The notes under the pieces are model-generated. The model was not told the origin of the DNA. It ran no database searches and worked only from the letters and a program-made list of their open reading frames with translations. Made by a program: the position numbers and the translations under genes. 53,156 nt of DNA, taken from a virus. Where the stretch lies: positions 1-53,156 of the IMG/VR virus record IMGVR_UViG_3300047494_000008; one strand, given 5' to 3'. This document shows, piece by piece, positions 1-53,156 of the stretch. How positions within the stretch are numbered: position 1 is the first letter of the stretch; the number at the start of each line of letters is the position of its first letter.

Positions 1-11
1 TAAAGGGTGTT

Positions 12-143
12 TTAGTTCCGCCAACCTTGGGCATGATACCAAAGCAAAAGCCGGTTAAGGTTCTCCAGGAAGTCTCGCTTTTCGGCGAGGGCGATCCGGC
101 GATCAATGATAGAGGCGAGTGAAACGGCGTGGCGTTGGCGCAT
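12..143 (-). CDS. Possible 43-residue protein of unknown function
   Basis: An open frame of 43 codons runs from an ATG at 143 to TAA at 12-14. It is rich in Arg and Leu, is predicted helical by composition, and ends with HAQGWRN. No family is recognised. It lies downstream of the 225-residue gene on the same strand, separated by the perfect hairpin at 177-202. The ribosome binding site is poor (only GGA about 8 bases before ATG). It could be a real small gene read through the hairpin, or a chance frame. No longer frame competes with it in this stretch. Confidence 0.4.
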   Translation of the reverse strand: MRQRHAVSLASIIDRRIALAEKRDFLENLNRLLLWYHAQGWRN

Positions 144-167
144 GTGAGGGTCCAATCAATGATAGAG
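102..167. repeat. Direct repeat ATCAATGATAGAG, two copies
   Basis: The 13-mer ATCAATGATAGAG occurs at 102-114 and again at 155-167, 53 bases apart. Each copy contains the palindrome ATCAATGAT that recurs through the window. The first copy lies inside the possible 43-residue gene and the second just upstream of it, so they may be operator sites rather than coding constraint. Confidence 0.75.
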
Positions 168-176
168 AGAAGCAAA

Positions 177-202
177 GCTTGGTAGGTTTGAACCTACCAA
201 GC
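177..202 (-). terminator. Perfect 12-bp hairpin after the 225-residue gene
   Basis: GCTTGGTAGGTT (177-188) pairs perfectly with AACCTACCAAGC (191-202). On the leftward transcript it falls 14 bases after the stop codon of the gene ending at 216 and is followed by TTTGCTT, a weak U-tract. It is probably a leaky terminator, or a protein-binding inverted repeat: the same TTGGTAG core forms inverted repeats at 972-995 and 48452-48473. Confidence 0.6.
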
Positions 203-215
203 GGGGCGATCAATG

Positions 216-893
216 TTAGCCTTCAAGCGCCTCAATCGCCTTAAGGGCGGCGACGTTGTGGGCGATCAAGTCACGGATCGCCGCGCCCTTGTCGCCCTTA
301 AGGTTCGCCACGTTCGCCTTGCCGACTTGGGAAAGGCTCGCCACGATTGCGCCGATTTGCGCCGTGACGTCATTAAGTGTGGGAAGCTTGGTCGCCACGA
401 AAGCTTGCGGGGCGATAGGCGCGGGCGGCGCGCTAACAGTGTTAGCAGGCGAGGGCGACTTGTCGCTGGCAGGCGGGCCATTGGGAACGCGCGGCTTGCG
501 CGGCCCCTTGCGAGCCTTGGATGCATTGGCGCTTTCGACGCCGTGCGAGGCGAGAAAATCGCTCCAGTGTGCGCCCGCCGTCTTATAGTCGCGTTGTTCG
601 GCTTCCGTGCGCTTCTCTTTCCCTTTGATGATACCCGTAGGCGCTTGCAACGTCTTATCCATCATTGCGACGGCGCGCGACTTGGCGTGGCCCTTACGTT
701 CCAGCCATGCGACGCAAGAGGCGATGCGAATAAGATTGAAGGACGTGGCGTCAGTAGCGCGGCGAATGAGCGCCGCGATAACGTCGGCCTTGCTATCCTC
801 GACGCTGTAGGCGTTGGAAAACGTCGTGACGATAAGCGCCGTATCGTCCTTAAGGTTCGGGACGTTGGCGACAGTCTTGGTAGCCTTGGCCAT
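216..893 (-). CDS. Unknown 225-residue protein, first gene behind the leftward promoter
   Basis: The start is set at ATG 893 (MAKATKTV), 9 bases after AAGGA; longer in-frame starts up to 938 lack a binding site and would begin at the promoter itself. The N-terminal ~95 residues look like a folded alpha/beta or helical domain with DDTALIVTTFSN and a segment ending in AWLERKGHAK. It is followed by a basic stretch (KGKEKRTEAEQRDYK), a Pro/Ala-rich linker and a C-terminal helical tail ending AALKAIEALEG. I do not recognise the family. It is the only gene certainly expressed from the promoter at 937-965, whose spacer holds the genome-wide palindrome, and its own coding sequence carries two more copies (209 and 435). 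Autoregulation, or a regulatory role, is therefore an attractive but unproven inference. Confidence 0.8.
   Translation of the reverse strand: MAKATKTVANVPNLKDDTALIVTTFSNAYSVEDSKADVIAALIRRATDATSFNLIRIASCVAWLERKGHAKSRAVAMMDKTLQAPTGIIKGKEKRTEAEQRDYKTAGAHWSDFLASHGVESANASKARKGPRKPRVPNGPPASDKSPSPANTVSAPPAPIAPQAFVATKLPTLNDVTAQIGAIVASLSQVGKANVANLKGDKGAAIRDLIAHNVAALKAIEALEG
432..446. repeat. 15-bp perfect palindrome GCTAACA-G-TGTTAGC
   Basis: Two 7-base arms flank a central G, inside the coding sequence of the 225-residue protein. It contains AACAGTGTT (435-443), one of the dispersed palindromic sites. Confidence 0.7.
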
Positions 894-913
894 GTGCGTT
901 AATCCTTGTGTAG

Positions 914-931
914 CTCGCCACCATTGGCGAG
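914..931 (-). promoter_or_regulatory. 5' leader hairpin
   Basis: CTCGCCA (914-920) and TGGCGAG (925-931) form a perfect 7-bp stem with a 4-base loop. With the promoter at 937-965, transcription should begin near 930, so the leftward mRNA would start with this hairpin, upstream of the AAGGA of the gene starting at 893. A 5'-terminal stem often protects mRNA from decay; that role here is inference. Confidence 0.5.
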
Positions 932-936
932 ACCAC

Positions 937-965
937 ACTATGCGACATCATTGATGGCATGTCAA
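937..965 (-). promoter_or_regulatory. Leftward sigma-70-like promoter with palindromic operator in the spacer
   Basis: On the minus strand the sequence reads TTGACA (965-960, perfect -35), a 17-base spacer, and CATAGT (942-937, four of six matches to TATAAT). Predicted start is near 930. The spacer contains ATCATTGAT (947-955), the palindrome found 33 times in the window, placed right next to the -35 element. Just upstream are an inverted repeat (972-995) and a tandem repeat (1003-1055). A protein bound at 947-955 would block RNA polymerase. Confidence 0.75.
947..955. promoter_or_regulatory. Putative operator ATCATTGAT
   Basis: A copy of the A-W-C-A-N-T-G-W-T palindrome inside the 17-base spacer of the leftward promoter; flanked by C and G it forms an 11-base palindrome, CATCATTGATG. 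Confidence 0.55.
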
Positions 966-971
966 ATAACC

Positions 972-995
972 TTTGGTAGGATGCAAGCTACCAAA
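972..995. promoter_or_regulatory. Inverted repeat TTTGGTAG/CTACCAAA upstream of the leftward promoter
   Basis: TTTGGTAG (972-979) and CTACCAAA (988-995) are perfect 8-base arms separated by 8 bases. It sits 7 bases upstream of the -35 element at 960-965, a normal place for an activator or repressor. The arms match the cores of the inverted repeats at 177-202 and 48452-48473. Confidence 0.55.
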
Positions 996-1002
996 CCCTG
1001 AC

Positions 1003-1055
1003 CAACTTAGTTGATGGAGTTTGGTTGACAACTAAGGTTGATGGAGTTTGGTTGA
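1003..1055. repeat. Two tandem 26/27-bp repeats in the divergent control region
   Basis: Copy 1 (1003-1028) and copy 2 (1029-1055) lie head to tail without a gap. Both contain the identical 19-mer GTTGATGGAGTTTGGTTGA (1010-1028 and 1037-1055), preceded by CAACTTA or CAACTAAG. They stand between the leftward promoter and the rightward gene at 1322. Possible roles are regulator binding sites or replication iterons; two copies are few for an origin. A perfect TTGACA (1025-1030) spans the junction, but no good -10 follows. Confidence 0.8.
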
Positions 1056-1321
1056 TCGCGTCGAGCGGGTCGGCGTCGCGTCGCCAGGCTGGCAGCGCCA
1101 TAGGTTGCTTTTTCGCACCCCCCAGGGTGGCCAAGGGGATTTCGCGCGGACCATACGGGCCATACCCCTAAGCCGTACAGCCTAGCCGATTTTTCGTTTT
1201 CCATCACCTCCCTCAACCCTCACGGACATTACGTCCAGCCTAATAGAAATCGCCCCTCGAAAATTTTTTAGAGTATAGATGGAAGGCGCTAACCGCGTAC
1301 CCCACTTAGAGGACCTCAAGC
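1056..1321. other. Non-coding stretch upstream of the gene at 1322
   Basis: No convincing gene on either strand. It holds a C/G-rich block (CACCCCCCAGGGTGG near 1117) and an AT-rich patch (AAAATTTTTTAGAGTATAGAT, 1260-1280) that may supply a -10 (TATAGA, 1274-1279) but has no matching -35 at 17 bases. A promoter for 1322-1633 is expected somewhere here. Confidence 0.5.
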
Positions 1322-1633
1322 ATGACCACCACGATCATCGTCTCGCCCAATGAGCATCCCATCCTGGTCACTCTCAACCAGAGCAACGAGCACAACGGCC
1401 TGCACTTCTCGAACTACAGCCAGCAAATCCTGCTCCCCGGCGATCCCAAGCAGCAGTTCCATATCAGCAAGGGCGGGTCCATCGTCGTGGACGAACTGGA
1501 AGTTGACGATGAGCGCGCCCAGAAAGAGCGTGAGAAGCGCAACCCAGCGCGTGGGTTCACCAAGCCCGATGACTATGGCCACGAACTCATGAGGGAGGAA
1601 GAACGCGCACGCGCGCGTGCCCCAGCCGACTGA
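1322..1633 (+). CDS. Unknown 103-residue protein in the control region
   Basis: ATG at 1322 follows AGAGGA with about 8 bases of spacing. The first ~60 residues (TIIVSPNEHPILVTLNQ) look like beta-strands, while the last 40 are highly charged and helical (DDERAQKEREKRN, MREEERARARAPAD). No family is recognised. It stands alone between the leftward promoter and the structural operon, with a long stable hairpin (1652-1680) after its stop. The opposite-strand frame covering it is a GC-rich shadow lacking a binding site. Its isolated position in the control region makes a regulatory role possible, but no DNA-binding motif is visible. Confidence 0.75.
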   Translation: MTTTIIVSPNEHPILVTLNQSNEHNGLHFSNYSQQILLPGDPKQQFHISKGGSIVVDELEVDDERAQKEREKRNPARGFTKPDDYGHELMREEERARARAPAD

Positions 1634-1651
1634 GAAAGTCAATCCCCTAAT

Positions 1652-1680
1652 ATCCCTGGATTGCGAAGCGATCTAGGGAT
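1652..1680 (+). terminator. 13-bp stem with 3-base loop after the 103-residue gene
   Basis: ATCCCTGGATTGC (1652-1664), loop GAA, and GCGATCTAGGGAT (1668-1680) pair along 13 positions with two G-U pairs. It lies 18 bases after the stop codon at 1633. No U-run follows directly; a TTTT appears about 30 bases later. Likely a 3'-end-stabilising hairpin or an inefficient terminator. Confidence 0.45.
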
Positions 1681-1803
1681 GTCCAGTGCCTCGGGAGAAC
1701 CCTGATTTTCCTGGGGCAAATGTGGCCATCAACAATGATGCAGGCACTTAAGTGTTTGTAATCTCATCAATCTAGCGTTTGGTAAAACCACCACAGGGTC
1801 GCC

Positions 1804-1832
1804 TTGATATAACCCCTCCATTCATGTATAAC
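1804..1832 (+). promoter_or_regulatory. Rightward sigma-70-like promoter of the structural operon
   Basis: TTGATA (1804-1809, five of six), a 17-base spacer and TATAAC (1827-1832, five of six) form the best rightward promoter seen. Predicted start is near 1839. There is no other gene before the small terminase at 2008, so this should drive the packaging and virion genes. The palindrome AACATTGAT (1830-1838) overlaps the -10 and the start point. Confidence 0.75.
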
Positions 1833-1838
1833 ATTGAT
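1830..1838. promoter_or_regulatory. Putative operator AACATTGAT over the -10/+1 region
   Basis: A copy of the dispersed A-W-C-A-N-T-G-W-T palindrome covering the end of the -10 hexamer and the predicted transcription start. Another copy (AACAATGAT, 1731-1739) lies about 65 bases upstream of the -35. Occupancy would occlude the promoter. Confidence 0.55.
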
Positions 1839-1852
1839 GGCGGTGCGGCGGA

Positions 1853-1919
1853 CTTGCCAGCACCTCCAACCCTTGGTAGAAGAGTGTTGCGGGTGCTTCG
1901 GGCGACGGGGGCTGGCAAG
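1853..1919 (+). promoter_or_regulatory. Candidate antiterminator stem in the leader of the structural operon
   Basis: CTTGCCAGC (1853-1861) is exactly complementary to GCTGGCAAG (1911-1919), with 49 bases between. The 3' arm is shared with the terminator stem at 1907-1947, so the two structures cannot form together. This is the standard layout of an attenuator. What would switch it (protein, ribosome, ligand) is unknown. Confidence 0.45.
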
Positions 1920-1954
1920 GGTGATTGGTCTCCCCTTGTCGGCCCCTTCGTTTT
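1907..1954 (+). terminator. Intrinsic terminator in the leader upstream of the small terminase
   Basis: Bases 1907-1921 pair with 1933-1947 over 15 positions (CAAGGG with CCCTTG at the loop end, GGGG with CCCC at the base, three G-U pairs), loop 11 bases. TTCGTTTT (1947-1954) follows as an imperfect U-tract. It lies after the promoter at 1804-1832 and before the gene at 2008, so it would cut off the structural operon unless the alternative stem 1853-1861/1911-1919 forms. Confidence 0.55.
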
Positions 1955-2007
1955 AACGCCAGGGCGAAGCCCTTGCGTTGCCGCTTTCCATCGCTAGGAT
2001 GGGTCCC

Positions 2008-2442
2008 ATGAGCGCGCTTGCTTTAGTCACTGATCCGTCCACATTTGGTTGGCCGCCCGGTCTCCCTTTCGAGCTTGCTTTACGTCAAGCGAAGCCGAGC
2101 GAGGTCTGCCAATCTTACGGATTGGCGAAGTCGGATTATGTTCGTCTATGCAACGATCCCGCGTTTATCGAAGCTCTTGAGGACGCGTGCGAGCAGGTTA
2201 AAAGAGAGGGCGTGACCTTCCGCAAGAAAGCTCAGGTCCAGGCCGAAGAGTTGCTCAAGACAAGCTGGACGCTCATTCACGAGAGCTTCGAGAACGTGCC
2301 CGCCAAAGTGAAGGCCGATCTCATCATGTGGACGCAGCGCATCGCGGGCTACGACGCCAGCCTCGATCAGAAAGCCCTTGCCCAGGCGAGCGCCGTGCAA
2401 CAAAACGCTCTCCAGATCATTATAAACTTAGGCGACGCCTAA
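2008..2442 (+). CDS. terS: Probable terminase small subunit
   Basis: ATG 2008 follows AGGA (1996-1999) with 8 bases of spacing; the in-frame ATG at 1999 overlaps that binding site. The 144-residue protein has an N-terminal helix-turn-helix-like segment (PSEVCQSYGLAKSDYVRL), then a charged helical region and an Ala/Gln-rich C-terminal tail. This is the usual plan of small terminases, which bind the packaging site and feed DNA to the large subunit encoded at 3565. Assignment rests on position (first gene of the head operon, three small genes before TerL), length and HTH pattern, not on a diagnostic motif. Confidence 0.6.
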   Translation: MSALALVTDPSTFGWPPGLPFELALRQAKPSEVCQSYGLAKSDYVRLCNDPAFIEALEDACEQVKREGVTFRKKAQVQAEELLKTSWTLIHESFENVPAKVKADLIMWTQRIAGYDASLDQKALAQASAVQQNALQIIINLGDA

Positions 2443-2523
2443 GCAGAGGGCATAACCTTGCGCGCTGACTGGCTCTACGCCATACCGGATCGCCCGATCA
2501 AGGGCGCACTAGGAGAGAGACCC

Positions 2524-3057
2524 ATGGCCGACGACCCCAACAACGGCGCAGCCGCCAACACGGACGCCGAGACCACGCAGTTCAAGCCCGACCCCAAAGC
2601 CAAGAACGGCAAAGCCCCGCCCCAGACGCGCGCGGGCGTGGCCGACGCAGCCGCCGATCCCGACGCTCCGCAGCCCGACACGACCGGCGACGTGGATCAC
2701 TCGCACGACGAAACGCACCTGACCGACAACACGACCATCAACGATCCCAACCAGGGCGTGACCGAGGACGACGCCGAGGACATCGCCGAGAAGAACGCCT
2801 ACGAGCGCGCCCACCCAGGCTCGCTGGGGCTCATCACCGAGCCCGAGCACGCGCTGCCCGTGCTGCGCGCCAAGGTCAACGAGTTGCACTCGTTGATGAA
2901 CAACATCGGCAACGTCGCCGAGGTGCCGATCCACGCCATCGAGGCGCTGGGCGCGGACATCGGCTATCTCCTGCGCATGTTCCGCCACGGCGGCCAGAAC
3001 GCGGGCCTGCCCAAGCCGGCCCCGATCATGACCCAGCAACCCGCACCGAAGGCTTAA
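2524..3057 (+). CDS. Unknown 177-residue acidic head-module protein
   Basis: ATG 2524 is preceded by AGGAGAG. The first ~100 residues are low-complexity, rich in Asp, Ala, Pro and Thr, and look disordered. A more ordered helical C-terminal part follows (ALPVLRAKVNELHSLMNNI and an EALGADIGYLLRMFRHGG segment). No family is recognised. It lies between the small and large terminase genes, so a packaging or head accessory role is possible. Confidence 0.75.
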   Translation: MADDPNNGAAANTDAETTQFKPDPKAKNGKAPPQTRAGVADAAADPDAPQPDTTGDVDHSHDETHLTDNTTINDPNQGVTEDDAEDIAEKNAYERAHPGSLGLITEPEHALPVLRAKVNELHSLMNNIGNVAEVPIHAIEALGADIGYLLRMFRHGGQNAGLPKPAPIMTQQPAPKA

Positions 3058-3063
3058 GCGACC

Positions 3064-3294
3064 ATGGCGCATGAGGTGGTCTGCCCTCTGGGCCTATGTC
3101 GGCTGGAGCAGGATTGTCCCCATGCGCCATGCCTTGGGTGCATGGCGCGGCTGAGGGAGCACATGCTGGCCGAGCTAGGCGTGCTGGAGCGGCAGGAGAA
3201 GATCGCCGCCGGGCGCATGGACACCGATGGCCAGAAGGCGCTGGGCAAACTCCTGGACAGCCTGGCGGGCCTGGTCGAGAACCCGCCGGTTTGA
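3064..3294 (+). CDS. Small Cys-rich (putative zinc-binding) protein
   Basis: A 76-residue frame from ATG 3064, six bases after the preceding stop. The N-terminus holds five cysteines (CPLGLCRLEQDCPHAPCLGC), a spacing that suggests zinc binding, followed by a charged helix. The binding site is weak (AAGG about 11 bases upstream), so translation may be coupled to the gene before it. Function unknown. Confidence 0.6.
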   Translation: MAHEVVCPLGLCRLEQDCPHAPCLGCMARLREHMLAELGVLERQEKIAAGRMDTDGQKALGKLLDSLAGLVENPPV

Positions 3295-3295
3295 T

Positions 3296-3317
3296 TTAAT
3301 CACGAACCTGTGATTAA
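3296..3317. promoter_or_regulatory. AT-rich inverted repeat between small genes
   Basis: TTAATCAC (3296-3303) and GTGATTAA (3310-3317) are perfect 8-base arms around a 6-base loop, between the genes ending at 3294 and starting at 3344. It is notably AT-rich for this genome and no U-tract follows. It could be an operator or an mRNA-stabilising hairpin. Confidence 0.45.
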
Positions 3318-3343
3318 CCACGGGGGCACCTTGGAGACCTCCG

Positions 3344-3556
3344 ATGCCCTTGCGCCTCATGATCCTGCACGACGAAGCCGTCGAACTTCTCCACGAGATC
3401 AAGCAGCGTGAGGACTATATCTCGGTGCTCGAACTGGAGAACCTGCGCCTGCGCCTGCGGCTCAAGATCATTGTTGGCGGGGCCAAGGGCTTGATTATCT
3501 GGAGCGTATCACTCATGATTGTAGGGCTTGTCATGGGACCCAGCCAGCTTGTCTGA
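3344..3556 (+). CDS. Small membrane protein, unknown function
   Basis: A 70-residue protein from ATG 3344, preceded by GGAGA with 8 bases of spacing. A Leu/Arg-rich amphipathic helix (LELENLRLRLRLK) is followed by a hydrophobic segment of about 20 residues near the C-terminus (GLIIWSVSLMIVGLVMG), so it is probably a single-pass membrane protein. It lies directly before the large terminase gene. No family recognised; a holin-like role cannot be excluded but nothing supports it. Confidence 0.65.
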   Translation: MPLRLMILHDEAVELLHEIKQREDYISVLELENLRLRLRLKIIVGGAKGLIIWSVSLMIVGLVMGPSQLV

Positions 3557-3564
3557 GTGTATTA

Positions 3565-5046
3565 GTGTCCAGCATAATCGAATACACGCCTCCACGAACA
3601 CTAAAAGGGTTCATCCGCGATCACAAGCTGGATGAGCTTTTCTATGACTGGGTGGTTGGTCCCGTAGGGTCGGGCAAGACGACTGCGATCTTCATGAAGC
3701 TGGTGGTGATGGCGCAGCTACAGGCCGCCAGCCCCGATGGGATACGCAGGACGCGCGCGGTGATCGTGCGCAATACCATGCCCCAGTTGAAGGACACGAC
3801 CCTCATAAGCTGGGGATACTGGTTCAAGGATGGCCAGGCCGGCGACTGGAACGCCACCGACAAGATTTTCACGCTGCGCTTCGCCGACGTCGAGTGCATC
3901 GTCATGTTCCGGCCCCTGGACACCCCCGATGACATATCCCGCGTCCTGTCGCTCGAAATCAACTTTGCCATCATTGATGAGTTTGTGGAAATCCCCCGCG
4001 CGATTGTCGATGCTCTCAGCGCGCGCCTGGGCCGCTACAAGCAGCCTGATGGAACCCCCGTCACCATCTACGGCATGTGGGGCTCATCCAACCCTTCGAC
4101 GGAAGATAATTGGTGGTACGATTATCTGCACGGACCCGACGTTATCAGGTGGAACAAAGACAAAGAGGTGATGGCGCTCAATAACCCAGATCTGGAATTG
4201 AACGCCAAATACTTCCACCAGCCCAGCGCGCTCTTGGAGAACGAGCGCGAGAACGTCGAGAACCTGCCCGGCAAGGCGAAATACTATACGAACGTTATGA
4301 AGGGCAAGAGCAATGTCTGGATCAAGCAATTCGTGGAAGCTGAATGGGGGTTCAGCGTATCGGGCCAGCCTGTCGTGCCTGGCTTTCGCGATCACCACCT
4401 GGCGCGCAAGCCGCTCAAGTTCGAGCCCAGCCTGCCCCTGGTGATCGGCTTCGATCCTGGCCTGGGCGGCTCTGCGTTCATCTTCCTCCAGATGGACCTG
4501 GATGGGTTCGTCAACGTCCTGGGCGAGCTTGTGCAGGAAGGCTACGGCGCGGTTCGTCTCATCAACGAGCGTCTCCAACCAACTATGCGGCTCAGGTTCT
4601 ACGACGCCACGCGCGTCATCATCGCGGCGGACCCGGCGTCGAAGCAGCGCGCCAGCACTGATGAGCGGTCCACAGTTAGGATGTTCGAGGATCACTATGA
4701 CATCAAGACGGAGAGCAACAACCGCTTCCCCCTGCGCCTCAACGCCATTGACCATTTCGTCAATCTTAACATCCTGGGTGAGCCTTGCTTGCGGATCGAC
4801 CCCCAGCAATGCCCCATTCTTGTTCGCGCTCTTAAAGGCGGCTGGCGCTACGGGGCCGACGTCAAAAAAGACATCCTGAAAGGGGCCGAGCCTGAGAAAA
4901 ACAAGTTCTCGCACCCTGGCGACGCGTTCGGCTACGGCTTGCGGTTCTTCCACAAAGGGTTAATCAGGGACGAAAAGCACGGTACGCGCGTGGGCACGCT
5001 GACCCAGCGTATGCCTGAGTTTAAGAACAACTACGTCTGGAGATAG
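3565..5046 (+). CDS. terL: Terminase large subunit (DNA-packaging ATPase-nuclease)
   Basis: 493 residues. It begins at GTG 3565; no ATG occurs before the ATPase motif. Walker A is GPVGSGKT (residues 32-39) and Walker B is IIDE (136-139). The C-terminal RNase H-like nuclease shows the Asp of GFDPGLGG (D297), a second acidic strand (VIIAADPASK) and the late SHPGDAFGYG motif. All core motifs are intact. The protein pumps DNA into the prohead through the portal encoded next and cuts the concatemer. The binding site before the GTG is weak, suggesting low expression or coupling to the gene ending at 3556. The stop codon is separated by two bases from the portal start. Confidence 0.95.
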   Translation: MSSIIEYTPPRTLKGFIRDHKLDELFYDWVVGPVGSGKTTAIFMKLVVMAQLQAASPDGIRRTRAVIVRNTMPQLKDTTLISWGYWFKDGQAGDWNATDKIFTLRFADVECIVMFRPLDTPDDISRVLSLEINFAIIDEFVEIPRAIVDALSARLGRYKQPDGTPVTIYGMWGSSNPSTEDNWWYDYLHGPDVIRWNKDKEVMALNNPDLELNAKYFHQPSALLENERENVENLPGKAKYYTNVMKGKSNVWIKQFVEAEWGFSVSGQPVVPGFRDHHLARKPLKFEPSLPLVIGFDPGLGGSAFIFLQMDLDGFVNVLGELVQEGYGAVRLINERLQPTMRLRFYDATRVIIAADPASKQRASTDERSTVRMFEDHYDIKTESNNRFPLRLNAIDHFVNLNILGEPCLRIDPQQCPILVRALKGGWRYGADVKKDILKGAEPEKNKFSHPGDAFGYGLRFFHKGLIRDEKHGTRVGTLTQRMPEFKNNYVWR

Positions 5047-5048
5047 CG

Positions 5049-7259
5049 ATGGCCATGTATGCAAGCGCCGTGGCGTCGGCCCCGGCGGAAATGATGCCGG
5101 AAGGCGTGGACGTCCCCAACAACAAGGATGCGCCGGTCAAGCGTATATCGGGCGCGGAGCTTCGCCAGCTTGGCCAGAACCTCTCGTCCCTGTTCGGGGC
5201 CTATAAGAACGACCGCCGACTGTTCGAGCTTCGGATGCTGCGCAACCAGCGGCAATATCTCGGCGTCTACGATCCCGAACTGGAGCAGGAGTTGAGCGTC
5301 AACCGCTCGCGCGCCTACCCCAGGATCACGCGGGTCAAGATCGTGTCGATCCTGTCGCGCCTCATGGACCTGATGTTCCAAGGCAACGAGCGCAACTGGG
5401 AGGTCAAGGCGCAGCCGTGGCCGGAAATGACCATGGACGAAATGCAGGAGGCGATGGAGGCGGCCATGCAGGCTGACCAGGCCGCGCAGGTTCCGACGCC
5501 CAACCCGCCCGACGTCGATTACATCATGGGCGCGGTGCAGACCTACGCGGATCGCCGCGCGGAGCAGATGTCGAAGTTGATTGACGATCAACTCCAGGAA
5601 CTCGGCGGGAGCCAGAAGAAAGATTACGTGGCGTTGAACCGGGCCGTCATCCGGTCGGGCCTCATTTACGGCGTCGGCGTTCTGCGCGGCCCATTCGCGC
5701 GCAAGAGCCAGAGCGTGATCTGGAACTTCGACAATCCGAAAATGCCCGTGCCTCGCAAGATCGAGGTGTTCAAGCCGATGTTCGAGTGGCTCAACCTCTG
5801 GGACTTCTACCCCGACATGAGCGCCAAGAGCATCGAGAGCATGGACGGCTATTTCATCCGCCAGATTTTCTCGCGCTCGCAGATCAGGGAGTTGGCCACG
5901 CGCTCCGATTTCATGGCTGACCAAATTCTGGAGTATCTCAAGACGCACGAGGTCGGCAACTACAAGGCCGAGTATTACGAGGCTGAGCTTCGCGCCATGG
6001 GCGTGAAGGCCAACGTCAACGAGCAGAAGCCCGAGACAACCAAGTACGAGGTGCTCTGTTGGCACGGCAAGGTCAGCGGCAACTATCTGACGCTCGCGGG
6101 CGTGGACGTGCCCGAGGATAAGCTGGCCGACGACATGGACGCGGAGATTTGGTTGCTCGACGGCAACGTCATCAAGGCGATCATCAACCCGTGGAAGGAA
6201 CTGGGCGTGGACATGCCCATGATCCACACGTTCATTTTTGACGAGGACGACACGTCGCCGCTGGGCTTCGGCGTGCCGAACTCGATGCGGGACAGCCAGA
6301 TGGCCGTCGCGGCGGCCACGCGCATGTTGATGGACAACGCCAGCGTGGTCTGTGGCCCCAACATCGAGGTCAACACCGATCTGATGCGCCCCGACCAGGA
6401 CTTGAGGAACATCACCTCCTACAAGGTCTGGTATCGTGAGGGCGACGGGCCAGAGGCCCAGTGGCCGGCGGTGCGCAATGTGCAGATCGACAGCCACCTG
6501 GATGACCTGCTCAAGGTCATCGACCTATTCATGAAGTTCGCCGACGCCGAGACCTTCGTGGGTCCCGCGACCGGGGGCGACATGAGCCATGCCCCCAGCG
6601 AGCCGATGCGGACGGCGGCGGGCGCATCCATGTTGCGAGGCGACGCGGCGCTGCCCTTCAAGGACATGATCCGCTCGTTTGATAGCCTGACGCAGAGCAT
6701 CATCTACGCGATGGTGCAGTTCAACCGGCAGTTCAACCCAGAGCTTGCGCCCATGGCCGACTATGACGTCATCGCCAGAGGCGCGACATCATTGATGGCC
6801 AAGGAACTCCGTGGTATGCAGGCCGATCAGTTGGTCAGCACGCTCACCCCCGAAGAGAAGCAGGAGGTGGACATGCGCAAGCTGATCCTGGCCCGCCTGA
6901 AATCCAGGGATATGGAGGACATCCTTGTTGATATGTCGGAGAGCAAGCGCCGGTCGGCGCAGCAAGCCCAGACGGCGGCTCAGACGGCGGATCAACAGAA
7001 CCGCATGATGGAGGCCAACATCCGCAAGATATTGTCGGACGGCTTCAAGAACATCGCTAGTGGCCAGATGCACGTTTCCAGTGCAGACGCCACGAGCGTC
7101 GCCACGGCAATGGACGTACTGGAAAGGGGCATAAGCAATGGCGTCATACAAGGAGGCGGAGTGGACCCTAATCAAGTCCTTAAACCTGAGCTATCAGGGG
7201 TCGGACCAGGCGCTAATGGTCCTGGTGGACCTGCTCCAGCTTCGGCTGGCCAAGCGTAA
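5049..7259 (+). CDS. Portal protein
   Basis: 736 residues, starting two bases after the terminase stop with GGAGAT just before ATG 5049. The N-terminal third is helical and acidic with Met-rich segments (MTMDEMQEAMEAAMQ), followed by a segment typical of podovirus portals (NRAVIRSGLIYGVGVLRGPF) and a wing-type core (FEWLNLWDFYPDMS). The C-terminus is Gln-rich helical and then Gly/Pro-rich (GPGANGPGGPAPASAGQA). Length, position between terminase and scaffold, and these motifs support the call. Twelve copies form the ring through which DNA passes. Confidence 0.9.
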   Translation: MAMYASAVASAPAEMMPEGVDVPNNKDAPVKRISGAELRQLGQNLSSLFGAYKNDRRLFELRMLRNQRQYLGVYDPELEQELSVNRSRAYPRITRVKIVSILSRLMDLMFQGNERNWEVKAQPWPEMTMDEMQEAMEAAMQADQAAQVPTPNPPDVDYIMGAVQTYADRRAEQMSKLIDDQLQELGGSQKKDYVALNRAVIRSGLIYGVGVLRGPFARKSQSVIWNFDNPKMPVPRKIEVFKPMFEWLNLWDFYPDMSAKSIESMDGYFIRQIFSRSQIRELATRSDFMADQILEYLKTHEVGNYKAEYYEAELRAMGVKANVNEQKPETTKYEVLCWHGKVSGNYLTLAGVDVPEDKLADDMDAEIWLLDGNVIKAIINPWKELGVDMPMIHTFIFDEDDTSPLGFGVPNSMRDSQMAVAAATRMLMDNASVVCGPNIEVNTDLMRPDQDLRNITSYKVWYREGDGPEAQWPAVRNVQIDSHLDDLLKVIDLFMKFADAETFVGPATGGDMSHAPSEPMRTAAGASMLRGDAALPFKDMIRSFDSLTQSIIYAMVQFNRQFNPELAPMADYDVIARGATSLMAKELRGMQADQLVSTLTPEEKQEVDMRKLILARLKSRDMEDILVDMSESKRRSAQQAQTAAQTADQQNRMMEANIRKILSDGFKNIASGQMHVSSADATSVATAMDVLERGISNGVIQGGGVDPNQVLKPELSGVGPGANGPGGPAPASAGQA

Positions 7260-7371
7260 AGACGATCTTATGAAGGCTCGTCCTGAGACCTTCATGGCTA
7301 TTCAAGGGGACTGCAACGCCCTAAACGAGTTGCTTGAGGATATTGTTGTTCAACGCAAGGCAGGAAACTAA
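7138..7371 (+). CDS. Unknown 77-residue helical protein overlapping the portal gene
   Basis: Starts at ATG 7138 inside the portal gene in another frame (122 bases of overlap), after AAAGGGG at good spacing, and ends 3 bases before the scaffold gene. The product is helical (ALMVLVDLLQLRLAKRKDDL). The overlapped part of the portal encodes its low-complexity Gly/Pro tail, which tolerates a second reading frame. Function unknown; position suggests a head accessory protein. Confidence 0.6.
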   Translation: MASYKEAEWTLIKSLNLSYQGSDQALMVLVDLLQLRLAKRKDDLMKARPETFMAIQGDCNALNELLEDIVVQRKAGN

Positions 7372-7374
7372 GTC

Positions 7375-8373
7375 ATGGCCAAACTCCCTACCGAAACCTC
7401 CGTCGCGGCCCTTTCTGCGGCTCTGGCGGCCCCTGCGGTCGAAAAAGACGACTTCGCGGACGCGTTCGCGAACTTCACGAGCGAGAAGCCCGACCTCACG
7501 GAGACCCAGCCAGACGCGACAGCGCAGGCCGCTGACGGCAAAGAGGCCGCTGAGGGCACCGAAGGGACCGAAACCGAGATCGAGGGCGCTCCTGGGGCTG
7601 GAGACGAGGGCCTGACGGCTGAGCAGATCGCCGAGAAGGCGGAGGCCGACGCGGCGAAGGCGGAAGCGGACGCGGCTGCGGCCCTGGAGGCGGCCAAGAA
7701 AGCCCCGACCGACGACGCGGTGACGCGTCTGGCCGACATGCTGGCCGAGCGCACCAAGCCCGCTCCGCAACAGGTGGACAACCGCAACCAGCCTGAGCCG
7801 CTCTACACCACCCAGGAGGTGGCCAAGCTCACCGAGTTCTACAAGGAATGGCCTGAGGTCGCCCCGGCGGTGGAAATCCTGCTCAAGGGCGCGATGACCA
7901 ACATCACCAACCATATCTTCGCGGAGGTCGCCAAGACGCTGGCACCAAGGATGCGGCTTCTGGAGCAGTTGGCGGACAACTTCCAGTACCAGGAGATCAC
8001 CAGGACGATCCCCGATTACAATGAGCAGTTGCACGCGGACGTTACCAAATGGATTGAAGGCCAGAAAGGATACTTGAAAGCCGCCTACACCAATGTTATG
8101 CAGGAAGGGACGGTTGACGATTTCAATGATCTCGTCGCCCGTTACCGGCAGGAGACAGGCAAGGCAGCGCCCGCCAACACTGGGAACGCACCCCAGCAAG
8201 GCGGCACAACCAAGCCGGCTCCTGCCGCTGCACTGACCCCAGCCGCCAAAAAAGCGGCGGCTGCGTTGGCCCCAGTGAATAGCAAGCGTTCGGGATTGGT
8301 CGAGGTCGAGCCTCAGGGTTACGACGACGCGTTCGACAAATTCGCCGCAGACGCTTTCGCCAAGACTGGCTAA
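7375..8373 (+). CDS. Probable head scaffolding protein
   Basis: 332 residues from ATG 7375 with AGGAAAC upstream. The N-terminal half is acidic and rich in Ala and Glu (AEKAEADAAKAEADAAAAL), predicted coiled coil or disordered. The middle is helical, and the tail is Ala/Pro-rich, ending with a folded-looking element (VEVEPQGYDDAFDKFAADAF). Composition and position directly before the major capsid gene are typical of scaffolds that shape the prohead and then leave. No protease motif is seen, so release rather than cleavage is likely. Confidence 0.75.
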   Translation: MAKLPTETSVAALSAALAAPAVEKDDFADAFANFTSEKPDLTETQPDATAQAADGKEAAEGTEGTETEIEGAPGAGDEGLTAEQIAEKAEADAAKAEADAAAALEAAKKAPTDDAVTRLADMLAERTKPAPQQVDNRNQPEPLYTTQEVAKLTEFYKEWPEVAPAVEILLKGAMTNITNHIFAEVAKTLAPRMRLLEQLADNFQYQEITRTIPDYNEQLHADVTKWIEGQKGYLKAAYTNVMQEGTVDDFNDLVARYRQETGKAAPANTGNAPQQGGTTKPAPAAALTPAAKKAAAALAPVNSKRSGLVEVEPQGYDDAFDKFAADAFAKTG

Positions 8374-8394
8374 CCAACCAAGGGGTTCTGAATT

Positions 8395-9459
8395 ATGGCT
8401 GCTGCTGTTACTTCCTACGGCGACATTTCTCCGGCGGTCGCCGCCTACTCGGTCGTGCGGATGCTCACCCGCGCGATCCCGCTTCTCCAGTTGGAGCGGT
8501 TCGGACAGACCTACCCTCTGCCCACCAACTCCACCCAGACGGCGAAGTTTCGTCGTTACTTCCTGTCCGGCGCGAGCGGGTCGGCGGGTCCCGACAACGG
8601 CATCAATGGCGGCTCGCCGTTCAGCACGCCCCTCGCCATTACGCCGCTGGTCGAAGGCGTGACGCCCACGGGCTCCATGCTGGCCAACCAGGACTACACG
8701 GTTCAGTTGGCGCAGTACGGCGACTTCGTGACCATCACGGACGTCATCGTGGACACCCACACCGATCCGGTCCTGGCGCAGATCAGCGAAATCCTCGGCG
8801 AGCAGGCGGCCCAGACGGTCGAGACCTTGCGCTTCAACGTGCTCAAGGCCGGCACCAACGTGTGGTACGCCAACAATGTTGGCTCGCGATCCGCCGTCAT
8901 CACGGCGATCGCGCTGGCCGATCAGCGGCGCGTCTCCACCGGCCTCAACCGGCAGAACGCGAAAAAGATCACCACGGTCGTGGGTTCCACCCCGGCCTAC
9001 GCCACGAAGTCGGTGGAAGCCGCGTACATGGCGGTGGTGCACCCCGATCTCGAAACCGACATCCGCTCGATGGCCGGGTTCGTGCCGGTCGCCAGCTACG
9101 GTCCCCACACCTCGCCGTTCGAGGGCGAGATCGGGTCGGTCGAGCAGGTCCGCTATCTCCAGTCCACCATCATCGCTCCGTTCGTCAGCGCGGGCGGCAC
9201 CACGGGCGCAGCGACGACGTTCCGCTCCACGGACGGCGCTCACAACGACGTCTACCCGGTTCTCATCTTTGCGCGCGACAGCTTCGGCATCGTCCCGCTC
9301 AAGGGCAAGTCCGCGATGACGCCGATGGTGGTCAACCCCAAGCCGGCTCCCGGCGATCCCCTGGGCCAGCGCGGCACCGTGGGCTGGAAGCTCTGGACCA
9401 CGACGGTCATTCTCCAGGATGCGTTCCTGGCCCGATTGGAAGTCGCCTGCACGATGTAA
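8395..9459 (+). CDS. Major capsid protein, N4-gp56 family
   Basis: 354 residues from ATG 8395, with a strong AAGGGG upstream. It shows the family's signature order: an N-terminal helix ending LERFGQTYPLP, a strand with AKFRRY, then EGVTPTGSML, QYGDFVTITDV, HTDPVLAQISEILGEQAAQT and LRFNVLKAGTNVWYA. Near the C-terminus are the conserved GEIGSVEQVRY and HNDVYPVLIFARDSFG. It builds the HK97-fold shell. An intrinsic terminator follows at 9465-9489, probably separating abundant capsid message from later genes. Confidence 0.95.
   Translation: MAAAVTSYGDISPAVAAYSVVRMLTRAIPLLQLERFGQTYPLPTNSTQTAKFRRYFLSGASGSAGPDNGINGGSPFSTPLAITPLVEGVTPTGSMLANQDYTVQLAQYGDFVTITDVIVDTHTDPVLAQISEILGEQAAQTVETLRFNVLKAGTNVWYANNVGSRSAVITAIALADQRRVSTGLNRQNAKKITTVVGSTPAYATKSVEAAYMAVVHPDLETDIRSMAGFVPVASYGPHTSPFEGEIGSVEQVRYLQSTIIAPFVSAGGTTGAATTFRSTDGAHNDVYPVLIFARDSFGIVPLKGKSAMTPMVVNPKPAPGDPLGQRGTVGWKLWTTTVILQDAFLARLEVACTM
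8869..8883. repeat. 15-bp perfect palindrome GCCAACA-A-TGTTGGC in the capsid gene
   Basis: Two 7-base arms around a central A, containing the dispersed site AACAATGTT (8872-8880), inside the major capsid coding sequence. Confidence 0.65.
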
Positions 9460-9464
9460 CACTG

Positions 9465-9489
9465 ATGGGGGCTTAGGCCCCCGTCTTTT
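9465..9489 (+). terminator. Intrinsic terminator after the capsid gene
   Basis: GGGGGC (9467-9472), loop TTAG, GCCCCC (9477-9482), extended by an A-T and a T-G pair, then GTCTTTT. It lies 5 bases after the capsid stop codon. Since 27 bases remain before the next gene, that gene depends on read-through. Confidence 0.85.
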
Positions 9490-9515
9490 GCTCTCCAGGC
9501 TCAAGGGGCCACGAT

Positions 9516-9911
9516 ATGACCATCAATGTTATCGACACCATGTTCCACGGTTCCTCGTTCCCGCCCTCCTACACGGGGCCGGGTACGCTGATTGGGAACG
9601 TGCGCAACGCCGCGTCGGTCATCAATCAGACCTGCGGCAACTACACCTCCAACGGCAACGCCACTCAGATCAACCTGGGTTTCCGGCCCACCTACATTCG
9701 GTTCTTCAACCTGACGGACGACATTTCCTGGGAGTGGATGTCGGGCTTCGGCGCGACCCAGAGCATCAAAACAGTCGGTGCGGGCACCATGACCGTGGAC
9801 ACCGGCTCCGCGTTCACGCTGACGGACGGCGGCTCGGGCAACTGGACGCTCACCACCAGCACCACGCTGGAGGGCACCGCCAAGGCGCTCGTGTTCAGCA
9901 TCGAGGGTTAA
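9516..9911 (+). CDS. Putative virion (head decoration-like) protein
   Basis: 131 residues from ATG 9516, preceded by AAGGGG. The sequence is rich in Thr, Gly, Ser and Asn with beta-strand pattern (FRPTYIRFFNLTDDISWEW, and LTTSTTLEGTAKALVFSI at the end). No cysteine pair, no helix. Position directly after the capsid and a dedicated pair of flanking terminators suggest an abundant structural protein such as a decoration protein; family not recognised. Confidence 0.7.
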   Translation: MTINVIDTMFHGSSFPPSYTGPGTLIGNVRNAASVINQTCGNYTSNGNATQINLGFRPTYIRFFNLTDDISWEWMSGFGATQSIKTVGAGTMTVDTGSAFTLTDGGSGNWTLTTSTTLEGTAKALVFSIEG

Positions 9912-9934
9912 CCCACCTCCCACAGGTTAGGGTC

Positions 9935-9963
9935 ATGGGGGGCCGCGAGGTCCCCCATTTTTT
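9935..9963 (+). terminator. Strong intrinsic terminator with GNRA-type loop
   Basis: ATGGGGGGCC (9935-9944) pairs with GGTCCCCCAT (9949-9958) around the tetraloop GCGA, followed immediately by TTTTT (9959-9963). This is the most canonical terminator in the window. It is the second within 500 bases; together they bracket 9516-9911. Confidence 0.9.
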
Positions 9964-9976
9964 CTTGGGGAGTTCG

Positions 9977-10273
9977 ATGGGAGAGTACGGCATGAACTCT
10001 GATTGCTGCGTCCGCATCGAGCGGTTCGCTAACGGCTTCACTGTTGAGATCAAGGACCCAGCCATTGTGAAATACAATGCGCTGCCCTACGATCCCAAGA
10101 AATCGCGGCCATACAAAGAGCCGTGGAAACCCTTTGTGTTCAAGACTGCGGAGGAAGTGATAACCTTCCTGACGAAGAACTTGAAGAAAGCCATGGTCTC
10201 CAAGAGTGGAGACGATGCTGACGAGTTTTCAACGGCCTGGAATATGGCCACAACGGAGAGCGACGATGGTTGA
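9977..10273 (+). CDS. Unknown 98-residue protein
   Basis: ATG 9977 follows GGGGAG closely; a second ATG at 9992 is also usable. The product looks globular (RIERFANGFTVEIKDPAIV, then a basic PYDPKKSRPYKEPWKPF stretch and a helix). The family is not recognised, although small proteins with a VRRFTNGFTVE-like start are common in phage head operons. Its last 8 bases overlap the next gene. Confidence 0.75.
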   Translation: MGEYGMNSDCCVRIERFANGFTVEIKDPAIVKYNALPYDPKKSRPYKEPWKPFVFKTAEEVITFLTKNLKKAMVSKSGDDADEFSTAWNMATTESDDG

Positions 10274-10607
10274 TCTAGGAAATAACCTCAGCCCGCAGGA
10301 CGGCGCACCGCCCCCGGCTCGGCGTCAGGGCAAGAACATGGGTCCGCTGCGGGGCCAGAAAACCCAGCGCATCATGGTTGAAGAGAGTTCGGAAATCCCG
10401 CCCACAGGCTTGTTTGTCGGCGTCAACGGTTACGGCTACATGATCAAGCCGGGCGTTGTGATCGACGCGCCCATGGCGGTGATCGAGGTGCTCAATAACG
10501 CCATCATCACGGTGCCCATCGTGAACCCCGACACCTTGCAGATCACAGGCACGCGCTCACGTCGGCGGTTTTCCTACCGCTCGATGGAAGGTGTGGCGCT
10601 CGATTAA
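10266..10607 (+). CDS. Unknown 113-residue protein
   Basis: Start set at ATG 10266 (MVDLGNNLSPQDG) after GGAGAG; it overlaps the end of the preceding gene by 8 bases. A basic, Pro/Arg-rich N-terminus (APPPARRQGKNMG) precedes a beta-rich domain (GLFVGVNGYGYMIKPG, TVPIVNPDTLQITGTRSRRR). Likely a small structural or head-completion protein by position. Family not recognised. Confidence 0.7.
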   Translation: MVDLGNNLSPQDGAPPPARRQGKNMGPLRGQKTQRIMVEESSEIPPTGLFVGVNGYGYMIKPGVVIDAPMAVIEVLNNAIITVPIVNPDTLQITGTRSRRRFSYRSMEGVALD

Positions 10608-10617
10608 CTGGAGAACA

Positions 10618-11403
10618 ATGATGCTTCTCGGCGAACTGCTCACAGAGTTGCGGGATAACCAACTCCGCGACAAATCCGATCAGGTCGCCGGGAGCGCGTC
10701 CGACCAACTATGGACGGACGACACGTTGATCAGGTATATCAGTCAAGCACAAAGCAAATTTGCGACGTTGACGTCGTGCATACGTGACGCATCGACTCCA
10801 GCGGTTTGTCAGCTTAAAGTCGTGCCGTTGACGCCCAGTATCTTTTCGCTGCACCCTAGCGTCATTGCTGTCTTGTCGGCGCGCTATCCTGACGACCACG
10901 CGGACCTCGCGCGCACGAGCCACGACGTATTCAACAACTACCACACGCCAGATCGAAGGTTTTACGACAGCGCGTATCTGACGAGCTATACGCCTGGCAA
11001 GCCGCTCGCCTACAGCACGGACGAGGGCATGGCTCAGGATGACTATGGCGCGTTTAATACGATGACTTTTCGCACCTACCCCGATGTCGGGGCTGGCTTC
11101 GGGGCCACCATCGCGCTGCGTGTGATCCGTCGTCCAATCAACCATCTGAGCACGGCGAACCTGAACGCACGGCTGGAAATCCCCGAGCACTACCACATGG
11201 ACATTCTCGATTGGGCGGGCTACCTCGCGCTGCGGGGTCCTGATCTCGACGTGGCAGGGGGCGACGGCAAGGGCACCGCCGACAAGTTGAGGGCGAGTTT
11301 CATGCAGACCATCAAGGATGCGAAGCGCGACATGCAGCGCCGGATGTTTGCGCCGATGGTCTGGGACTTCGGACGCAACGGCTTTTCTTACGAGAGGGAC
11401 TGA
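10618..11403 (+). CDS. Putative head-to-tail adaptor (DUF6682-like)
   Basis: 261 residues; ATG 10618 has GGAG just upstream and a second ATG follows at once. The opening (LLGELLTELRDNQLRD...) and the LWTDDTLIRYISQAQSKFA motif resemble phage adaptor proteins that plug the portal, which begin with a helix and a W-x-D-x-x-L-x-R-Y-I segment. The rest is mixed alpha/beta with Tyr-rich loops. In short-tailed phages the adaptor ring joins portal and tail. Its stop codon overlaps the next start (TGATG). Confidence 0.6.
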   Translation: MMLLGELLTELRDNQLRDKSDQVAGSASDQLWTDDTLIRYISQAQSKFATLTSCIRDASTPAVCQLKVVPLTPSIFSLHPSVIAVLSARYPDDHADLARTSHDVFNNYHTPDRRFYDSAYLTSYTPGKPLAYSTDEGMAQDDYGAFNTMTFRTYPDVGAGFGATIALRVIRRPINHLSTANLNARLEIPEHYHMDILDWAGYLALRGPDLDVAGGDGKGTADKLRASFMQTIKDAKRDMQRRMFAPMVWDFGRNGFSYERD

Positions 11404-12404
11404 TGGCTCAAGTTCTCAATTTCGATCAGGCGCTCAGCAACGCTCAGGCGGCTCCGGCGTCGCCCGTGGACCCTACCCTGGTCCAGCCGGCGAACTCGGA
11501 GTGGATGAACCCGCCCCAGCCCCAAGCCGTGGGTCCTGGCCTGCCCTCGTTCGCGCTGAACATGAAGCCGCCGCCGGCTGCGCCTGTGGGCGACCCCACG
11601 CGGTCGGGCCTCTACAACCTTCTGTCGGGCATGAGCAACAACATTGCTGACCCGGCTGCGGGCGAGGTGCCCGGCGTCCCCGTGAACGATCCGACGACGG
11701 CGCACCAGAAGAACATCCAGGCGTTGACGACTGCGCCGGGGCCGCTCGACTATCTCGGCAACTTCGTGGCCGGCGACGCCAAAGGCAAGGCTGCGCTCGA
11801 TGCGCAGGGCCAGACGGCGACGACGATCAACAACAACCCGCACATGCTGGCGTATCTGAACGCCAACCCTGGCGCGGCGGCTCAGGCGGTCGGCAATCCC
11901 AAAGTGATCGGTGGGCTCCAGGACGCGTTCGACGCGGCGGTGGCGGCGTCCAAGACGCAGCACCTTTACGACAGCGGCGACGGTCGTGCGTTCACCAAGA
12001 CGATGACGCCTGAGCAATCAATGCACGTTGCGGCGCAGGCGAAGATCACCGGTGAGGACCCGGCGGCGATCCACGCGGTTGCGCATCATGGCGACTTCAC
12101 GGACCAGGAGTTCGAGGACGCCACCAAGAACCTTTCGTGGGACCAGATGACCAAGTTGGTTGGTCTTCAGCACTATCTGACGCCTCAGCAACAGTTGGTG
12201 CCGGCGTATCTGGGGCAACTCCACTCGCAGTCGCAGGCGGCGGATAAGGCGCTCGCGGACGCGCAGGCGGCGAATATGGCTCCGGCCAAGCTCAAGGAAC
12301 TCCAGGCGGCGGCGGTCAAGGCCAAGGGCGACCGCGATGCGGTGATCCAAAAGCTGATCGAGGGCCAGAGCGTGATCTACCCGAACTCCGCTATCAGTCA
12401 GTGA
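11403..12404 (+). CDS. Unknown virion protein, 333 residues
   Basis: Begins at ATG 11403 in a TGATG overlap with the adaptor gene. The N-terminal ~150 residues are Pro/Ala/Asn-rich (QAAPASPVDPTLVQP) and likely flexible. The C-terminal half is helical with Gln and Ala repeats (SQSQAADKALADAQAANM). The composition resembles that of internal (ejected) proteins of short-tailed phages, which also precede a giant internal protein. No enzyme motif seen. Confidence 0.65.
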   Translation: MAQVLNFDQALSNAQAAPASPVDPTLVQPANSEWMNPPQPQAVGPGLPSFALNMKPPPAAPVGDPTRSGLYNLLSGMSNNIADPAAGEVPGVPVNDPTTAHQKNIQALTTAPGPLDYLGNFVAGDAKGKAALDAQGQTATTINNNPHMLAYLNANPGAAAQAVGNPKVIGGLQDAFDAAVAASKTQHLYDSGDGRAFTKTMTPEQSMHVAAQAKITGEDPAAIHAVAHHGDFTDQEFEDATKNLSWDQMTKLVGLQHYLTPQQQLVPAYLGQLHSQSQAADKALADAQAANMAPAKLKELQAAAVKAKGDRDAVIQKLIEGQSVIYPNSAISQ

Positions 12405-12413
12405 GGTTAGTTG

Positions 12414-15400
12414 ATGGCTTACGGTGGCCTTCCTGATTTTGGCTCCTACCTAGACAGCGCGCAGGCGGCTCCTGCCCCTCAGGCTCCCGCGCAGGCGGCT
12501 CCCCAGGCGTCGGGCACCGGCAACTGGTTGACCGCTGGTCTGGGGTCAGGCTTCTACGGCCAACTCGCCAACATTGGTGGCTTTGGCGAAGCGGCTGCGC
12601 GTGCGGTGGGCGCGGACAGCGCGGCGGACAGCGCGGCTGCGTTCGCGGATCGCCAGCGGGCGACAGCGCAGACCTACGCGCGGCCCGACCTAGAGGCTCA
12701 ACCATGGTACAGCCCCGGCGGCTTCGGCTACCGGCTGGCTCAGATGATCCCCGGCGCGGGCGTCGGCCTGGCGGGCGCTGCGGCTGGCGCGGCGCTGGCC
12801 CCCGAAGAGGCGGTTGCTGCGGGCCTTACAGGCATCGGCGGCGTCATCGCGCGCCACGCGGCCCTGACGGGCGCGACGCTGGCGTCCTATCCCGGCGCGG
12901 TCGGCGAGGACGTCCAGGCGAGCAAGGAATATAACGGCGATCTGAGCCAAGGCAACGCGGCCAAGGCGCTGGTCGCGGGCGTCCCGCAGGCGGCCCTCCA
13001 GGGCATCGTGGCCGGCAAGCTAGAGGGCGCGCTGGCAGGCGACGTTGGCGGTGGGTTCCTCAAGGGCCTCAAGACGCAGGCGATCACTCAGGCGGCTGTC
13101 GCCCCGGCGTCGGATTTCATCACCCAGATGATGGGCGATCCCAACCGGCCTATGGGCGACCGTGCGCAACAGTTGGTGGAGGATGCGCTGCAAGGCGGCG
13201 TGTTTGGCGCGGCGACCGGCGGCGTCATCCATGCTGGCTCGGCGGCGCTGCACGCCATCGCCAAAATCCCGGTTCAGAACGTCACCAGTGGTAGCTTGTT
13301 TGCCACGATCAACGAGTACCTCAACCCTGTCAAGGAATACGCGCCGCCGCCGGCTCCCGCGCAGTTCGAGGGTCCTCAACCAAACCCGGTCGTGTTCGGC
13401 AAGAGGCAGTTCCCCTCGTTCCTGGACCGCTCGAACCTGGGCGACCCGACGCGCGACGCTCCCGACATCCAGCCGCAGCTTCCGTTGCAGACGCAACAGG
13501 ACATCGCGGCGGCCAATCGCAACCGGCCCAAGGGGACGTTGTTCACAGGCGACTTCAACGATCCCACCAGCCCGAACTTCCCGGCGGCGGGCGGTCTGAA
13601 TGACAACGAGAGCGACGCACTCGGCCCCGTGCGCGAGCCCTCGCCGCAGCTTGAACTGCCCCTGACCCCGCCGGGCCAGGTGCCGGTCGCGAACCCGCAG
13701 GTCGTGGGGACCGATCCCACGCCTCAGCCCCCGGCCAAGGGGCCGTCCACCAACCCCGCCGACGCGGCGTTCCCGGCGGCGGGCGGCGTCAACCGCAATG
13801 AGCCCGGTCCTGAGCCCCACGGCGAGCCCACGGGACAGCAAGTGTTCACGTTCGCCAAGCCCGGCTCTGAGCCCGTGGCGAACCCGCAGGCGGTCCAGGA
13901 TGCGCCCACGTCCCAGCCCCCGGTCAAGGGGCCGACTGGAGACGTGCGCAGCCCCGATTTCCCGGCCACCGGCGGCGTAAACCGCAACGAGCCTACCCCC
14001 GGCCCCGTCCGCGACGCGACGGCCCAGGGCGACGCTCTGAGCAAGCCTGACGAGATCGCCCCGGCGAACGACAAGTTCGACCAGAGCACGATCCAGTCGG
14101 ACATGAAGCGCATCCCCTCGCTCAGGGATGCGCAGTTCAAAACGCAGACGGAAGCCGAGACGGCTATTGCGAAAGAGATCACGGATCGCGAGGCCGCCGG
14201 CAAGGTCGCGCCCCCGGCGCTGATCCGCATTGCGGATGAGTTGAAAATCCTGACACCCGACAAGGCGCTCAAGCCGGAGTTCTTGCCTGAGGAAGCCAAG
14301 CCCGAAGGACCGGACGAGACGCTCGCGGCTGGCCCCCAGGCTCCCGAAGCGCCCCCGCGCGATGCGATCAAGAAAGGCCATCAACCAACCTTTGATCGGC
14401 TCCAGGCGTTGCGCGACGCGCTCGGCGACAATCTGAGCGATCCCGACACGTTCGGTCTGGTCAAGAAAGTCACTGACCTCCAGAACGAACTCCAGGACGT
14501 GAAGGGCTCGCAGCGCGCGGGCAAGATCAAACAAGAGACGACGGACCTTGAGGGCCAGGTCAGGGCGAAGCAGCGCGATGCGGCGACGCCGCCCCCGACC
14601 GATCCCACGGCCATCGCGACCAGCACCAAGGCGAGCCCTGACACCCAGGCGTTCATCGACAAGGCGACGGCGCAGCCTGCACCCACGGGCGAGGCTGCCG
14701 TCAAAGCCAAGCGTGCGGGCAAGGCCCCCAAGGCGGCCAAGGCTCCTGTGGACACCCTGCCTGAGGCGGTGCCGGCGGTGAGCGCGCCTGAGCCCGTGGC
14801 CAACCCTGACGCGGCCAAGGTGCCGCTGGTGGCCAAGACGGGCGAGGCGGCGGCCAAGGCGCGCAAGGCGGCCAAGCCTGCGCTGTCTCCGCGCGACCAG
14901 GTGGTCCAGGCGTTCCTGGATCAATCGGGCGGCAAGACCGATACGTCGGTCGGGCTCACGAAACTGCGTCAGGCGTTGAAGGGCATGACCCGCGATGAGC
15001 AGGACGCGGCGCTCGCGCAGATCAGCAAGGGCGACCCCGAACTGACGCTCATGGCGCAGGACAAGCCCAGCTTCGCGAAGCGCGATGCGAGGCCGGGCGA
15101 TGAGTTCGGCGATCCCAGCAACCCCAGCCATGCGCTCTGGTACGGGCCGAAGGGTCTCAACGTCGGCAACCCTGACGTAGCCAACAATGTTGACACGCCG
15201 AAGCAGACGACGACCCCGCGCGCGTCGGCCAAAAAGATCAAAGCGCGCATCAATGATGGCCCCGCCACAGAGGCGATCCAGCGCCAGAAGAACGAGAGCC
15301 AGACGATCCAGGCGGTGGAAAGCGAGGTCAAACGCGCCCCCAAGGTGCCCGTCACGCCTGAGATCACGGCGCTGATCGCCAAGACGCGCGCTGCGCTGGA

Positions 15401-18400
15401 GGCTCTCAAGTCAATGACGCCGCGCAGCATCACCAAGGTGCCCAGCCTTGTGGAGAACGTCGTCGCGCATGAGCGTCAGTTGAACGTGCTGGAAAAGGCT
15501 GCGAACGAGGGCGGCTTGGGTGCTCTACGCAATTTCCGGCCCGACCACTTCGATGACAAGCTCTGGACGGACCATGTGGGCCGTATGACGCCTGACGGTG
15601 AGGCCGCGCTGGAGGCGCACGCCAACGCAGAGACGGACTTGATTGACGCGATTACCAGGCTGCGCGGCGAGCGGCCCCTAATCCGCTACTCGGTGCAGCC
15701 GACGCAGGGCGACGTCAACCTCACGAACGTCATCGCCAAGACGGGCAAGCTGAGCGACGCGCTGGCGCATATCACCCAGAACGATCCATCCCCGGCCAAC
15801 CGGCTGATGTCCAGCATCCTGGAGCGCCAGGGGCTCGACACGGACATTCGCATGGCCGGCGACGATCAACTGCCCCTGGACACCACGCGAAAGCTTGGAG
15901 AAGGTCAGTTGATCGCGGCCTCGCATAACGACGCGCTCAACCGGATCAGCGTTTACGACGGTGCGAACGTCTCGCGCTCGGTGCTGCACGAGGCGATCCA
16001 CGCGGCGACCGTGCGCGCCCTGGCGGCTGGGTCCCGCGCCGCCAGCGCCATCCGTGAGATATTCGACAACTTGAGCAAGCGTGCCGAGGGCAAGGGCTTC
16101 TACGGCATGACCAGCCCTGAGGAAATGGTGGCTGAGGCCGGCTCCAACCCGCAGTTCCAGCAATTCCTCAAGAGCGAGCCGTGGCAGATCAACGGCGTCC
16201 GCGACGCGTGGCAGGCGCTCAAGAACAGCATCTTCAAGGCGCTCGGTATGCCTGAGCGCGTGAGGACGGCCTTCGATCAGGTGATGGACAGCACCCAGAA
16301 GCTCATGGCGGAGAACCCGACCAAGGCCGCTATCACTGGTGACCGTCCGCTTATGGTTGAGCGTGGTGTGAAGCGTGCGACCGAAATGATCGACGCGGTG
16401 GGTAACCAATCGCTGTCGCGGCTCGCGCGCGAGGCGGACGGCGTGCGCACCGGCCTGACCCGTGCGGCGACGGATGGCATCCTGGGCTTCGCTCCCAGCT
16501 ACGACGTGGGCGAGATACACAACAAGACGGTGCCGACGTTTCGCGACTATGTGAAGTCCGTCAGCTATCTCGATGGTCGCAAAGACACCTACTATAAGAC
16601 TGCGGCGGCTGCGCTGCACTCGCTGGAGGGCGTGTCGAAGAAAGGCGTGGACCTCATCAACGCGGTGGCGCGGCGCACCTTCCAGGGGCTCGATGGGTCC
16701 AAGACGTGGGCGGAGCATCCCGAAGCGATCAGGAGCCATCCGAAGGCTGACGTGCTCAAACAGGAGCACGCGGACGCGCGGACGGAATACAACGAACTGA
16801 GCAAAGCTGACGGCGGCAAGGCGCTCAAGGCGTTCAACGACATGCGCGCCGAGTATGCGACCAAATACAGCCTGGGCATGACCCACCAGCTATGGGACTA
16901 CGCGAGCAACCACGCGCCTGAGTTGCTGACGAACGGGGCCAAGGGTTTCGAGAGCAACCCGTTCTACGACTACGACAAGGCGTTCGCGGTTCACGACAGC
17001 CCAAAGCTGGCGCAGGCTTACGCTCAGGCGCGCGAGAGCACGATGCGCGAGACGTTGAAGGCTACGCACTCCGAACTGCGCACCAACATGGACAACCTTG
17101 CTGCGCAAGTGAAGGCCGACGATAAAATCCGAAAGGCCATCAAGGATAAAAAGACGATCTCAGGTGCGGAGCTTCCCAAGGAAGTGCGCAAGACGCTCGA
17201 CAGCGATTACGCGGAGGCGCAGGCGCGCTACAAGCAACTGAACACGCTGCTCAACCAGGTTGACGCCGGCAACAAACAACAGGCTCAGTCGCCTTACGCC
17301 CACCTGGGCCGTGAGGGCGAGCACTTTGTTGGCGCGAACCTGGCCAAGGATGATGGGGGCGTCGTCAAAGAGGCCGCCATCGCGGCTCTGCGAAAGGAAC
17401 TGGGGACGAGCTTCAAGAACGTCGCGATCATGCAGGGCTCAACCAGCGAGGGCTTCTACGCTCGCGTGGGCAGCGAGACGGAGCGGCGCGGGCTGGTGGA
17501 GGCGCTGGTCAGGCTGCAAAAGGCCGGTCACATTGACGAGGGCTCGATCACGCGCGGCCTGGCGACCGACAAGCATATGTTCGAGAGCCTGACGCCCGCC
17601 ACCATGCGCGAGATCGTGGAGCAGGCGAAAGCCAACGTCCCGGAAATCCCGCCGGGCTCCACGGACAAGCAGAAGCAGGCCATCATTGATAGTCACAAGA
17701 ACAACGTCAACGAACTGATGCGGTCGCTGGTTGAACTGATCCCCAAGACGGGCTTCCAGCGCCTCTATCAATATCGCGAGGGCGTTAACGGCTTCAACGC
17801 CGATATGGTCAAGAACTTCCGCTCCGCCGCCGAGAACAATTCGGCGGGCCTGGCGAACCTGACCATGGCGTCGGAGATCGGCGGCAAGCGCAGCGCCATG
17901 AACGACCAGGTAAAGGATGTCCACGGCAACCTGAACCTGAGCGAGGGTCAGGTGACGTCTATCGACCAGGCTCACGCTGAGTTGCTGGCGCGGTCGCAGA
18001 AGATCAAGACGTACTCGACCACGAGCGCCATGGATGCTTTCCGCAAAGCGTCGCATGTGTTCTCGGTCGGCATGTCGCCGGTCTACGTGATGACCTTGAT
18101 TGGTCAGATATTCACGAACTCGCTCCCGCAGTTGGGATCGGTCCACGGTTATGTGGAGGGCGCAAGCGCGCTCGGACGAGCGACGAACAAGACGTTCAAG
18201 ATCACCAGCGCCGTGGCGCGGGGACAGGACGCGGCGACGTTCGGCATGAGGGAGAGCACGCTGCGCGCGGCGGGGCTCGATGACAAGACGATTGCCGATC
18301 ACATGGAACTCGCCCGGCGTGGTCTCTATGCGCAGGGCTACACTGATAGCGTCAGTGGTCACCAGGTCGGCGGCACGCTGAGTAAGGTGTTCCACTACGC

Positions 18401-19592
18401 CAACTCGATGGGCCGCTACGCGGAAATGGCCCCGCGCGTCCAGTTGGGCGAGGCCGCGATGGACCTGTTCCAGAAAAAGCCGGTCCCCGGCTTCAAGGAC
18501 AAATACGATTACGCAGAGCACGTCATCAACGAGGCTCAGTTTGGTTGGGGTGCGTCCACCAACGCTCGCCAGCTAACTCGTGCCGGCGTGTTCGGCGTCA
18601 TGTCGCCTCTGGTCAACCAATTCATGGGCTTCCAGACGCGCATGACCGCCAAGCTCTATCGTGAGGTGCATGGCGCGGTCGGCGGCGACAAGCAGGCTCA
18701 GAAGTGGTTGCTGGGCCACGCTGCGGCGGTGGCGGCGCTGTCGGGCACCCTGGGGCTCCCCATGGTCTCGGTGGCCGCCAGCGTCTACGACAGGCTAGCG
18801 GACTGGGCGACCGGCAGCGACGATCATGACGTCATCGCCAGCTACCGCACGTTCCTGGCGCACGCGTTCGGCAAGGACGTGGGCGAGGTGATCGCGCGCG
18901 GCGCACCCAGGGCGGTCGGGATCGACTTCGATCACGCGGGCGAGGGCGCCATCGCGCCGGGCTCGTCAACTATCCTGGCCTTGACCGAGAAGCGCAAGCT
19001 GGAGGACGCGGAGCGAGATTGGTTGAAGAATATGGGCGGCCACTCGGTCGGCTTCATGTTCCACCTGGCGGCTGCGGCGCGCGACTTCTCGAACGGCGAT
19101 TATCTGGACGCCACCGAGAAGATGACGCCGGAACTCATCAAGGGTGGCGTGGAGGCGTACCGGCTGAGCGAGCGCGGGTTCGTGGACAAGAACGGCCAGA
19201 AGCTCCCGATCACGGCGAGCACGGGGGACATCATGCAGACGGCCATGGGTCTCGATCCGGCGAAAGAGGCCGAATACAACGAGGAACAAAAGACGGCGAC
19301 CGGCCTGAACCAGATGCGCCAGATCAGGTCGCAGAATATCACGCGCCACCTCCTGCTCGCGCAGAGCCGGGGCGACGGGCCGATGTTCCAAGAATGGGAG
19401 CGCGAGGCCACCCAGTTCCAGATGGACCACCCAGGCATGGCCGGTCCTCTCCAAGACTTCGGACGCGAGCTTGCGACGCACGCGCGCTCCGTTGCCACCG
19501 CCAAGGGCTTTGGTACACCCTTGGGCGTCAAACCGCGCGACATCGTTGGGCGGGGGATGACGGCGTTCGGCAATTTGCGGAACGACCAGTAA
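12414..19592 (+). CDS. Giant polyvalent internal virion protein with a zinc-metallopeptidase motif
   Basis: 2392 residues; ATG 12414 follows GAGG. The N-terminus has glycine/alanine-rich hydrophobic segments (IPGAGVGLAGAAAGAALAPE). Residues ~385-540 hold three Pro-rich repeats of 63-64 residues, marked by FPAAGG/FPATGG at 389, 453 and 516. A Lys/Ala/Pro linker follows. HEAIH at 1192-1196 (in RSVLHEAIHAATVRAL) fits HExxH, and EEMVAE (1236-1241) may give the third zinc ligand. This pattern is known from metallopeptidase domains of phage polyvalent proteins. The C-terminal ~600 residues, with two hydrophobic segments (MSPVYVMTLIGQIF; AAAVAALSGTLGLPMVSVAA), resemble the LPD38-type region of such proteins. 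It is probably packaged and ejected with the DNA, acting on host envelope or defence proteins; the target is unknown. Confidence 0.8.
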   Translation: MAYGGLPDFGSYLDSAQAAPAPQAPAQAAPQASGTGNWLTAGLGSGFYGQLANIGGFGEAAARAVGADSAADSAAAFADRQRATAQTYARPDLEAQPWYSPGGFGYRLAQMIPGAGVGLAGAAAGAALAPEEAVAAGLTGIGGVIARHAALTGATLASYPGAVGEDVQASKEYNGDLSQGNAAKALVAGVPQAALQGIVAGKLEGALAGDVGGGFLKGLKTQAITQAAVAPASDFITQMMGDPNRPMGDRAQQLVEDALQGGVFGAATGGVIHAGSAALHAIAKIPVQNVTSGSLFATINEYLNPVKEYAPPPAPAQFEGPQPNPVVFGKRQFPSFLDRSNLGDPTRDAPDIQPQLPLQTQQDIAAANRNRPKGTLFTGDFNDPTSPNFPAAGGLNDNESDALGPVREPSPQLELPLTPPGQVPVANPQVVGTDPTPQPPAKGPSTNPADAAFPAAGGVNRNEPGPEPHGEPTGQQVFTFAKPGSEPVANPQAVQDAPTSQPPVKGPTGDVRSPDFPATGGVNRNEPTPGPVRDATAQGDALSKPDEIAPANDKFDQSTIQSDMKRIPSLRDAQFKTQTEAETAIAKEITDREAAGKVAPPALIRIADELKILTPDKALKPEFLPEEAKPEGPDETLAAGPQAPEAPPRDAIKKGHQPTFDRLQALRDALGDNLSDPDTFGLVKKVTDLQNELQDVKGSQRAGKIKQETTDLEGQVRAKQRDAATPPPTDPTAIATSTKASPDTQAFIDKATAQPAPTGEAAVKAKRAGKAPKAAKAPVDTLPEAVPAVSAPEPVANPDAAKVPLVAKTGEAAAKARKAAKPALSPRDQVVQAFLDQSGGKTDTSVGLTKLRQALKGMTRDEQDAALAQISKGDPELTLMAQDKPSFAKRDARPGDEFGDPSNPSHALWYGPKGLNVGNPDVANNVDTPKQTTTPRASAKKIKARINDGPATEAIQRQKNESQTIQAVESEVKRAPKVPVTPEITALIAKTRAALEALKSMTPRSITKVPSLVENVVAHERQLNVLEKAANEGGLGALRNFRPDHFDDKLWTDHVGRMTPDGEAALEAHANAETDLIDAITRLRGERPLIRYSVQPTQGDVNLTNVIAKTGKLSDALAHITQNDPSPANRLMSSILERQGLDTDIRMAGDDQLPLDTTRKLGEGQLIAASHNDALNRISVYDGANVSRSVLHEAIHAATVRALAAGSRAASAIREIFDNLSKRAEGKGFYGMTSPEEMVAEAGSNPQFQQFLKSEPWQINGVRDAWQALKNSIFKALGMPERVRTAFDQVMDSTQKLMAENPTKAAITGDRPLMVERGVKRATEMIDAVGNQSLSRLAREADGVRTGLTRAATDGILGFAPSYDVGEIHNKTVPTFRDYVKSVSYLDGRKDTYYKTAAAALHSLEGVSKKGVDLINAVARRTFQGLDGSKTWAEHPEAIRSHPKADVLKQEHADARTEYNELSKADGGKALKAFNDMRAEYATKYSLGMTHQLWDYASNHAPELLTNGAKGFESNPFYDYDKAFAVHDSPKLAQAYAQARESTMRETLKATHSELRTNMDNLAAQVKADDKIRKAIKDKKTISGAELPKEVRKTLDSDYAEAQARYKQLNTLLNQVDAGNKQQAQSPYAHLGREGEHFVGANLAKDDGGVVKEAAIAALRKELGTSFKNVAIMQGSTSEGFYARVGSETERRGLVEALVRLQKAGHIDEGSITRGLATDKHMFESLTPATMREIVEQAKANVPEIPPGSTDKQKQAIIDSHKNNVNELMRSLVELIPKTGFQRLYQYREGVNGFNADMVKNFRSAAENNSAGLANLTMASEIGGKRSAMNDQVKDVHGNLNLSEGQVTSIDQAHAELLARSQKIKTYSTTSAMDAFRKASHVFSVGMSPVYVMTLIGQIFTNSLPQLGSVHGYVEGASALGRATNKTFKITSAVARGQDAATFGMRESTLRAAGLDDKTIADHMELARRGLYAQGYTDSVSGHQVGGTLSKVFHYANSMGRYAEMAPRVQLGEAAMDLFQKKPVPGFKDKYDYAEHVINEAQFGWGASTNARQLTRAGVFGVMSPLVNQFMGFQTRMTAKLYREVHGAVGGDKQAQKWLLGHAAAVAALSGTLGLPMVSVAASVYDRLADWATGSDDHDVIASYRTFLAHAFGKDVGEVIARGAPRAVGIDFDHAGEGAIAPGSSTILALTEKRKLEDAERDWLKNMGGHSVGFMFHLAAAARDFSNGDYLDATEKMTPELIKGGVEAYRLSERGFVDKNGQKLPITASTGDIMQTAMGLDPAKEAEYNEEQKTATGLNQMRQIRSQNITRHLLLAQSRGDGPMFQEWEREATQFQMDHPGMAGPLQDFGRELATHARSVATAKGFGTPLGVKPRDIVGRGMTAFGNLRNDQ

Positions 19593-19625
19593 CCAGCTAC
19601 CACAAGGCACCACGGAGGGTTAAAA

Positions 19626-20054
19626 ATGGGAAAGTCGGCATCGCTTGAGACCAGCTTGCTCAAGCTGATTTTCAACGCCACGGCCATCGCCAATCTGGCG
19701 GATAACGCGGCTTCGTCGCCTTTGACGAACCTGTATATGTCGCTGCACACGTCGGACCCGACCAGCGCGGGAAACCAGAACAGCAACGAGGCGACCTACA
19801 CGGGCTACGCCCGCGTGGCGATCACGCGCAACACTTCGGGCTTCACGGTCTCGGCCAACAGTGTTAGCCCGGCGGCCACGATCTCGTTCCCCGCCTGTTC
19901 GGGCGGCTCGAACACGATCACCTTCGCGGGCATCGGCACCGCGTCGAGCGGCGCGGGCGTCCTGCTCTATTCGGGCACGATCACCCCGAATATCAGTGTT
20001 AGCTCTGGCGTGACACCGCAGCTTACGACGGCCAGCACGATCACCGAAACCTAA
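19626..20054 (+). CDS. Putative tail-fibre/minor virion protein
   Basis: 142 residues from ATG 19626 (GGAGG at 9-10 bases). The pattern ETSLLKLIFNATAIANLAD, then NLYMSLHTSDP, TYTGYARVAITR and SGAGVLLYSGTI matches a common phage virion family found near tail fibres, though its exact role is not established. The fold is likely a beta-sandwich. The gene at 28634 seems to be a more distant member of the same group (NWYLGLFQNNY, GEFTGYAGGARP). It precedes the lysis genes. Confidence 0.7.
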   Translation: MGKSASLETSLLKLIFNATAIANLADNAASSPLTNLYMSLHTSDPTSAGNQNSNEATYTGYARVAITRNTSGFTVSANSVSPAATISFPACSGGSNTITFAGIGTASSGAGVLLYSGTITPNISVSSGVTPQLTTASTITET

Positions 20055-20072
20055 TCAACCAAGGGGAAAGTC

Positions 20073-21005
20073 ATGAAAGGAAACTTCGCCAAGTCGCTCG
20101 CCCGCGTGCTGGTCTACGAGGGCGGCTATTCCAACAACCCCAAGGACCCTGGGGGTGTGACAGACAAAGGCATCACCCAGGGCACCTACAACGCCTGGCT
20201 GAGCAAGCGGGGCGAAAGCAGCCGGGCCGTCAAGGGGATCAGCGATGAGGACGTCGCCTCGATCTACAAGACGGAATACTGGGATCGCATCCACGGCGAC
20301 GAACTCCCTTCGGGCGTGGACTTCTGCATGTTCGACGCCGCCGTCAACTCAGGCGTGGGTGGGTCCACGACCTGGGCGCAGAACGTGGTCAACGTCAACC
20401 CAGACGGCTCGATGGGCAACACCACGCTGGAGGCGATCCAGGCCGACGACGCGGAGGACTTCATTCGCGCGTTTTGCTCGCGCCGGCTAGGCACGCTCAA
20501 GCGCCTGCGCACCTGGCCCACGTTCGGCAAGGGTTGGTCGGCGCGCATCGCCAACGTCCAAAAGACGGCGCTGGCCATGGCGGCGAGCGCGGACGATCAG
20601 GCTCCTGATCCCGTCCTGGTCTCCACGGCAGGGGGCAACTCCAAGGCGCGGATGTCCGACGTGCCAATCAGCAAGACGAGCGCCATCGCCACGCACGCGG
20701 CGACCGTGGGCGGCGCTGTCGCCACGGCCACGGCGGCGACCACCCAGAGCCTTGGCGGGATCAGCGACACGTTCGCCTGGATCAAGTATGTCCTGGGCGG
20801 CCTGACCATTGTGGGCGCGGTGTCGGGTCTGGTGGTGCTGATCTCCAAGAGCGCGAACGACGCGGCGTCGAACGGCGCGGCGACGGCCAAAGTGGACCCC
20901 GACGCTGACGCGGAGTTCGCTACAGTCAAGTCCATGCCCACCCCGGCAGCGGCCCCCGTCACGGCGGCGGCTACGCCTGTCAAGAACGCGGAGGTTAAAC
21001 CCTGA
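20073..21005 (+). CDS. Endolysin, GH108-type muramidase with C-terminal membrane segment
   Basis: 310 residues, ATG 20073 after AAGGGGAAAG. The catalytic motif of the GH108 family (VLVYEGGYSNNPKDPGGVT) is present with E16 as the catalytic acid. The FDAAVNSG segment and the peptidoglycan-binding half (AEDFIRAFCSRRLGTLKRL) follow. Unusually, about 140 more residues come after the enzyme: an Ala/Thr linker and a hydrophobic segment (YVLGGLTIVGAVSGLVVLI), then a Pro/Ala tail. The enzyme cleaves cell-wall glycan. The C-terminal anchor could hold it in the inner membrane, or in the virion if it acts at entry. Its stop overlaps the next start (TGATG). Confidence 0.85.
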   Translation: MKGNFAKSLARVLVYEGGYSNNPKDPGGVTDKGITQGTYNAWLSKRGESSRAVKGISDEDVASIYKTEYWDRIHGDELPSGVDFCMFDAAVNSGVGGSTTWAQNVVNVNPDGSMGNTTLEAIQADDAEDFIRAFCSRRLGTLKRLRTWPTFGKGWSARIANVQKTALAMAASADDQAPDPVLVSTAGGNSKARMSDVPISKTSAIATHAATVGGAVATATAATTQSLGGISDTFAWIKYVLGGLTIVGAVSGLVVLISKSANDAASNGAATAKVDPDADAEFATVKSMPTPAAAPVTAAATPVKNAEVKP

Positions 21006-21385
21006 TGGTCGAGGGCATCGTTACCGGCATCATTGCCGGCCTTGGGCACGCGCTGCTCGTCATCCCCTGGCAAATCTGGCTGGGGCTCGTGGTCATCATT
21101 GTTGTCGCCATCGCGGTGCTTCGGTTGGTGACCAACCCCCACGTCTCGCTCCCGGCCATCGCCCTCGCGGCGCTGGTCATCATGGTCCTGGCGTTTCGCG
21201 CGCACTTCATTGACGAGGGGCGCGCTCAGATGCAGGCCAAGGTTGACGAGGCCAACGCGCAGGTGGCGGCCTACCGTAAAACGAACGGCATGGTTGTGGC
21301 CTGCTACAACCAAAACGGCAATACGACCTATCTCTGGGATCGCACCCAGGGCAAATGCCTACGCGCTGACGGCGCTATTCAATAA
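21005..21385 (+). CDS. Membrane protein of the lysis cassette (holin candidate)
   Basis: 126 residues. The start at 21005 overlaps the endolysin stop. Three hydrophobic stretches are visible (IVTGIIAGLGHALLVIP; IWLGLVVIIVVAIAVLRLV; LPAIALAALVIMVLAFRA), followed by a soluble tail with two Cys. Coupling to the endolysin and several membrane segments make it a holin candidate. The extended C-terminal domain (MQAKVDEANAQVAAYRK) also resembles spanin-like proteins. Function is inferred from position only. Confidence 0.65.
   Translation: MVEGIVTGIIAGLGHALLVIPWQIWLGLVVIIVVAIAVLRLVTNPHVSLPAIALAALVIMVLAFRAHFIDEGRAQMQAKVDEANAQVAAYRKTNGMVVACYNQNGNTTYLWDRTQGKCLRADGAIQ
21123..21137. repeat. 15-bp palindrome GGTTGGT-G-ACCAACC
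   Basis: Perfect 7-base arms around a central G, inside the holin-candidate gene. GGTTGGT/ACCAACC recurs across the window at about 20 places. Confidence 0.5.
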
Positions 21386-21397
21386 GGGGATCGTCTG

Positions 21398-22435
21398 ATG
21401 GCCTATAAGCTTCCTGATCGTGTCCGCATGTCGATCACGGGCACGCCTGGGACCGGCGACGTCTCGCTCAACGTGGCGACGGCGGGCTTTCAGACGTTCA
21501 CCAACTCTGGCCTCTTAACAGGGGACACGTTCCCTTATGTGATCGAGGACGGCTCCAACTGGGAGTTGGGCGTCGGCACCTACAACTCCAGCGGCCCCAG
21601 CTTCGCTCGAACCACGGTGCGCGCGTCGTCTGGCGGCGGCACGTCCAAGATCACGGCTGGCCCCAGCGCCATCGTCTACTCGGCGATCATGGGCGAGGAC
21701 GTCGCTGCGCCAACGACGCCTGCGCTGTCGGGGCTGAGCGACGTCGTGATCACCAGCTTGGCTGACGGCCAGGTGCCCACCTGGAGCGCCGCAGACAGCA
21801 AGTGGGAGAACAAGACGCCCACGGGCGGCGGCGGTGGTGGGACCGCGCCGACGATTGTGCAGTACGGCGCGTTCACGCAATCCGACGCGCCGTGTGTCAT
21901 GGGTGCGACGCCAACGGTTGGGAATTTGCTGCTTGCCATCGTGTCGCATTACAGCCAGGGGGCGGTTACGGCTGGCTGGACGGTCATCGACAATTACACG
22001 ACAGGCGTATCGAACGACTATCTGACGACCTTATACAAGGTTGCGACGTCGGCTGACACGTCGTCCCTCAGCCCTATCTACGCCACGGCGCAGTCAACCA
22101 CGATCTTTGAAATCAGCGGTGCGTCGGACTTCGGCTCGCACACCGGCCAGCACGACATCACGTCAACCACGCCCAGCTTATCATTGCTGGCTCCCGCGCA
22201 TACCCTCATCGTAGGTCATTTCAGCACGACCAGCGGCGCGGGCGTGGCCCCGACCAGCATATCAGGAGCTACGCAGGGCACCAGCGCTACGGTGGCCAGC
22301 GGCGTCAGCGGGTCTCCACGCACGGCCACGCCGTTCTACTACACGACGACAGCCGTGGGCGGCGTGACGATCACGGCGACCTACGCAACGGCCTCGAACA
22401 CCAACTACGCTGGTGTCGTGGTGCGAGGCAGCTAA
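21398..22435 (+). CDS. Tail fibre-like virion protein A
   Basis: 345 residues, ATG 21398. The first ~100 residues form a domain common in phage receptor-binding regions (LPDRVRMSITGTPGTGDVSL, WELGVGTYNSSGPSFARTTV), probably a virion attachment module. A Gly-rich linker (TPTGGGGGGTAPT) leads to a Ser/Thr-rich beta domain with no helix. It is paralogous to the next gene in the N-terminal module. Role: adsorption apparatus. Confidence 0.75.
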   Translation: MAYKLPDRVRMSITGTPGTGDVSLNVATAGFQTFTNSGLLTGDTFPYVIEDGSNWELGVGTYNSSGPSFARTTVRASSGGGTSKITAGPSAIVYSAIMGEDVAAPTTPALSGLSDVVITSLADGQVPTWSAADSKWENKTPTGGGGGGTAPTIVQYGAFTQSDAPCVMGATPTVGNLLLAIVSHYSQGAVTAGWTVIDNYTTGVSNDYLTTLYKVATSADTSSLSPIYATAQSTTIFEISGASDFGSHTGQHDITSTTPSLSLLAPAHTLIVGHFSTTSGAGVAPTSISGATQGTSATVASGVSGSPRTATPFYYTTTAVGGVTITATYATASNTNYAGVVVRGS

Positions 22436-22448
22436 CAGAGGTACAGGT

Positions 22449-23408
22449 ATGTCTTTCAAGCTACTCAATCGAGTACGCATGACCCTGCTCGGCACGCCTG
22501 GCACGGGGACGTTGACGCTCAACGCGGCTGCGGCTGGGTTCCAGGACTTGCCCACCGCAGGCATGGTTGACGGCGACACATGCGGCTACGTGATTGATGA
22601 CGGCAACCCCGTGGGCCTCGCGTGGGAGATCGGCACCGGCACCTACCACTCGAATGGGACGTTCGTGCGCAACACCGTGGTCGCATCGAGCGTAGGGGGT
22701 ACAACCAAGATCAGCGTCACGTCGGCTGGCGTGCTGAGCGCGACGTTTCGTGCTCAAGATTTGACAGCCGTTATTCCGCCTACCCCGGCAGTCGTGCAAT
22801 ACGTTGCTGGTCAGATCACGAGTTCGCCGTTCACGCTCACGCTTCCCAGTGCGCCTACGGCGGGCAACTTGTTGGTGCTGATCGGCAATGGTGGTGGCTA
22901 CGGCAGCGGTAACGCGTTCGCGGGCGCGGTGTTCGACCAGATCGGCGAGTTGGCCATGGTTGGTCAGTATCAGTGCAATTACGCTCTGAGGCGCGTGCGG
23001 TCGGGCGACGGTACGACCTACGCTGTTGGTAGCGTACAGGCGGGCGGCACGCCGCTGCTTAACGTGGTCCTGGTTGAAGTCTCTGGCGTGGACGTATCGA
23101 AGTTGTCGCTAGGGCGAGTAAGCCGCGAAAGCATCCAGAACTCAGCACCGCTTTACACGTCAGTCAACGTAGCGTGCAACGTGGGCGAGCTTTGTCTGTT
23201 CTTTTGCGCGGGCGACCCACAGACCATATCAGTCACAGGCCCGACGATGGCGTTCTACAATACGCAGACCGTGACCGGCGGCGGCTCTACGCTGACGTTC
23301 GGTTATCGCAACGCCACAAGCGATCACGACGGGTTCAACGCAGCCATCGCAGGCGCGGGCGGCGGCGCGCAAGCTGGCGCGATTACACTCGCACTCTCGG
23401 GGTTTTGA
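22449..23408 (+). CDS. Tail fibre-like virion protein B (paralogue of A)
   Basis: 319 residues from ATG 22449, with AGAGG upstream; the longer frame begins inside the previous gene and is rejected. The N-terminal 100 residues (LLNRVRMTLLGTPGTGTLTL, WEIGTGTYHSNGTFVRNTVV) repeat the module of the preceding gene, so this pair arose by duplication. The C-terminal domain differs in sequence but is again beta-rich and Gly/Thr-rich. Probably a second fibre or spike subunit. Confidence 0.75.
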   Translation: MSFKLLNRVRMTLLGTPGTGTLTLNAAAAGFQDLPTAGMVDGDTCGYVIDDGNPVGLAWEIGTGTYHSNGTFVRNTVVASSVGGTTKISVTSAGVLSATFRAQDLTAVIPPTPAVVQYVAGQITSSPFTLTLPSAPTAGNLLVLIGNGGGYGSGNAFAGAVFDQIGELAMVGQYQCNYALRRVRSGDGTTYAVGSVQAGGTPLLNVVLVEVSGVDVSKLSLGRVSRESIQNSAPLYTSVNVACNVGELCLFFCAGDPQTISVTGPTMAFYNTQTVTGGGSTLTFGYRNATSDHDGFNAAIAGAGGGAQAGAITLALSGF

Positions 23409-23409
23409 T

Positions 23410-24432
23410 ATGACGATGCGCTGGATGGACGGCCTCGATCTTTATTCGGCCAACACTGATATGGCTTACAACTATGTCAGCAATAATTTCTCAGCAATCA
23501 CGTTCTACACTACCGGCGGAAGGTTCGGCGGCGTCGGGATCAGCGGCCAGGCGAACTTTAGCGCAGGTGCATATTATCTGAACCGCATCCTGGGCTCGAC
23601 GGATACCGAGTTGTGGGTCAGCATCGCGGCGAACCTCCAAGCGAGCGGCACGGGCGGCGCGTCGATCCTCGTGGCGCTGGGCGCGGGTGGCAGCGACAAT
23701 GGCGGCGTCGAACTGAGCCTGCAATATAACAACACCAACGGCACTTGGACGTTCACCAGGCCCAACAACGGCTCCGTCGCGTCTTTCGTTCACGCGGTCG
23801 CAGCGGGCTGGCACTGGATCGACTGGCGCGCGAAATACGGCAGCACGACCGGCGAGCTTGAGTTGTGGGTGGACGACGTGCAGATTTACAGCGCCACCGG
23901 CCTGAATGTCACGGACCATAGCGGTCTCACAGGCTGGACCGCGATGTATCTCTACGGCAACGGCGGTTGGATACTGGACGACGTGTTCGTCTACACGCCC
24001 GGCACGCGTCTGGGCGACAGCCGCATCGAAGCCCTTGTGCCTACCAGCGACGCGTCGCCCAACCAAGGTACGCCCAGCACGGGCACCAGTCATTACGCCG
24101 TGGTTGACGACGTGCATATCGACCTCACTGATTATATCACCATGCCCAATACGTCGGGCGACAAGGAAGTGTTCGGCGCAAGCTCGATCACGGGAGCGCC
24201 GGTCAACGTGTGGGCGGTTGCCCTCACGCTGGTCAGTCAGAAGTCGGACGCGGGCTCGTTCCAGCTTGAACCGCTGGTGATCTCATCCGGCAGCGAGGCT
24301 GGTGGGTCCGCGATGCAACTGCTCACTAGCTGGTCCACGCAGCACTCGATCTTTGAGCAGGACCCACATACGAGCGCCGCGTGGTCCTATGCCGCTGTCA
24401 ACGCCATGGACATTGGCTTTAAGGTTGCCTGA
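23410..24432 (+). CDS. Virion protein with lectin-like (concanavalin A fold) domain
   Basis: 340 residues. ATG 23410 lies one base after the previous stop. Segments such as ELWVSIAANLQ, FVHAVAAGWHWIDWRAKYG, and GELELWVDDVQIYSATGLN follow the strand pattern of concanavalin A-like/LamG folds seen in phage tail proteins that bind sugars. The C-terminal half is a second beta-rich domain. No catalytic residue pattern for a glycanase was recognised. Probable host-surface binding role. It ends in a TGATG overlap with the next gene. Confidence 0.65.
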   Translation: MTMRWMDGLDLYSANTDMAYNYVSNNFSAITFYTTGGRFGGVGISGQANFSAGAYYLNRILGSTDTELWVSIAANLQASGTGGASILVALGAGGSDNGGVELSLQYNNTNGTWTFTRPNNGSVASFVHAVAAGWHWIDWRAKYGSTTGELELWVDDVQIYSATGLNVTDHSGLTGWTAMYLYGNGGWILDDVFVYTPGTRLGDSRIEALVPTSDASPNQGTPSTGTSHYAVVDDVHIDLTDYITMPNTSGDKEVFGASSITGAPVNVWAVALTLVSQKSDAGSFQLEPLVISSGSEAGGSAMQLLTSWSTQHSIFEQDPHTSAAWSYAAVNAMDIGFKVA

Positions 24433-26786
24433 TGACCACCTCAACCGTCTCGACCGTTACAGCGGAGGTTGGCCGCGACGGTGACCCCACCGCGTCGGTA
24501 GCCCTCGTCAAGGCTGAGGCGGGCGTCAAGTTCGTCCCCGTCGCCCGCACGGCGGCGGTCAAGGCTGAGGCCGGCATCGTGCCCGTGCCGGTCGGCAAGG
24601 TCGCGCTGGTCAAGGTTGAGGTAGGCTACACCAACCGGCCTGAGAACGTCGGCTGGCCGGTCGGCTCGCTCTATGAGCCTGGCGCAGCCGCGCCCATGGC
24701 GGTCCTGCCCATCGCGGCCCCGGTCAAGTTCCCGCTGTTCACGCGCCAGGCCGCGTTCTCGATGGCCGGCGGCGACGTCGTGGCGTTCGCGGGGATCGGC
24801 GCGACCCAGGGGCAGGCGACTTGGGACGTGCGCGCCTACAGCAACTTCACGGCGATCTCGATCCTGCCCAGCACATTCAGCATGATCGGCGTGGCCACGA
24901 CCGATCTGCGCGCGGTGCGGACGGGCTCGACGTTCGAGATCGTGGGCGCAGCCCTGACCGACTTTGAGGCGCTGGCGACCCTACCTGCGCATTTCGCCAT
25001 CACTGGTAGCGCGACTGCGACGTTTATCGCGCCCGCCAAGGCTACGCTGACCGTGGCAGGCGAGGCCGTCATGCGCGTCTACGGGATGGCCTCGATCCCT
25101 GCGCGCCTCACAATCGCCTCCAGCGCAGCCGTGAGCTTCACGGGCATGGGCGGCGGCTTGGGTGCCTTCGCGATCACCGGCGCATCGAGCACGAGCTTCG
25201 TGGGCAAGGCGCTGGCTCAGGGCTACTGGCGGAGCGACGCGCACGGCCTGGTGGACTTCCGCCCGTCGAGCGCCATCGGGGCCAAGCTGGTCAGCAAAGG
25301 GCAGGCCAACGCGTTCTTCGCCAACGGCTCGGCCAAGCCTGCGACGCTCACCAGTGTTGGCGCGTCCGCTGCAACCTTCGTAGGGAACGCCAGGGCCTAC
25401 ACGTTCGGCCTGAACGGCTCCAGCACGGCGGTGTTCTACGGGATCGGCTCAGGGCTGAGCGCCTGGACGGTCACGGGCGCGGCGAGCGTCCAGTTCGCGT
25501 CCACGTCGTCCTCTCATGCTTTCATGATTTCAGGATCGGCGACGGCGACGTTCGGCGGCCAGCTTGCGCTCCAGGCGACATTCGCGATCACGGGCGCAAC
25601 CGACGTCGAGTTCGCCAGTCTGGCGCACGGCCTGGGCGTGCTGCACGCGACCGGCGCGGCGAGCGTCAGCTTCGTGGGCGGCCTACCAATCAAGCAGGCC
25701 AAGTTCTCGATGGCGGGCGCATCGAGCGCGGCGTTCTTCACGTCCAGTTCGTTCCAGATCGCGGGCGCGTCGAGCGTGACGTTCGCGTCGAACCTGGCCT
25801 GGCTGGCGAACCTGTCGATTACAGGACTGGCCACGGCCAACTTCGACAGCCTGGGCGCGATCACCTCAAAATTCACGATGACCGGCGCGTCGAGCTTCAC
25901 GGCGACGCCCGCCGTGTCGTTCTCGATGACGGGTGGGTCCACGGTCGCCTTCAAGGGCACCCAGCCGGCGGCAGGCACGCTCAACGCGTCGGGAGGGGCC
26001 ACGGTGGTCCTGGTGGGCGCAGCGCGGCTCCAGGCCCACGCCACGATGCTGGGGGCCTCCACGGCGGCCTTTGCCGGCGCTGAGGCGGTCCAGGCCGAGT
26101 TCGACAGCGCGGGCGCAGCGGACGCGGAGTTCGTCGGCCACACCCTGGCCGCCGGGGTCACGCATTTCGACGGCGCGTCCCAGGTCAGTTTCCAGGGCCG
26201 TGGGCTGGCGCGAGGCGCTCTGACCTCCGTTGGGCAGTCCAGCATCGTCTTTGCCACCCAGACGAGGCGCGCTGGCGCGCTGGTCGCCTCTGGCGGGTCG
26301 GCGGTCGCCTTCCGTGGCGCAGGGGCGGCGGGGGCGTCGTTCGCCTCCAACGGGGTCGCTACGGTCTCGATGGTCTCGAACCTGGAGGTGCCCTCGATCC
26401 TGACGATCACCGGCGGCTCCGCCGCGATGTTCGCAGGCACCGGCGTAGTCTACTCACAGTTCTACATCGTAGGAAAGGGGACGATCAACGCCATCTTCGG
26501 AGAAGCTGTAGGCGCGGCGATGGCAAGCGCCGGTTCATCTGACGTTCAGTTCGGATCGAGCGCCATCAAAAAGTCGGTGATGACTGCGCTGGGCTATTCA
26601 ACCTTCATAGGCTATTCTCAGGTAGGTATGGTATCTAACCCTGGGACTGTTGCGGTGACCTGGAGCGTTGCGACTACGGACGTGACTTTCGGGACAGCCA
26701 CCACTGATGTAACCCTGGAGCAGCAAGCGTCGGTTTCATCGAGCGTCTCGCGGCAAGCTGCGGTGACAACAAAGTGGGAGTTGTAG
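24432..26786 (+). CDS. 784-residue virion protein built of ~20-residue beta repeats
   Basis: Starts at ATG 24432 in a TGATG overlap. After a short region with three VALVKAEAG-type repeats, most of the protein is an array of about 25 units of 19-22 residues with the pattern F-x-I-x-G-A-S-x-x-x-F-x-G (for example FAITGASSTSFVG, HATGAASVSFVG, FQIAGASSVTFAS, LNASGGATVVLVG). Alternating hydrophobic residues and regular Gly suggest a beta-solenoid, as in spikes and fibres. The DNA repeats have diverged, so the array is old rather than recently expanded. No known domain recognised. Confidence 0.75.
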   Translation: MTTSTVSTVTAEVGRDGDPTASVALVKAEAGVKFVPVARTAAVKAEAGIVPVPVGKVALVKVEVGYTNRPENVGWPVGSLYEPGAAAPMAVLPIAAPVKFPLFTRQAAFSMAGGDVVAFAGIGATQGQATWDVRAYSNFTAISILPSTFSMIGVATTDLRAVRTGSTFEIVGAALTDFEALATLPAHFAITGSATATFIAPAKATLTVAGEAVMRVYGMASIPARLTIASSAAVSFTGMGGGLGAFAITGASSTSFVGKALAQGYWRSDAHGLVDFRPSSAIGAKLVSKGQANAFFANGSAKPATLTSVGASAATFVGNARAYTFGLNGSSTAVFYGIGSGLSAWTVTGAASVQFASTSSSHAFMISGSATATFGGQLALQATFAITGATDVEFASLAHGLGVLHATGAASVSFVGGLPIKQAKFSMAGASSAAFFTSSSFQIAGASSVTFASNLAWLANLSITGLATANFDSLGAITSKFTMTGASSFTATPAVSFSMTGGSTVAFKGTQPAAGTLNASGGATVVLVGAARLQAHATMLGASTAAFAGAEAVQAEFDSAGAADAEFVGHTLAAGVTHFDGASQVSFQGRGLARGALTSVGQSSIVFATQTRRAGALVASGGSAVAFRGAGAAGASFASNGVATVSMVSNLEVPSILTITGGSAAMFAGTGVVYSQFYIVGKGTINAIFGEAVGAAMASAGSSDVQFGSSAIKKSVMTALGYSTFIGYSQVGMVSNPGTVAVTWSVATTDVTFGTATTDVTLEQQASVSSSVSRQAAVTTKWEL

Positions 26787-26787
26787 G

Positions 26788-27087
26788 ATGTCCTTTGTCC
26801 GCAAGAACGCGATCACAGTAACAGCAAGCTTCGCTGCGGACGATGGGACAACGACCCAACCATCGAGCGTAATCTGCGCGCTGGTCTACCCCAACCTGTC
26901 AGGTAACCAGCAAACGGAACAGATCACGCTGACCTACGACCCAGTAAACAATATCTGGGTGGGCGTGTGGGACAGCAACGTCGCTGGTCAAGGCGTGGTC
27001 TCATGGGTTATATACGGTTCTGGAACTCTACAAGCGGCGGATCAAGGTGACTTTGAAGTCCTCGCGAACAGGGCCAATACATTCTAA
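26788..27087 (+). CDS. Unknown 99-residue beta-rich virion protein
   Basis: ATG 26788 immediately follows the previous stop and is preceded by GGGAG. The sequence (NAITVTASFAADDGTTTQP, then WVGVWDSNVAGQGVVSW) resembles an immunoglobulin-like or small beta-sandwich domain used in phage tails. The family is not recognised with confidence. Position between repeat-rich tail proteins supports a structural role. Confidence 0.65.
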   Translation: MSFVRKNAITVTASFAADDGTTTQPSSVICALVYPNLSGNQQTEQITLTYDPVNNIWVGVWDSNVAGQGVVSWVIYGSGTLQAADQGDFEVLANRANTF

Positions 27088-27112
27088 GCCCGAATAAGAC
27101 GAGGATAAGGTC

Positions 27113-27514
27113 ATGGTTTACGATCTCTTGACTGGTCCTCTCAAGGACTGGGTGCCGGCTCTTATTGCAGGCGTGTTTGCCCTTACGGGGATTTGGGTTT
27201 CGACGCGGAGCAAACGGGGTGCGGAACTGCGAGGCCGGATGGCTGAGCGCGAACGGGCGGAGAAGCAGGAGGCCACGGCGATGCGCGAGGCCGAGTTGTC
27301 GAGCACGGTAAGTCAGAGCCAGGACCTCACCCAACGCTTCCGAACCTTGATGGAGGGCTACGAAAACCGCATCAAGGATATGACCACGGAATTGGCCGTC
27401 ATGAAGGGCGAGCAGCGGGCGCTCGACAAACTCTATGACGATCACCGAAATATCTGCAATACGTGTCCGCACTATTCGACGCTCAGGAGCCAACATGCCA
27501 GCCCCCCCGCCTGA
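27113..27514 (+). CDS. Membrane-anchored coiled-coil protein (possible inner spanin)
   Basis: 133 residues, ATG 27113 after AAGG. An N-terminal membrane segment (VPALIAGVFALTGIWVS) is followed by a long charged coiled coil (RMAERERAEKQEATAMREAE) and a C-terminal CNTCPHYS motif. An N-terminal anchor plus periplasmic coiled coil is the plan of inner spanins (Rz), but it lies 6 kb from the endolysin and no outer lipoprotein partner was found. The last 20 bases overlap the next gene. Confidence 0.6.
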   Translation: MVYDLLTGPLKDWVPALIAGVFALTGIWVSTRSKRGAELRGRMAERERAEKQEATAMREAELSSTVSQSQDLTQRFRTLMEGYENRIKDMTTELAVMKGEQRALDKLYDDHRNICNTCPHYSTLRSQHASPPA

Positions 27515-28631
27515 CCAGGCACCCCAGGAAACCGAGAGCATTGCGCTCGGTCGGTTCGATGGGCTCAAGAACACGGTCAAGCGGGAGCGTCTGTCGGCGC
27601 GCGACCTGGCGCGGGCGGTCAACATCGACCTCGATGACGACGGGCAAATCCACCGTCGTCGGGGAACAACCAAGGTTGCCTCGGGCGAGTTCCATAGCTT
27701 GTTCCAGGCCAACAACAGTGTTGCCTATGGCGTGAAGAACGGAGACCTCGGTGTCATCAACCCTGACTACAGCTTTGACCTGCTTCGCATGGGCGTCGGT
27801 GGGGATTACAATAATGGCGAGCCTGCGGTCGCCTATGTCCAGGTTGGTTCGTCGATCTACTTCTCATCAACGAGCGCGTCGGGCATTATTGATACGACGA
27901 CAAATCTTATCGGAGATTGGGGATCATCCCAGGATATATGGCTTTCCCCCGTCGTTAACCCGACAAATACGCTCCCCGAAGTAGGCGGTAAATTGATTGG
28001 TCGCCCCCCGCTGGCGACCAGTCTGGCCTACTTCAAGGGGCGCATCTACCTGGCGCAGGGCCGCTCGCTATGGGCGACGGAGCTTTATCTGTATCAGTTC
28101 GTGGACAAGACACGGACCTTTTTCACTTACGAGAGTGAGATCGTATTCGTAGGGGCCGTCTCTGACGGCCTCTACATCGGCACCACTGATGGCGTCTACT
28201 TCATGTCGGGCGAGTTTCCGCAGCGCCGTGTGAAGATCATGGACAGCCCGGCGGTCCCCGGCTCGCTGGTCTACGTGCCCGGCGAGCTTGCCAATCCTCC
28301 GCAGGTCGGCCTACAGGCTGACGAGCCGGCGTCGGTCTCCATCGGGTTCATGACCACGACGGGGTTCTGCGTCGGCAGCGAGGGCGGCCACGCGGTCAAC
28401 CTGACCGAGAGCCGCGTGTTCTTCCCGAAGGCCCAGCGCGCAGCCACGCTGTTCCGGCGTCAGGATGGGTTCAACCAATACATCATGGTTGCGGACCATG
28501 AGGGGTCGCCCGCAGGTAACGCGGCGATTGGTGACTACGTTGACGCGCTCATCGTTCGTGGGCGCGACAAGTGGACGCAAATCACGGAAGGGCTCAATAT
28601 CTACGATCAGTTCACACCACTCTGGAGGTAA
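27495..28631 (+). CDS. Virion protein, probable tail/stabilisation component
   Basis: 378 residues from ATG 27495 with CAGGAG upstream; the extra N-terminal residues of the longer frame lie in the preceding gene and are rejected. Near the N-terminus LSARDLARAVNIDLDDDGQI followed by RRRGTTK resembles phage tail or head-closure proteins that open with this signature before a beta-propeller-like body. Repeated short strands (VYGVKNGDLGVI-type, GLYIGTTDGVYFMSG) support such a body. The end of 29203-30588 carries a similar NKYVAAAKDGLYELNG strand unit. Confidence 0.65.
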   Translation: MPAPPPDQAPQETESIALGRFDGLKNTVKRERLSARDLARAVNIDLDDDGQIHRRRGTTKVASGEFHSLFQANNSVAYGVKNGDLGVINPDYSFDLLRMGVGGDYNNGEPAVAYVQVGSSIYFSSTSASGIIDTTTNLIGDWGSSQDIWLSPVVNPTNTLPEVGGKLIGRPPLATSLAYFKGRIYLAQGRSLWATELYLYQFVDKTRTFFTYESEIVFVGAVSDGLYIGTTDGVYFMSGEFPQRRVKIMDSPAVPGSLVYVPGELANPPQVGLQADEPASVSIGFMTTTGFCVGSEGGHAVNLTESRVFFPKAQRAATLFRRQDGFNQYIMVADHEGSPAGNAAIGDYVDALIVRGRDKWTQITEGLNIYDQFTPLWR

Positions 28632-28633
28632 CC

Positions 28634-29203
28634 ATGTCCAACTATCAGAAGTTCGTCAACGGCGTTTGGGTCGATGACGTCGATGCGAAAGTCACCGCGC
28701 TCAAGTCCAGCCTCAGCATGGGTGGGCATTTCGAGGCCGTGTTGAAGCGCGCCAATGGCGACACCGTTGACGAGTTCGAGTTCGATAACGTCTGCACCCA
28801 GCAAGGCTTGATCTCGCTGCTCAACAACCAGTTCACGGGCGCGACGCAGATCACCAACTGGTATCTGGGCCTGTTCCAGAACAACTACACGCCGGTCGGC
28901 GGAGACACGGCGTCGAGCTTCCCGACCAGCGCAGGCGAGTTCACGGGCTACGCGGGCGGCGCGCGCCCGGCGTTCCAGCCCACGGCGGCCACGGCCTCGC
29001 CCACGATCAACAACTCGTCCGCCGTGGCGACGTTCACGTTCACGGGCGCGGCCACCATCTACGGCGCGTTTCTGACGTCCGTGGCGACGCTGGGGTCGGG
29101 GTCGGGCATCCTGTTCTCGGCGGCCCAGTTCGGCGCGTCCAAGAACGTGTCGTCGGGTGATCAGTTGCTCCTGACCTACGCTCTCACCGCCGCGACCGCG
29201 TAA
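28634..29203 (+). CDS. Virion protein related to the 142-residue fibre-like family
   Basis: 189 residues, ATG 28634 after an excellent GGAGG. The central and C-terminal parts (NWYLGLFQNNYTPVGG, GEFTGYAGGARPAF, TIYGAFLTSVATLGSGSGIL, SGDQLLLTYAL) match a recurring phage tail family and resemble the product of 19626-20054. An N-terminal strand-rich segment (ALKSSLSMGGHFEAVLKRAN) is additional. Structural; the precise position in the virion is unknown. Its stop overlaps the next start (TAATG). Confidence 0.7.
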   Translation: MSNYQKFVNGVWVDDVDAKVTALKSSLSMGGHFEAVLKRANGDTVDEFEFDNVCTQQGLISLLNNQFTGATQITNWYLGLFQNNYTPVGGDTASSFPTSAGEFTGYAGGARPAFQPTAATASPTINNSSAVATFTFTGAATIYGAFLTSVATLGSGSGILFSAAQFGASKNVSSGDQLLLTYALTAATA

Positions 29204-30588
29204 TGAGCGGCTTCTCGCCCACCGGGGGCGCACCTACGGCAGGTCCCCCCGTACCGGCGGGGAGCGCAGCAATGATCGCGTCGGGGTATTCCTCGGCGCA
29301 GTTCTTCAACGGCGCGTCCTACGCATCGGGCGCGCTGTTCTCCGCTGGCGGCTCAGCCATGTCCATGGTTGGTGCAGGCCACACGATCAACACCTTCATC
29401 GTCGGGATGAGCGAGGGCTTCGTCGTCGCGAACACGAACCAGATCGGGTTCTCCTACGGGGCCTCGATCACTGATGGGTTCACGTTCGGCGACAGCGGCC
29501 CCGTCGATCCCAACGCGCCGCCCACAGGGATCGTCTACCCACTCGCCGGCATCGCCACGCACGTAAGCGACAGCATGACGTTCCACGGCTCGGCCACCTA
29601 CATCTGGACAGCCGGCGGCTACATCATGGAGAACCTCGTGGCCGGCGACGGGGTGACCGTCCTGGCGCGCACGCACGTCCTGATGACCCAGGCGCTCAAG
29701 GTGGCGCAGTCCCAGGTCGTGGGCATGTTGGCCACGCTCAGCGAGCATATCACCCTGACGCCGGCCTTCACGGCGCACCTGGGCTCGTTCATGCTCAACC
29801 GCCTGATGGTCTCCGACATCGCATCCGCACAACTAAGATACGCTGTCACGCTCGCGGACACGCTGCACATTGCCGACGTCCTGGCGTGGTTCCTGGGCGG
29901 CACGCTCAATGATGGGTTCACCGTGGGCGACGACGCTGAGCGCGCCTACATCGCGGGCGCGGCGATCACCGAGTTCTTCACGGTCGCGCTCGGCCAGACC
30001 TACTCGATGGCGTTCCGCATCACGGTCAATGATGGCTTCGAGTTCGAGGCCGACGACATCCTCAAGATGATCTACACTGAGACGATCAGCGAGATCATCG
30101 ACATCGACGTTTTGTACCAATCACTGGGCGGCAATACGACCGCGTGGGCGATCAACACGCGCACGGGCGCGGTGACCGAGTACCAGGGTTGGAACTTCAA
30201 CAGCTTCGTTCAGTTCGGCAACAAATATGTGGCTGCTGCAAAAGACGGATTATATGAACTGAACGGACCCACTGACAACGGGCTGAATGTAATCGCGGAC
30301 ATCATGGGCGGGTTCTTGCAGCCGGCTGGCCCACACTTGTCTGGTCTCAAGGGCGTCTATCTCGGTCAGACGGGCCAGGGCTACTGGCTGCTCAAGATCG
30401 AGACGGGCGATGGACGCGAGTATGTCTACCAGCGCCTCTCCAACCCGGCGATGATGACAACCAAGTTCACCATCGGCAAGGGGATCAACGCCCGCTACAT
30501 CGGCTGGGAACTCATCAACGTCGAAGGCCAGGACTTCGACATCGACACGATTGAGTTCGTGCCGATGATTAGGGCGAGGCGCATCTGA
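29203..30588 (+). CDS. Repeat-containing virion protein, 461 residues
   Basis: Starts at 29203 within TAATG. The Gly/Ser-rich N-terminus leads into a series of imperfect units with the pattern (N/T)DGF-x-(F/V)-(G/E)-D (ITDGFTFGDSG, LNDGFTVGDDAE, VNDGFEFEADD), each separated by hydrophobic strands. The last 150 residues form a different domain (NTRTGAVTEYQGWNFNSFVQF) with strands like those in the product of 27495-28631. Probably a tail fibre or tail-tip component. No enzymatic motif recognised. Confidence 0.65.
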   Translation: MSGFSPTGGAPTAGPPVPAGSAAMIASGYSSAQFFNGASYASGALFSAGGSAMSMVGAGHTINTFIVGMSEGFVVANTNQIGFSYGASITDGFTFGDSGPVDPNAPPTGIVYPLAGIATHVSDSMTFHGSATYIWTAGGYIMENLVAGDGVTVLARTHVLMTQALKVAQSQVVGMLATLSEHITLTPAFTAHLGSFMLNRLMVSDIASAQLRYAVTLADTLHIADVLAWFLGGTLNDGFTVGDDAERAYIAGAAITEFFTVALGQTYSMAFRITVNDGFEFEADDILKMIYTETISEIIDIDVLYQSLGGNTTAWAINTRTGAVTEYQGWNFNSFVQFGNKYVAAAKDGLYELNGPTDNGLNVIADIMGGFLQPAGPHLSGLKGVYLGQTGQGYWLLKIETGDGREYVYQRLSNPAMMTTKFTIGKGINARYIGWELINVEGQDFDIDTIEFVPMIRARRI

Positions 30589-32436
30589 ATGTCTTACGGC
30601 GCTCCATCTGGCGAGCCCCAGGGAGGCGGCGACGAACCGCCCCGGCCCATGGTCATCCGCGAACAGATCAATGCATCCAAGCTGTTCTTTCAGGGCAAGG
30701 ACCAGGGCCAGATCGTGGACATCGCCCAGCGCATCATATCGCGCCGCTGGGGCGACATAAGCCAGTTCATCAACGCCCAGCGCCAGCAAGGGATCGTCCT
30801 GCCCGCCAACTACAAATCCGTCAGCTACCCAGACATGGACCTGGAGTACACTCGGATCGGCAAGCAGGAAACGCTGAACATGATGATCTATCCTGAGCAA
30901 GAAAGCTCGGAAGAGAAGCAGGGCCACAACTACGTCAACGTCAATTACGACGGCTACGTGGCATGGGTCCACTGGCAACAGCGCGAGTTAATCAATGGCG
31001 TCCCCTACGTGGTTGGTCCGTTCGACATCTTCCTGAACGACTATCTCCTGATCGAGAAGTTCGTGCCTCGGAACCCATGCGGCGCTTACGTCGTGCTGTT
31101 CGGCAAGACGGCGCTGCTCTGCGAGAGCTACCAGGACGACGACGGGCGCACCAATAACAAGCTGATCCAGTCCAACCCGCGTGACACAATCCCTGCGGTG
31201 CAGCCGCGTGGCGGCTGGGGTTTCTACCCCAACGGTTCGTCGCCTACGGGCGTGCCGCAGAACAACGTCACCAAACAACTAGGGTACTGGATTTTCGACA
31301 ATACGAACCCCCTGAGCCCGACTGATTATATCGGCGGGCAGGGTTACTATCAGACATGGGACGAGCTTACACAGAACACAGGTGTCATTGTGTTCTCGGA
31401 AGGGCTCTGGTTCGAGACGGCTGAGGACTGCCCGATCCAGTATCAGGGCGGCAACACGCTCTCCTGGCAGGTGAGCCCCACGGGCGTCTCCGGCGAGGTG
31501 CGTGTGGCGGGCTTCGGCATCGCGGAGTTCTACAATCGCACCAATTTCCGCAATGTCACTCAATCCTGGGTAAGCAGTCTGCCTACGACCGACGACACGC
31601 TGGCGATCAATGATAGTCCGATCATCTGGCTGAGCGGCTACAATGAGGGCGGGTTCTGGAACGGATCGCGCATTGACTTCGATCTGACGCCGGGCGACGA
31701 CGACACGGCGTCCAATATCCACGGGTCGGTTAGCGACCATTCCGACGTCCCCCCTAACGGGGGGCCGGGCCTCAGCGATGACGAGACGGCGAAGCTCAAC
31801 CAGTGGCGCAGCGAAGTCATGGCGCTGGCCAACGCATACAACATTTCGCTGATCCCGCTCTACCAGGCGTTCAACAATTACTGGAACACGCCTGATAATC
31901 TCAAGCTGCTCAACCAGGCGAACAACATCGAGGGCTTCTGGCTGGCGTCCACCGACGCCAACGGCAACAAGCTTCCCAGCGTGCAGGACGATTACGCGCA
32001 CGCGCCAGGCGTGGGTCATATCGAGGTCTATGGGCCGGTCCAGCAATATCTCTGGAACTGGAACGCCAACTATAACACTGATGGTCATGCGGCGACGCAG
32101 GGCATCGCGCGCTGGTTCGCCTCGTTCAATCTCGTGACGCAGATGGTGGACTTCGTTGATACGGGGAGCAACCCTGGGATCGACTTCTCCAACTCACCCA
32201 CAGGGTCGTTCCAGTCGGTGACTGAGTTCTTCGCGTTCTGCGACGCCTACGTGAAGAGCCCCACGAACCCGATCAAGGTCAAGCAGATGCAGTACGACCA
32301 GATCGCGATTGACCACCCACCGCCGGTATATCCCTTGCGCCCGAAGGTGGGTAAAGACTACACCGTGTTCTCGTATCGGACGATCACCATTGATGGTGAT
32401 AATTGGTCCTATCCAGCTAAGTTCTCAAAAGGATAA
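30589..32436 (+). CDS. Unknown 615-residue virion protein
   Basis: ATG 30589 abuts the previous stop. The protein is rich in Tyr, Trp, Asn and Gly, without membrane segments or signal peptide. The first ~150 residues include a helical part (ISRRWGDISQFINAQRQQG), and the middle is beta-rich (WIFDNTNPLSPTDYIGGQGY). The Asp-rich insert DLTPGDDDTASN could bind metal. Composition fits a tail spike or nozzle component. No known family is recognised. Confidence 0.65.
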   Translation: MSYGAPSGEPQGGGDEPPRPMVIREQINASKLFFQGKDQGQIVDIAQRIISRRWGDISQFINAQRQQGIVLPANYKSVSYPDMDLEYTRIGKQETLNMMIYPEQESSEEKQGHNYVNVNYDGYVAWVHWQQRELINGVPYVVGPFDIFLNDYLLIEKFVPRNPCGAYVVLFGKTALLCESYQDDDGRTNNKLIQSNPRDTIPAVQPRGGWGFYPNGSSPTGVPQNNVTKQLGYWIFDNTNPLSPTDYIGGQGYYQTWDELTQNTGVIVFSEGLWFETAEDCPIQYQGGNTLSWQVSPTGVSGEVRVAGFGIAEFYNRTNFRNVTQSWVSSLPTTDDTLAINDSPIIWLSGYNEGGFWNGSRIDFDLTPGDDDTASNIHGSVSDHSDVPPNGGPGLSDDETAKLNQWRSEVMALANAYNISLIPLYQAFNNYWNTPDNLKLLNQANNIEGFWLASTDANGNKLPSVQDDYAHAPGVGHIEVYGPVQQYLWNWNANYNTDGHAATQGIARWFASFNLVTQMVDFVDTGSNPGIDFSNSPTGSFQSVTEFFAFCDAYVKSPTNPIKVKQMQYDQIAIDHPPPVYPLRPKVGKDYTVFSYRTITIDGDNWSYPAKFSKG

Positions 32437-32442
32437 CCAGCC

Positions 32443-34326
32443 ATGGGTCAGATTTACACCGAGACCGGCAACCCCATCTTTGGCTCGGCCCCCGCCATGT
32501 TCGCGCTGGGCCAACAGCTTGTGAGCACGACGCAGGCATATGTGGACAAGCTCATCCTCCAGGGCAACCTCTACAATCCTATCACGATCACGGCGACGTT
32601 CCCCACGCTCAACGCGCCGCCGCAGATCACGGAGCCGGCGACGCCAGCCCTCCAGGAGGTCGTGTGGAACACGCCCGGCGCTCCAGCCGCGTTCACGATC
32701 TTGCCGCCCGATCTGACGAGCCTGTTCCCGCAAGCGTTCGATGGCGTCGCGCCAGTCCTCAACTTTGGGTCCTTGCCGCAGCCCTCGTTTGGCGCGATCC
32801 CGCCCTCGCCCGCCGTCGATCTCAATTTCACCTACCCCGACGCCACGGTCAATCTGCCTACCGCGCCAACACTGATGACCCTGGACACGATCTCGTTCCA
32901 GGATTTCGTCGTGCCTGATTTCGAGGGAACCGTGCCCGTGTTCGGTCTGGTGGCACCCACGCCCATCAACTATGTGGAGGGTGCGCGCTATACGTCCCAA
33001 CTGTTGACGGACGTGACCAACTCGCTCCAGAGCGCGCTGACCGATGGCACCGACACGGGCCTGGACGCGCAGACGCAGCAAGCCATGAGCGACGCCGCCT
33101 ATGAGCGGGAACTGAGGGCCAACGGCAATGCGATCACGGAACTCGAACGTATGGAGGCGCTGGGCTATGCGTTCCCGCCTGGGGTGTACCTGGACGCGCG
33201 CATCAAAATACAGACAGAGACGGCATATACGCTATCGGGGTTGAGCCGCGAAATCTACGTGAAGCAGGCCGAGCTTCGCCTGGAGAACGTCATGAAGTCC
33301 CGTGAGCTTGCGATCTCGCTTGAGAGCAAGTGGATGGATTATATCAACCAAGTCTACACTCGGTTGTTCGAGGCGGCCAAGTACCAGACCGAGGCACAGA
33401 TTTCGGTCTACAACGCCCAGGTCCAAAGCTACGTCGCCCAGGTCGAAGGCTTCAAAGCGACGATCCAGGTCTACGACGCCTACATCCGTGGGATCGAGGC
33501 GCGCATCGCCGTGCTCAAGGCGCACGTCGAGTTCGAGACGGCCAAGGTGCAGATCAACACGGCGCTGGTTGAGCAGTACCGCGCGCAAATCCAGGCCGCC
33601 ATGTCGGTGCTGGAGATCGCCAAGATACAGGTCGAGATCATCCAGACGCGCGCCAGCGTGGAGAAAACCAAAGTCGATATTTTCGGCGCGCAGGTGCAGG
33701 CGTTCGTCGCCACGGTCAATGCCTACACGGCGGAGGTCGAAGGCTACAAGGCCAACGCTGAGGCGCAGGGGGCCATCGAGGGCGTCTACAAGACGCAGGT
33801 GGAGGCGTACTCGGCCCTCGTGCAGGCCGGCACCGCGCAGGCCAACGCGCGCGTGGAGGGCTTCAAGGCTCAGGTCCAGGGCTACGAGGCCACGCTGGAT
33901 GGGTACAAGGCGGAACTCCAGGCCATGGTCGAACAGGCCCGCGCGGCGTCGGAGTTCAACCAAGCTGTCACCGCCGAGTATTCGGCGCTGGTAGGTGCGA
34001 CGTCGGCCTACAACCAGGCGCTTACAGCGCAATGGCAGGCGATCATCAACGAGCAAATCCAGGTGGCCGAGATCGGCGTCAAGGCGGCGGAAGCCAACGC
34101 GCAAATCCAGATCAGCCAGCGGCAGATCACCATTGACGCGATCAAGGCTGCGGCCACTGTACTTAGCCAGCTTGGCGCTGCGGCTCTAAATGCGATACAC
34201 TTCGCCAACACCTCGAACTGGAACTCAAGCGACAGCGTGTCTACCAGCGTAGCGACGTCCACGAGCACCAGCACGGGATCGAACAAGAACACGAACTACA
34301 ACTATAGCAGTTCCGTTTCGGCTTAA
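32443..34326 (+). CDS. Long helical (coiled-coil) virion protein
   Basis: 627 residues from ATG 32443. After a Pro/Phe-rich N-terminal ~170 residues, about 350 residues are almost pure helix with regular heptads (AQVQSYVAQVEGFKATIQVY; AKVQINTALVEQYRAQIQAA). The C-terminal 45 residues are a Ser/Thr/Asn-rich tail. The pattern suits a rod or shaft in the tail, an ejected protein or a fibre stalk. It has no cysteines and no enzyme motif. Family function is not known to me. Confidence 0.7.
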   Translation: MGQIYTETGNPIFGSAPAMFALGQQLVSTTQAYVDKLILQGNLYNPITITATFPTLNAPPQITEPATPALQEVVWNTPGAPAAFTILPPDLTSLFPQAFDGVAPVLNFGSLPQPSFGAIPPSPAVDLNFTYPDATVNLPTAPTLMTLDTISFQDFVVPDFEGTVPVFGLVAPTPINYVEGARYTSQLLTDVTNSLQSALTDGTDTGLDAQTQQAMSDAAYERELRANGNAITELERMEALGYAFPPGVYLDARIKIQTETAYTLSGLSREIYVKQAELRLENVMKSRELAISLESKWMDYINQVYTRLFEAAKYQTEAQISVYNAQVQSYVAQVEGFKATIQVYDAYIRGIEARIAVLKAHVEFETAKVQINTALVEQYRAQIQAAMSVLEIAKIQVEIIQTRASVEKTKVDIFGAQVQAFVATVNAYTAEVEGYKANAEAQGAIEGVYKTQVEAYSALVQAGTAQANARVEGFKAQVQGYEATLDGYKAELQAMVEQARAASEFNQAVTAEYSALVGATSAYNQALTAQWQAIINEQIQVAEIGVKAAEANAQIQISQRQITIDAIKAAATVLSQLGAAALNAIHFANTSNWNSSDSVSTSVATSTSTSTGSNKNTNYNYSSSVSA

Positions 34327-34337
34327 GGAGATCAATG

Positions 34338-35534
34338 ATGGCTGACGGTGAAGCACCAGAAGGTTTCGACGCGCGGTTTAGCCGCAAGCTTGGGATCGAC
34401 CAGCAAGAGGCGGACGCCAGGTCTAAGCTGGAGAACGCTCAGGCCGCGAGCGTCACGGCCAGGTCGCCGTTCGAGAACGCGCTGACGGCGGCGCAGACCG
34501 CCTCCACGAACGCTACCGCCGGCACCATCGCCCCGCTGGCCGACGCCAGCATCCAGAACACCCAGGCGGGGATCGGCGAGGCGCGGGCGCGCAGCGGCCT
34601 CTATGGGGCGCAGACGACGGGCCTGTTGCAGGGCCAGGCTCCCATCGGCGTCTTGGGTTCCCGCTACTTCCGTGACGTCCTCCAGCGCGGGGGCTCGACG
34701 TTCGCGCCGTCGCCGGCTGGCGGCGCGTCGGGCGTCTCGGCCGATCCATCGCCCTTCCAGACCGGCGGCTCGGCGGCGGGCTTCAACCTGACGCCGCGCG
34801 CGCCCTCGCAGTATTCGCCCGATCTATCGCCGTTGAGCAACAGCGACATTACGATTTCGGGCGCGGGCAGCGGCAGCTACGACGTCAACGGTAACTACAT
34901 TCCGGGACACGCAGAGGGAACGAGCATGGTCATGAAGCCCAAGAAATTCGCGATGGGGACGTCGAGCGTTCCCGCGCCAGGCCAGACGGTCACGAACGGA
35001 TCGTGGACCGGCCCGGTCACGGGGACGCCGGCCCCGGCCCCCCTCCCGCCGACGCCGCTCACGGGCAGCGATCTGCGCGCCAGGCTCGGCCTGGGGGTCA
35101 AGGCTTACGCCAAAGGCACCAGCCGCGTGCCGATGCGGGGGCGTGGTGCCCCGATGATGGCCGGCAGCGCGCAAACACCCATGGACCCAGCGATGGCCCC
35201 TGGCGGCCTTCCTGGCCTATCTGGGATGCTCCAGGCCGCCATGGGCGCGAGCAAGGTCCCCGGTCGGGGGTCGGGCAAGGTCGATACGGTCCACGCCATG
35301 CTGGCCCCCGGCGAGGCCGTCGTGAACAAGGCCGGCGTGAAGCATATCCCCGGTGGGCGGCCCGCCATCGCCAAGGCCAACGCCAAGGGCGTGGCGGAAA
35401 TGAAAGGCACGCCAGGCGGAGCGCCCAAGCCGGGGGCCAAGAAAGTCGCCCCGCCCCCGCCGCGCTCGATGGGTCACTTTCAGCCGGGGCCGCCGCCCCA
35501 GCAAGTCAACACTGGTAGCAAGGCGGCTAGGTAG
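34338..35534 (+). CDS. Virion protein with LAPGEAVVNKAG motif
   Basis: 398 residues. Two ATGs overlap (34335, 34338); AAGGAG at 34325-34330 is better spaced for 34338. The start region carries the dispersed palindrome ATCAATGAT (34331-34339) across both start codons, so the site could influence initiation. Ala/Gly/Pro-rich sequence ends with VDTVHAMLAPGEAVVNKAGV, a motif often seen in phage tape-measure or internal proteins (D-T-V-x-A-x-L-x-P-G-E), although here without a long helical domain. The gene ends 8 bases inside the convergent primase gene. Confidence 0.65.
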   Translation: MADGEAPEGFDARFSRKLGIDQQEADARSKLENAQAASVTARSPFENALTAAQTASTNATAGTIAPLADASIQNTQAGIGEARARSGLYGAQTTGLLQGQAPIGVLGSRYFRDVLQRGGSTFAPSPAGGASGVSADPSPFQTGGSAAGFNLTPRAPSQYSPDLSPLSNSDITISGAGSGSYDVNGNYIPGHAEGTSMVMKPKKFAMGTSSVPAPGQTVTNGSWTGPVTGTPAPAPLPPTPLTGSDLRARLGLGVKAYAKGTSRVPMRGRGAPMMAGSAQTPMDPAMAPGGLPGLSGMLQAAMGASKVPGRGSGKVDTVHAMLAPGEAVVNKAGVKHIPGGRPAIAKANAKGVAEMKGTPGGAPKPGAKKVAPPPPRSMGHFQPGPPPQQVNTGSKAAR

Positions 35535-38442
35535 TCTTAAGCCCCTTCGCCAGCTTGTGGGCCATATCCACGATGTAACAGGTTGACCGCAACGTCTCTT
35601 CGCCCGGCACCCCTTTCGTTAGGGTTCGCCGGGTGATTTGTTTGATGAGCCCGTTCTGCTCGCAGAACGTGACGATGCGGTTCGCGTTGTGGCCATACTT
35701 GGTGCAGTATTCGGCGAACCGATCCGCGCGCAGCCAGACCTCTTTCGTGGAGACGTCGTAGCGGGCGGAGAGCGCGCCGAACGGCATACGGAACTTGCCG
35801 CCGATGTTGCCGCCGTTGTCGAGTTCGATCACCAGCGTCTCACCATGGATGGCGTTGATGTAGTTGGCCAGGATTTCGTGGGGCATCGTGCGCAACTGCT
35901 CGCCCTTGACGCGATCCCGCATCTTGGGCAACAGATAGTCGCCCAACCATTCCTCCAACTGGTCCATGTCGTAAGGATGCAATCCCAGTCGAAACGCAAG
36001 ACGCCCAGCCGTCAGCGCCGAAGCAATGCCCGCCGAGTAGAAACGCTCGTGCGGCGCGATCCCAAACTTGAGGTCGATCCGCTCCTGCTCTGCGCGCAGC
36101 TTGGCGTCTACGACCGACAGGCTCGGCACGATCTTGCTCATGAACTCAGGCCCTATGTGGCCAAAGTTCTGGCGCAGGCCGAGAAGGAAGCGGTCGGCCT
36201 CCCCCTTCGTGTGGACCAGAGCTACCTGATCGAATGGGACCTCAAGGACGCGGATCGTCCCCGCCTGACCTGCCACGCTGTTGGTGTTGATGACCTGATG
36301 CAGCGATGAGTTCGAGGTGACGCCGTAGATCGTGGACTTGAGGCCGCCCCGGTTCTTGCGCTGGCGGCTGTCCTGGGTCAGCCTGATCTTGCCGCCCGGC
36401 TGATTGACGGACATGACCAGTGCGCGCAGGTCGGTGGGGTCGAGCAGCGTCACCTCATCAATGAAGATCGGCAAGTTCTGGAGAGCCATAATCATGTCGT
36501 CGCGCGCCTTGACGGTCGCGCCTTCGGGCGTACCATTGATGACATACTTTTTGTAGTCGCCCCAGAACGACGCGCCCAGATAGATCGACGTCGATTTCGA
36601 GGTGCCGGTCTCGCCCACGGCGGCGACGATCAGGCCGTGCTCGCCCGTGGCGCGCAGGAGCGGCGAGCCCAGGCTGCACATGGCCATGAACTTGTGGGGC
36701 ATGTAGCTGTCGCGATTGTAGAAGTCCAAGAGCGCGATCTGGTCCTGGAGCGTGCCGCGCTGCTTGATGATGGCCTTGATGAAATCCGTGTGGCTGGACA
36801 TCGTGCAGTCCACGGGGCCTTTCTTGTTGACGTCGTAGGCGATGGTGTTGAGCACGAACCGGACGGGCTCGCCCGTATCGAGGGCTGGGTCCTCTTCGTT
36901 GTAGACCCAACCAAGGTGGTCATACATCGCTTGAGACTGGACGTGGTTCTGGAGGTCCTTGAGATAGTGCAGCATGAAACGCCTCACCAGTGTTACGTCG
37001 TTTGCGTGGGGTACGAAAATCATCTGGTCGAGAAGCGCCTGCATGAAGGCCGGCGGCGACAGGAACGATGACGACATGATCGTGAACGTGCGCTGGCCCG
37101 TGTGCGGTATGTCCACCACCCAGCGGGAGAACCCAGGCTCGCTGGCCGTGCCCTCGAACTGCTCAATCGGAAAGAGCTTGTAGGCGAGGAACTGAACAAC
37201 CTTGGTGGCGTTAGGGTTCTGCGGGTCCTGTTGATTAATCCCGCATCCGGTCGGAGAAGTCTGGAACGGGAGCGAGACGCGGCAGACCTCAACCTTGGCC
37301 AGCTTGGGCTGCGCCGCCGCGAGGGCTGCGGAGATCGTCGGCGGCACGGACTGGGCCGCCCAGACCTTGTTGGCGATGTCGAGCGGGTTGCGCCCCAGGC
37401 CCGCGTGCGGGCACCGCTGGCAGGCGTCGCCGCCGACGCTCAGGTTGATCTTGGCGCAGGACGGCGGCCCCTTGTCCGTCCACTGGTCCATCTTGCCCTG
37501 CGTCTCTTCCTCATCGTAGCGTGGGTCCCCGCTGGAGATCGCGTGACAGAGCGCAGGGCCGTCCTCAGCGTGCATGAGCAGGCCCAGGCCGGCGTAATAG
37601 TGCGGCTCGGCCACGACGCCGTTGTTGTCGCGGAAGGTCCGCATGTGCTCGCAGACCTCGAACACTTCCTCGCTGGGCGTCAACCGTCCGTTGAACTCGA
37701 CGCCCATGTTGCCGACGCCGCCACCTACTCTCGGAGCGAGGGGCATGTAGGCGGACCCAGCCAGCGTGGCGAACTGGGCGATCAGTTCGTCGGTGGGCGT
37801 GACGACGCCAACGCGCATGACCAGAACCTTGCGCTGAATGTCTTTCTTGTAGTTGATTGTTCCTGGTACGCGGAGAACGGAAGCTTGGTCAGTTGTGCGC
37901 ATCGGGTCAAAGAGAAGCCCCACGCCCTCAGCGATATGTCTGAGCTTGTCGGCAGCTTTACGCCACTCCAAACTCGGAAGCGGCTCATCAATGATCCAGT
38001 AGACATGCAGGCCGCCTCCAGATGAGACCACGTAGGGATCGGGCAGGGCCGTGTGGAACAGGAACCTGTCGAGACCGTTCCATGCGTCTTGCGCCGTCGC
38101 ATACTTACGAGGCTTGCCCGGCTCGTTCGGGCCGACGTCGAGATCGAAAAAGAACGCCTTGCCCTCGCGCATATTGTCGTGGTTGCGCCGGGTCTGCATC
38201 TTCCCCGTCTTGGGGTTCATGGCGCGAGCTACAACCAACGCGTGGACGCAAAAGAACACATGCTTTTTCTCGGAGAAGCACATGCCCTGCGCGCCCGCGA
38301 TGGCGTCGTCTATGTCATCATAGGCGCGGTGGGCGAAAACTTCGGACCCATCCTTGGTAACCCATGGCGTCGCTAAGCAGTAGGGGCCGGTCGATGGCCA
38401 GACAAGCTCCATAAACTCTTTGGTTGAGATCAGCGACGCCAT
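35527..38442 (-). CDS. Primase-helicase: archaeo-eukaryotic-type primase fused to ATPase
   Basis: 971 residues, ATG 38442. The N-terminal 330 residues carry AEP primase hallmarks: the metal site in AFFFDLDVG, the SSGGGLHVYWIID histidine motif, and LRVPGTINYK. A Cys cluster (CAKINL...ACQRCPHAG) may bind zinc. The central-to-C-terminal part is a helicase-like P-loop ATPase: Walker A GETGTSKST, Walker B IFIDEV, and a later RQRKNRGG arginine-rich element. Primase-polymerase plus ring ATPase in one chain is the phage alternative to a DnaG primase with DnaB helicase, so this is probably the replication initiator or fork enzyme. It starts just after the DUF5664 gene's stop (TGACCAACC before ATG). 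Confidence 0.85.
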   Translation of the reverse strand: MASLISTKEFMELVWPSTGPYCLATPWVTKDGSEVFAHRAYDDIDDAIAGAQGMCFSEKKHVFFCVHALVVARAMNPKTGKMQTRRNHDNMREGKAFFFDLDVGPNEPGKPRKYATAQDAWNGLDRFLFHTALPDPYVVSSGGGLHVYWIIDEPLPSLEWRKAADKLRHIAEGVGLLFDPMRTTDQASVLRVPGTINYKKDIQRKVLVMRVGVVTPTDELIAQFATLAGSAYMPLAPRVGGGVGNMGVEFNGRLTPSEEVFEVCEHMRTFRDNNGVVAEPHYYAGLGLLMHAEDGPALCHAISSGDPRYDEEETQGKMDQWTDKGPPSCAKINLSVGGDACQRCPHAGLGRNPLDIANKVWAAQSVPPTISAALAAAQPKLAKVEVCRVSLPFQTSPTGCGINQQDPQNPNATKVVQFLAYKLFPIEQFEGTASEPGFSRWVVDIPHTGQRTFTIMSSSFLSPPAFMQALLDQMIFVPHANDVTLVRRFMLHYLKDLQNHVQSQAMYDHLGWVYNEEDPALDTGEPVRFVLNTIAYDVNKKGPVDCTMSSHTDFIKAIIKQRGTLQDQIALLDFYNRDSYMPHKFMAMCSLGSPLLRATGEHGLIVAAVGETGTSKSTSIYLGASFWGDYKKYVINGTPEGATVKARDDMIMALQNLPIFIDEVTLLDPTDLRALVMSVNQPGGKIRLTQDSRQRKNRGGLKSTIYGVTSNSSLHQVINTNSVAGQAGTIRVLEVPFDQVALVHTKGEADRFLLGLRQNFGHIGPEFMSKIVPSLSVVDAKLRAEQERIDLKFGIAPHERFYSAGIASALTAGRLAFRLGLHPYDMDQLEEWLGDYLLPKMRDRVKGEQLRTMPHEILANYINAIHGETLVIELDNGGNIGGKFRMPFGALSARYDVSTKEVWLRADRFAEYCTKYGHNANRIVTFCEQNGLIKQITRRTLTKGVPGEETLRSTCYIVDMAHKLAKGLKTT

Positions 38443-38448
38443 GGTTGG

Positions 38449-39042
38449 TCAGCCTTGTGCCGTGCGGGGTGCGAGGGTGGTGGAGCGGATCGAGGCGAAC
38501 TCGTCCTCGGACGTGTCGCCGTCCGACTTGAGCGCCTTGATGTTGGCGCGGGCCGACGCCTCGAACTCGGCGAGGGCTGCGGGGTCCATCGACTTGCGCA
38601 CCGCGTCGGTGCCGGCGGCGGCGACCAGGGCCTCGATTGCTGTCACCTTGCGGGTGGTTTCATCGTCGTTCGACGGGGGCGGCGAAGCAAGCTTGCCCGT
38701 CAATACTTCCGCAAAGTCGCGGTCGTCGCGGATTGACTTGTGTTCGATCCCGTCCAGGATGATTAGGGAGCAAGCGATGACGTGGAGCAGGTGGTGTTCC
38801 TTACTCTCTACGTCCATGTCCTCGCCGCCTTCGTACCACTCCACCAGATGACGAAAGATCGCATCGTAATAGGTGGACATACGAACCGGCTGGAGCCGCC
38901 AATTCTTCGTGCCGTACTTCTCGGCCCCCAGTTTATGGACTTTGGCCAGTCGAAGCATGAGCCGCATGGGGATTTTACTAACGCAATCCTTTTCCCGCCC
39001 CAAGTATTCCTTAGGGTTTTCCGTGTTGGTCTGGTCTGACAT
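38449..39042 (-). CDS. DUF5664-type dATP/dGTP diphosphohydrolase-like protein
   Basis: 197 residues. The start at ATG 39042 (MSDQTNTENPKEY) has AAGG upstream; the longer frame to 39093 crosses the terminator and is rejected. The domain motif is clear: AKVHKLGAEKYGTKNWR, a segment with YYDAIFRHLVEWYEGGEDMD, and ESKEHHLLHVIACSLIILDG. The Glu/Asp/His set matches all-alpha NTP pyrophosphatases. Relatives (MazZ) in phages with 2-aminoadenine DNA remove dATP and dGTP, but PurZ is absent here, so a general nucleotide-pool role is more likely. The last 80 residues are an added helical tail. Confidence 0.75.
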   Translation of the reverse strand: MSDQTNTENPKEYLGREKDCVSKIPMRLMLRLAKVHKLGAEKYGTKNWRLQPVRMSTYYDAIFRHLVEWYEGGEDMDVESKEHHLLHVIACSLIILDGIEHKSIRDDRDFAEVLTGKLASPPPSNDDETTRKVTAIEALVAAAGTDAVRKSMDPAALAEFEASARANIKALKSDGDTSEDEFASIRSTTLAPRTAQG

Positions 39043-39061
39043 TGTGCGGATACCTTGAGTG

Positions 39062-39090
39062 AAAACGCCCCCACCTAAAAGGTGAGGGCG
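39062..39090 (-). terminator. Leftward intrinsic terminator after the SSB-like gene
   Basis: On the minus strand CGCCCTCACC (39090-39081), loop TTTTA, GGTGGGGGCG (39075-39066) form a 10-bp stem with one G-U pair, followed by TTTT (39065-39062). It lies 41 bases after the stop of the gene ending at 39131 and 20 bases before the start of the next gene, so it closes the unit driven by the promoter at 40969-40997. Confidence 0.85.
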
Positions 39091-39130
39091 CAAGCTACAC
39101 TAAGTCACGAGAATGTTAAACGGGCGGCGA

Positions 39131-40513
39131 TCACCAGTCCTCGATGATGTCCGAGACCTCCGCCGACATCGCCGCCGGCTTGGCCGCCGGGGTGCCCTTG
39201 GGTGCGACAGGCTTGCCCGTGGAGACCTTGCCCGCCGTGGCGACGGGTTTGGCCGGGGTCGCCGTGGTGACGGCCTTGGGTGCCTTCGGCGGGGCCACCA
39301 CGACCGTGCCGTCGCCGTCATCGTCCTCGGCAGGGGCCGCCTTGCGAACCTTGGCCGCCTTGGCGGCGGCCTCGGTCTCGGCTTTCTTGCGGGCGGCGAT
39401 CTTGGCCCTGAGCGCAGCGGCTTTCTCTTCCGCCTCGCGCACGGCTTTCTCTTCGTCGTCCTCTTCCTCAGCCCCTTCAACCAACTCGGTCACGTCGGTC
39501 GCGTCGGTCGCGTCCTCGCCGCCCTCGGTGACGACCTCGCCCTCCGTGCCATCCTCTTCGGTCCCGTCCTCTTCGGGCTCGACGGGAGCCGGCGCAGGCT
39601 TGCTGGCCGGCTTCGTCGTCGCGGGCTTGCCCACCGCCGGCTTCGTCGTCGCCAGCTTGGCCGCCGCAGGCTTGGCCGCCGCAGGCTTCCCTCCCTTGGG
39701 TCCCGCGACTTCCGCATCCTCGGTGGGCGTGGACCCAGACGGGTCGCCCTCGAACACGGGGTTGATGAGGTCGGCGACTTCGGCGCTATCCTTGATAGCG
39801 GCGACTTCCTCCAGTTCTTCCTCGTTCAACCACTGGGAGTTCGAGAACAACAGCTTGGGGTAGGCCGCCGCCGGATCGAACTTGACCTTGGTGACCAGCG
39901 ACGCCGAGTGGTTGACGCCACGAGCGCGGAGCATGTCGCGGTACTGGTCGAACGCGTACCAGCCCTTGTCCTCCTGCTCTTTGTTGCGGGCGTCGTAGAT
40001 CGACGTGATGGCGAGCCGCAGGCGCAGGGGCGGCACCTCCAGCTTGCGGAACAACTGCACGGCGACATACAGGTGCTCGGCGCACGCCTTGGTTTCCTTG
40101 CCTTCATCGCTGACCTTGGAGCCCTTGACCGACATTGGGCAGGTCGCGCACTTGGCGCTCTGCTTCTCGGCCACGGCCTCGTCAGGCACGCGCCCATCGG
40201 CGGACCAGCACGTCGGGGCCTTGGGCTTGCTGTCATCGAACCCACCCTCGTAGAAGGCGCGGCCCCGGCGGGGCGCGAAGTCCAGGATGATGAGCGGGAT
40301 GACGGTGCGGGGTTCCTCGTCCCCGTTCTCGTCACGCTTCATGAGGACCGTCTTGGTCCCGTTGACGGCGACGGTGAACACCTTGCCCTTGTAGGTCAGG
40401 GTGTTGCCGTTCGCCCGCGCCTTGATGTTGCTCTGGGCCTCGTTGAACGCGGCGATATGCGCGGGGACCTGAGCGGGATCAAACATGGCGACTGCGTTTT
40501 CATTCTTCGGCAT
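39131..40513 (-). CDS. Putative single-stranded DNA-binding replication protein with acidic tail
   Basis: 460 residues, ATG 40513 after AAAGGA. The N-terminal ~230 residues form a domain with four cysteines (the C in TCWSADGRVPDE, CATC, and KAC) likely to bind zinc, plus strands of an OB-like pattern (NTLTYKGKVFTVAVNGTKT). A long low-complexity tail follows: KPAAAKPAA-type repeats, Glu/Asp-rich blocks and Ala/Lys stretches. It ends in SDIIEDW, resembling the acidic tips by which SSBs recruit partners. Similar proteins are common in phage replication modules, but the exact role is inferred. It has its own promoter upstream (40969-40997) and terminator downstream, implying high expression. Confidence 0.65.
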   Translation of the reverse strand: MPKNENAVAMFDPAQVPAHIAAFNEAQSNIKARANGNTLTYKGKVFTVAVNGTKTVLMKRDENGDEEPRTVIPLIILDFAPRRGRAFYEGGFDDSKPKAPTCWSADGRVPDEAVAEKQSAKCATCPMSVKGSKVSDEGKETKACAEHLYVAVQLFRKLEVPPLRLRLAITSIYDARNKEQEDKGWYAFDQYRDMLRARGVNHSASLVTKVKFDPAAAYPKLLFSNSQWLNEEELEEVAAIKDSAEVADLINPVFEGDPSGSTPTEDAEVAGPKGGKPAAAKPAAAKLATTKPAVGKPATTKPASKPAPAPVEPEEDGTEEDGTEGEVVTEGGEDATDATDVTELVEGAEEEDDEEKAVREAEEKAAALRAKIAARKKAETEAAAKAAKVRKAAPAEDDDGDGTVVVAPPKAPKAVTTATPAKPVATAGKVSTGKPVAPKGTPAAKPAAMSAEVSDIIEDW

Positions 40514-40928
40514 CTGCTATTCCTTTGGTTGATGGTGCTTTCTTGATGATGGCCTTAAACGACTTCATCACTGATACGCCTGGGGGTAGCTCCTGGTCGT
40601 TTTCCTCCATGTAGGTTTCGATGAACGTCTTTTTGATGCGCCGTTCGAGCGCCTCAAAATTGTTGGTCTCTACGACCCACGCGTAGAACGCGTCCCAGTC
40701 GGAGCCCGTGGGGATGATGGTGCGCGTCTTGACCGCGATACCAGCCTCGCCGCGCAGGCTCTTGAGCTTCGACTTGTTCATGCGGTTCAGAAGCTCGGCA
40801 CTGAGCCGGTCGAGCTTCGCGTCGTACTCCGCTACGATGGCGTCAGACGCCTTGACGTAGGCTTGCTTCTCGTTTCGGATTTTCAAGTAGGCAGCAATGA
40901 TGCGCCCACTCTCGATCTCAGCCATCAT
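40500..40928 (-). CDS. Conserved phage protein of unknown function, 142 residues
   Basis: ATG 40928 follows AAGGATGCA. The segments IESGRIIAAYLKIRNEKQAYVK, (about) MNKSKLKSLRGEAGIAVKT, DWDAFYAWV, ALERRIKKTFIETYME and LPPGV mark a family I know from many phage replication regions. It is helical with a short strand hairpin. Its function is not established. It overlaps the SSB-like gene by 14 bases and both are expected to come from the promoter at 40969-40997, so it may act with that protein. Confidence 0.75.
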   Translation of the reverse strand: MMAEIESGRIIAAYLKIRNEKQAYVKASDAIVAEYDAKLDRLSAELLNRMNKSKLKSLRGEAGIAVKTRTIIPTGSDWDAFYAWVVETNNFEALERRIKKTFIETYMEENDQELPPGVSVMKSFKAIIKKAPSTKGIADAEE

Positions 40929-40935
40929 TGCATCC

Positions 40936-42495
40936 TTACGTTATGGCCTGCTTGTAAAGCTTCAATATATTATCTTGTGTTATCCCCTTTAAGTCAACTG
41001 CCCCATAGATCGCCTTTTCCAGCGGGTGCGCCGACATGCGAACGATGGTCATGTTCCGCGTCTGGCCGGTGCGGTTGTTCCGCTCGATCACCTGGCGGTA
41101 TTGGTCAGCCGAATAGATCGGCGCGTAGAAGATCGTCATGTCGGCTTCCACGAGGTTGAGCCCGTGGGACATGACGCGCGGGTGGCATAGCAGAATGTGC
41201 GGATCGGCGGAAGTCTTGAAGTTGTGAACGTGAAGCTCACGAACCTTGGGGGAGACATCCCCGTTCAACACCGCGACCGATTGGCCATCCTTGATGAGGT
41301 CCTGTTCCAGGTGCCGGATAATCCCCTTGAACGGAACAATGATGATAACCTTGGCCGCAGCCATGCCGATCACCTTGAGCAGTTCATCCCGGCGCGGGGC
41401 GTAGTCGATGGGCACATACTTGCCGGTGTCTGGGTCCTTGATGACGCCACAGAGGATTTGGCGAAGCTTGTTCACCTGGTCCGCCGCGTTCACCGCGTCG
41501 ATCTGCTCGCCGCTGGCCCAGCGCATCGACATTTCGTCCTTCATGGCGCTGTAGGCGGTCACCTGCGCCTTCGACAGTCCGCACTCGCGCTTGACCGTCA
41601 CGACCGGCGGCAGGTCCAAACAGTCGGCCTTGGCGAACCTGACCGCCGGCTGCATGGCGGCGAACACCAGGTCCTCCGACCCACGCTTGGGAGCCCACTT
41701 GAAGCTACTTACCTGGAGCATCGTCTGGCGCTTGAACGTCCCATAGTGCGACGGCACCGCCGTGGGGTTGATGATGCGCGACATCGCCCAGGCGTCGGTC
41801 GGGCCGTTCGGATTGGGCGTACCAGTGATGGCCCAGAAGCGCGGCTTGTGCTCGACGGCCCAGCGCAGATATTTGTAGCGCCGGGTGCCTGGGTTCCGAA
41901 AGTCGCTGGCCTCATCAAGGATGATGAGGTCGATGTCCTTGCGCCGCTTGACGAGCCGCGCCACGTCCTCCAGGCCGATGGCGTCGTGGTTGATGATGTA
42001 GAAATCGGCGTCGATGTCGAACTGATGCGCGCGCTTGTCGGAGGACCCACGCACCACGGCGCAGTTGCGGTGCATGAGGATGTTGAAGATGTCGCTCTTC
42101 CAGACGGCGTTCATGGTGGACATCGGAGCAACGATGAGCGCGCGCTTCACGAGGCCCTTGGTCATGAGATAGTCGGCGGCCCAGAGCGTGGCGTAGGTTT
42201 TGCCCGTGCCCATTTCAGACAGGTTGAAGCACTTAGGATACATCGTCATGGCGTCGGCCATGACTTCCTGATGGTCGAACGGCTGGAACTTGCCCGGCCA
42301 ATCATAGTCCGTCCTGATCGGCGACGGGACCTCGTAGCCTAGATTGCGTAGCACCAAGGTGGTCTCGATGCTATGCTTGATGACGATGTTCCCCTGCGGC
42401 ACCGAACACAACCGGCTCTCGGTCGGGAGCAGGTTTCGGATATAGAGAGGGTCCTGGACCTGCATGACCAGCTTGTGTGTCGGCGTGATAAACAT
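40936..42495 (-). CDS. SNF2-type DEAD/H helicase
   Basis: 519 residues, starting at ATG 42495 (MFITPTHKLVM) in a TAATG overlap; the longer frame lies in the preceding gene. Motif I is SEMGTGKTYA, motif II LIILDEAS, motif III WAITGTPNPNG, and motif VI QVIERNNRTGQTRNM. These belong to SF2 helicases of the SNF2 subgroup, which phages use in replication, recombination or remodelling of DNA-protein complexes. A sigma-70 promoter is embedded in its last 20 codons, where codon use becomes AT-rich. Confidence 0.9.
   Translation of the reverse strand: MFITPTHKLVMQVQDPLYIRNLLPTESRLCSVPQGNIVIKHSIETTLVLRNLGYEVPSPIRTDYDWPGKFQPFDHQEVMADAMTMYPKCFNLSEMGTGKTYATLWAADYLMTKGLVKRALIVAPMSTMNAVWKSDIFNILMHRNCAVVRGSSDKRAHQFDIDADFYIINHDAIGLEDVARLVKRRKDIDLIILDEASDFRNPGTRRYKYLRWAVEHKPRFWAITGTPNPNGPTDAWAMSRIINPTAVPSHYGTFKRQTMLQVSSFKWAPKRGSEDLVFAAMQPAVRFAKADCLDLPPVVTVKRECGLSKAQVTAYSAMKDEMSMRWASGEQIDAVNAADQVNKLRQILCGVIKDPDTGKYVPIDYAPRRDELLKVIGMAAAKVIIIVPFKGIIRHLEQDLIKDGQSVAVLNGDVSPKVRELHVHNFKTSADPHILLCHPRVMSHGLNLVEADMTIFYAPIYSADQYRQVIERNNRTGQTRNMTIVRMSAHPLEKAIYGAVDLKGITQDNILKLYKQAIT
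40969..40997 (-). promoter_or_regulatory. Leftward sigma-70-like promoter inside the helicase gene
   Basis: On the minus strand TTGACT (40997-40992), 17-base spacer, GATAAT (40974-40969): five of six matches in each hexamer. Predicted start is near 40962, about 34 bases before ATG 40928. The codons used here are unusually AT-rich for this genome, consistent with selection for the promoter. It would drive the 142-residue and SSB-like genes up to the terminator at 39062-39090. Confidence 0.75.
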
Positions 42496-42716
42496 TATCT
42501 GCCCTGCGCCTCGTCCTTGGCCTTCATTTCCATCGCCAGGTCCCACGCTTTCTGCGCGAGAGTGGCGAGTTTCGTGATTGCGCACGCCTGCGTGATAGCG
42601 GCGAGAGCGAGCACGTTCTCAACCGGTAAGTCTAAACCGCCGTCCGCGTTCGCCTCAGTAGGGTGAGGCGTCAAGTTTAGAGTTTCCAGTGTTTGTTTGG
42701 TAAGAGTGATCTTCAA
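42495..42716 (-). CDS. Unknown 73-residue protein with TTG start
   Basis: The frame opens with TTG 42716, 6 bases after a good GGGAGA, and overlaps the stop of the preceding gene (TTGA). No ATG is available near the start. Product: an N-terminal KITLTKQTLETLNL strand-helix, then an Ala-rich helix (LALAAITQACAITKLATLAQ). Its stop overlaps the helicase start (TAATG). The rare start codon probably lowers expression. Family unknown. Confidence 0.6.
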   Translation of the reverse strand: MKITLTKQTLETLNLTPHPTEANADGGLDLPVENVLALAAITQACAITKLATLAQKAWDLAMEMKAKDEAQGR

Positions 42717-42916
42717 TTTAATCTCCCATCTGTTGGTTGGTAGGGGTTACCCTGGGCGTATCGCCGCGCCACGATGTTGTAGAGCGACGACACGCAGACA
42801 TCGCAGATTGCGTTGTCCTGTTCGGGGTTGACGAACATTATCTCCCGTTCCTCACGGGGGGATTTGCAAAAATCGCAACGGGGAGCCGGCCCCCCGTCCA
42901 CTTTATCCTGACCCAT
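42713..42916 (-). CDS. Small zinc-finger protein (two CxxC pairs)
   Basis: 67 residues as drawn from ATG 42916. A GTG at 42901 has a better binding site (AGGA four bases upstream) and may be the true start. CDFC and CDVC, 20 residues apart, form a C4 zinc site flanked by charged residues. The first 79 bases overlap the end of the SGNH hydrolase gene in another frame. Similar tiny C4 proteins in phages often bind host enzymes or DNA; no role can be assigned here. Confidence 0.65.
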   Translation of the reverse strand: MGQDKVDGGPAPRCDFCKSPREEREIMFVNPEQDNAICDVCVSSLYNIVARRYAQGNPYQPTDGRLN

Positions 42917-43353
42917 TTGGCGACGACCTGGTAGCTGGCGGGATGGAAGTTGGAACGCGTGCAGGGGCCGGCGCAGCGATACCGCACCGTGCGGTCCCCG
43001 TAGCGCCGGGCCACCGCCCTGACCGCAGCATAGCCTGGATTGATCGGGGCGGGAAGTATCCAGACGATGACGTCGGCGTCCACCTTGGCGCGCACCGCGC
43101 CGACGCAGCCGCCTCCATCATTGATCCCAGCGGAGATCACCGCGCCGTCATAGTGGCCGCCGGGGACCAGAGCAATGATGGCGCAGGAGCCAGCCCCGAC
43201 CTTGGCGTGGGTCTCGACGCCCAGCGCCTTGCCTGTGCCGGCGGCGATGCTATCGCCGATGGCCACCTCGTTGGCGAAGCAACTAGCCGCCAAGATCACG
43301 AGCGCCCAGAACACCACGACCAGGAATAGGAACGTGACAAATCCTTTGTTCAT
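42838..43353 (-). CDS. Secreted SGNH/GDSL-type hydrolase
   Basis: 171 residues, ATG 43353 after GGAG and in an ATGA overlap. A signal peptide or anchor (FVTFLFLVVVFWALVILAASCFA) leads to the SGNH blocks: GDS with S35 (AIGDSIAAGTGKALG), G53 (KVGAGSC), the GxND-type GIND with N78, and H137 in NFHPASY. The Asp usually three residues before the His is Ser here, so a dyad may act. Five cysteines could form disulphides in the periplasm. SGNH enzymes remove acyl groups from polysaccharides or peptidoglycan. In a replication operon this suggests early modification of the infected cell's surface; that is inference. Confidence 0.75.
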   Translation of the reverse strand: MNKGFVTFLFLVVVFWALVILAASCFANEVAIGDSIAAGTGKALGVETHAKVGAGSCAIIALVPGGHYDGAVISAGINDGGGCVGAVRAKVDADVIVWILPAPINPGYAAVRAVARRYGDRTVRYRCAGPCTRSNFHPASYQVVAKWVRIKWTGGRLPVAIFANPPVRNGR

Positions 43354-43784
43354 TGGTTAGGCTCCATCAATGCTGGGTATTGAGTAAGCTCGGCGATCTG
43401 GTTGAGCAGTTCGCCGCCGATCTCGATGGGGACCTCCAAATGCATGGCCTGGAGTTTGGCCGCGTCCTCGAACAGGAGAAGAAACTTCTCCAGCGCGAAT
43501 AGGTTGGTCTCGTTGACGACGAACGCAAAGTGGTTCGCCGCCTTGACTGAGTTCAGGAACCCAAGCTGGAGGGCCGTGGGTCCTTTCTTGCCGTGGCTGG
43601 TCCCCAGGTGCTTGGTCTCGATGACCATGAACACGCCGGGCCGCACGGCCATCATGTCCGCGATCCCGTTTGTCCCAAAGGGCGTCGCCGGGTTGGACCA
43701 CCAGAACCAACCATACTTATCCAGAAGCGCCTGCACCTGTGGCTTGACGGCGTTCTGTTCGTTTTTCGTCTTGGGGAATTTCAT
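43350..43784 (-). CDS. VRR-NUC-type nuclease (PD-(D/E)xK fold)
   Basis: 144 residues from ATG 43784. Core motifs: NPATPFGTNGIADMMAV (G-x-x-D), FMVIETKHLGTS (E-x-K), and a Q-x-x-F in LQLGFLNSVKAAN. These match VRR-NUC nucleases, which include Holliday-junction and flap nucleases often carried by phages. A likely role is resolving recombination or replication intermediates before packaging. A C-terminal helical extension of ~45 residues is not part of the core. The first 68 bases overlap the preceding gene. Confidence 0.8.
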   Translation of the reverse strand: MKFPKTKNEQNAVKPQVQALLDKYGWFWWSNPATPFGTNGIADMMAVRPGVFMVIETKHLGTSHGKKGPTALQLGFLNSVKAANHFAFVVNETNLFALEKFLLLFEDAAKLQAMHLEVPIEIGGELLNQIAELTQYPALMEPNQ

Positions 43785-44139
43785 TGGCCTTGCTCCAAAT
43801 TATCATTGTTGTGCCGTGACCGTACCAGTTGGCATCTTCTGGCCCGACATCCATGGAGAGCCCGTTGTCGCTGGCGAACTTGCGCCAGTGAGACAAATAA
43901 GGCTCGACGCCATTGTAAGGGAACGTCACGATGGCGGCTGGGACGCGTCCCTGAACGAAGAACCATGTATGGTCAAGCCCAGGAGGGTCAGGGTCTATCT
44001 TGCTTCCCCACCCATCGAGCTTGATTGGGCGGCCCACAAGTGAGTACCAACCAAAGCTCCCATAGTTGCTCTTGAGCTTCCAGCCTCTCGCCTTTCCGTA
44101 GGCGATGGCGCGCTTGCGCTTCTCGTCAGGTGTCCTCAT
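43717..44139 (-). CDS. Unknown 140-residue protein
   Basis: ATG 44139 follows AGAGGAT and overlaps the upstream stop (ATGA). N-terminal basic helix (TPDEKRKRAIAYGKARGWK), then an aromatic, Gly-rich domain (SNYGSFGWYSLVGRPIKLDG, HTWFFVQGRVPAAIVTFPYN). The last ~22 residues, in the stretch overlapping the nuclease gene, are polar and disordered. No family is recognised. Confidence 0.7.
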   Translation of the reverse strand: MRTPDEKRKRAIAYGKARGWKLKSNYGSFGWYSLVGRPIKLDGWGSKIDPDPPGLDHTWFFVQGRVPAAIVTFPYNGVEPYLSHWRKFASDNGLSMDVGPEDANWYGHGTTMIIWSKANEIPQDEKRTERRQATGAGASG

Positions 44140-44348
44140 ATCCTCTTGAACCTCTCAAGGAAGTTGGGTAGGCGGCGCACCCAGAACGTGCCGTCCCCGG
44201 CGTCATAGCCGACAACATGCTGGAGCGTCATTTCATCGTAGCCGACGCGCACGATGGTGTAGAGGTCGCCGTCAACGTGCTGCCACGTTTCGCCAGCCTC
44301 AGGCGCTCCAGCGGGGATCGGAGCGGGCTTGATGCGTCCTAGTTTCAT
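44136..44348 (-). CDS. DUF1653-like small protein
   Basis: 70 residues from ATG 44348 with AGAGG at good spacing. The segment GETWQHVDGDLYTIVRVGYD followed by DGTFWVRRLPNFLERF matches the DUF1653 pattern (Y-x-H-F-K-G-x-x-Y-x-V ... G-x-x-W-V-R-P). Function of that family is unknown. It is joined on both sides by ATGA overlaps, so translation is coupled with the 55- and 140-residue proteins. Confidence 0.7.
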   Translation of the reverse strand: MKLGRIKPAPIPAGAPEAGETWQHVDGDLYTIVRVGYDEMTLQHVVGYDAGDGTFWVRRLPNFLERFKRI

Positions 44349-44512
44349 CCGTACCTCTTGATCGTCTCGGCGCGGATTGCGCGGAGTTTGTCTCGCCGCC
44401 GTTGATAGTCCAGCTTGCGGCACTCTCTGCACTGGACCTGACCGCTTTTCTGGACGATGAGGACCGCGTTAGGAAGGGTCAGGTCGTGGCCACTAGGGCA
44501 GGTTTTACGCAT
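44345..44512 (-). CDS. 55-residue zinc-finger protein
   Basis: ATG 44512 follows GGAG (8 bases). The sequence opens MRKTCPSGHDLTLPNAV and continues with CRECRKLDYQRRRDKL: C-x-x-G-H plus C-x-x-C, then a basic helix. This is a zinc-binding fold like those found beside phage HNH enzymes and in small DNA-binding proteins. It overlaps the preceding gene by 34 bases and the next by ATGA. Too short to have been called by a length cutoff, but well supported by start signals and cysteines. Confidence 0.7.
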   Translation of the reverse strand: MRKTCPSGHDLTLPNAVLIVQKSGQVQCRECRKLDYQRRRDKLRAIRAETIKRYG

Positions 44513-44691
44513 GACGCTTTCTCCAGATCAACTAAGCGCCTGCGGCGCAACTCGCGCCGCTCGGCCATGTCTTTCGCCACCAGCACTGATGACGCCTCGA
44601 TTTCGTAAGCCGCCCAACCATAATCGTCAGTACCCATGACGATGATGAACTTCCGGTTGACCGGCGTGCAGGCGTTGTAGTTCTCTCTCAT
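44479..44691 (-). CDS. Unknown 70-residue protein
   Basis: ATG 44691 lies in an ATGA overlap with the HTH gene; no separate binding site, so translation is probably by reinitiation. N-terminal strands (NRKFIIVMGTDDYGWAAYEI) are followed by a basic helix (AERRELRRRRLVDLEKA). No family recognised. Confidence 0.6.
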   Translation of the reverse strand: MRENYNACTPVNRKFIIVMGTDDYGWAAYEIEASSVLVAKDMAERRELRRRRLVDLEKASCVKPALVATT

Positions 44692-45050
44692 GGCTTAGCC
44701 GTGTAGTTGTTGCGGTCGGCGAACACCGCGAGCGCGCCCTGACAAGACTTAAGCAGGTGCATATCGAATATCGTCAGCTTGGGTGCTGTCTCCGCTGTCG
44801 GTTCGTAATACTGGTTGAAACGCTTTGCCCGCTTCACTTGACGGGCGACGCTGGATGGTGACTGACCAATCAACTTTGCGATTTTAACAATAGGCATTTG
44901 ATCGTGCAGTCGCAAGATCGCCAAACTCTTCACACGAGTTTGCTCATACATCTTGGTGTAGTTAGGTGGCTCAGGCCGGTCAATCTTAGGTAGATCGTCC
45001 TGACTGATGGTCCTACCGCAACCCACATACCACCAATCAGGAAGGGTCAT
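44688..45050 (-). CDS. Helix-turn-helix DNA-binding protein
   Basis: 120 residues from ATG 45050 after GAGG (8 bases); the longer frame to 45191 is inside the Cas4-like gene. Residues ~50-78 (MPIVKIAKLIGQSPSSVARQ, then VKRAKRF) form a resolvase/Hin-like or homeodomain-like HTH. A short N-terminal segment with Trp pair (LPDWWYVGCG) and a C-terminal helix (MHLLKSCQGALAVFADR) flank it. It is the only clear HTH protein of the replication arm, hence a candidate for binding the dispersed palindromes, without direct evidence. Confidence 0.7.
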   Translation of the reverse strand: MTLPDWWYVGCGRTISQDDLPKIDRPEPPNYTKMYEQTRVKSLAILRLHDQMPIVKIAKLIGQSPSSVARQVKRAKRFNQYYEPTAETAPKLTIFDMHLLKSCQGALAVFADRNNYTAKP

Positions 45051-45736
45051 CGCTTCGGCCTCTTGGGTTCCCAGTGTTGACAAGACGTGACTTCGCACCA
45101 ACCACGGCAGAGGCCGCTGGGGCGCTCCTGCCAGGTGTCGCTGGCGAAGGCCAACTTCATCTGCTTGAGGTCGGGCGTGATGAGCGCCCAAAGATCAGGT
45201 ATCTCAGCCCGGCCCCAGACCTTGCGCGTGATCGTCCGCGTCTGCGTCCAGTAGAACCGGCAGTCGCAAATATCGACGGTCGGGAACAGGGCGAACGTGT
45301 GGATCGCGTACTGGGCAAGCTGCGTCCATTTGTCGAACGGCTTGCCCGTCTTGTAGTCCTCCAGCACCGCCGTGGGCGCGTCGCGGGCGACCATGCGGAA
45401 GTCGATCTTGCCCCGCCAGAAGCGGTCAGGATCGTCGTAGGTGGTGGGCTGGAGGTCCCGGCCCAGCGCCACCTTTTCCTCCACCCAGAGCACGCCAGGG
45501 ATCGCCTCCAGGCGTGCCATGTGGGGCTCGTGAACCATCAAGTCCTTGGGTAGGGGTACGTTGCTGCCCAGCCGGGCCTCGAACGCCGCGTGAACCCGGT
45601 CGCCCTCAAGCTGCTCCGCCGTCTGCGGCGACCGGGGCAGGTCCTTGGCCACGTACTTATGGTAGAACTGCTTGCCGCAGGTGACGAAACAATCAAGTGA
45701 GGACGGTGTGATTGGTAGCGGCCTGGCCATCGTCAT
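45047..45736 (-). CDS. Cas4/RecB-like nuclease with probable iron-sulphur cluster
   Basis: 229 residues, ATG 45736 (AAGGATAG upstream). PD-(D/E)xK motifs: the H of RVHAAFEARLG, D of WRGKIDFRMV, E and K of VLEDYKTGK, and the QYA helix. A Cys near the N-terminus (DCFVTCGKQFYHKYV) and three near the C-terminus (CRGWCEVTSC) match the 4Fe-4S arrangement of Cas4 and AddB. No cas1/cas2 or CRISPR array is present, so it likely acts as an exonuclease in phage recombination or DNA processing. Confidence 0.85.
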   Translation of the reverse strand: MTMARPLPITPSSLDCFVTCGKQFYHKYVAKDLPRSPQTAEQLEGDRVHAAFEARLGSNVPLPKDLMVHEPHMARLEAIPGVLWVEEKVALGRDLQPTTYDDPDRFWRGKIDFRMVARDAPTAVLEDYKTGKPFDKWTQLAQYAIHTFALFPTVDICDCRFYWTQTRTITRKVWGRAEIPDLWALITPDLKQMKLAFASDTWQERPSGLCRGWCEVTSCQHWEPKRPKR

Positions 45737-45914
45737 CTATCCTTGGTGGGGCGGGATATAGCGCGCAAAGCTCGGCAAGGTTCATGGTTTCCTCGCCGGG
45801 CTTGAGCTTGTGGGTCGTGAGCTTGTGGCTCCGACAATACTCATCCAAGAAATCGTCAGGCAAAACTGCGGGGCTTGGCCCCCGCAGTCCGCGTCGCCAA
45901 ATCAACGTCGCCAT
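45693..45914 (-). CDS. Unknown 73-residue protein
   Basis: ATG 45914 after GAGAG; it overlaps the Cas4-like gene start by 44 bases. No recognisable domain: basic start (MATLIWRRGLRGPSPAV), then an acidic helix (DDFLDEYCRSHKL) and a Pro-rich end. Plausible because of strand, spacing and overlap style shared with its neighbours. Confidence 0.55.
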   Translation of the reverse strand: MATLIWRRGLRGPSPAVLPDDFLDEYCRSHKLTTHKLKPGEETMNLAELCALYPAPPRIDDDGQAATNHTVLT

Positions 45915-45932
45915 GGTTGACTACTCTCGTGA

Positions 45933-45956
45933 AGGGGCGGCGGGGTTGCCGCCCCT
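45933..45956 (-). terminator. 9-bp GC hairpin after the MazG-like gene
   Basis: AGGGGCGGC (45933-45941) pairs perfectly with GCCGCCCCT (45948-45956), loop 6 bases. It lies in the 48-base gap between the gene ending at 45963 and the one starting at 45914. Only TT follows on the leftward transcript, so termination would be weak; it may stabilise the upstream mRNA. Confidence 0.5.
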
Positions 45957-45962
45957 GGTTGA

Positions 45963-52590: not shown

Positions 52591-53135
52591 AACCCTCGGT
52601 CGGCTTCCAGGATGGCCCCAACGGGCCTTGCGGGCTGTCCCTGATATTTCCCCCGATATGGTCTGTCAGTAGGCGCGTCGAGCCAATGAAAGACAAGCTG
52701 GCATATCGGATCGCCCGCCTGGATAAACACGCCTTCGTCCGAAAGGTTCACCAGTTCCAGCGTAAGATTTCCAACGAACCCTGGATCAAGCAACGTATTG
52801 AACGCGGATACGTGCAGTCGAGCGTAAGTGGATTTGTCGCAGACGTAGGCCGCAACATCCTTGGGGATGGCGAAGTTCTCAATCGTATTCGCCAGCGCAA
52901 AGTTTGGCTCAGGTGGGCTCTCATGTAACATGCACAACGCTACATTGGCGTCGCGCTCTATGCGCATGAAGTTCATGAGCGCGTGCCCTGGGTGAGGACC
53001 CAAGTTCAGGTCGTGGGCAATCCTGATGTCATAGGATGCGGGGCCTAGACCCCATGACTTGCCGTTGACGATCTGCTTTGTCTCGGAGAACGGCTCGATC
53101 ATTCGGCCACGGACAGTATTCGGTATGCAAAGCAT
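52587..53135 (-). CDS. dcd: dCTP deaminase (possibly bifunctional deaminase/dUTPase)
   Basis: 182 residues. Key motifs: GPASYDIRIAHD, KSTYARLHVS (K101-R106), DPGFVGNLTLELVNLS with catalytic E127, and the C-terminal YRGKYQGQP. It converts dCTP to dUTP (and dUMP if bifunctional) for thymidylate synthesis. Length fits the family (about 190). The ATG at 53135 lies inside a small palindrome and no binding site is visible in the 20 bases available before the window's end, so initiation signals may be weak or lie outside. Confidence 0.9.
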   Translation of the reverse strand: MLCIPNTVRGRMIEPFSETKQIVNGKSWGLGPASYDIRIAHDLNLGPHPGHALMNFMRIERDANVALCMLHESPPEPNFALANTIENFAIPKDVAAYVCDKSTYARLHVSAFNTLLDPGFVGNLTLELVNLSDEGVFIQAGDPICQLVFHWLDAPTDRPYRGKYQGQPARPVGAILEADRGL

Positions 53136-53137
53136 AC
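53123..53137. repeat. Small palindrome GTATGC-AAA-GCATAC over the dcd start
   Basis: Six-base perfect arms around three bases, with the start codon of the deaminase gene in one arm. Could sequester the start codon in mRNA; equally a chance palindrome. Confidence 0.4.
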
Positions 53138-53156
53138 GGATCGACTGCGCGCTTAA

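Follow-up and report, generated by a model that had tools for sequence, protein, structure and literature searches.

The sequence AACATTGAT at positions 1830-1838, which overlaps the end of the -10 element and the expected start point of a promoter candidate, is a copy of a dispersed palindromic motif, A.CANTG.T (second and eighth bases free), which occurs 63 times in the window, that is, in the whole 53,156-nucleotide stretch of viral DNA analysed here (IMG/VR record IMGVR_UViG_3300047494_000008). Judging from sequence comparison, we consider the chances about even that these copies serve, across the whole genome, as recognition sequences bound by a ribbon-helix-helix (RHH) protein encoded by the phage. 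The preliminary description of this DNA had seen in the same palindrome a site where a bound protein would block initiation, and had taken this as the plausible meaning of the dispersed motif. The palindrome is real, and far stronger than was claimed there, its meaning however does not appear to lie in promoter blocking.

The window carries, on the + strand, a probable small terminase gene, the first of the structural operon (2008-2442; tblastn identity of 36-53% to the gene that precedes the large terminase gene in 28 relatives), the gene for the terminase large subunit (3565-5046; phrog_2, E 1.6e-27) and that for the major head protein (8395-9459; phrog_1357, E 2e-58). On the - strand there are genes for a family A DNA polymerase (49936-52314; PF00476, E 3.5e-37) and for a dCTP deaminase (52587-53135), the latter being the final gene of the contig, which breaks off within the early block. 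A longer palindrome, TTGGTAG-N8-CTACCAA, is present in three exact copies in or near early genes (179-200, 973-994 and 48452-48473). A small protein encoded at 44688-45191 (- strand) contains a stretch resembling a helix-turn-helix (E about 0.004 with several Pfam HTH models) and has no relative in 12 other genomes by tblastn, and the product of 42838-43353 (- strand) appears membrane-anchored and, by eye, GDSL/SGNH hydrolase-like (GDSIAAGTG), with no significant Pfam match. Rfam searches gave no match, and neither did an annotated phage collection queried with the nucleotide sequence of positions 1-15000, nor a scan for exact copies of the left end of the window.

The dispersed motif in the window and its relatives

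Against the 63 copies of A.CANTG.T in the window, four control patterns of the same composition occur 1 to 9 times. When ATCAWTGAT was allowed up to one mismatch, 49 matches were found versus 5.7 in shuffled sequences, and none of 100 shuffles contained as many. Under an order-2 Markov model, no odd 9-mers are more enriched than ATCANTGAT (15 copies versus 0.6 expected) and AACANTGTT (7 versus 0.2). The motif may be written as a core, A.CA-N-TG.T, with a fuller consensus near CATCANTGATG.

We used a synonymous shuffle, in which codons are permuted within each gene, so that both the proteins and the codon usage are kept. With our own gene calls, 48 copies lie in genes of the window, while 200 such shuffles gave a mean of 3.3 and a maximum of 10. 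Among 1728 palindromic patterns assessed against the same null, A.CANTG.T ranks first in the window (z of 22) and in four diverged relatives described below, namely G002 (26.5), G003 (13.4), G015 (9.4) and G001 (7.2). Codon frame 0 holds 38 of the 48 in-gene copies of the window, and the C, T and T of the motif are there third positions; the motif is written where the genetic code leaves room. As genes have acquired copies through synonymous codon choice, selection acts on the motif as DNA. An artefact of codon usage or composition was considered as the source of the A.CANTG.T count and was rejected, five control palindromes of the same composition being near their null values in the window.

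According to a hand-made list of ORFs, 54 of the window's copies lie wholly within ORFs and 9 do not. Noncoding DNA amounts to 1944 nt and carries 4.6 copies per kb, as opposed to about 1.05 in genes, and since our simple gene caller misses small ORFs, noncoding counts obtained with it are inflated. The ratio of variance to mean for copies per 5 kb is 0.74 in the window, 0.60 in G015, 1.22 in G001 and 1.95 in G002. At the left end of the window three copies, at 102, 155 and 209 (102-217), are spaced by 53 and 54 bp, another is found at 435, and in the divergent region ATCATTGAT (947-955) precedes a leftward ORF (216-938) by 9 bp. Besides the copies at 1731 and 1830, discussed below with the promoter candidate, the remaining ones are spread between 3467 and 51253. 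The favoured noncoding spots are the interval between the ribosome-binding site and ATG (AAGGAG-A.CA.TG-ATG), stop codons, and places before terminator-like hairpins. Thus AACACTGAT (9458-9466, + strand) is found at the major head gene's stop codon, and AACAATGAT (10614-10622, + strand) and ATCAATGAT (34331-34339, + strand) each lie between a ribosome-binding site (GGAG and AAGGAG, respectively) and the next gene start. With regard to spacing, three pairs of copies in the window are 53-54 bp apart, and eight pairs in G002 are 45-48 bp apart.

Forty viral contigs were reached through the window's terminase. For 16 of these 40 loci ATCANTGAT was counted over whole records, and 12 of those 16 were read as sequence; seven loci from another set of 80 were read whole, together with the single locus that a DNA polymerase scan yielded. 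In a set of 13 genomes which includes the window, A.CANTG.T occurs 63 times in the window, 44 in G001, 127 in G002, 52 in G015 and 29 in G003, and 1 to 8 times in the other eight. Eight further records, reached via other genes, have 3 to 12 copies, with controls at 5 to 14. Within genes, the counts versus the means of 200 synonymous shuffles are 31 versus 7.9 in G001, 87 versus 6.8 in G002, 44 versus 10.9 in G015 and 24 versus 1.9 in G003, and motif-less genomes are close to their null (4 versus 3.5 in G004, 5 versus 3.4 in G014, 6 versus 5.1 in G009). It should be mentioned that G003, in which the motif is present, is a 32.7-kb contig without the early region.

The form of the motif differs between lineages. 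The central base is G or C in about 95% of the copies of G002 and G003, whereas both kinds occur in the window and A/T prevails in G015, and the outer base is mostly T or A in the window, G001, G002 and G003, and C or A in G015. The motif is common to a group of relatives, its outer and central bases shifting among them. In the terminase tree the strong-motif genomes make up one group (support 80/81), inside which a motif-poor fragment, G012, is nested and outside which G017 falls. We also sought positional conservation of the in-gene copies and found it at few places only: in aligned genes of motif-bearing pairs 0 to 3 places are shared (0.04-0.15 expected), with 14 to 51 sites on either side. 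With so few places shared among so many sites, it is density rather more than position that is kept, and the sites turn over. A copy at the place matching 9458, after the major head gene, is found in G002 (25639), G003 (7568) and G001 (21017).

Among named phages whose head proteins are 35-43% identical, StenR_269 has 27 copies (controls 7-26) and Y3 has 20 (controls 5-9), these being raw counts in genomes of lower G+C, and Rollin was rejected as a bearer, its 8 copies showing no excess over controls of 2-10. ctEw122, reached by another gene, has 23 copies (controls 2-10; raw counts). As to the host group, a weak hint comes from JAGVSR010000100.1, a phage contig with a head protein 76% identical that belongs to the genome bin of an alphaproteobacterium; this phage-like contig has no motif copies in 21 kb, and an RHH search of the same bin gave no match better than E 0.48. 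Other dispersed sequences were seen in relatives. The palindrome CAA-N4-TTG is over-represented in genes of G019 and G022 (47 versus 14.2 and 17 versus 4.8), and early-gene palindromes, namely GTTACA-N3-TGTAAC (11 in G001), CTGGGTAGCTACCCAG (10 in G002) and GATAC-N5-GTATC (8 in G015), often lie just upstream of early genes and are perhaps early operators or promoter elements.

A candidate binder encoded in the early block

Two early genes of relatives, at 7048-7740 in G002 and 35458-36027 in G001, have a C-terminal domain in common which we recognised by eye as RHH. By tblastn it was also detected in G015 and G017. In an hmmsearch of 21 genomes this domain was found only in G001, G002, G015 and G017 (E 2.5e-30 to 2.5e-32; next match E 2.6), with a profile that was built from these same four genomes. 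A viral scan with the domain gave two further contigs: G025, which was left out as independent evidence, being 95-99% identical to G015, and G026, which is 24.8 kb long and related to G017 (short stretches of about 75-83% nucleotide identity). The gene order AAA-RHH-VWA (DUF2201) is present in G001, G002 and G015, the three motif bearers with a complete early region, and in the near-copy G025, and the motif-less G004 and G018 have the AAA and VWA genes without RHH between them. No RHH gene was found in the window, which has none of the AAA, RHH and VWA genes, presumably as the contig stops after the dCTP deaminase gene. Contigs reached via dCTP deaminase contained no RHH domain (one match, E 0.23), nor could the absent part of the early block be recovered from them.

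The presence of the RHH gene may be compared with the strength of the motif in the genomes longer than 60 kb, four of which carry the gene (G001, G002, G015, G017) and seven of which do not (G004, G018-G023). The in-gene z of A.CANTG.T is 7.9 in G001, 37.3 in G002, 17.5 in G015 and 2.3 in G017, as compared to -1.7 to 1.0 in the RHH-less seven. For the core CA.TG the values are 3.2, 11.4, 2.6 and 6.3, respectively, versus -2.0 to 2.6, that of G015 being equal to that of the RHH-less G020. G017 has CA.TG 228 times versus 162 and TCA.TGA 32 versus 11.5, with a preference for TCA(G/C)TGA, and in genes of G026 the corresponding numbers are 77 versus 50.0 (sd 5.3) and 12 versus 5.8. Because the strong bearers are one group and G017 is outside it, the co-occurrence of RHH and motif rests on roughly two independent events. 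In G001 the motif is densest immediately upstream of the RHH gene (three copies in 42 bp), as expected of an autoregulated gene, and in G002 one copy falls on the RHH start codon; no motif cluster was found upstream of the RHH gene in G015, G017 and G026.

The tentative assignment of the fold comes from several individually weak matches. In Pfam the protein matches NikA-like (E 0.0078) and RHH_1 (E 0.14), both weaker than the cut-offs, and the G026 protein matches RHH_1 with E 0.032. ParG, Arc, HP0222, VapB26 and AvtR, the five matches among PDB profiles, are all RHH proteins, with E values of 0.2 to 1.4, singly weak. In an AlphaFold model (mean pLDDT 64.9) two helices are formed at block pLDDT of 72-86, and the strand is not formed in this monomer model. 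The top 16 Foldseek matches are all RHH proteins (E 0.5-1.3), CdbA among them and MatP further down, and the VIA-align list is led by PutA, CopG and Arc, among others (Z 4.4-4.8), with CdbA at Z 4.1 and MatP at Z 3.4. An invariant Gln before the strand of the domain aligns, in a profile alignment, with the Gln residue of Arc, with which Arc reads DNA.

The promoter candidate and alternative explanations

The letters and positions given in the preliminary description were correct: TTGATA is at 1804-1809, followed by a 17-nt spacer, TATAAC at 1827-1832 and AACATTGAT at 1830-1838. This sigma-70-like candidate on the + strand (1804-1832) lies upstream of the rightward structural genes and agrees with the consensus at 10 of 12 positions (TTGATA 5/6 with TTGACA, TATAAC 5/6 with TATAAT). 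It was called the best rightward promoter, and it is in fact alone on the window's + strand in scoring 10/12 or more, whereas the - strand has four such pairs; however, such a pair was present on the + strand of 81 of 1000 Markov-simulated regions of 1069 nt, so that by strength alone the promoter is weakly indicated. A stricter scan, in which the last -10 base had to be T, missed it. By place it is plausible, as it lies upstream of the probable small (2008) and the large (3565) terminase genes. An inverted repeat downstream of it, CTTGCCAGCACC / GGGGCTGGCAAG (1853-1919, arms 43 nt apart), is probably in the leader of the structural operon. When 17 bases of the promoter end were scanned for exactly, three contigs (38-41% G+C) came up; they have no gene in common with the window and were dismissed as chance matches.

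AACATTGAT was also described as a palindrome. It is itself none, yet it is one mismatch away from the odd palindrome ATCANTGAT. A second copy of the motif, AACAATGAT (1731-1739), lies 99 bp upstream of it, and GCCATCAA (1725-1732) and TTGATGGC (1834-1841) are exact reverse complements of each other. If 1804-1832 is a late promoter, a protein bound at 1830-1838 would occlude its -10 and +1 positions, so that local repression is possible, as is looping between the two copies.

The main rival to a genome-organising RHH protein is a stoperator-like mechanism, in which a phage repressor bound at the dispersed sites would stop or damp transcription and keep late genes silent, the copy at 1830 being a true operator. 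In its favour, in five genomes pooled, 21 copies lie in the 3756 nt just upstream of starts (5.6/kb) and 58 in 28670 nt of other noncoding DNA (2.0/kb), versus 236 in 249058 nt of genes (0.95/kb). Noncoding copies are moreover oriented as AACANTGAT along transcription (17 versus 2 in G002, 6 versus 1 in the window), the G001 cluster lies upstream of the RHH gene, and the motif has lineage-specific variants, as stoperators of Cluster A mycobacteriophages are reported to have (PMC6550527). On the other hand, the orientation bias is weak or absent in genes and in noncoding DNA partly results from overlap with the ATG start, most copies are intragenic, and the mechanism needs a repressive state. 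No integrase or resolvase was found in the window (which is incomplete), G001, G002 or G015, and G017 has one integrase-like gene; as the former four have none, no lysogeny to be maintained is evident. We regard this mechanism as unlikely.

Somewhat more doubtful still, in our opinion, is that another protein binds the palindrome, either a host nucleoid protein or the product of the 'WTxxDQ' early gene family (14942-15571 in G002), and that the RHH gene co-occurs with it by descent. The WTxxDQ family has a presence pattern similar to that of RHH, being found also in G001, G017 and G026 and in none of the seven RHH-less near-complete genomes, and the RHH genes of G015, G017 and G026 have no motif copies upstream; the WTxxDQ proteins, however, match no Pfam domain. 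A host protein is opposed by the bin with the related phage, a possible host, which is not enriched (226 ANCANTGNT versus 412 of the reversed control in the 4.0 Mb searched), and by the central and outer bases, whose differences between relatives are not predicted by a conserved host protein.

It is very improbable that the copy at 1830, with that at 1731, acts as a local operator of the late promoter and that all other copies are background. The geometry at 1804-1838 and the two copies 99 bp apart would fit such an arrangement, but the 63 copies of the window, their roughly 15-fold excess over synonymous shuffles in genes and their promoter overlap near chance argue against it. When noncoding sites overlapping -10 to +1 of promoter-like pairs of at least 9/12 were counted, 1 was observed versus 0.50 expected in the window, 4 versus 0.76 in G001, 3 versus 2.04 in G002, 0 versus 0.37 in G015 and 0 versus 0.14 in G003, so that four of the five genomes show no clear excess over chance. 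Since most copies are in genes and the overlap is of this order, promoter blocking does not explain the motif, which needs a genome-wide explanation. The in-gene excess contradicts local operation as an account of the motif, and leaves it a side role that it may have: the copy at 1830 may be an ordinary member of the set, placed where a late promoter could also be blocked. Finally, a site for a phage DNA methyltransferase or other modification, suggested by the motif being palindromic and genome-wide, has hardly any likelihood, as PF01555, PF00145 and PF02086 are absent from nine records, among them the incomplete window and all motif-bearing relatives, and methylation does not require an over-represented site.

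Proposed role and comparison with known systems

Returning to the RHH protein, we propose that a small phage-encoded RHH dimer would recognise A.CANTG.T, its gene lying between the AAA and VWA genes of the early block in relatives and presumably being missing from the window as the contig ends there. The protein might coat and organise the phage genome during infection, as a nucleoid-associated protein does, and, at those copies that lie in promoters or at the starts of genes, might also damp transcription or regulate its own gene. That it mainly occupies the entire genome seems likelier than that it controls one promoter, because the copies are dense, spread, mostly in genes and not fixed in position. 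A broader picture, which we advance tentatively and hold to be possible rather than probable, is that of a virulent podovirus-like phage family with a sequence-specific "chromatin" of its own, having RHH sites every 0.5 to 1.5 kb that arose mostly by synonymous changes, a specificity that drifts (outer T/A/C, centre A/T or G/C), and a sister lineage, G019/G022, using the unrelated CAA-N4-TTG.

Phage sites dispersed over a genome are already known, and so are RHH proteins that organise genomes; we found no account of their combination, with copies that are mostly in genes by synonymous choice and with no visible integrase, in the open-licence literature. There we found no description of a phage RHH protein with dispersed sites, no over-represented palindrome in phage genes beyond the papers cited here, and nothing joining MatP/matS, ribbon-helix-helix and palindromic sites. 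Dispersed binding sites of phages are known mainly as lysogeny operators. If our proposal is true, a dense, mainly intragenic motif kept by selection on synonymous sites in phages with no visible integrase would point to a protein that organises or marks the genome in lytic infection.

Of the known systems, MatP/matS of enterobacteria is alike in that a MatP chain is among both the Foldseek and the VIA matches, its VIA Z being only 3.4. The matS sites are dispersed palindromes with a central N which organise DNA, and they are 13 bp long and confined to one chromosomal domain. CdbA of Myxococcus xanthus resembles the putative phage protein in its RHH fold (by Foldseek and VIA, predicted here), and it is a nucleoid-associated protein binding sequence-specifically at many genome sites with small effects on transcription, thus a bacterial precedent for a genome-occupying RHH protein (PMC7156744). 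It differs in that its motif is a GC-rich direct repeat, that it acts on a bacterial chromosome and that it binds c-di-GMP. In phage SPbeta, MrpR and SPBRE are similar to our case as a repeated element across a phage genome that is bound by one phage protein (PMC10516654), and unlike it as the element is 15 bp long, occurs in about ten promoter regions and is bound by a recombinase-fold prophage repressor. The stoperators of mycobacteriophage Cluster A (L5 clade) are likewise short sites scattered over the phage genome, some of them in promoters, with lineage-specific variants (PMC6550527); they are asymmetric, 13-14 bp long, present at 20-30 per genome, oriented with transcription and bound by a monomer. 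The motif described here differs from them in its 29-127 copies, which are mostly in genes, in its RHH candidate and in that no integrase was found, and it is an odd palindrome rather than an asymmetric site, the symmetric forms ATCANTGAT and AACANTGTT being present in the window in 15 and 7 copies.

Follow-up and report, generated by a model that had tools for sequence, protein, structure and literature searches.

A promoter closely followed by a strong intrinsic terminator lies directly in front of the small terminase gene (terS) of this virus, and the question is what such an arrangement does there: whether the terminator belongs to a regulated leader of the packaging and virion operon, as the initial annotation proposed, or to a transcription unit of its own. 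The window (the whole 53,156-nt virus record IMGVR_UViG_3300047494_000008) carries its virion genes rightward, from terS (2008) through terL (3565) and portal (5049) to the major head protein (8395); most of them lie downstream of terS in this single direction, replication-type genes run leftward from ~53,100 to 35,500, and no integrase was found in the window. The product of terS matched nothing in PHROGs and Pfam searches but is 36–53% identical to the ORF upstream of terL in 28 relatives. Elsewhere in the window, a 2393-aa open frame at 12411–19592 in the virion region is likewise without a PHROGs match; and a 214-aa protein (38449–39093, − strand) has a top PHROGs match labelled “endolysin; inhibits RNA polymerase” but also matches the dATP/dGTP pyrophosphohydrolase family, so the label needs checking.

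Table 1. Features of the region around the start of terS (positions in the window)
Feature	Position	Strand	Remarks
ORF103	1322..1633	+	small co-directional gene upstream; weakly similar ORF in L062
sigma70-type promoter TTGATA-17-TATAAC	1804..1832	+	10/12 consensus; predicted start ~1839
CATTGATGGC motif, possible operator	1832..1841	+	adjoins the −10/start of the 1804 promoter
Predicted short transcript, candidate small RNA or terminated leader	1839..1954	+	~116 nt; layout shared by 12 relatives
5′ arm of the proposed 9-bp antiterminator	1853..1861	+	CTTGCCAGC; exact complement of 1911–1919; predicted not to form; no counterpart in relatives
Intrinsic terminator	1907..1954	+	15-bp hairpin 1907–1921/1933–1947, 11-nt interior, tail TCGTTTT
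3′ arm of the proposed antiterminator	1911..1919	+	GCTGGCAAG; within the terminator 5′ arm
Second hairpin AACGC-C-AGGGC-gaa-GCCCT-T-GCGTT	1955..1979	+	without T run; fold of 1955–2007 z −1.8
Candidate leaderless terS promoter TTGCGT-16-TAGGAT	1973..2000	+	7/12; 7 nt before ATG
terS, small terminase subunit	2008..2442	+	144 aa; named by position and conservation
terL, large terminase subunit	3565..5046	+	phrog_2, E 1.6e-27

A promoter and a terminator in front of terS

Between ORF103 and terS, the order is promoter, 15-bp terminator hairpin, second hairpin and the terS ATG at 2008. The promoter and the 15-bp terminator that the initial annotation had placed ahead of terS are both present, and the terminator is well beyond chance: its arms, GGGGGCTGGCAAGGG (1907–1921) and CCCTTGTCGGCCCCT (1933–1947), pair in a fold of −31.0 against a mean of −16.8 for shuffled sequences (z −5.2), a stability reached by none of 300 shuffles, and it shares the top score of the strict, clean terminators in the 53-kb window. 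The 1804 promoter is the sole promoter-like site with at least 10 of 12 consensus positions on the + strand of the window and the best on that strand (P 0.01 against shuffles of the region); none of 40 shuffled genomes contained a promoter this good (at least 10/12) with a clean terminator behind it at the same spacing. The predicted short RNA is covered by a 39-codon ATG frame (1837–1956) that stops in the tail of the terminator and has no visible ribosome site; no support was found for reading this frame as a leader peptide.

The 10-mer CATTGATGGC at the 1804 promoter is found again at 949–958, in the spacer of a leftward promoter-like site (965–937). Exact copies of CATTGATNGC number four in the first 2 kb (99–108, 206–215, 949–958 and 1832–1841) and five in the remaining 51 kb, and the copies at the two promoters are possibly one operator serving both directions. 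In the divergent intergenic region, GTTGATGGAGTTTGGTTGA occurs twice in perfect form (1010–1028 and 1037–1055), the copies being offset by 27 nt.

A recurrent layout and a probable separate terS promoter

Relatives were collected by terL, terS and head-protein scans of IMG/VR, with duplicates removed, giving a first set of 86 non-redundant loci and finally 93 loci whose sequence extends 200 nt or more upstream of terS, the window included. No DNA similarity to the window leader was found in phage records or in the fetched leaders, and no exact 20-mer of it in IMG/VR. Even so, terminators that fit a strict, clean definition and point the same way as terS are concentrated within 110 nt upstream of its start (11 of 86 loci), compared to 0–3 per 100-nt bin for same-strand clean terminators elsewhere between −2500 and +1500, a positional contrast of about tenfold; this strict definition was chosen after a looser one had failed to give clear enrichment (17/86 loci vs. 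36/430 shuffles, with controls up to 23%). Adding L037 and L015 to the 11 loci gave 13 leaders, that is, the window and 12 relatives, and 10 of the 13 have a promoter of at least 9/12 located ~65–130 nt before the hairpin end. Our comparison of these leader sequences indicates that the order of elements is conserved without sequence similarity: a sigma70-type promoter, ~70–115 nt, a strong co-directional terminator, and terS. A search for shared motifs across the 13 leaders did no better than on shuffles, and the sequence of the RNA body is not conserved in the group. A long neighbouring ORF points leftward in L002, L017, L100 and L024 (in L100 and L024 together with an overlapping rightward ORF about as long), so that the terminator at these loci would be expected to stop transcripts that start in the gap.

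The upstream regions of the relatives hold further repeats. Just upstream of the promoter of the short unit, L002 (−288 to −155 from terS) and L020 (−238 to −202) carry tandem repeats of GTACACGGCGGGTAATTA and CGGGTAATTAGATTTTTC, three each, and two copies of the palindrome AAGGGACTTGATCCCTT; all of these look operator-like. Palindromes near GTTTCACGTGAAAC in the last ~45 nt before terS of L050 and L052 resemble bacterial parS sites. Six relatives without a strict terminator at this place (L043, L058, L028, L067, L036 and L091) share a recurring non-coding block ~100–200 nt before terS, composed of AAGAATTACTT or similar, a C-run/G-run, and CACATAATTTTC or similar.

Downstream of the terminator, a second promoter-like site lies shortly before terS. 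Promoter-like sites (TA..., at least 7/12) start 12–13 nt before the terS ATG in 18 of the 93 loci, as compared with about one per position, and four at most, at other positions; in the window, TAGGAT stands at −13, the location expected for the −10 element of a leaderless mRNA and the one enriched in relatives, and 0.7% of the ATGs of the window have an equally good site at the same place. Proximal terS promoter-like sites are found in the terminator-bearing L017, L018, L003 and L100 as well as in the window; in L017 (TTGACA-17-TAGCTT-6-ATG) and L018 (TTGACA-16-TAACTT-6-ATG) the TTGACA −35 element is fused to the T tract of the terminator. Most other virion genes of the window have clear ribosome sites, whereas terS has only an AGGA inside the −10 element. 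Five of the 13 leaders (L002, L004, L020, L007 and L015) show no leaderless promoter, and read-through may supply terS there. The site of the window is a weak one, at 7/12, and its AGGA might equally be a ribosome-binding site. That −10 elements cluster at this distance from terS in the 93 loci speaks for an independent promoter, placed beyond the terminator, that yields leaderless terS mRNA; for the phage of the window such a promoter is likely. Accordingly, of the description of this region as the leader of the operon, the part that stands is that the terminator precedes terS; that the RNA it ends is the leader of terS is doubtful, in that phages of this group often have a leaderless terS promoter beyond the terminator.

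The proposed switch and other readings of the terminator

The initial annotation also held that a perfect 9-bp stem (1853–1861 with 1911–1919) competes with the terminator, as in an attenuator or a ligand-responsive switch. The complementarity exists (P ~0.01 against the shuffled leader body, a value uncorrected for searching and for a match picked out by eye), but folding of both states argues against any competition: the antiterminator-constrained fold reaches −41.2 kcal/mol and the free fold −60.0 kcal/mol, a gap of 18.8 kcal/mol; the central pair of the 9-bp stem has a probability of at most 0.002 for transcripts of every length between 1890 and 1958, i.e. the state is predicted never to be populated; and before the terminator 3′ arm exists, its 5′ arm is predicted to pair with ACCCTTGG near 1869–1876 and not with 1853–1861. 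These folds are equilibrium predictions for naked RNA, which a protein could change. The 12 same-layout relatives, none of them close in DNA, contain no counterpart of the stem: the longest complement of the body to the terminator 5′ arm is 4–6 nt, the chance level, so neither conservation nor covariation of two states is seen. The leader body (1839–1905) has no excess structure relative to shuffles (z +0.31), and the leader has no Rfam match at the gathering threshold. L003 and L037 share one promoter and body sequence but differ in both arms of the terminator, which have been replaced and still pair; this exchange keeps the terminator and would break any switch between body and terminator. 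This leader thus resembles attenuators and riboswitches in having a terminator and a second complementary segment, but differs from them in that its competing stem is far too weak and is not conserved, and in that it shows no aptamer-like structure or Rfam family. The 9-bp stem is most likely chance complementarity, and it is very improbable that it forms in cis under some condition and prevents termination.

A reading that we favoured at first is a late leader similar to lambda pR′-tR′, in which transcription from a constitutive promoter is halted at the terminator until a phage factor, either a Q-like protein or an RNA signal, lets polymerase continue into terS and the virion genes. As at a Q-dependent late promoter, late genes are preceded here by a promoter, a short leader and a strong terminator; the same order and spacing occur upstream of terminase in the 13 leaders, five of which have no other terS promoter, and most virion genes follow downstream in one direction. 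Q systems, however, need a −10-like element in the initial transcribed region for a sigma-dependent pause (PMC6606751), and such an element is absent from positions +1 to +15 of the 1804 transcript (best match 1/6). The phage proteins gave no match to the Q families PF03589 and PF06530; a search with PF06323 gave none either, but its control also went unmatched; and no Q was matched among the proteins scanned against PHROGs. These searches would miss an unrelated antiterminator. Many relatives without the terminator also have a proximal terS promoter site. Because of the promoter sites downstream of the terminator and the missing pause element, we lowered our estimate for the pR′-tR′-like reading. 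The locus also differs from lambda in that no Q could be recognised and terS probably has a promoter of its own, and this reading is now the main rival to the one we prefer, and clearly less likely.

Two further explanations give the terminator a role unrelated to the 1804 promoter or to RNA. It could serve as an insulator that ends the transcript of ORF103, the 1804 promoter being minor or incidental; ORF103 is indeed co-directional and upstream, and a small ORF, which by eye resembles ORF103, occupies the same place in L003 and L037. This explanation is unlikely, given that the 1804 promoter is unmatched on its strand, that ~270 nt separate the end of ORF103 from the terminator, and that the long neighbouring ORF of L002 and L017 points the other way. 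Packaging sites often lie near terS, and the inverted repeats at 1907–1947 and 1955–1979, the second of which follows the terminator, could therefore be DNA signals, as part of a cos/pac recognition site for terminase, and not RNA elements. We consider this highly improbable, as the T tract of the hairpin is on the correct strand with a promoter in front, and as clean T-tract hairpins in the last 100 nt before terS occur on the co-directional strand in 9 of 86 loci and on the other strand in none of the 86.

A proposed short RNA unit beside the packaging genes

We propose, with a probability of about one half, that 1804–1954 is a stand-alone short RNA unit followed by a separately started, probably leaderless terS message. 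Host RNA polymerase would start at ~1839 and stop at the intrinsic terminator at ~1950–1954, releasing an RNA of ~115 nt; the terminator would separate this short unit from terS; and most terS transcription would begin at a separate, nearby promoter on the far side of the terminator (TTGCGT-16-TAGGAT), probably giving a leaderless mRNA that opens with the ATG. The short RNA would most likely be a small regulatory RNA. Synthesis of this RNA, its action in trans and a start of the terS mRNA at 2008 are inferences from sequence.

As in a phage small-RNA gene, a promoter and a terminator of its own enclose a short stretch without an established gene. Counting against a small RNA, the body is neither conserved in sequence nor structured beyond chance, unlike many small RNAs. 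A CCUCC stretch in the bodies of the window, L017, L018 and L020 suggested pairing with ribosome sites; the stretch is common in GC-rich sequence. A more specific version of the stand-alone unit, which we put forward tentatively and consider rather unlikely, is a short RNA gene before a leaderless terminase gene, with position and promoter–terminator frame conserved and sequence turning over completely, whose product would target phage or host messages in trans, or take part in packaging, and not serve as a leader.

Known phage RNAs offer partial precedents. StxS is a short, terminated late-promoter RNA that acts as a functional small RNA (PMC7873438); it shares with the predicted RNA its short length, a strong promoter and an intrinsic terminator directly upstream of the late region, but StxS belongs to temperate lambdoid phages under Q control, whereas here there is no integrase or Q match and the RNA is a prediction. 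For IsrK of prophage Gifsy-1, one promoter gives both the short RNA and read-through (PMC4825925); at both loci a short RNA (here a predicted one) ends at a terminator of its own immediately ahead of genes, which in the case of IsrK are also reachable by read-through. The loci differ in that Gifsy-1 is a temperate prophage with the Q-like gene antQ adjoining, and in that read-through at the present unit is hypothetical. The unit is an element of an ordinary class, with parts that are real and a layout that recurs, and a switch is not supported.

In conclusion, the −10 elements that cluster 12–13 nt before terS suggest that terminase mRNAs without a leader are common among these phages. If the short RNA is made, these phages would encode RNAs at a fixed place beside their packaging genes; if our reading is true, such RNAs would be counterparts of the RNAs that lambdoid phages make from a late promoter and end at a terminator, apparently without a Q system.
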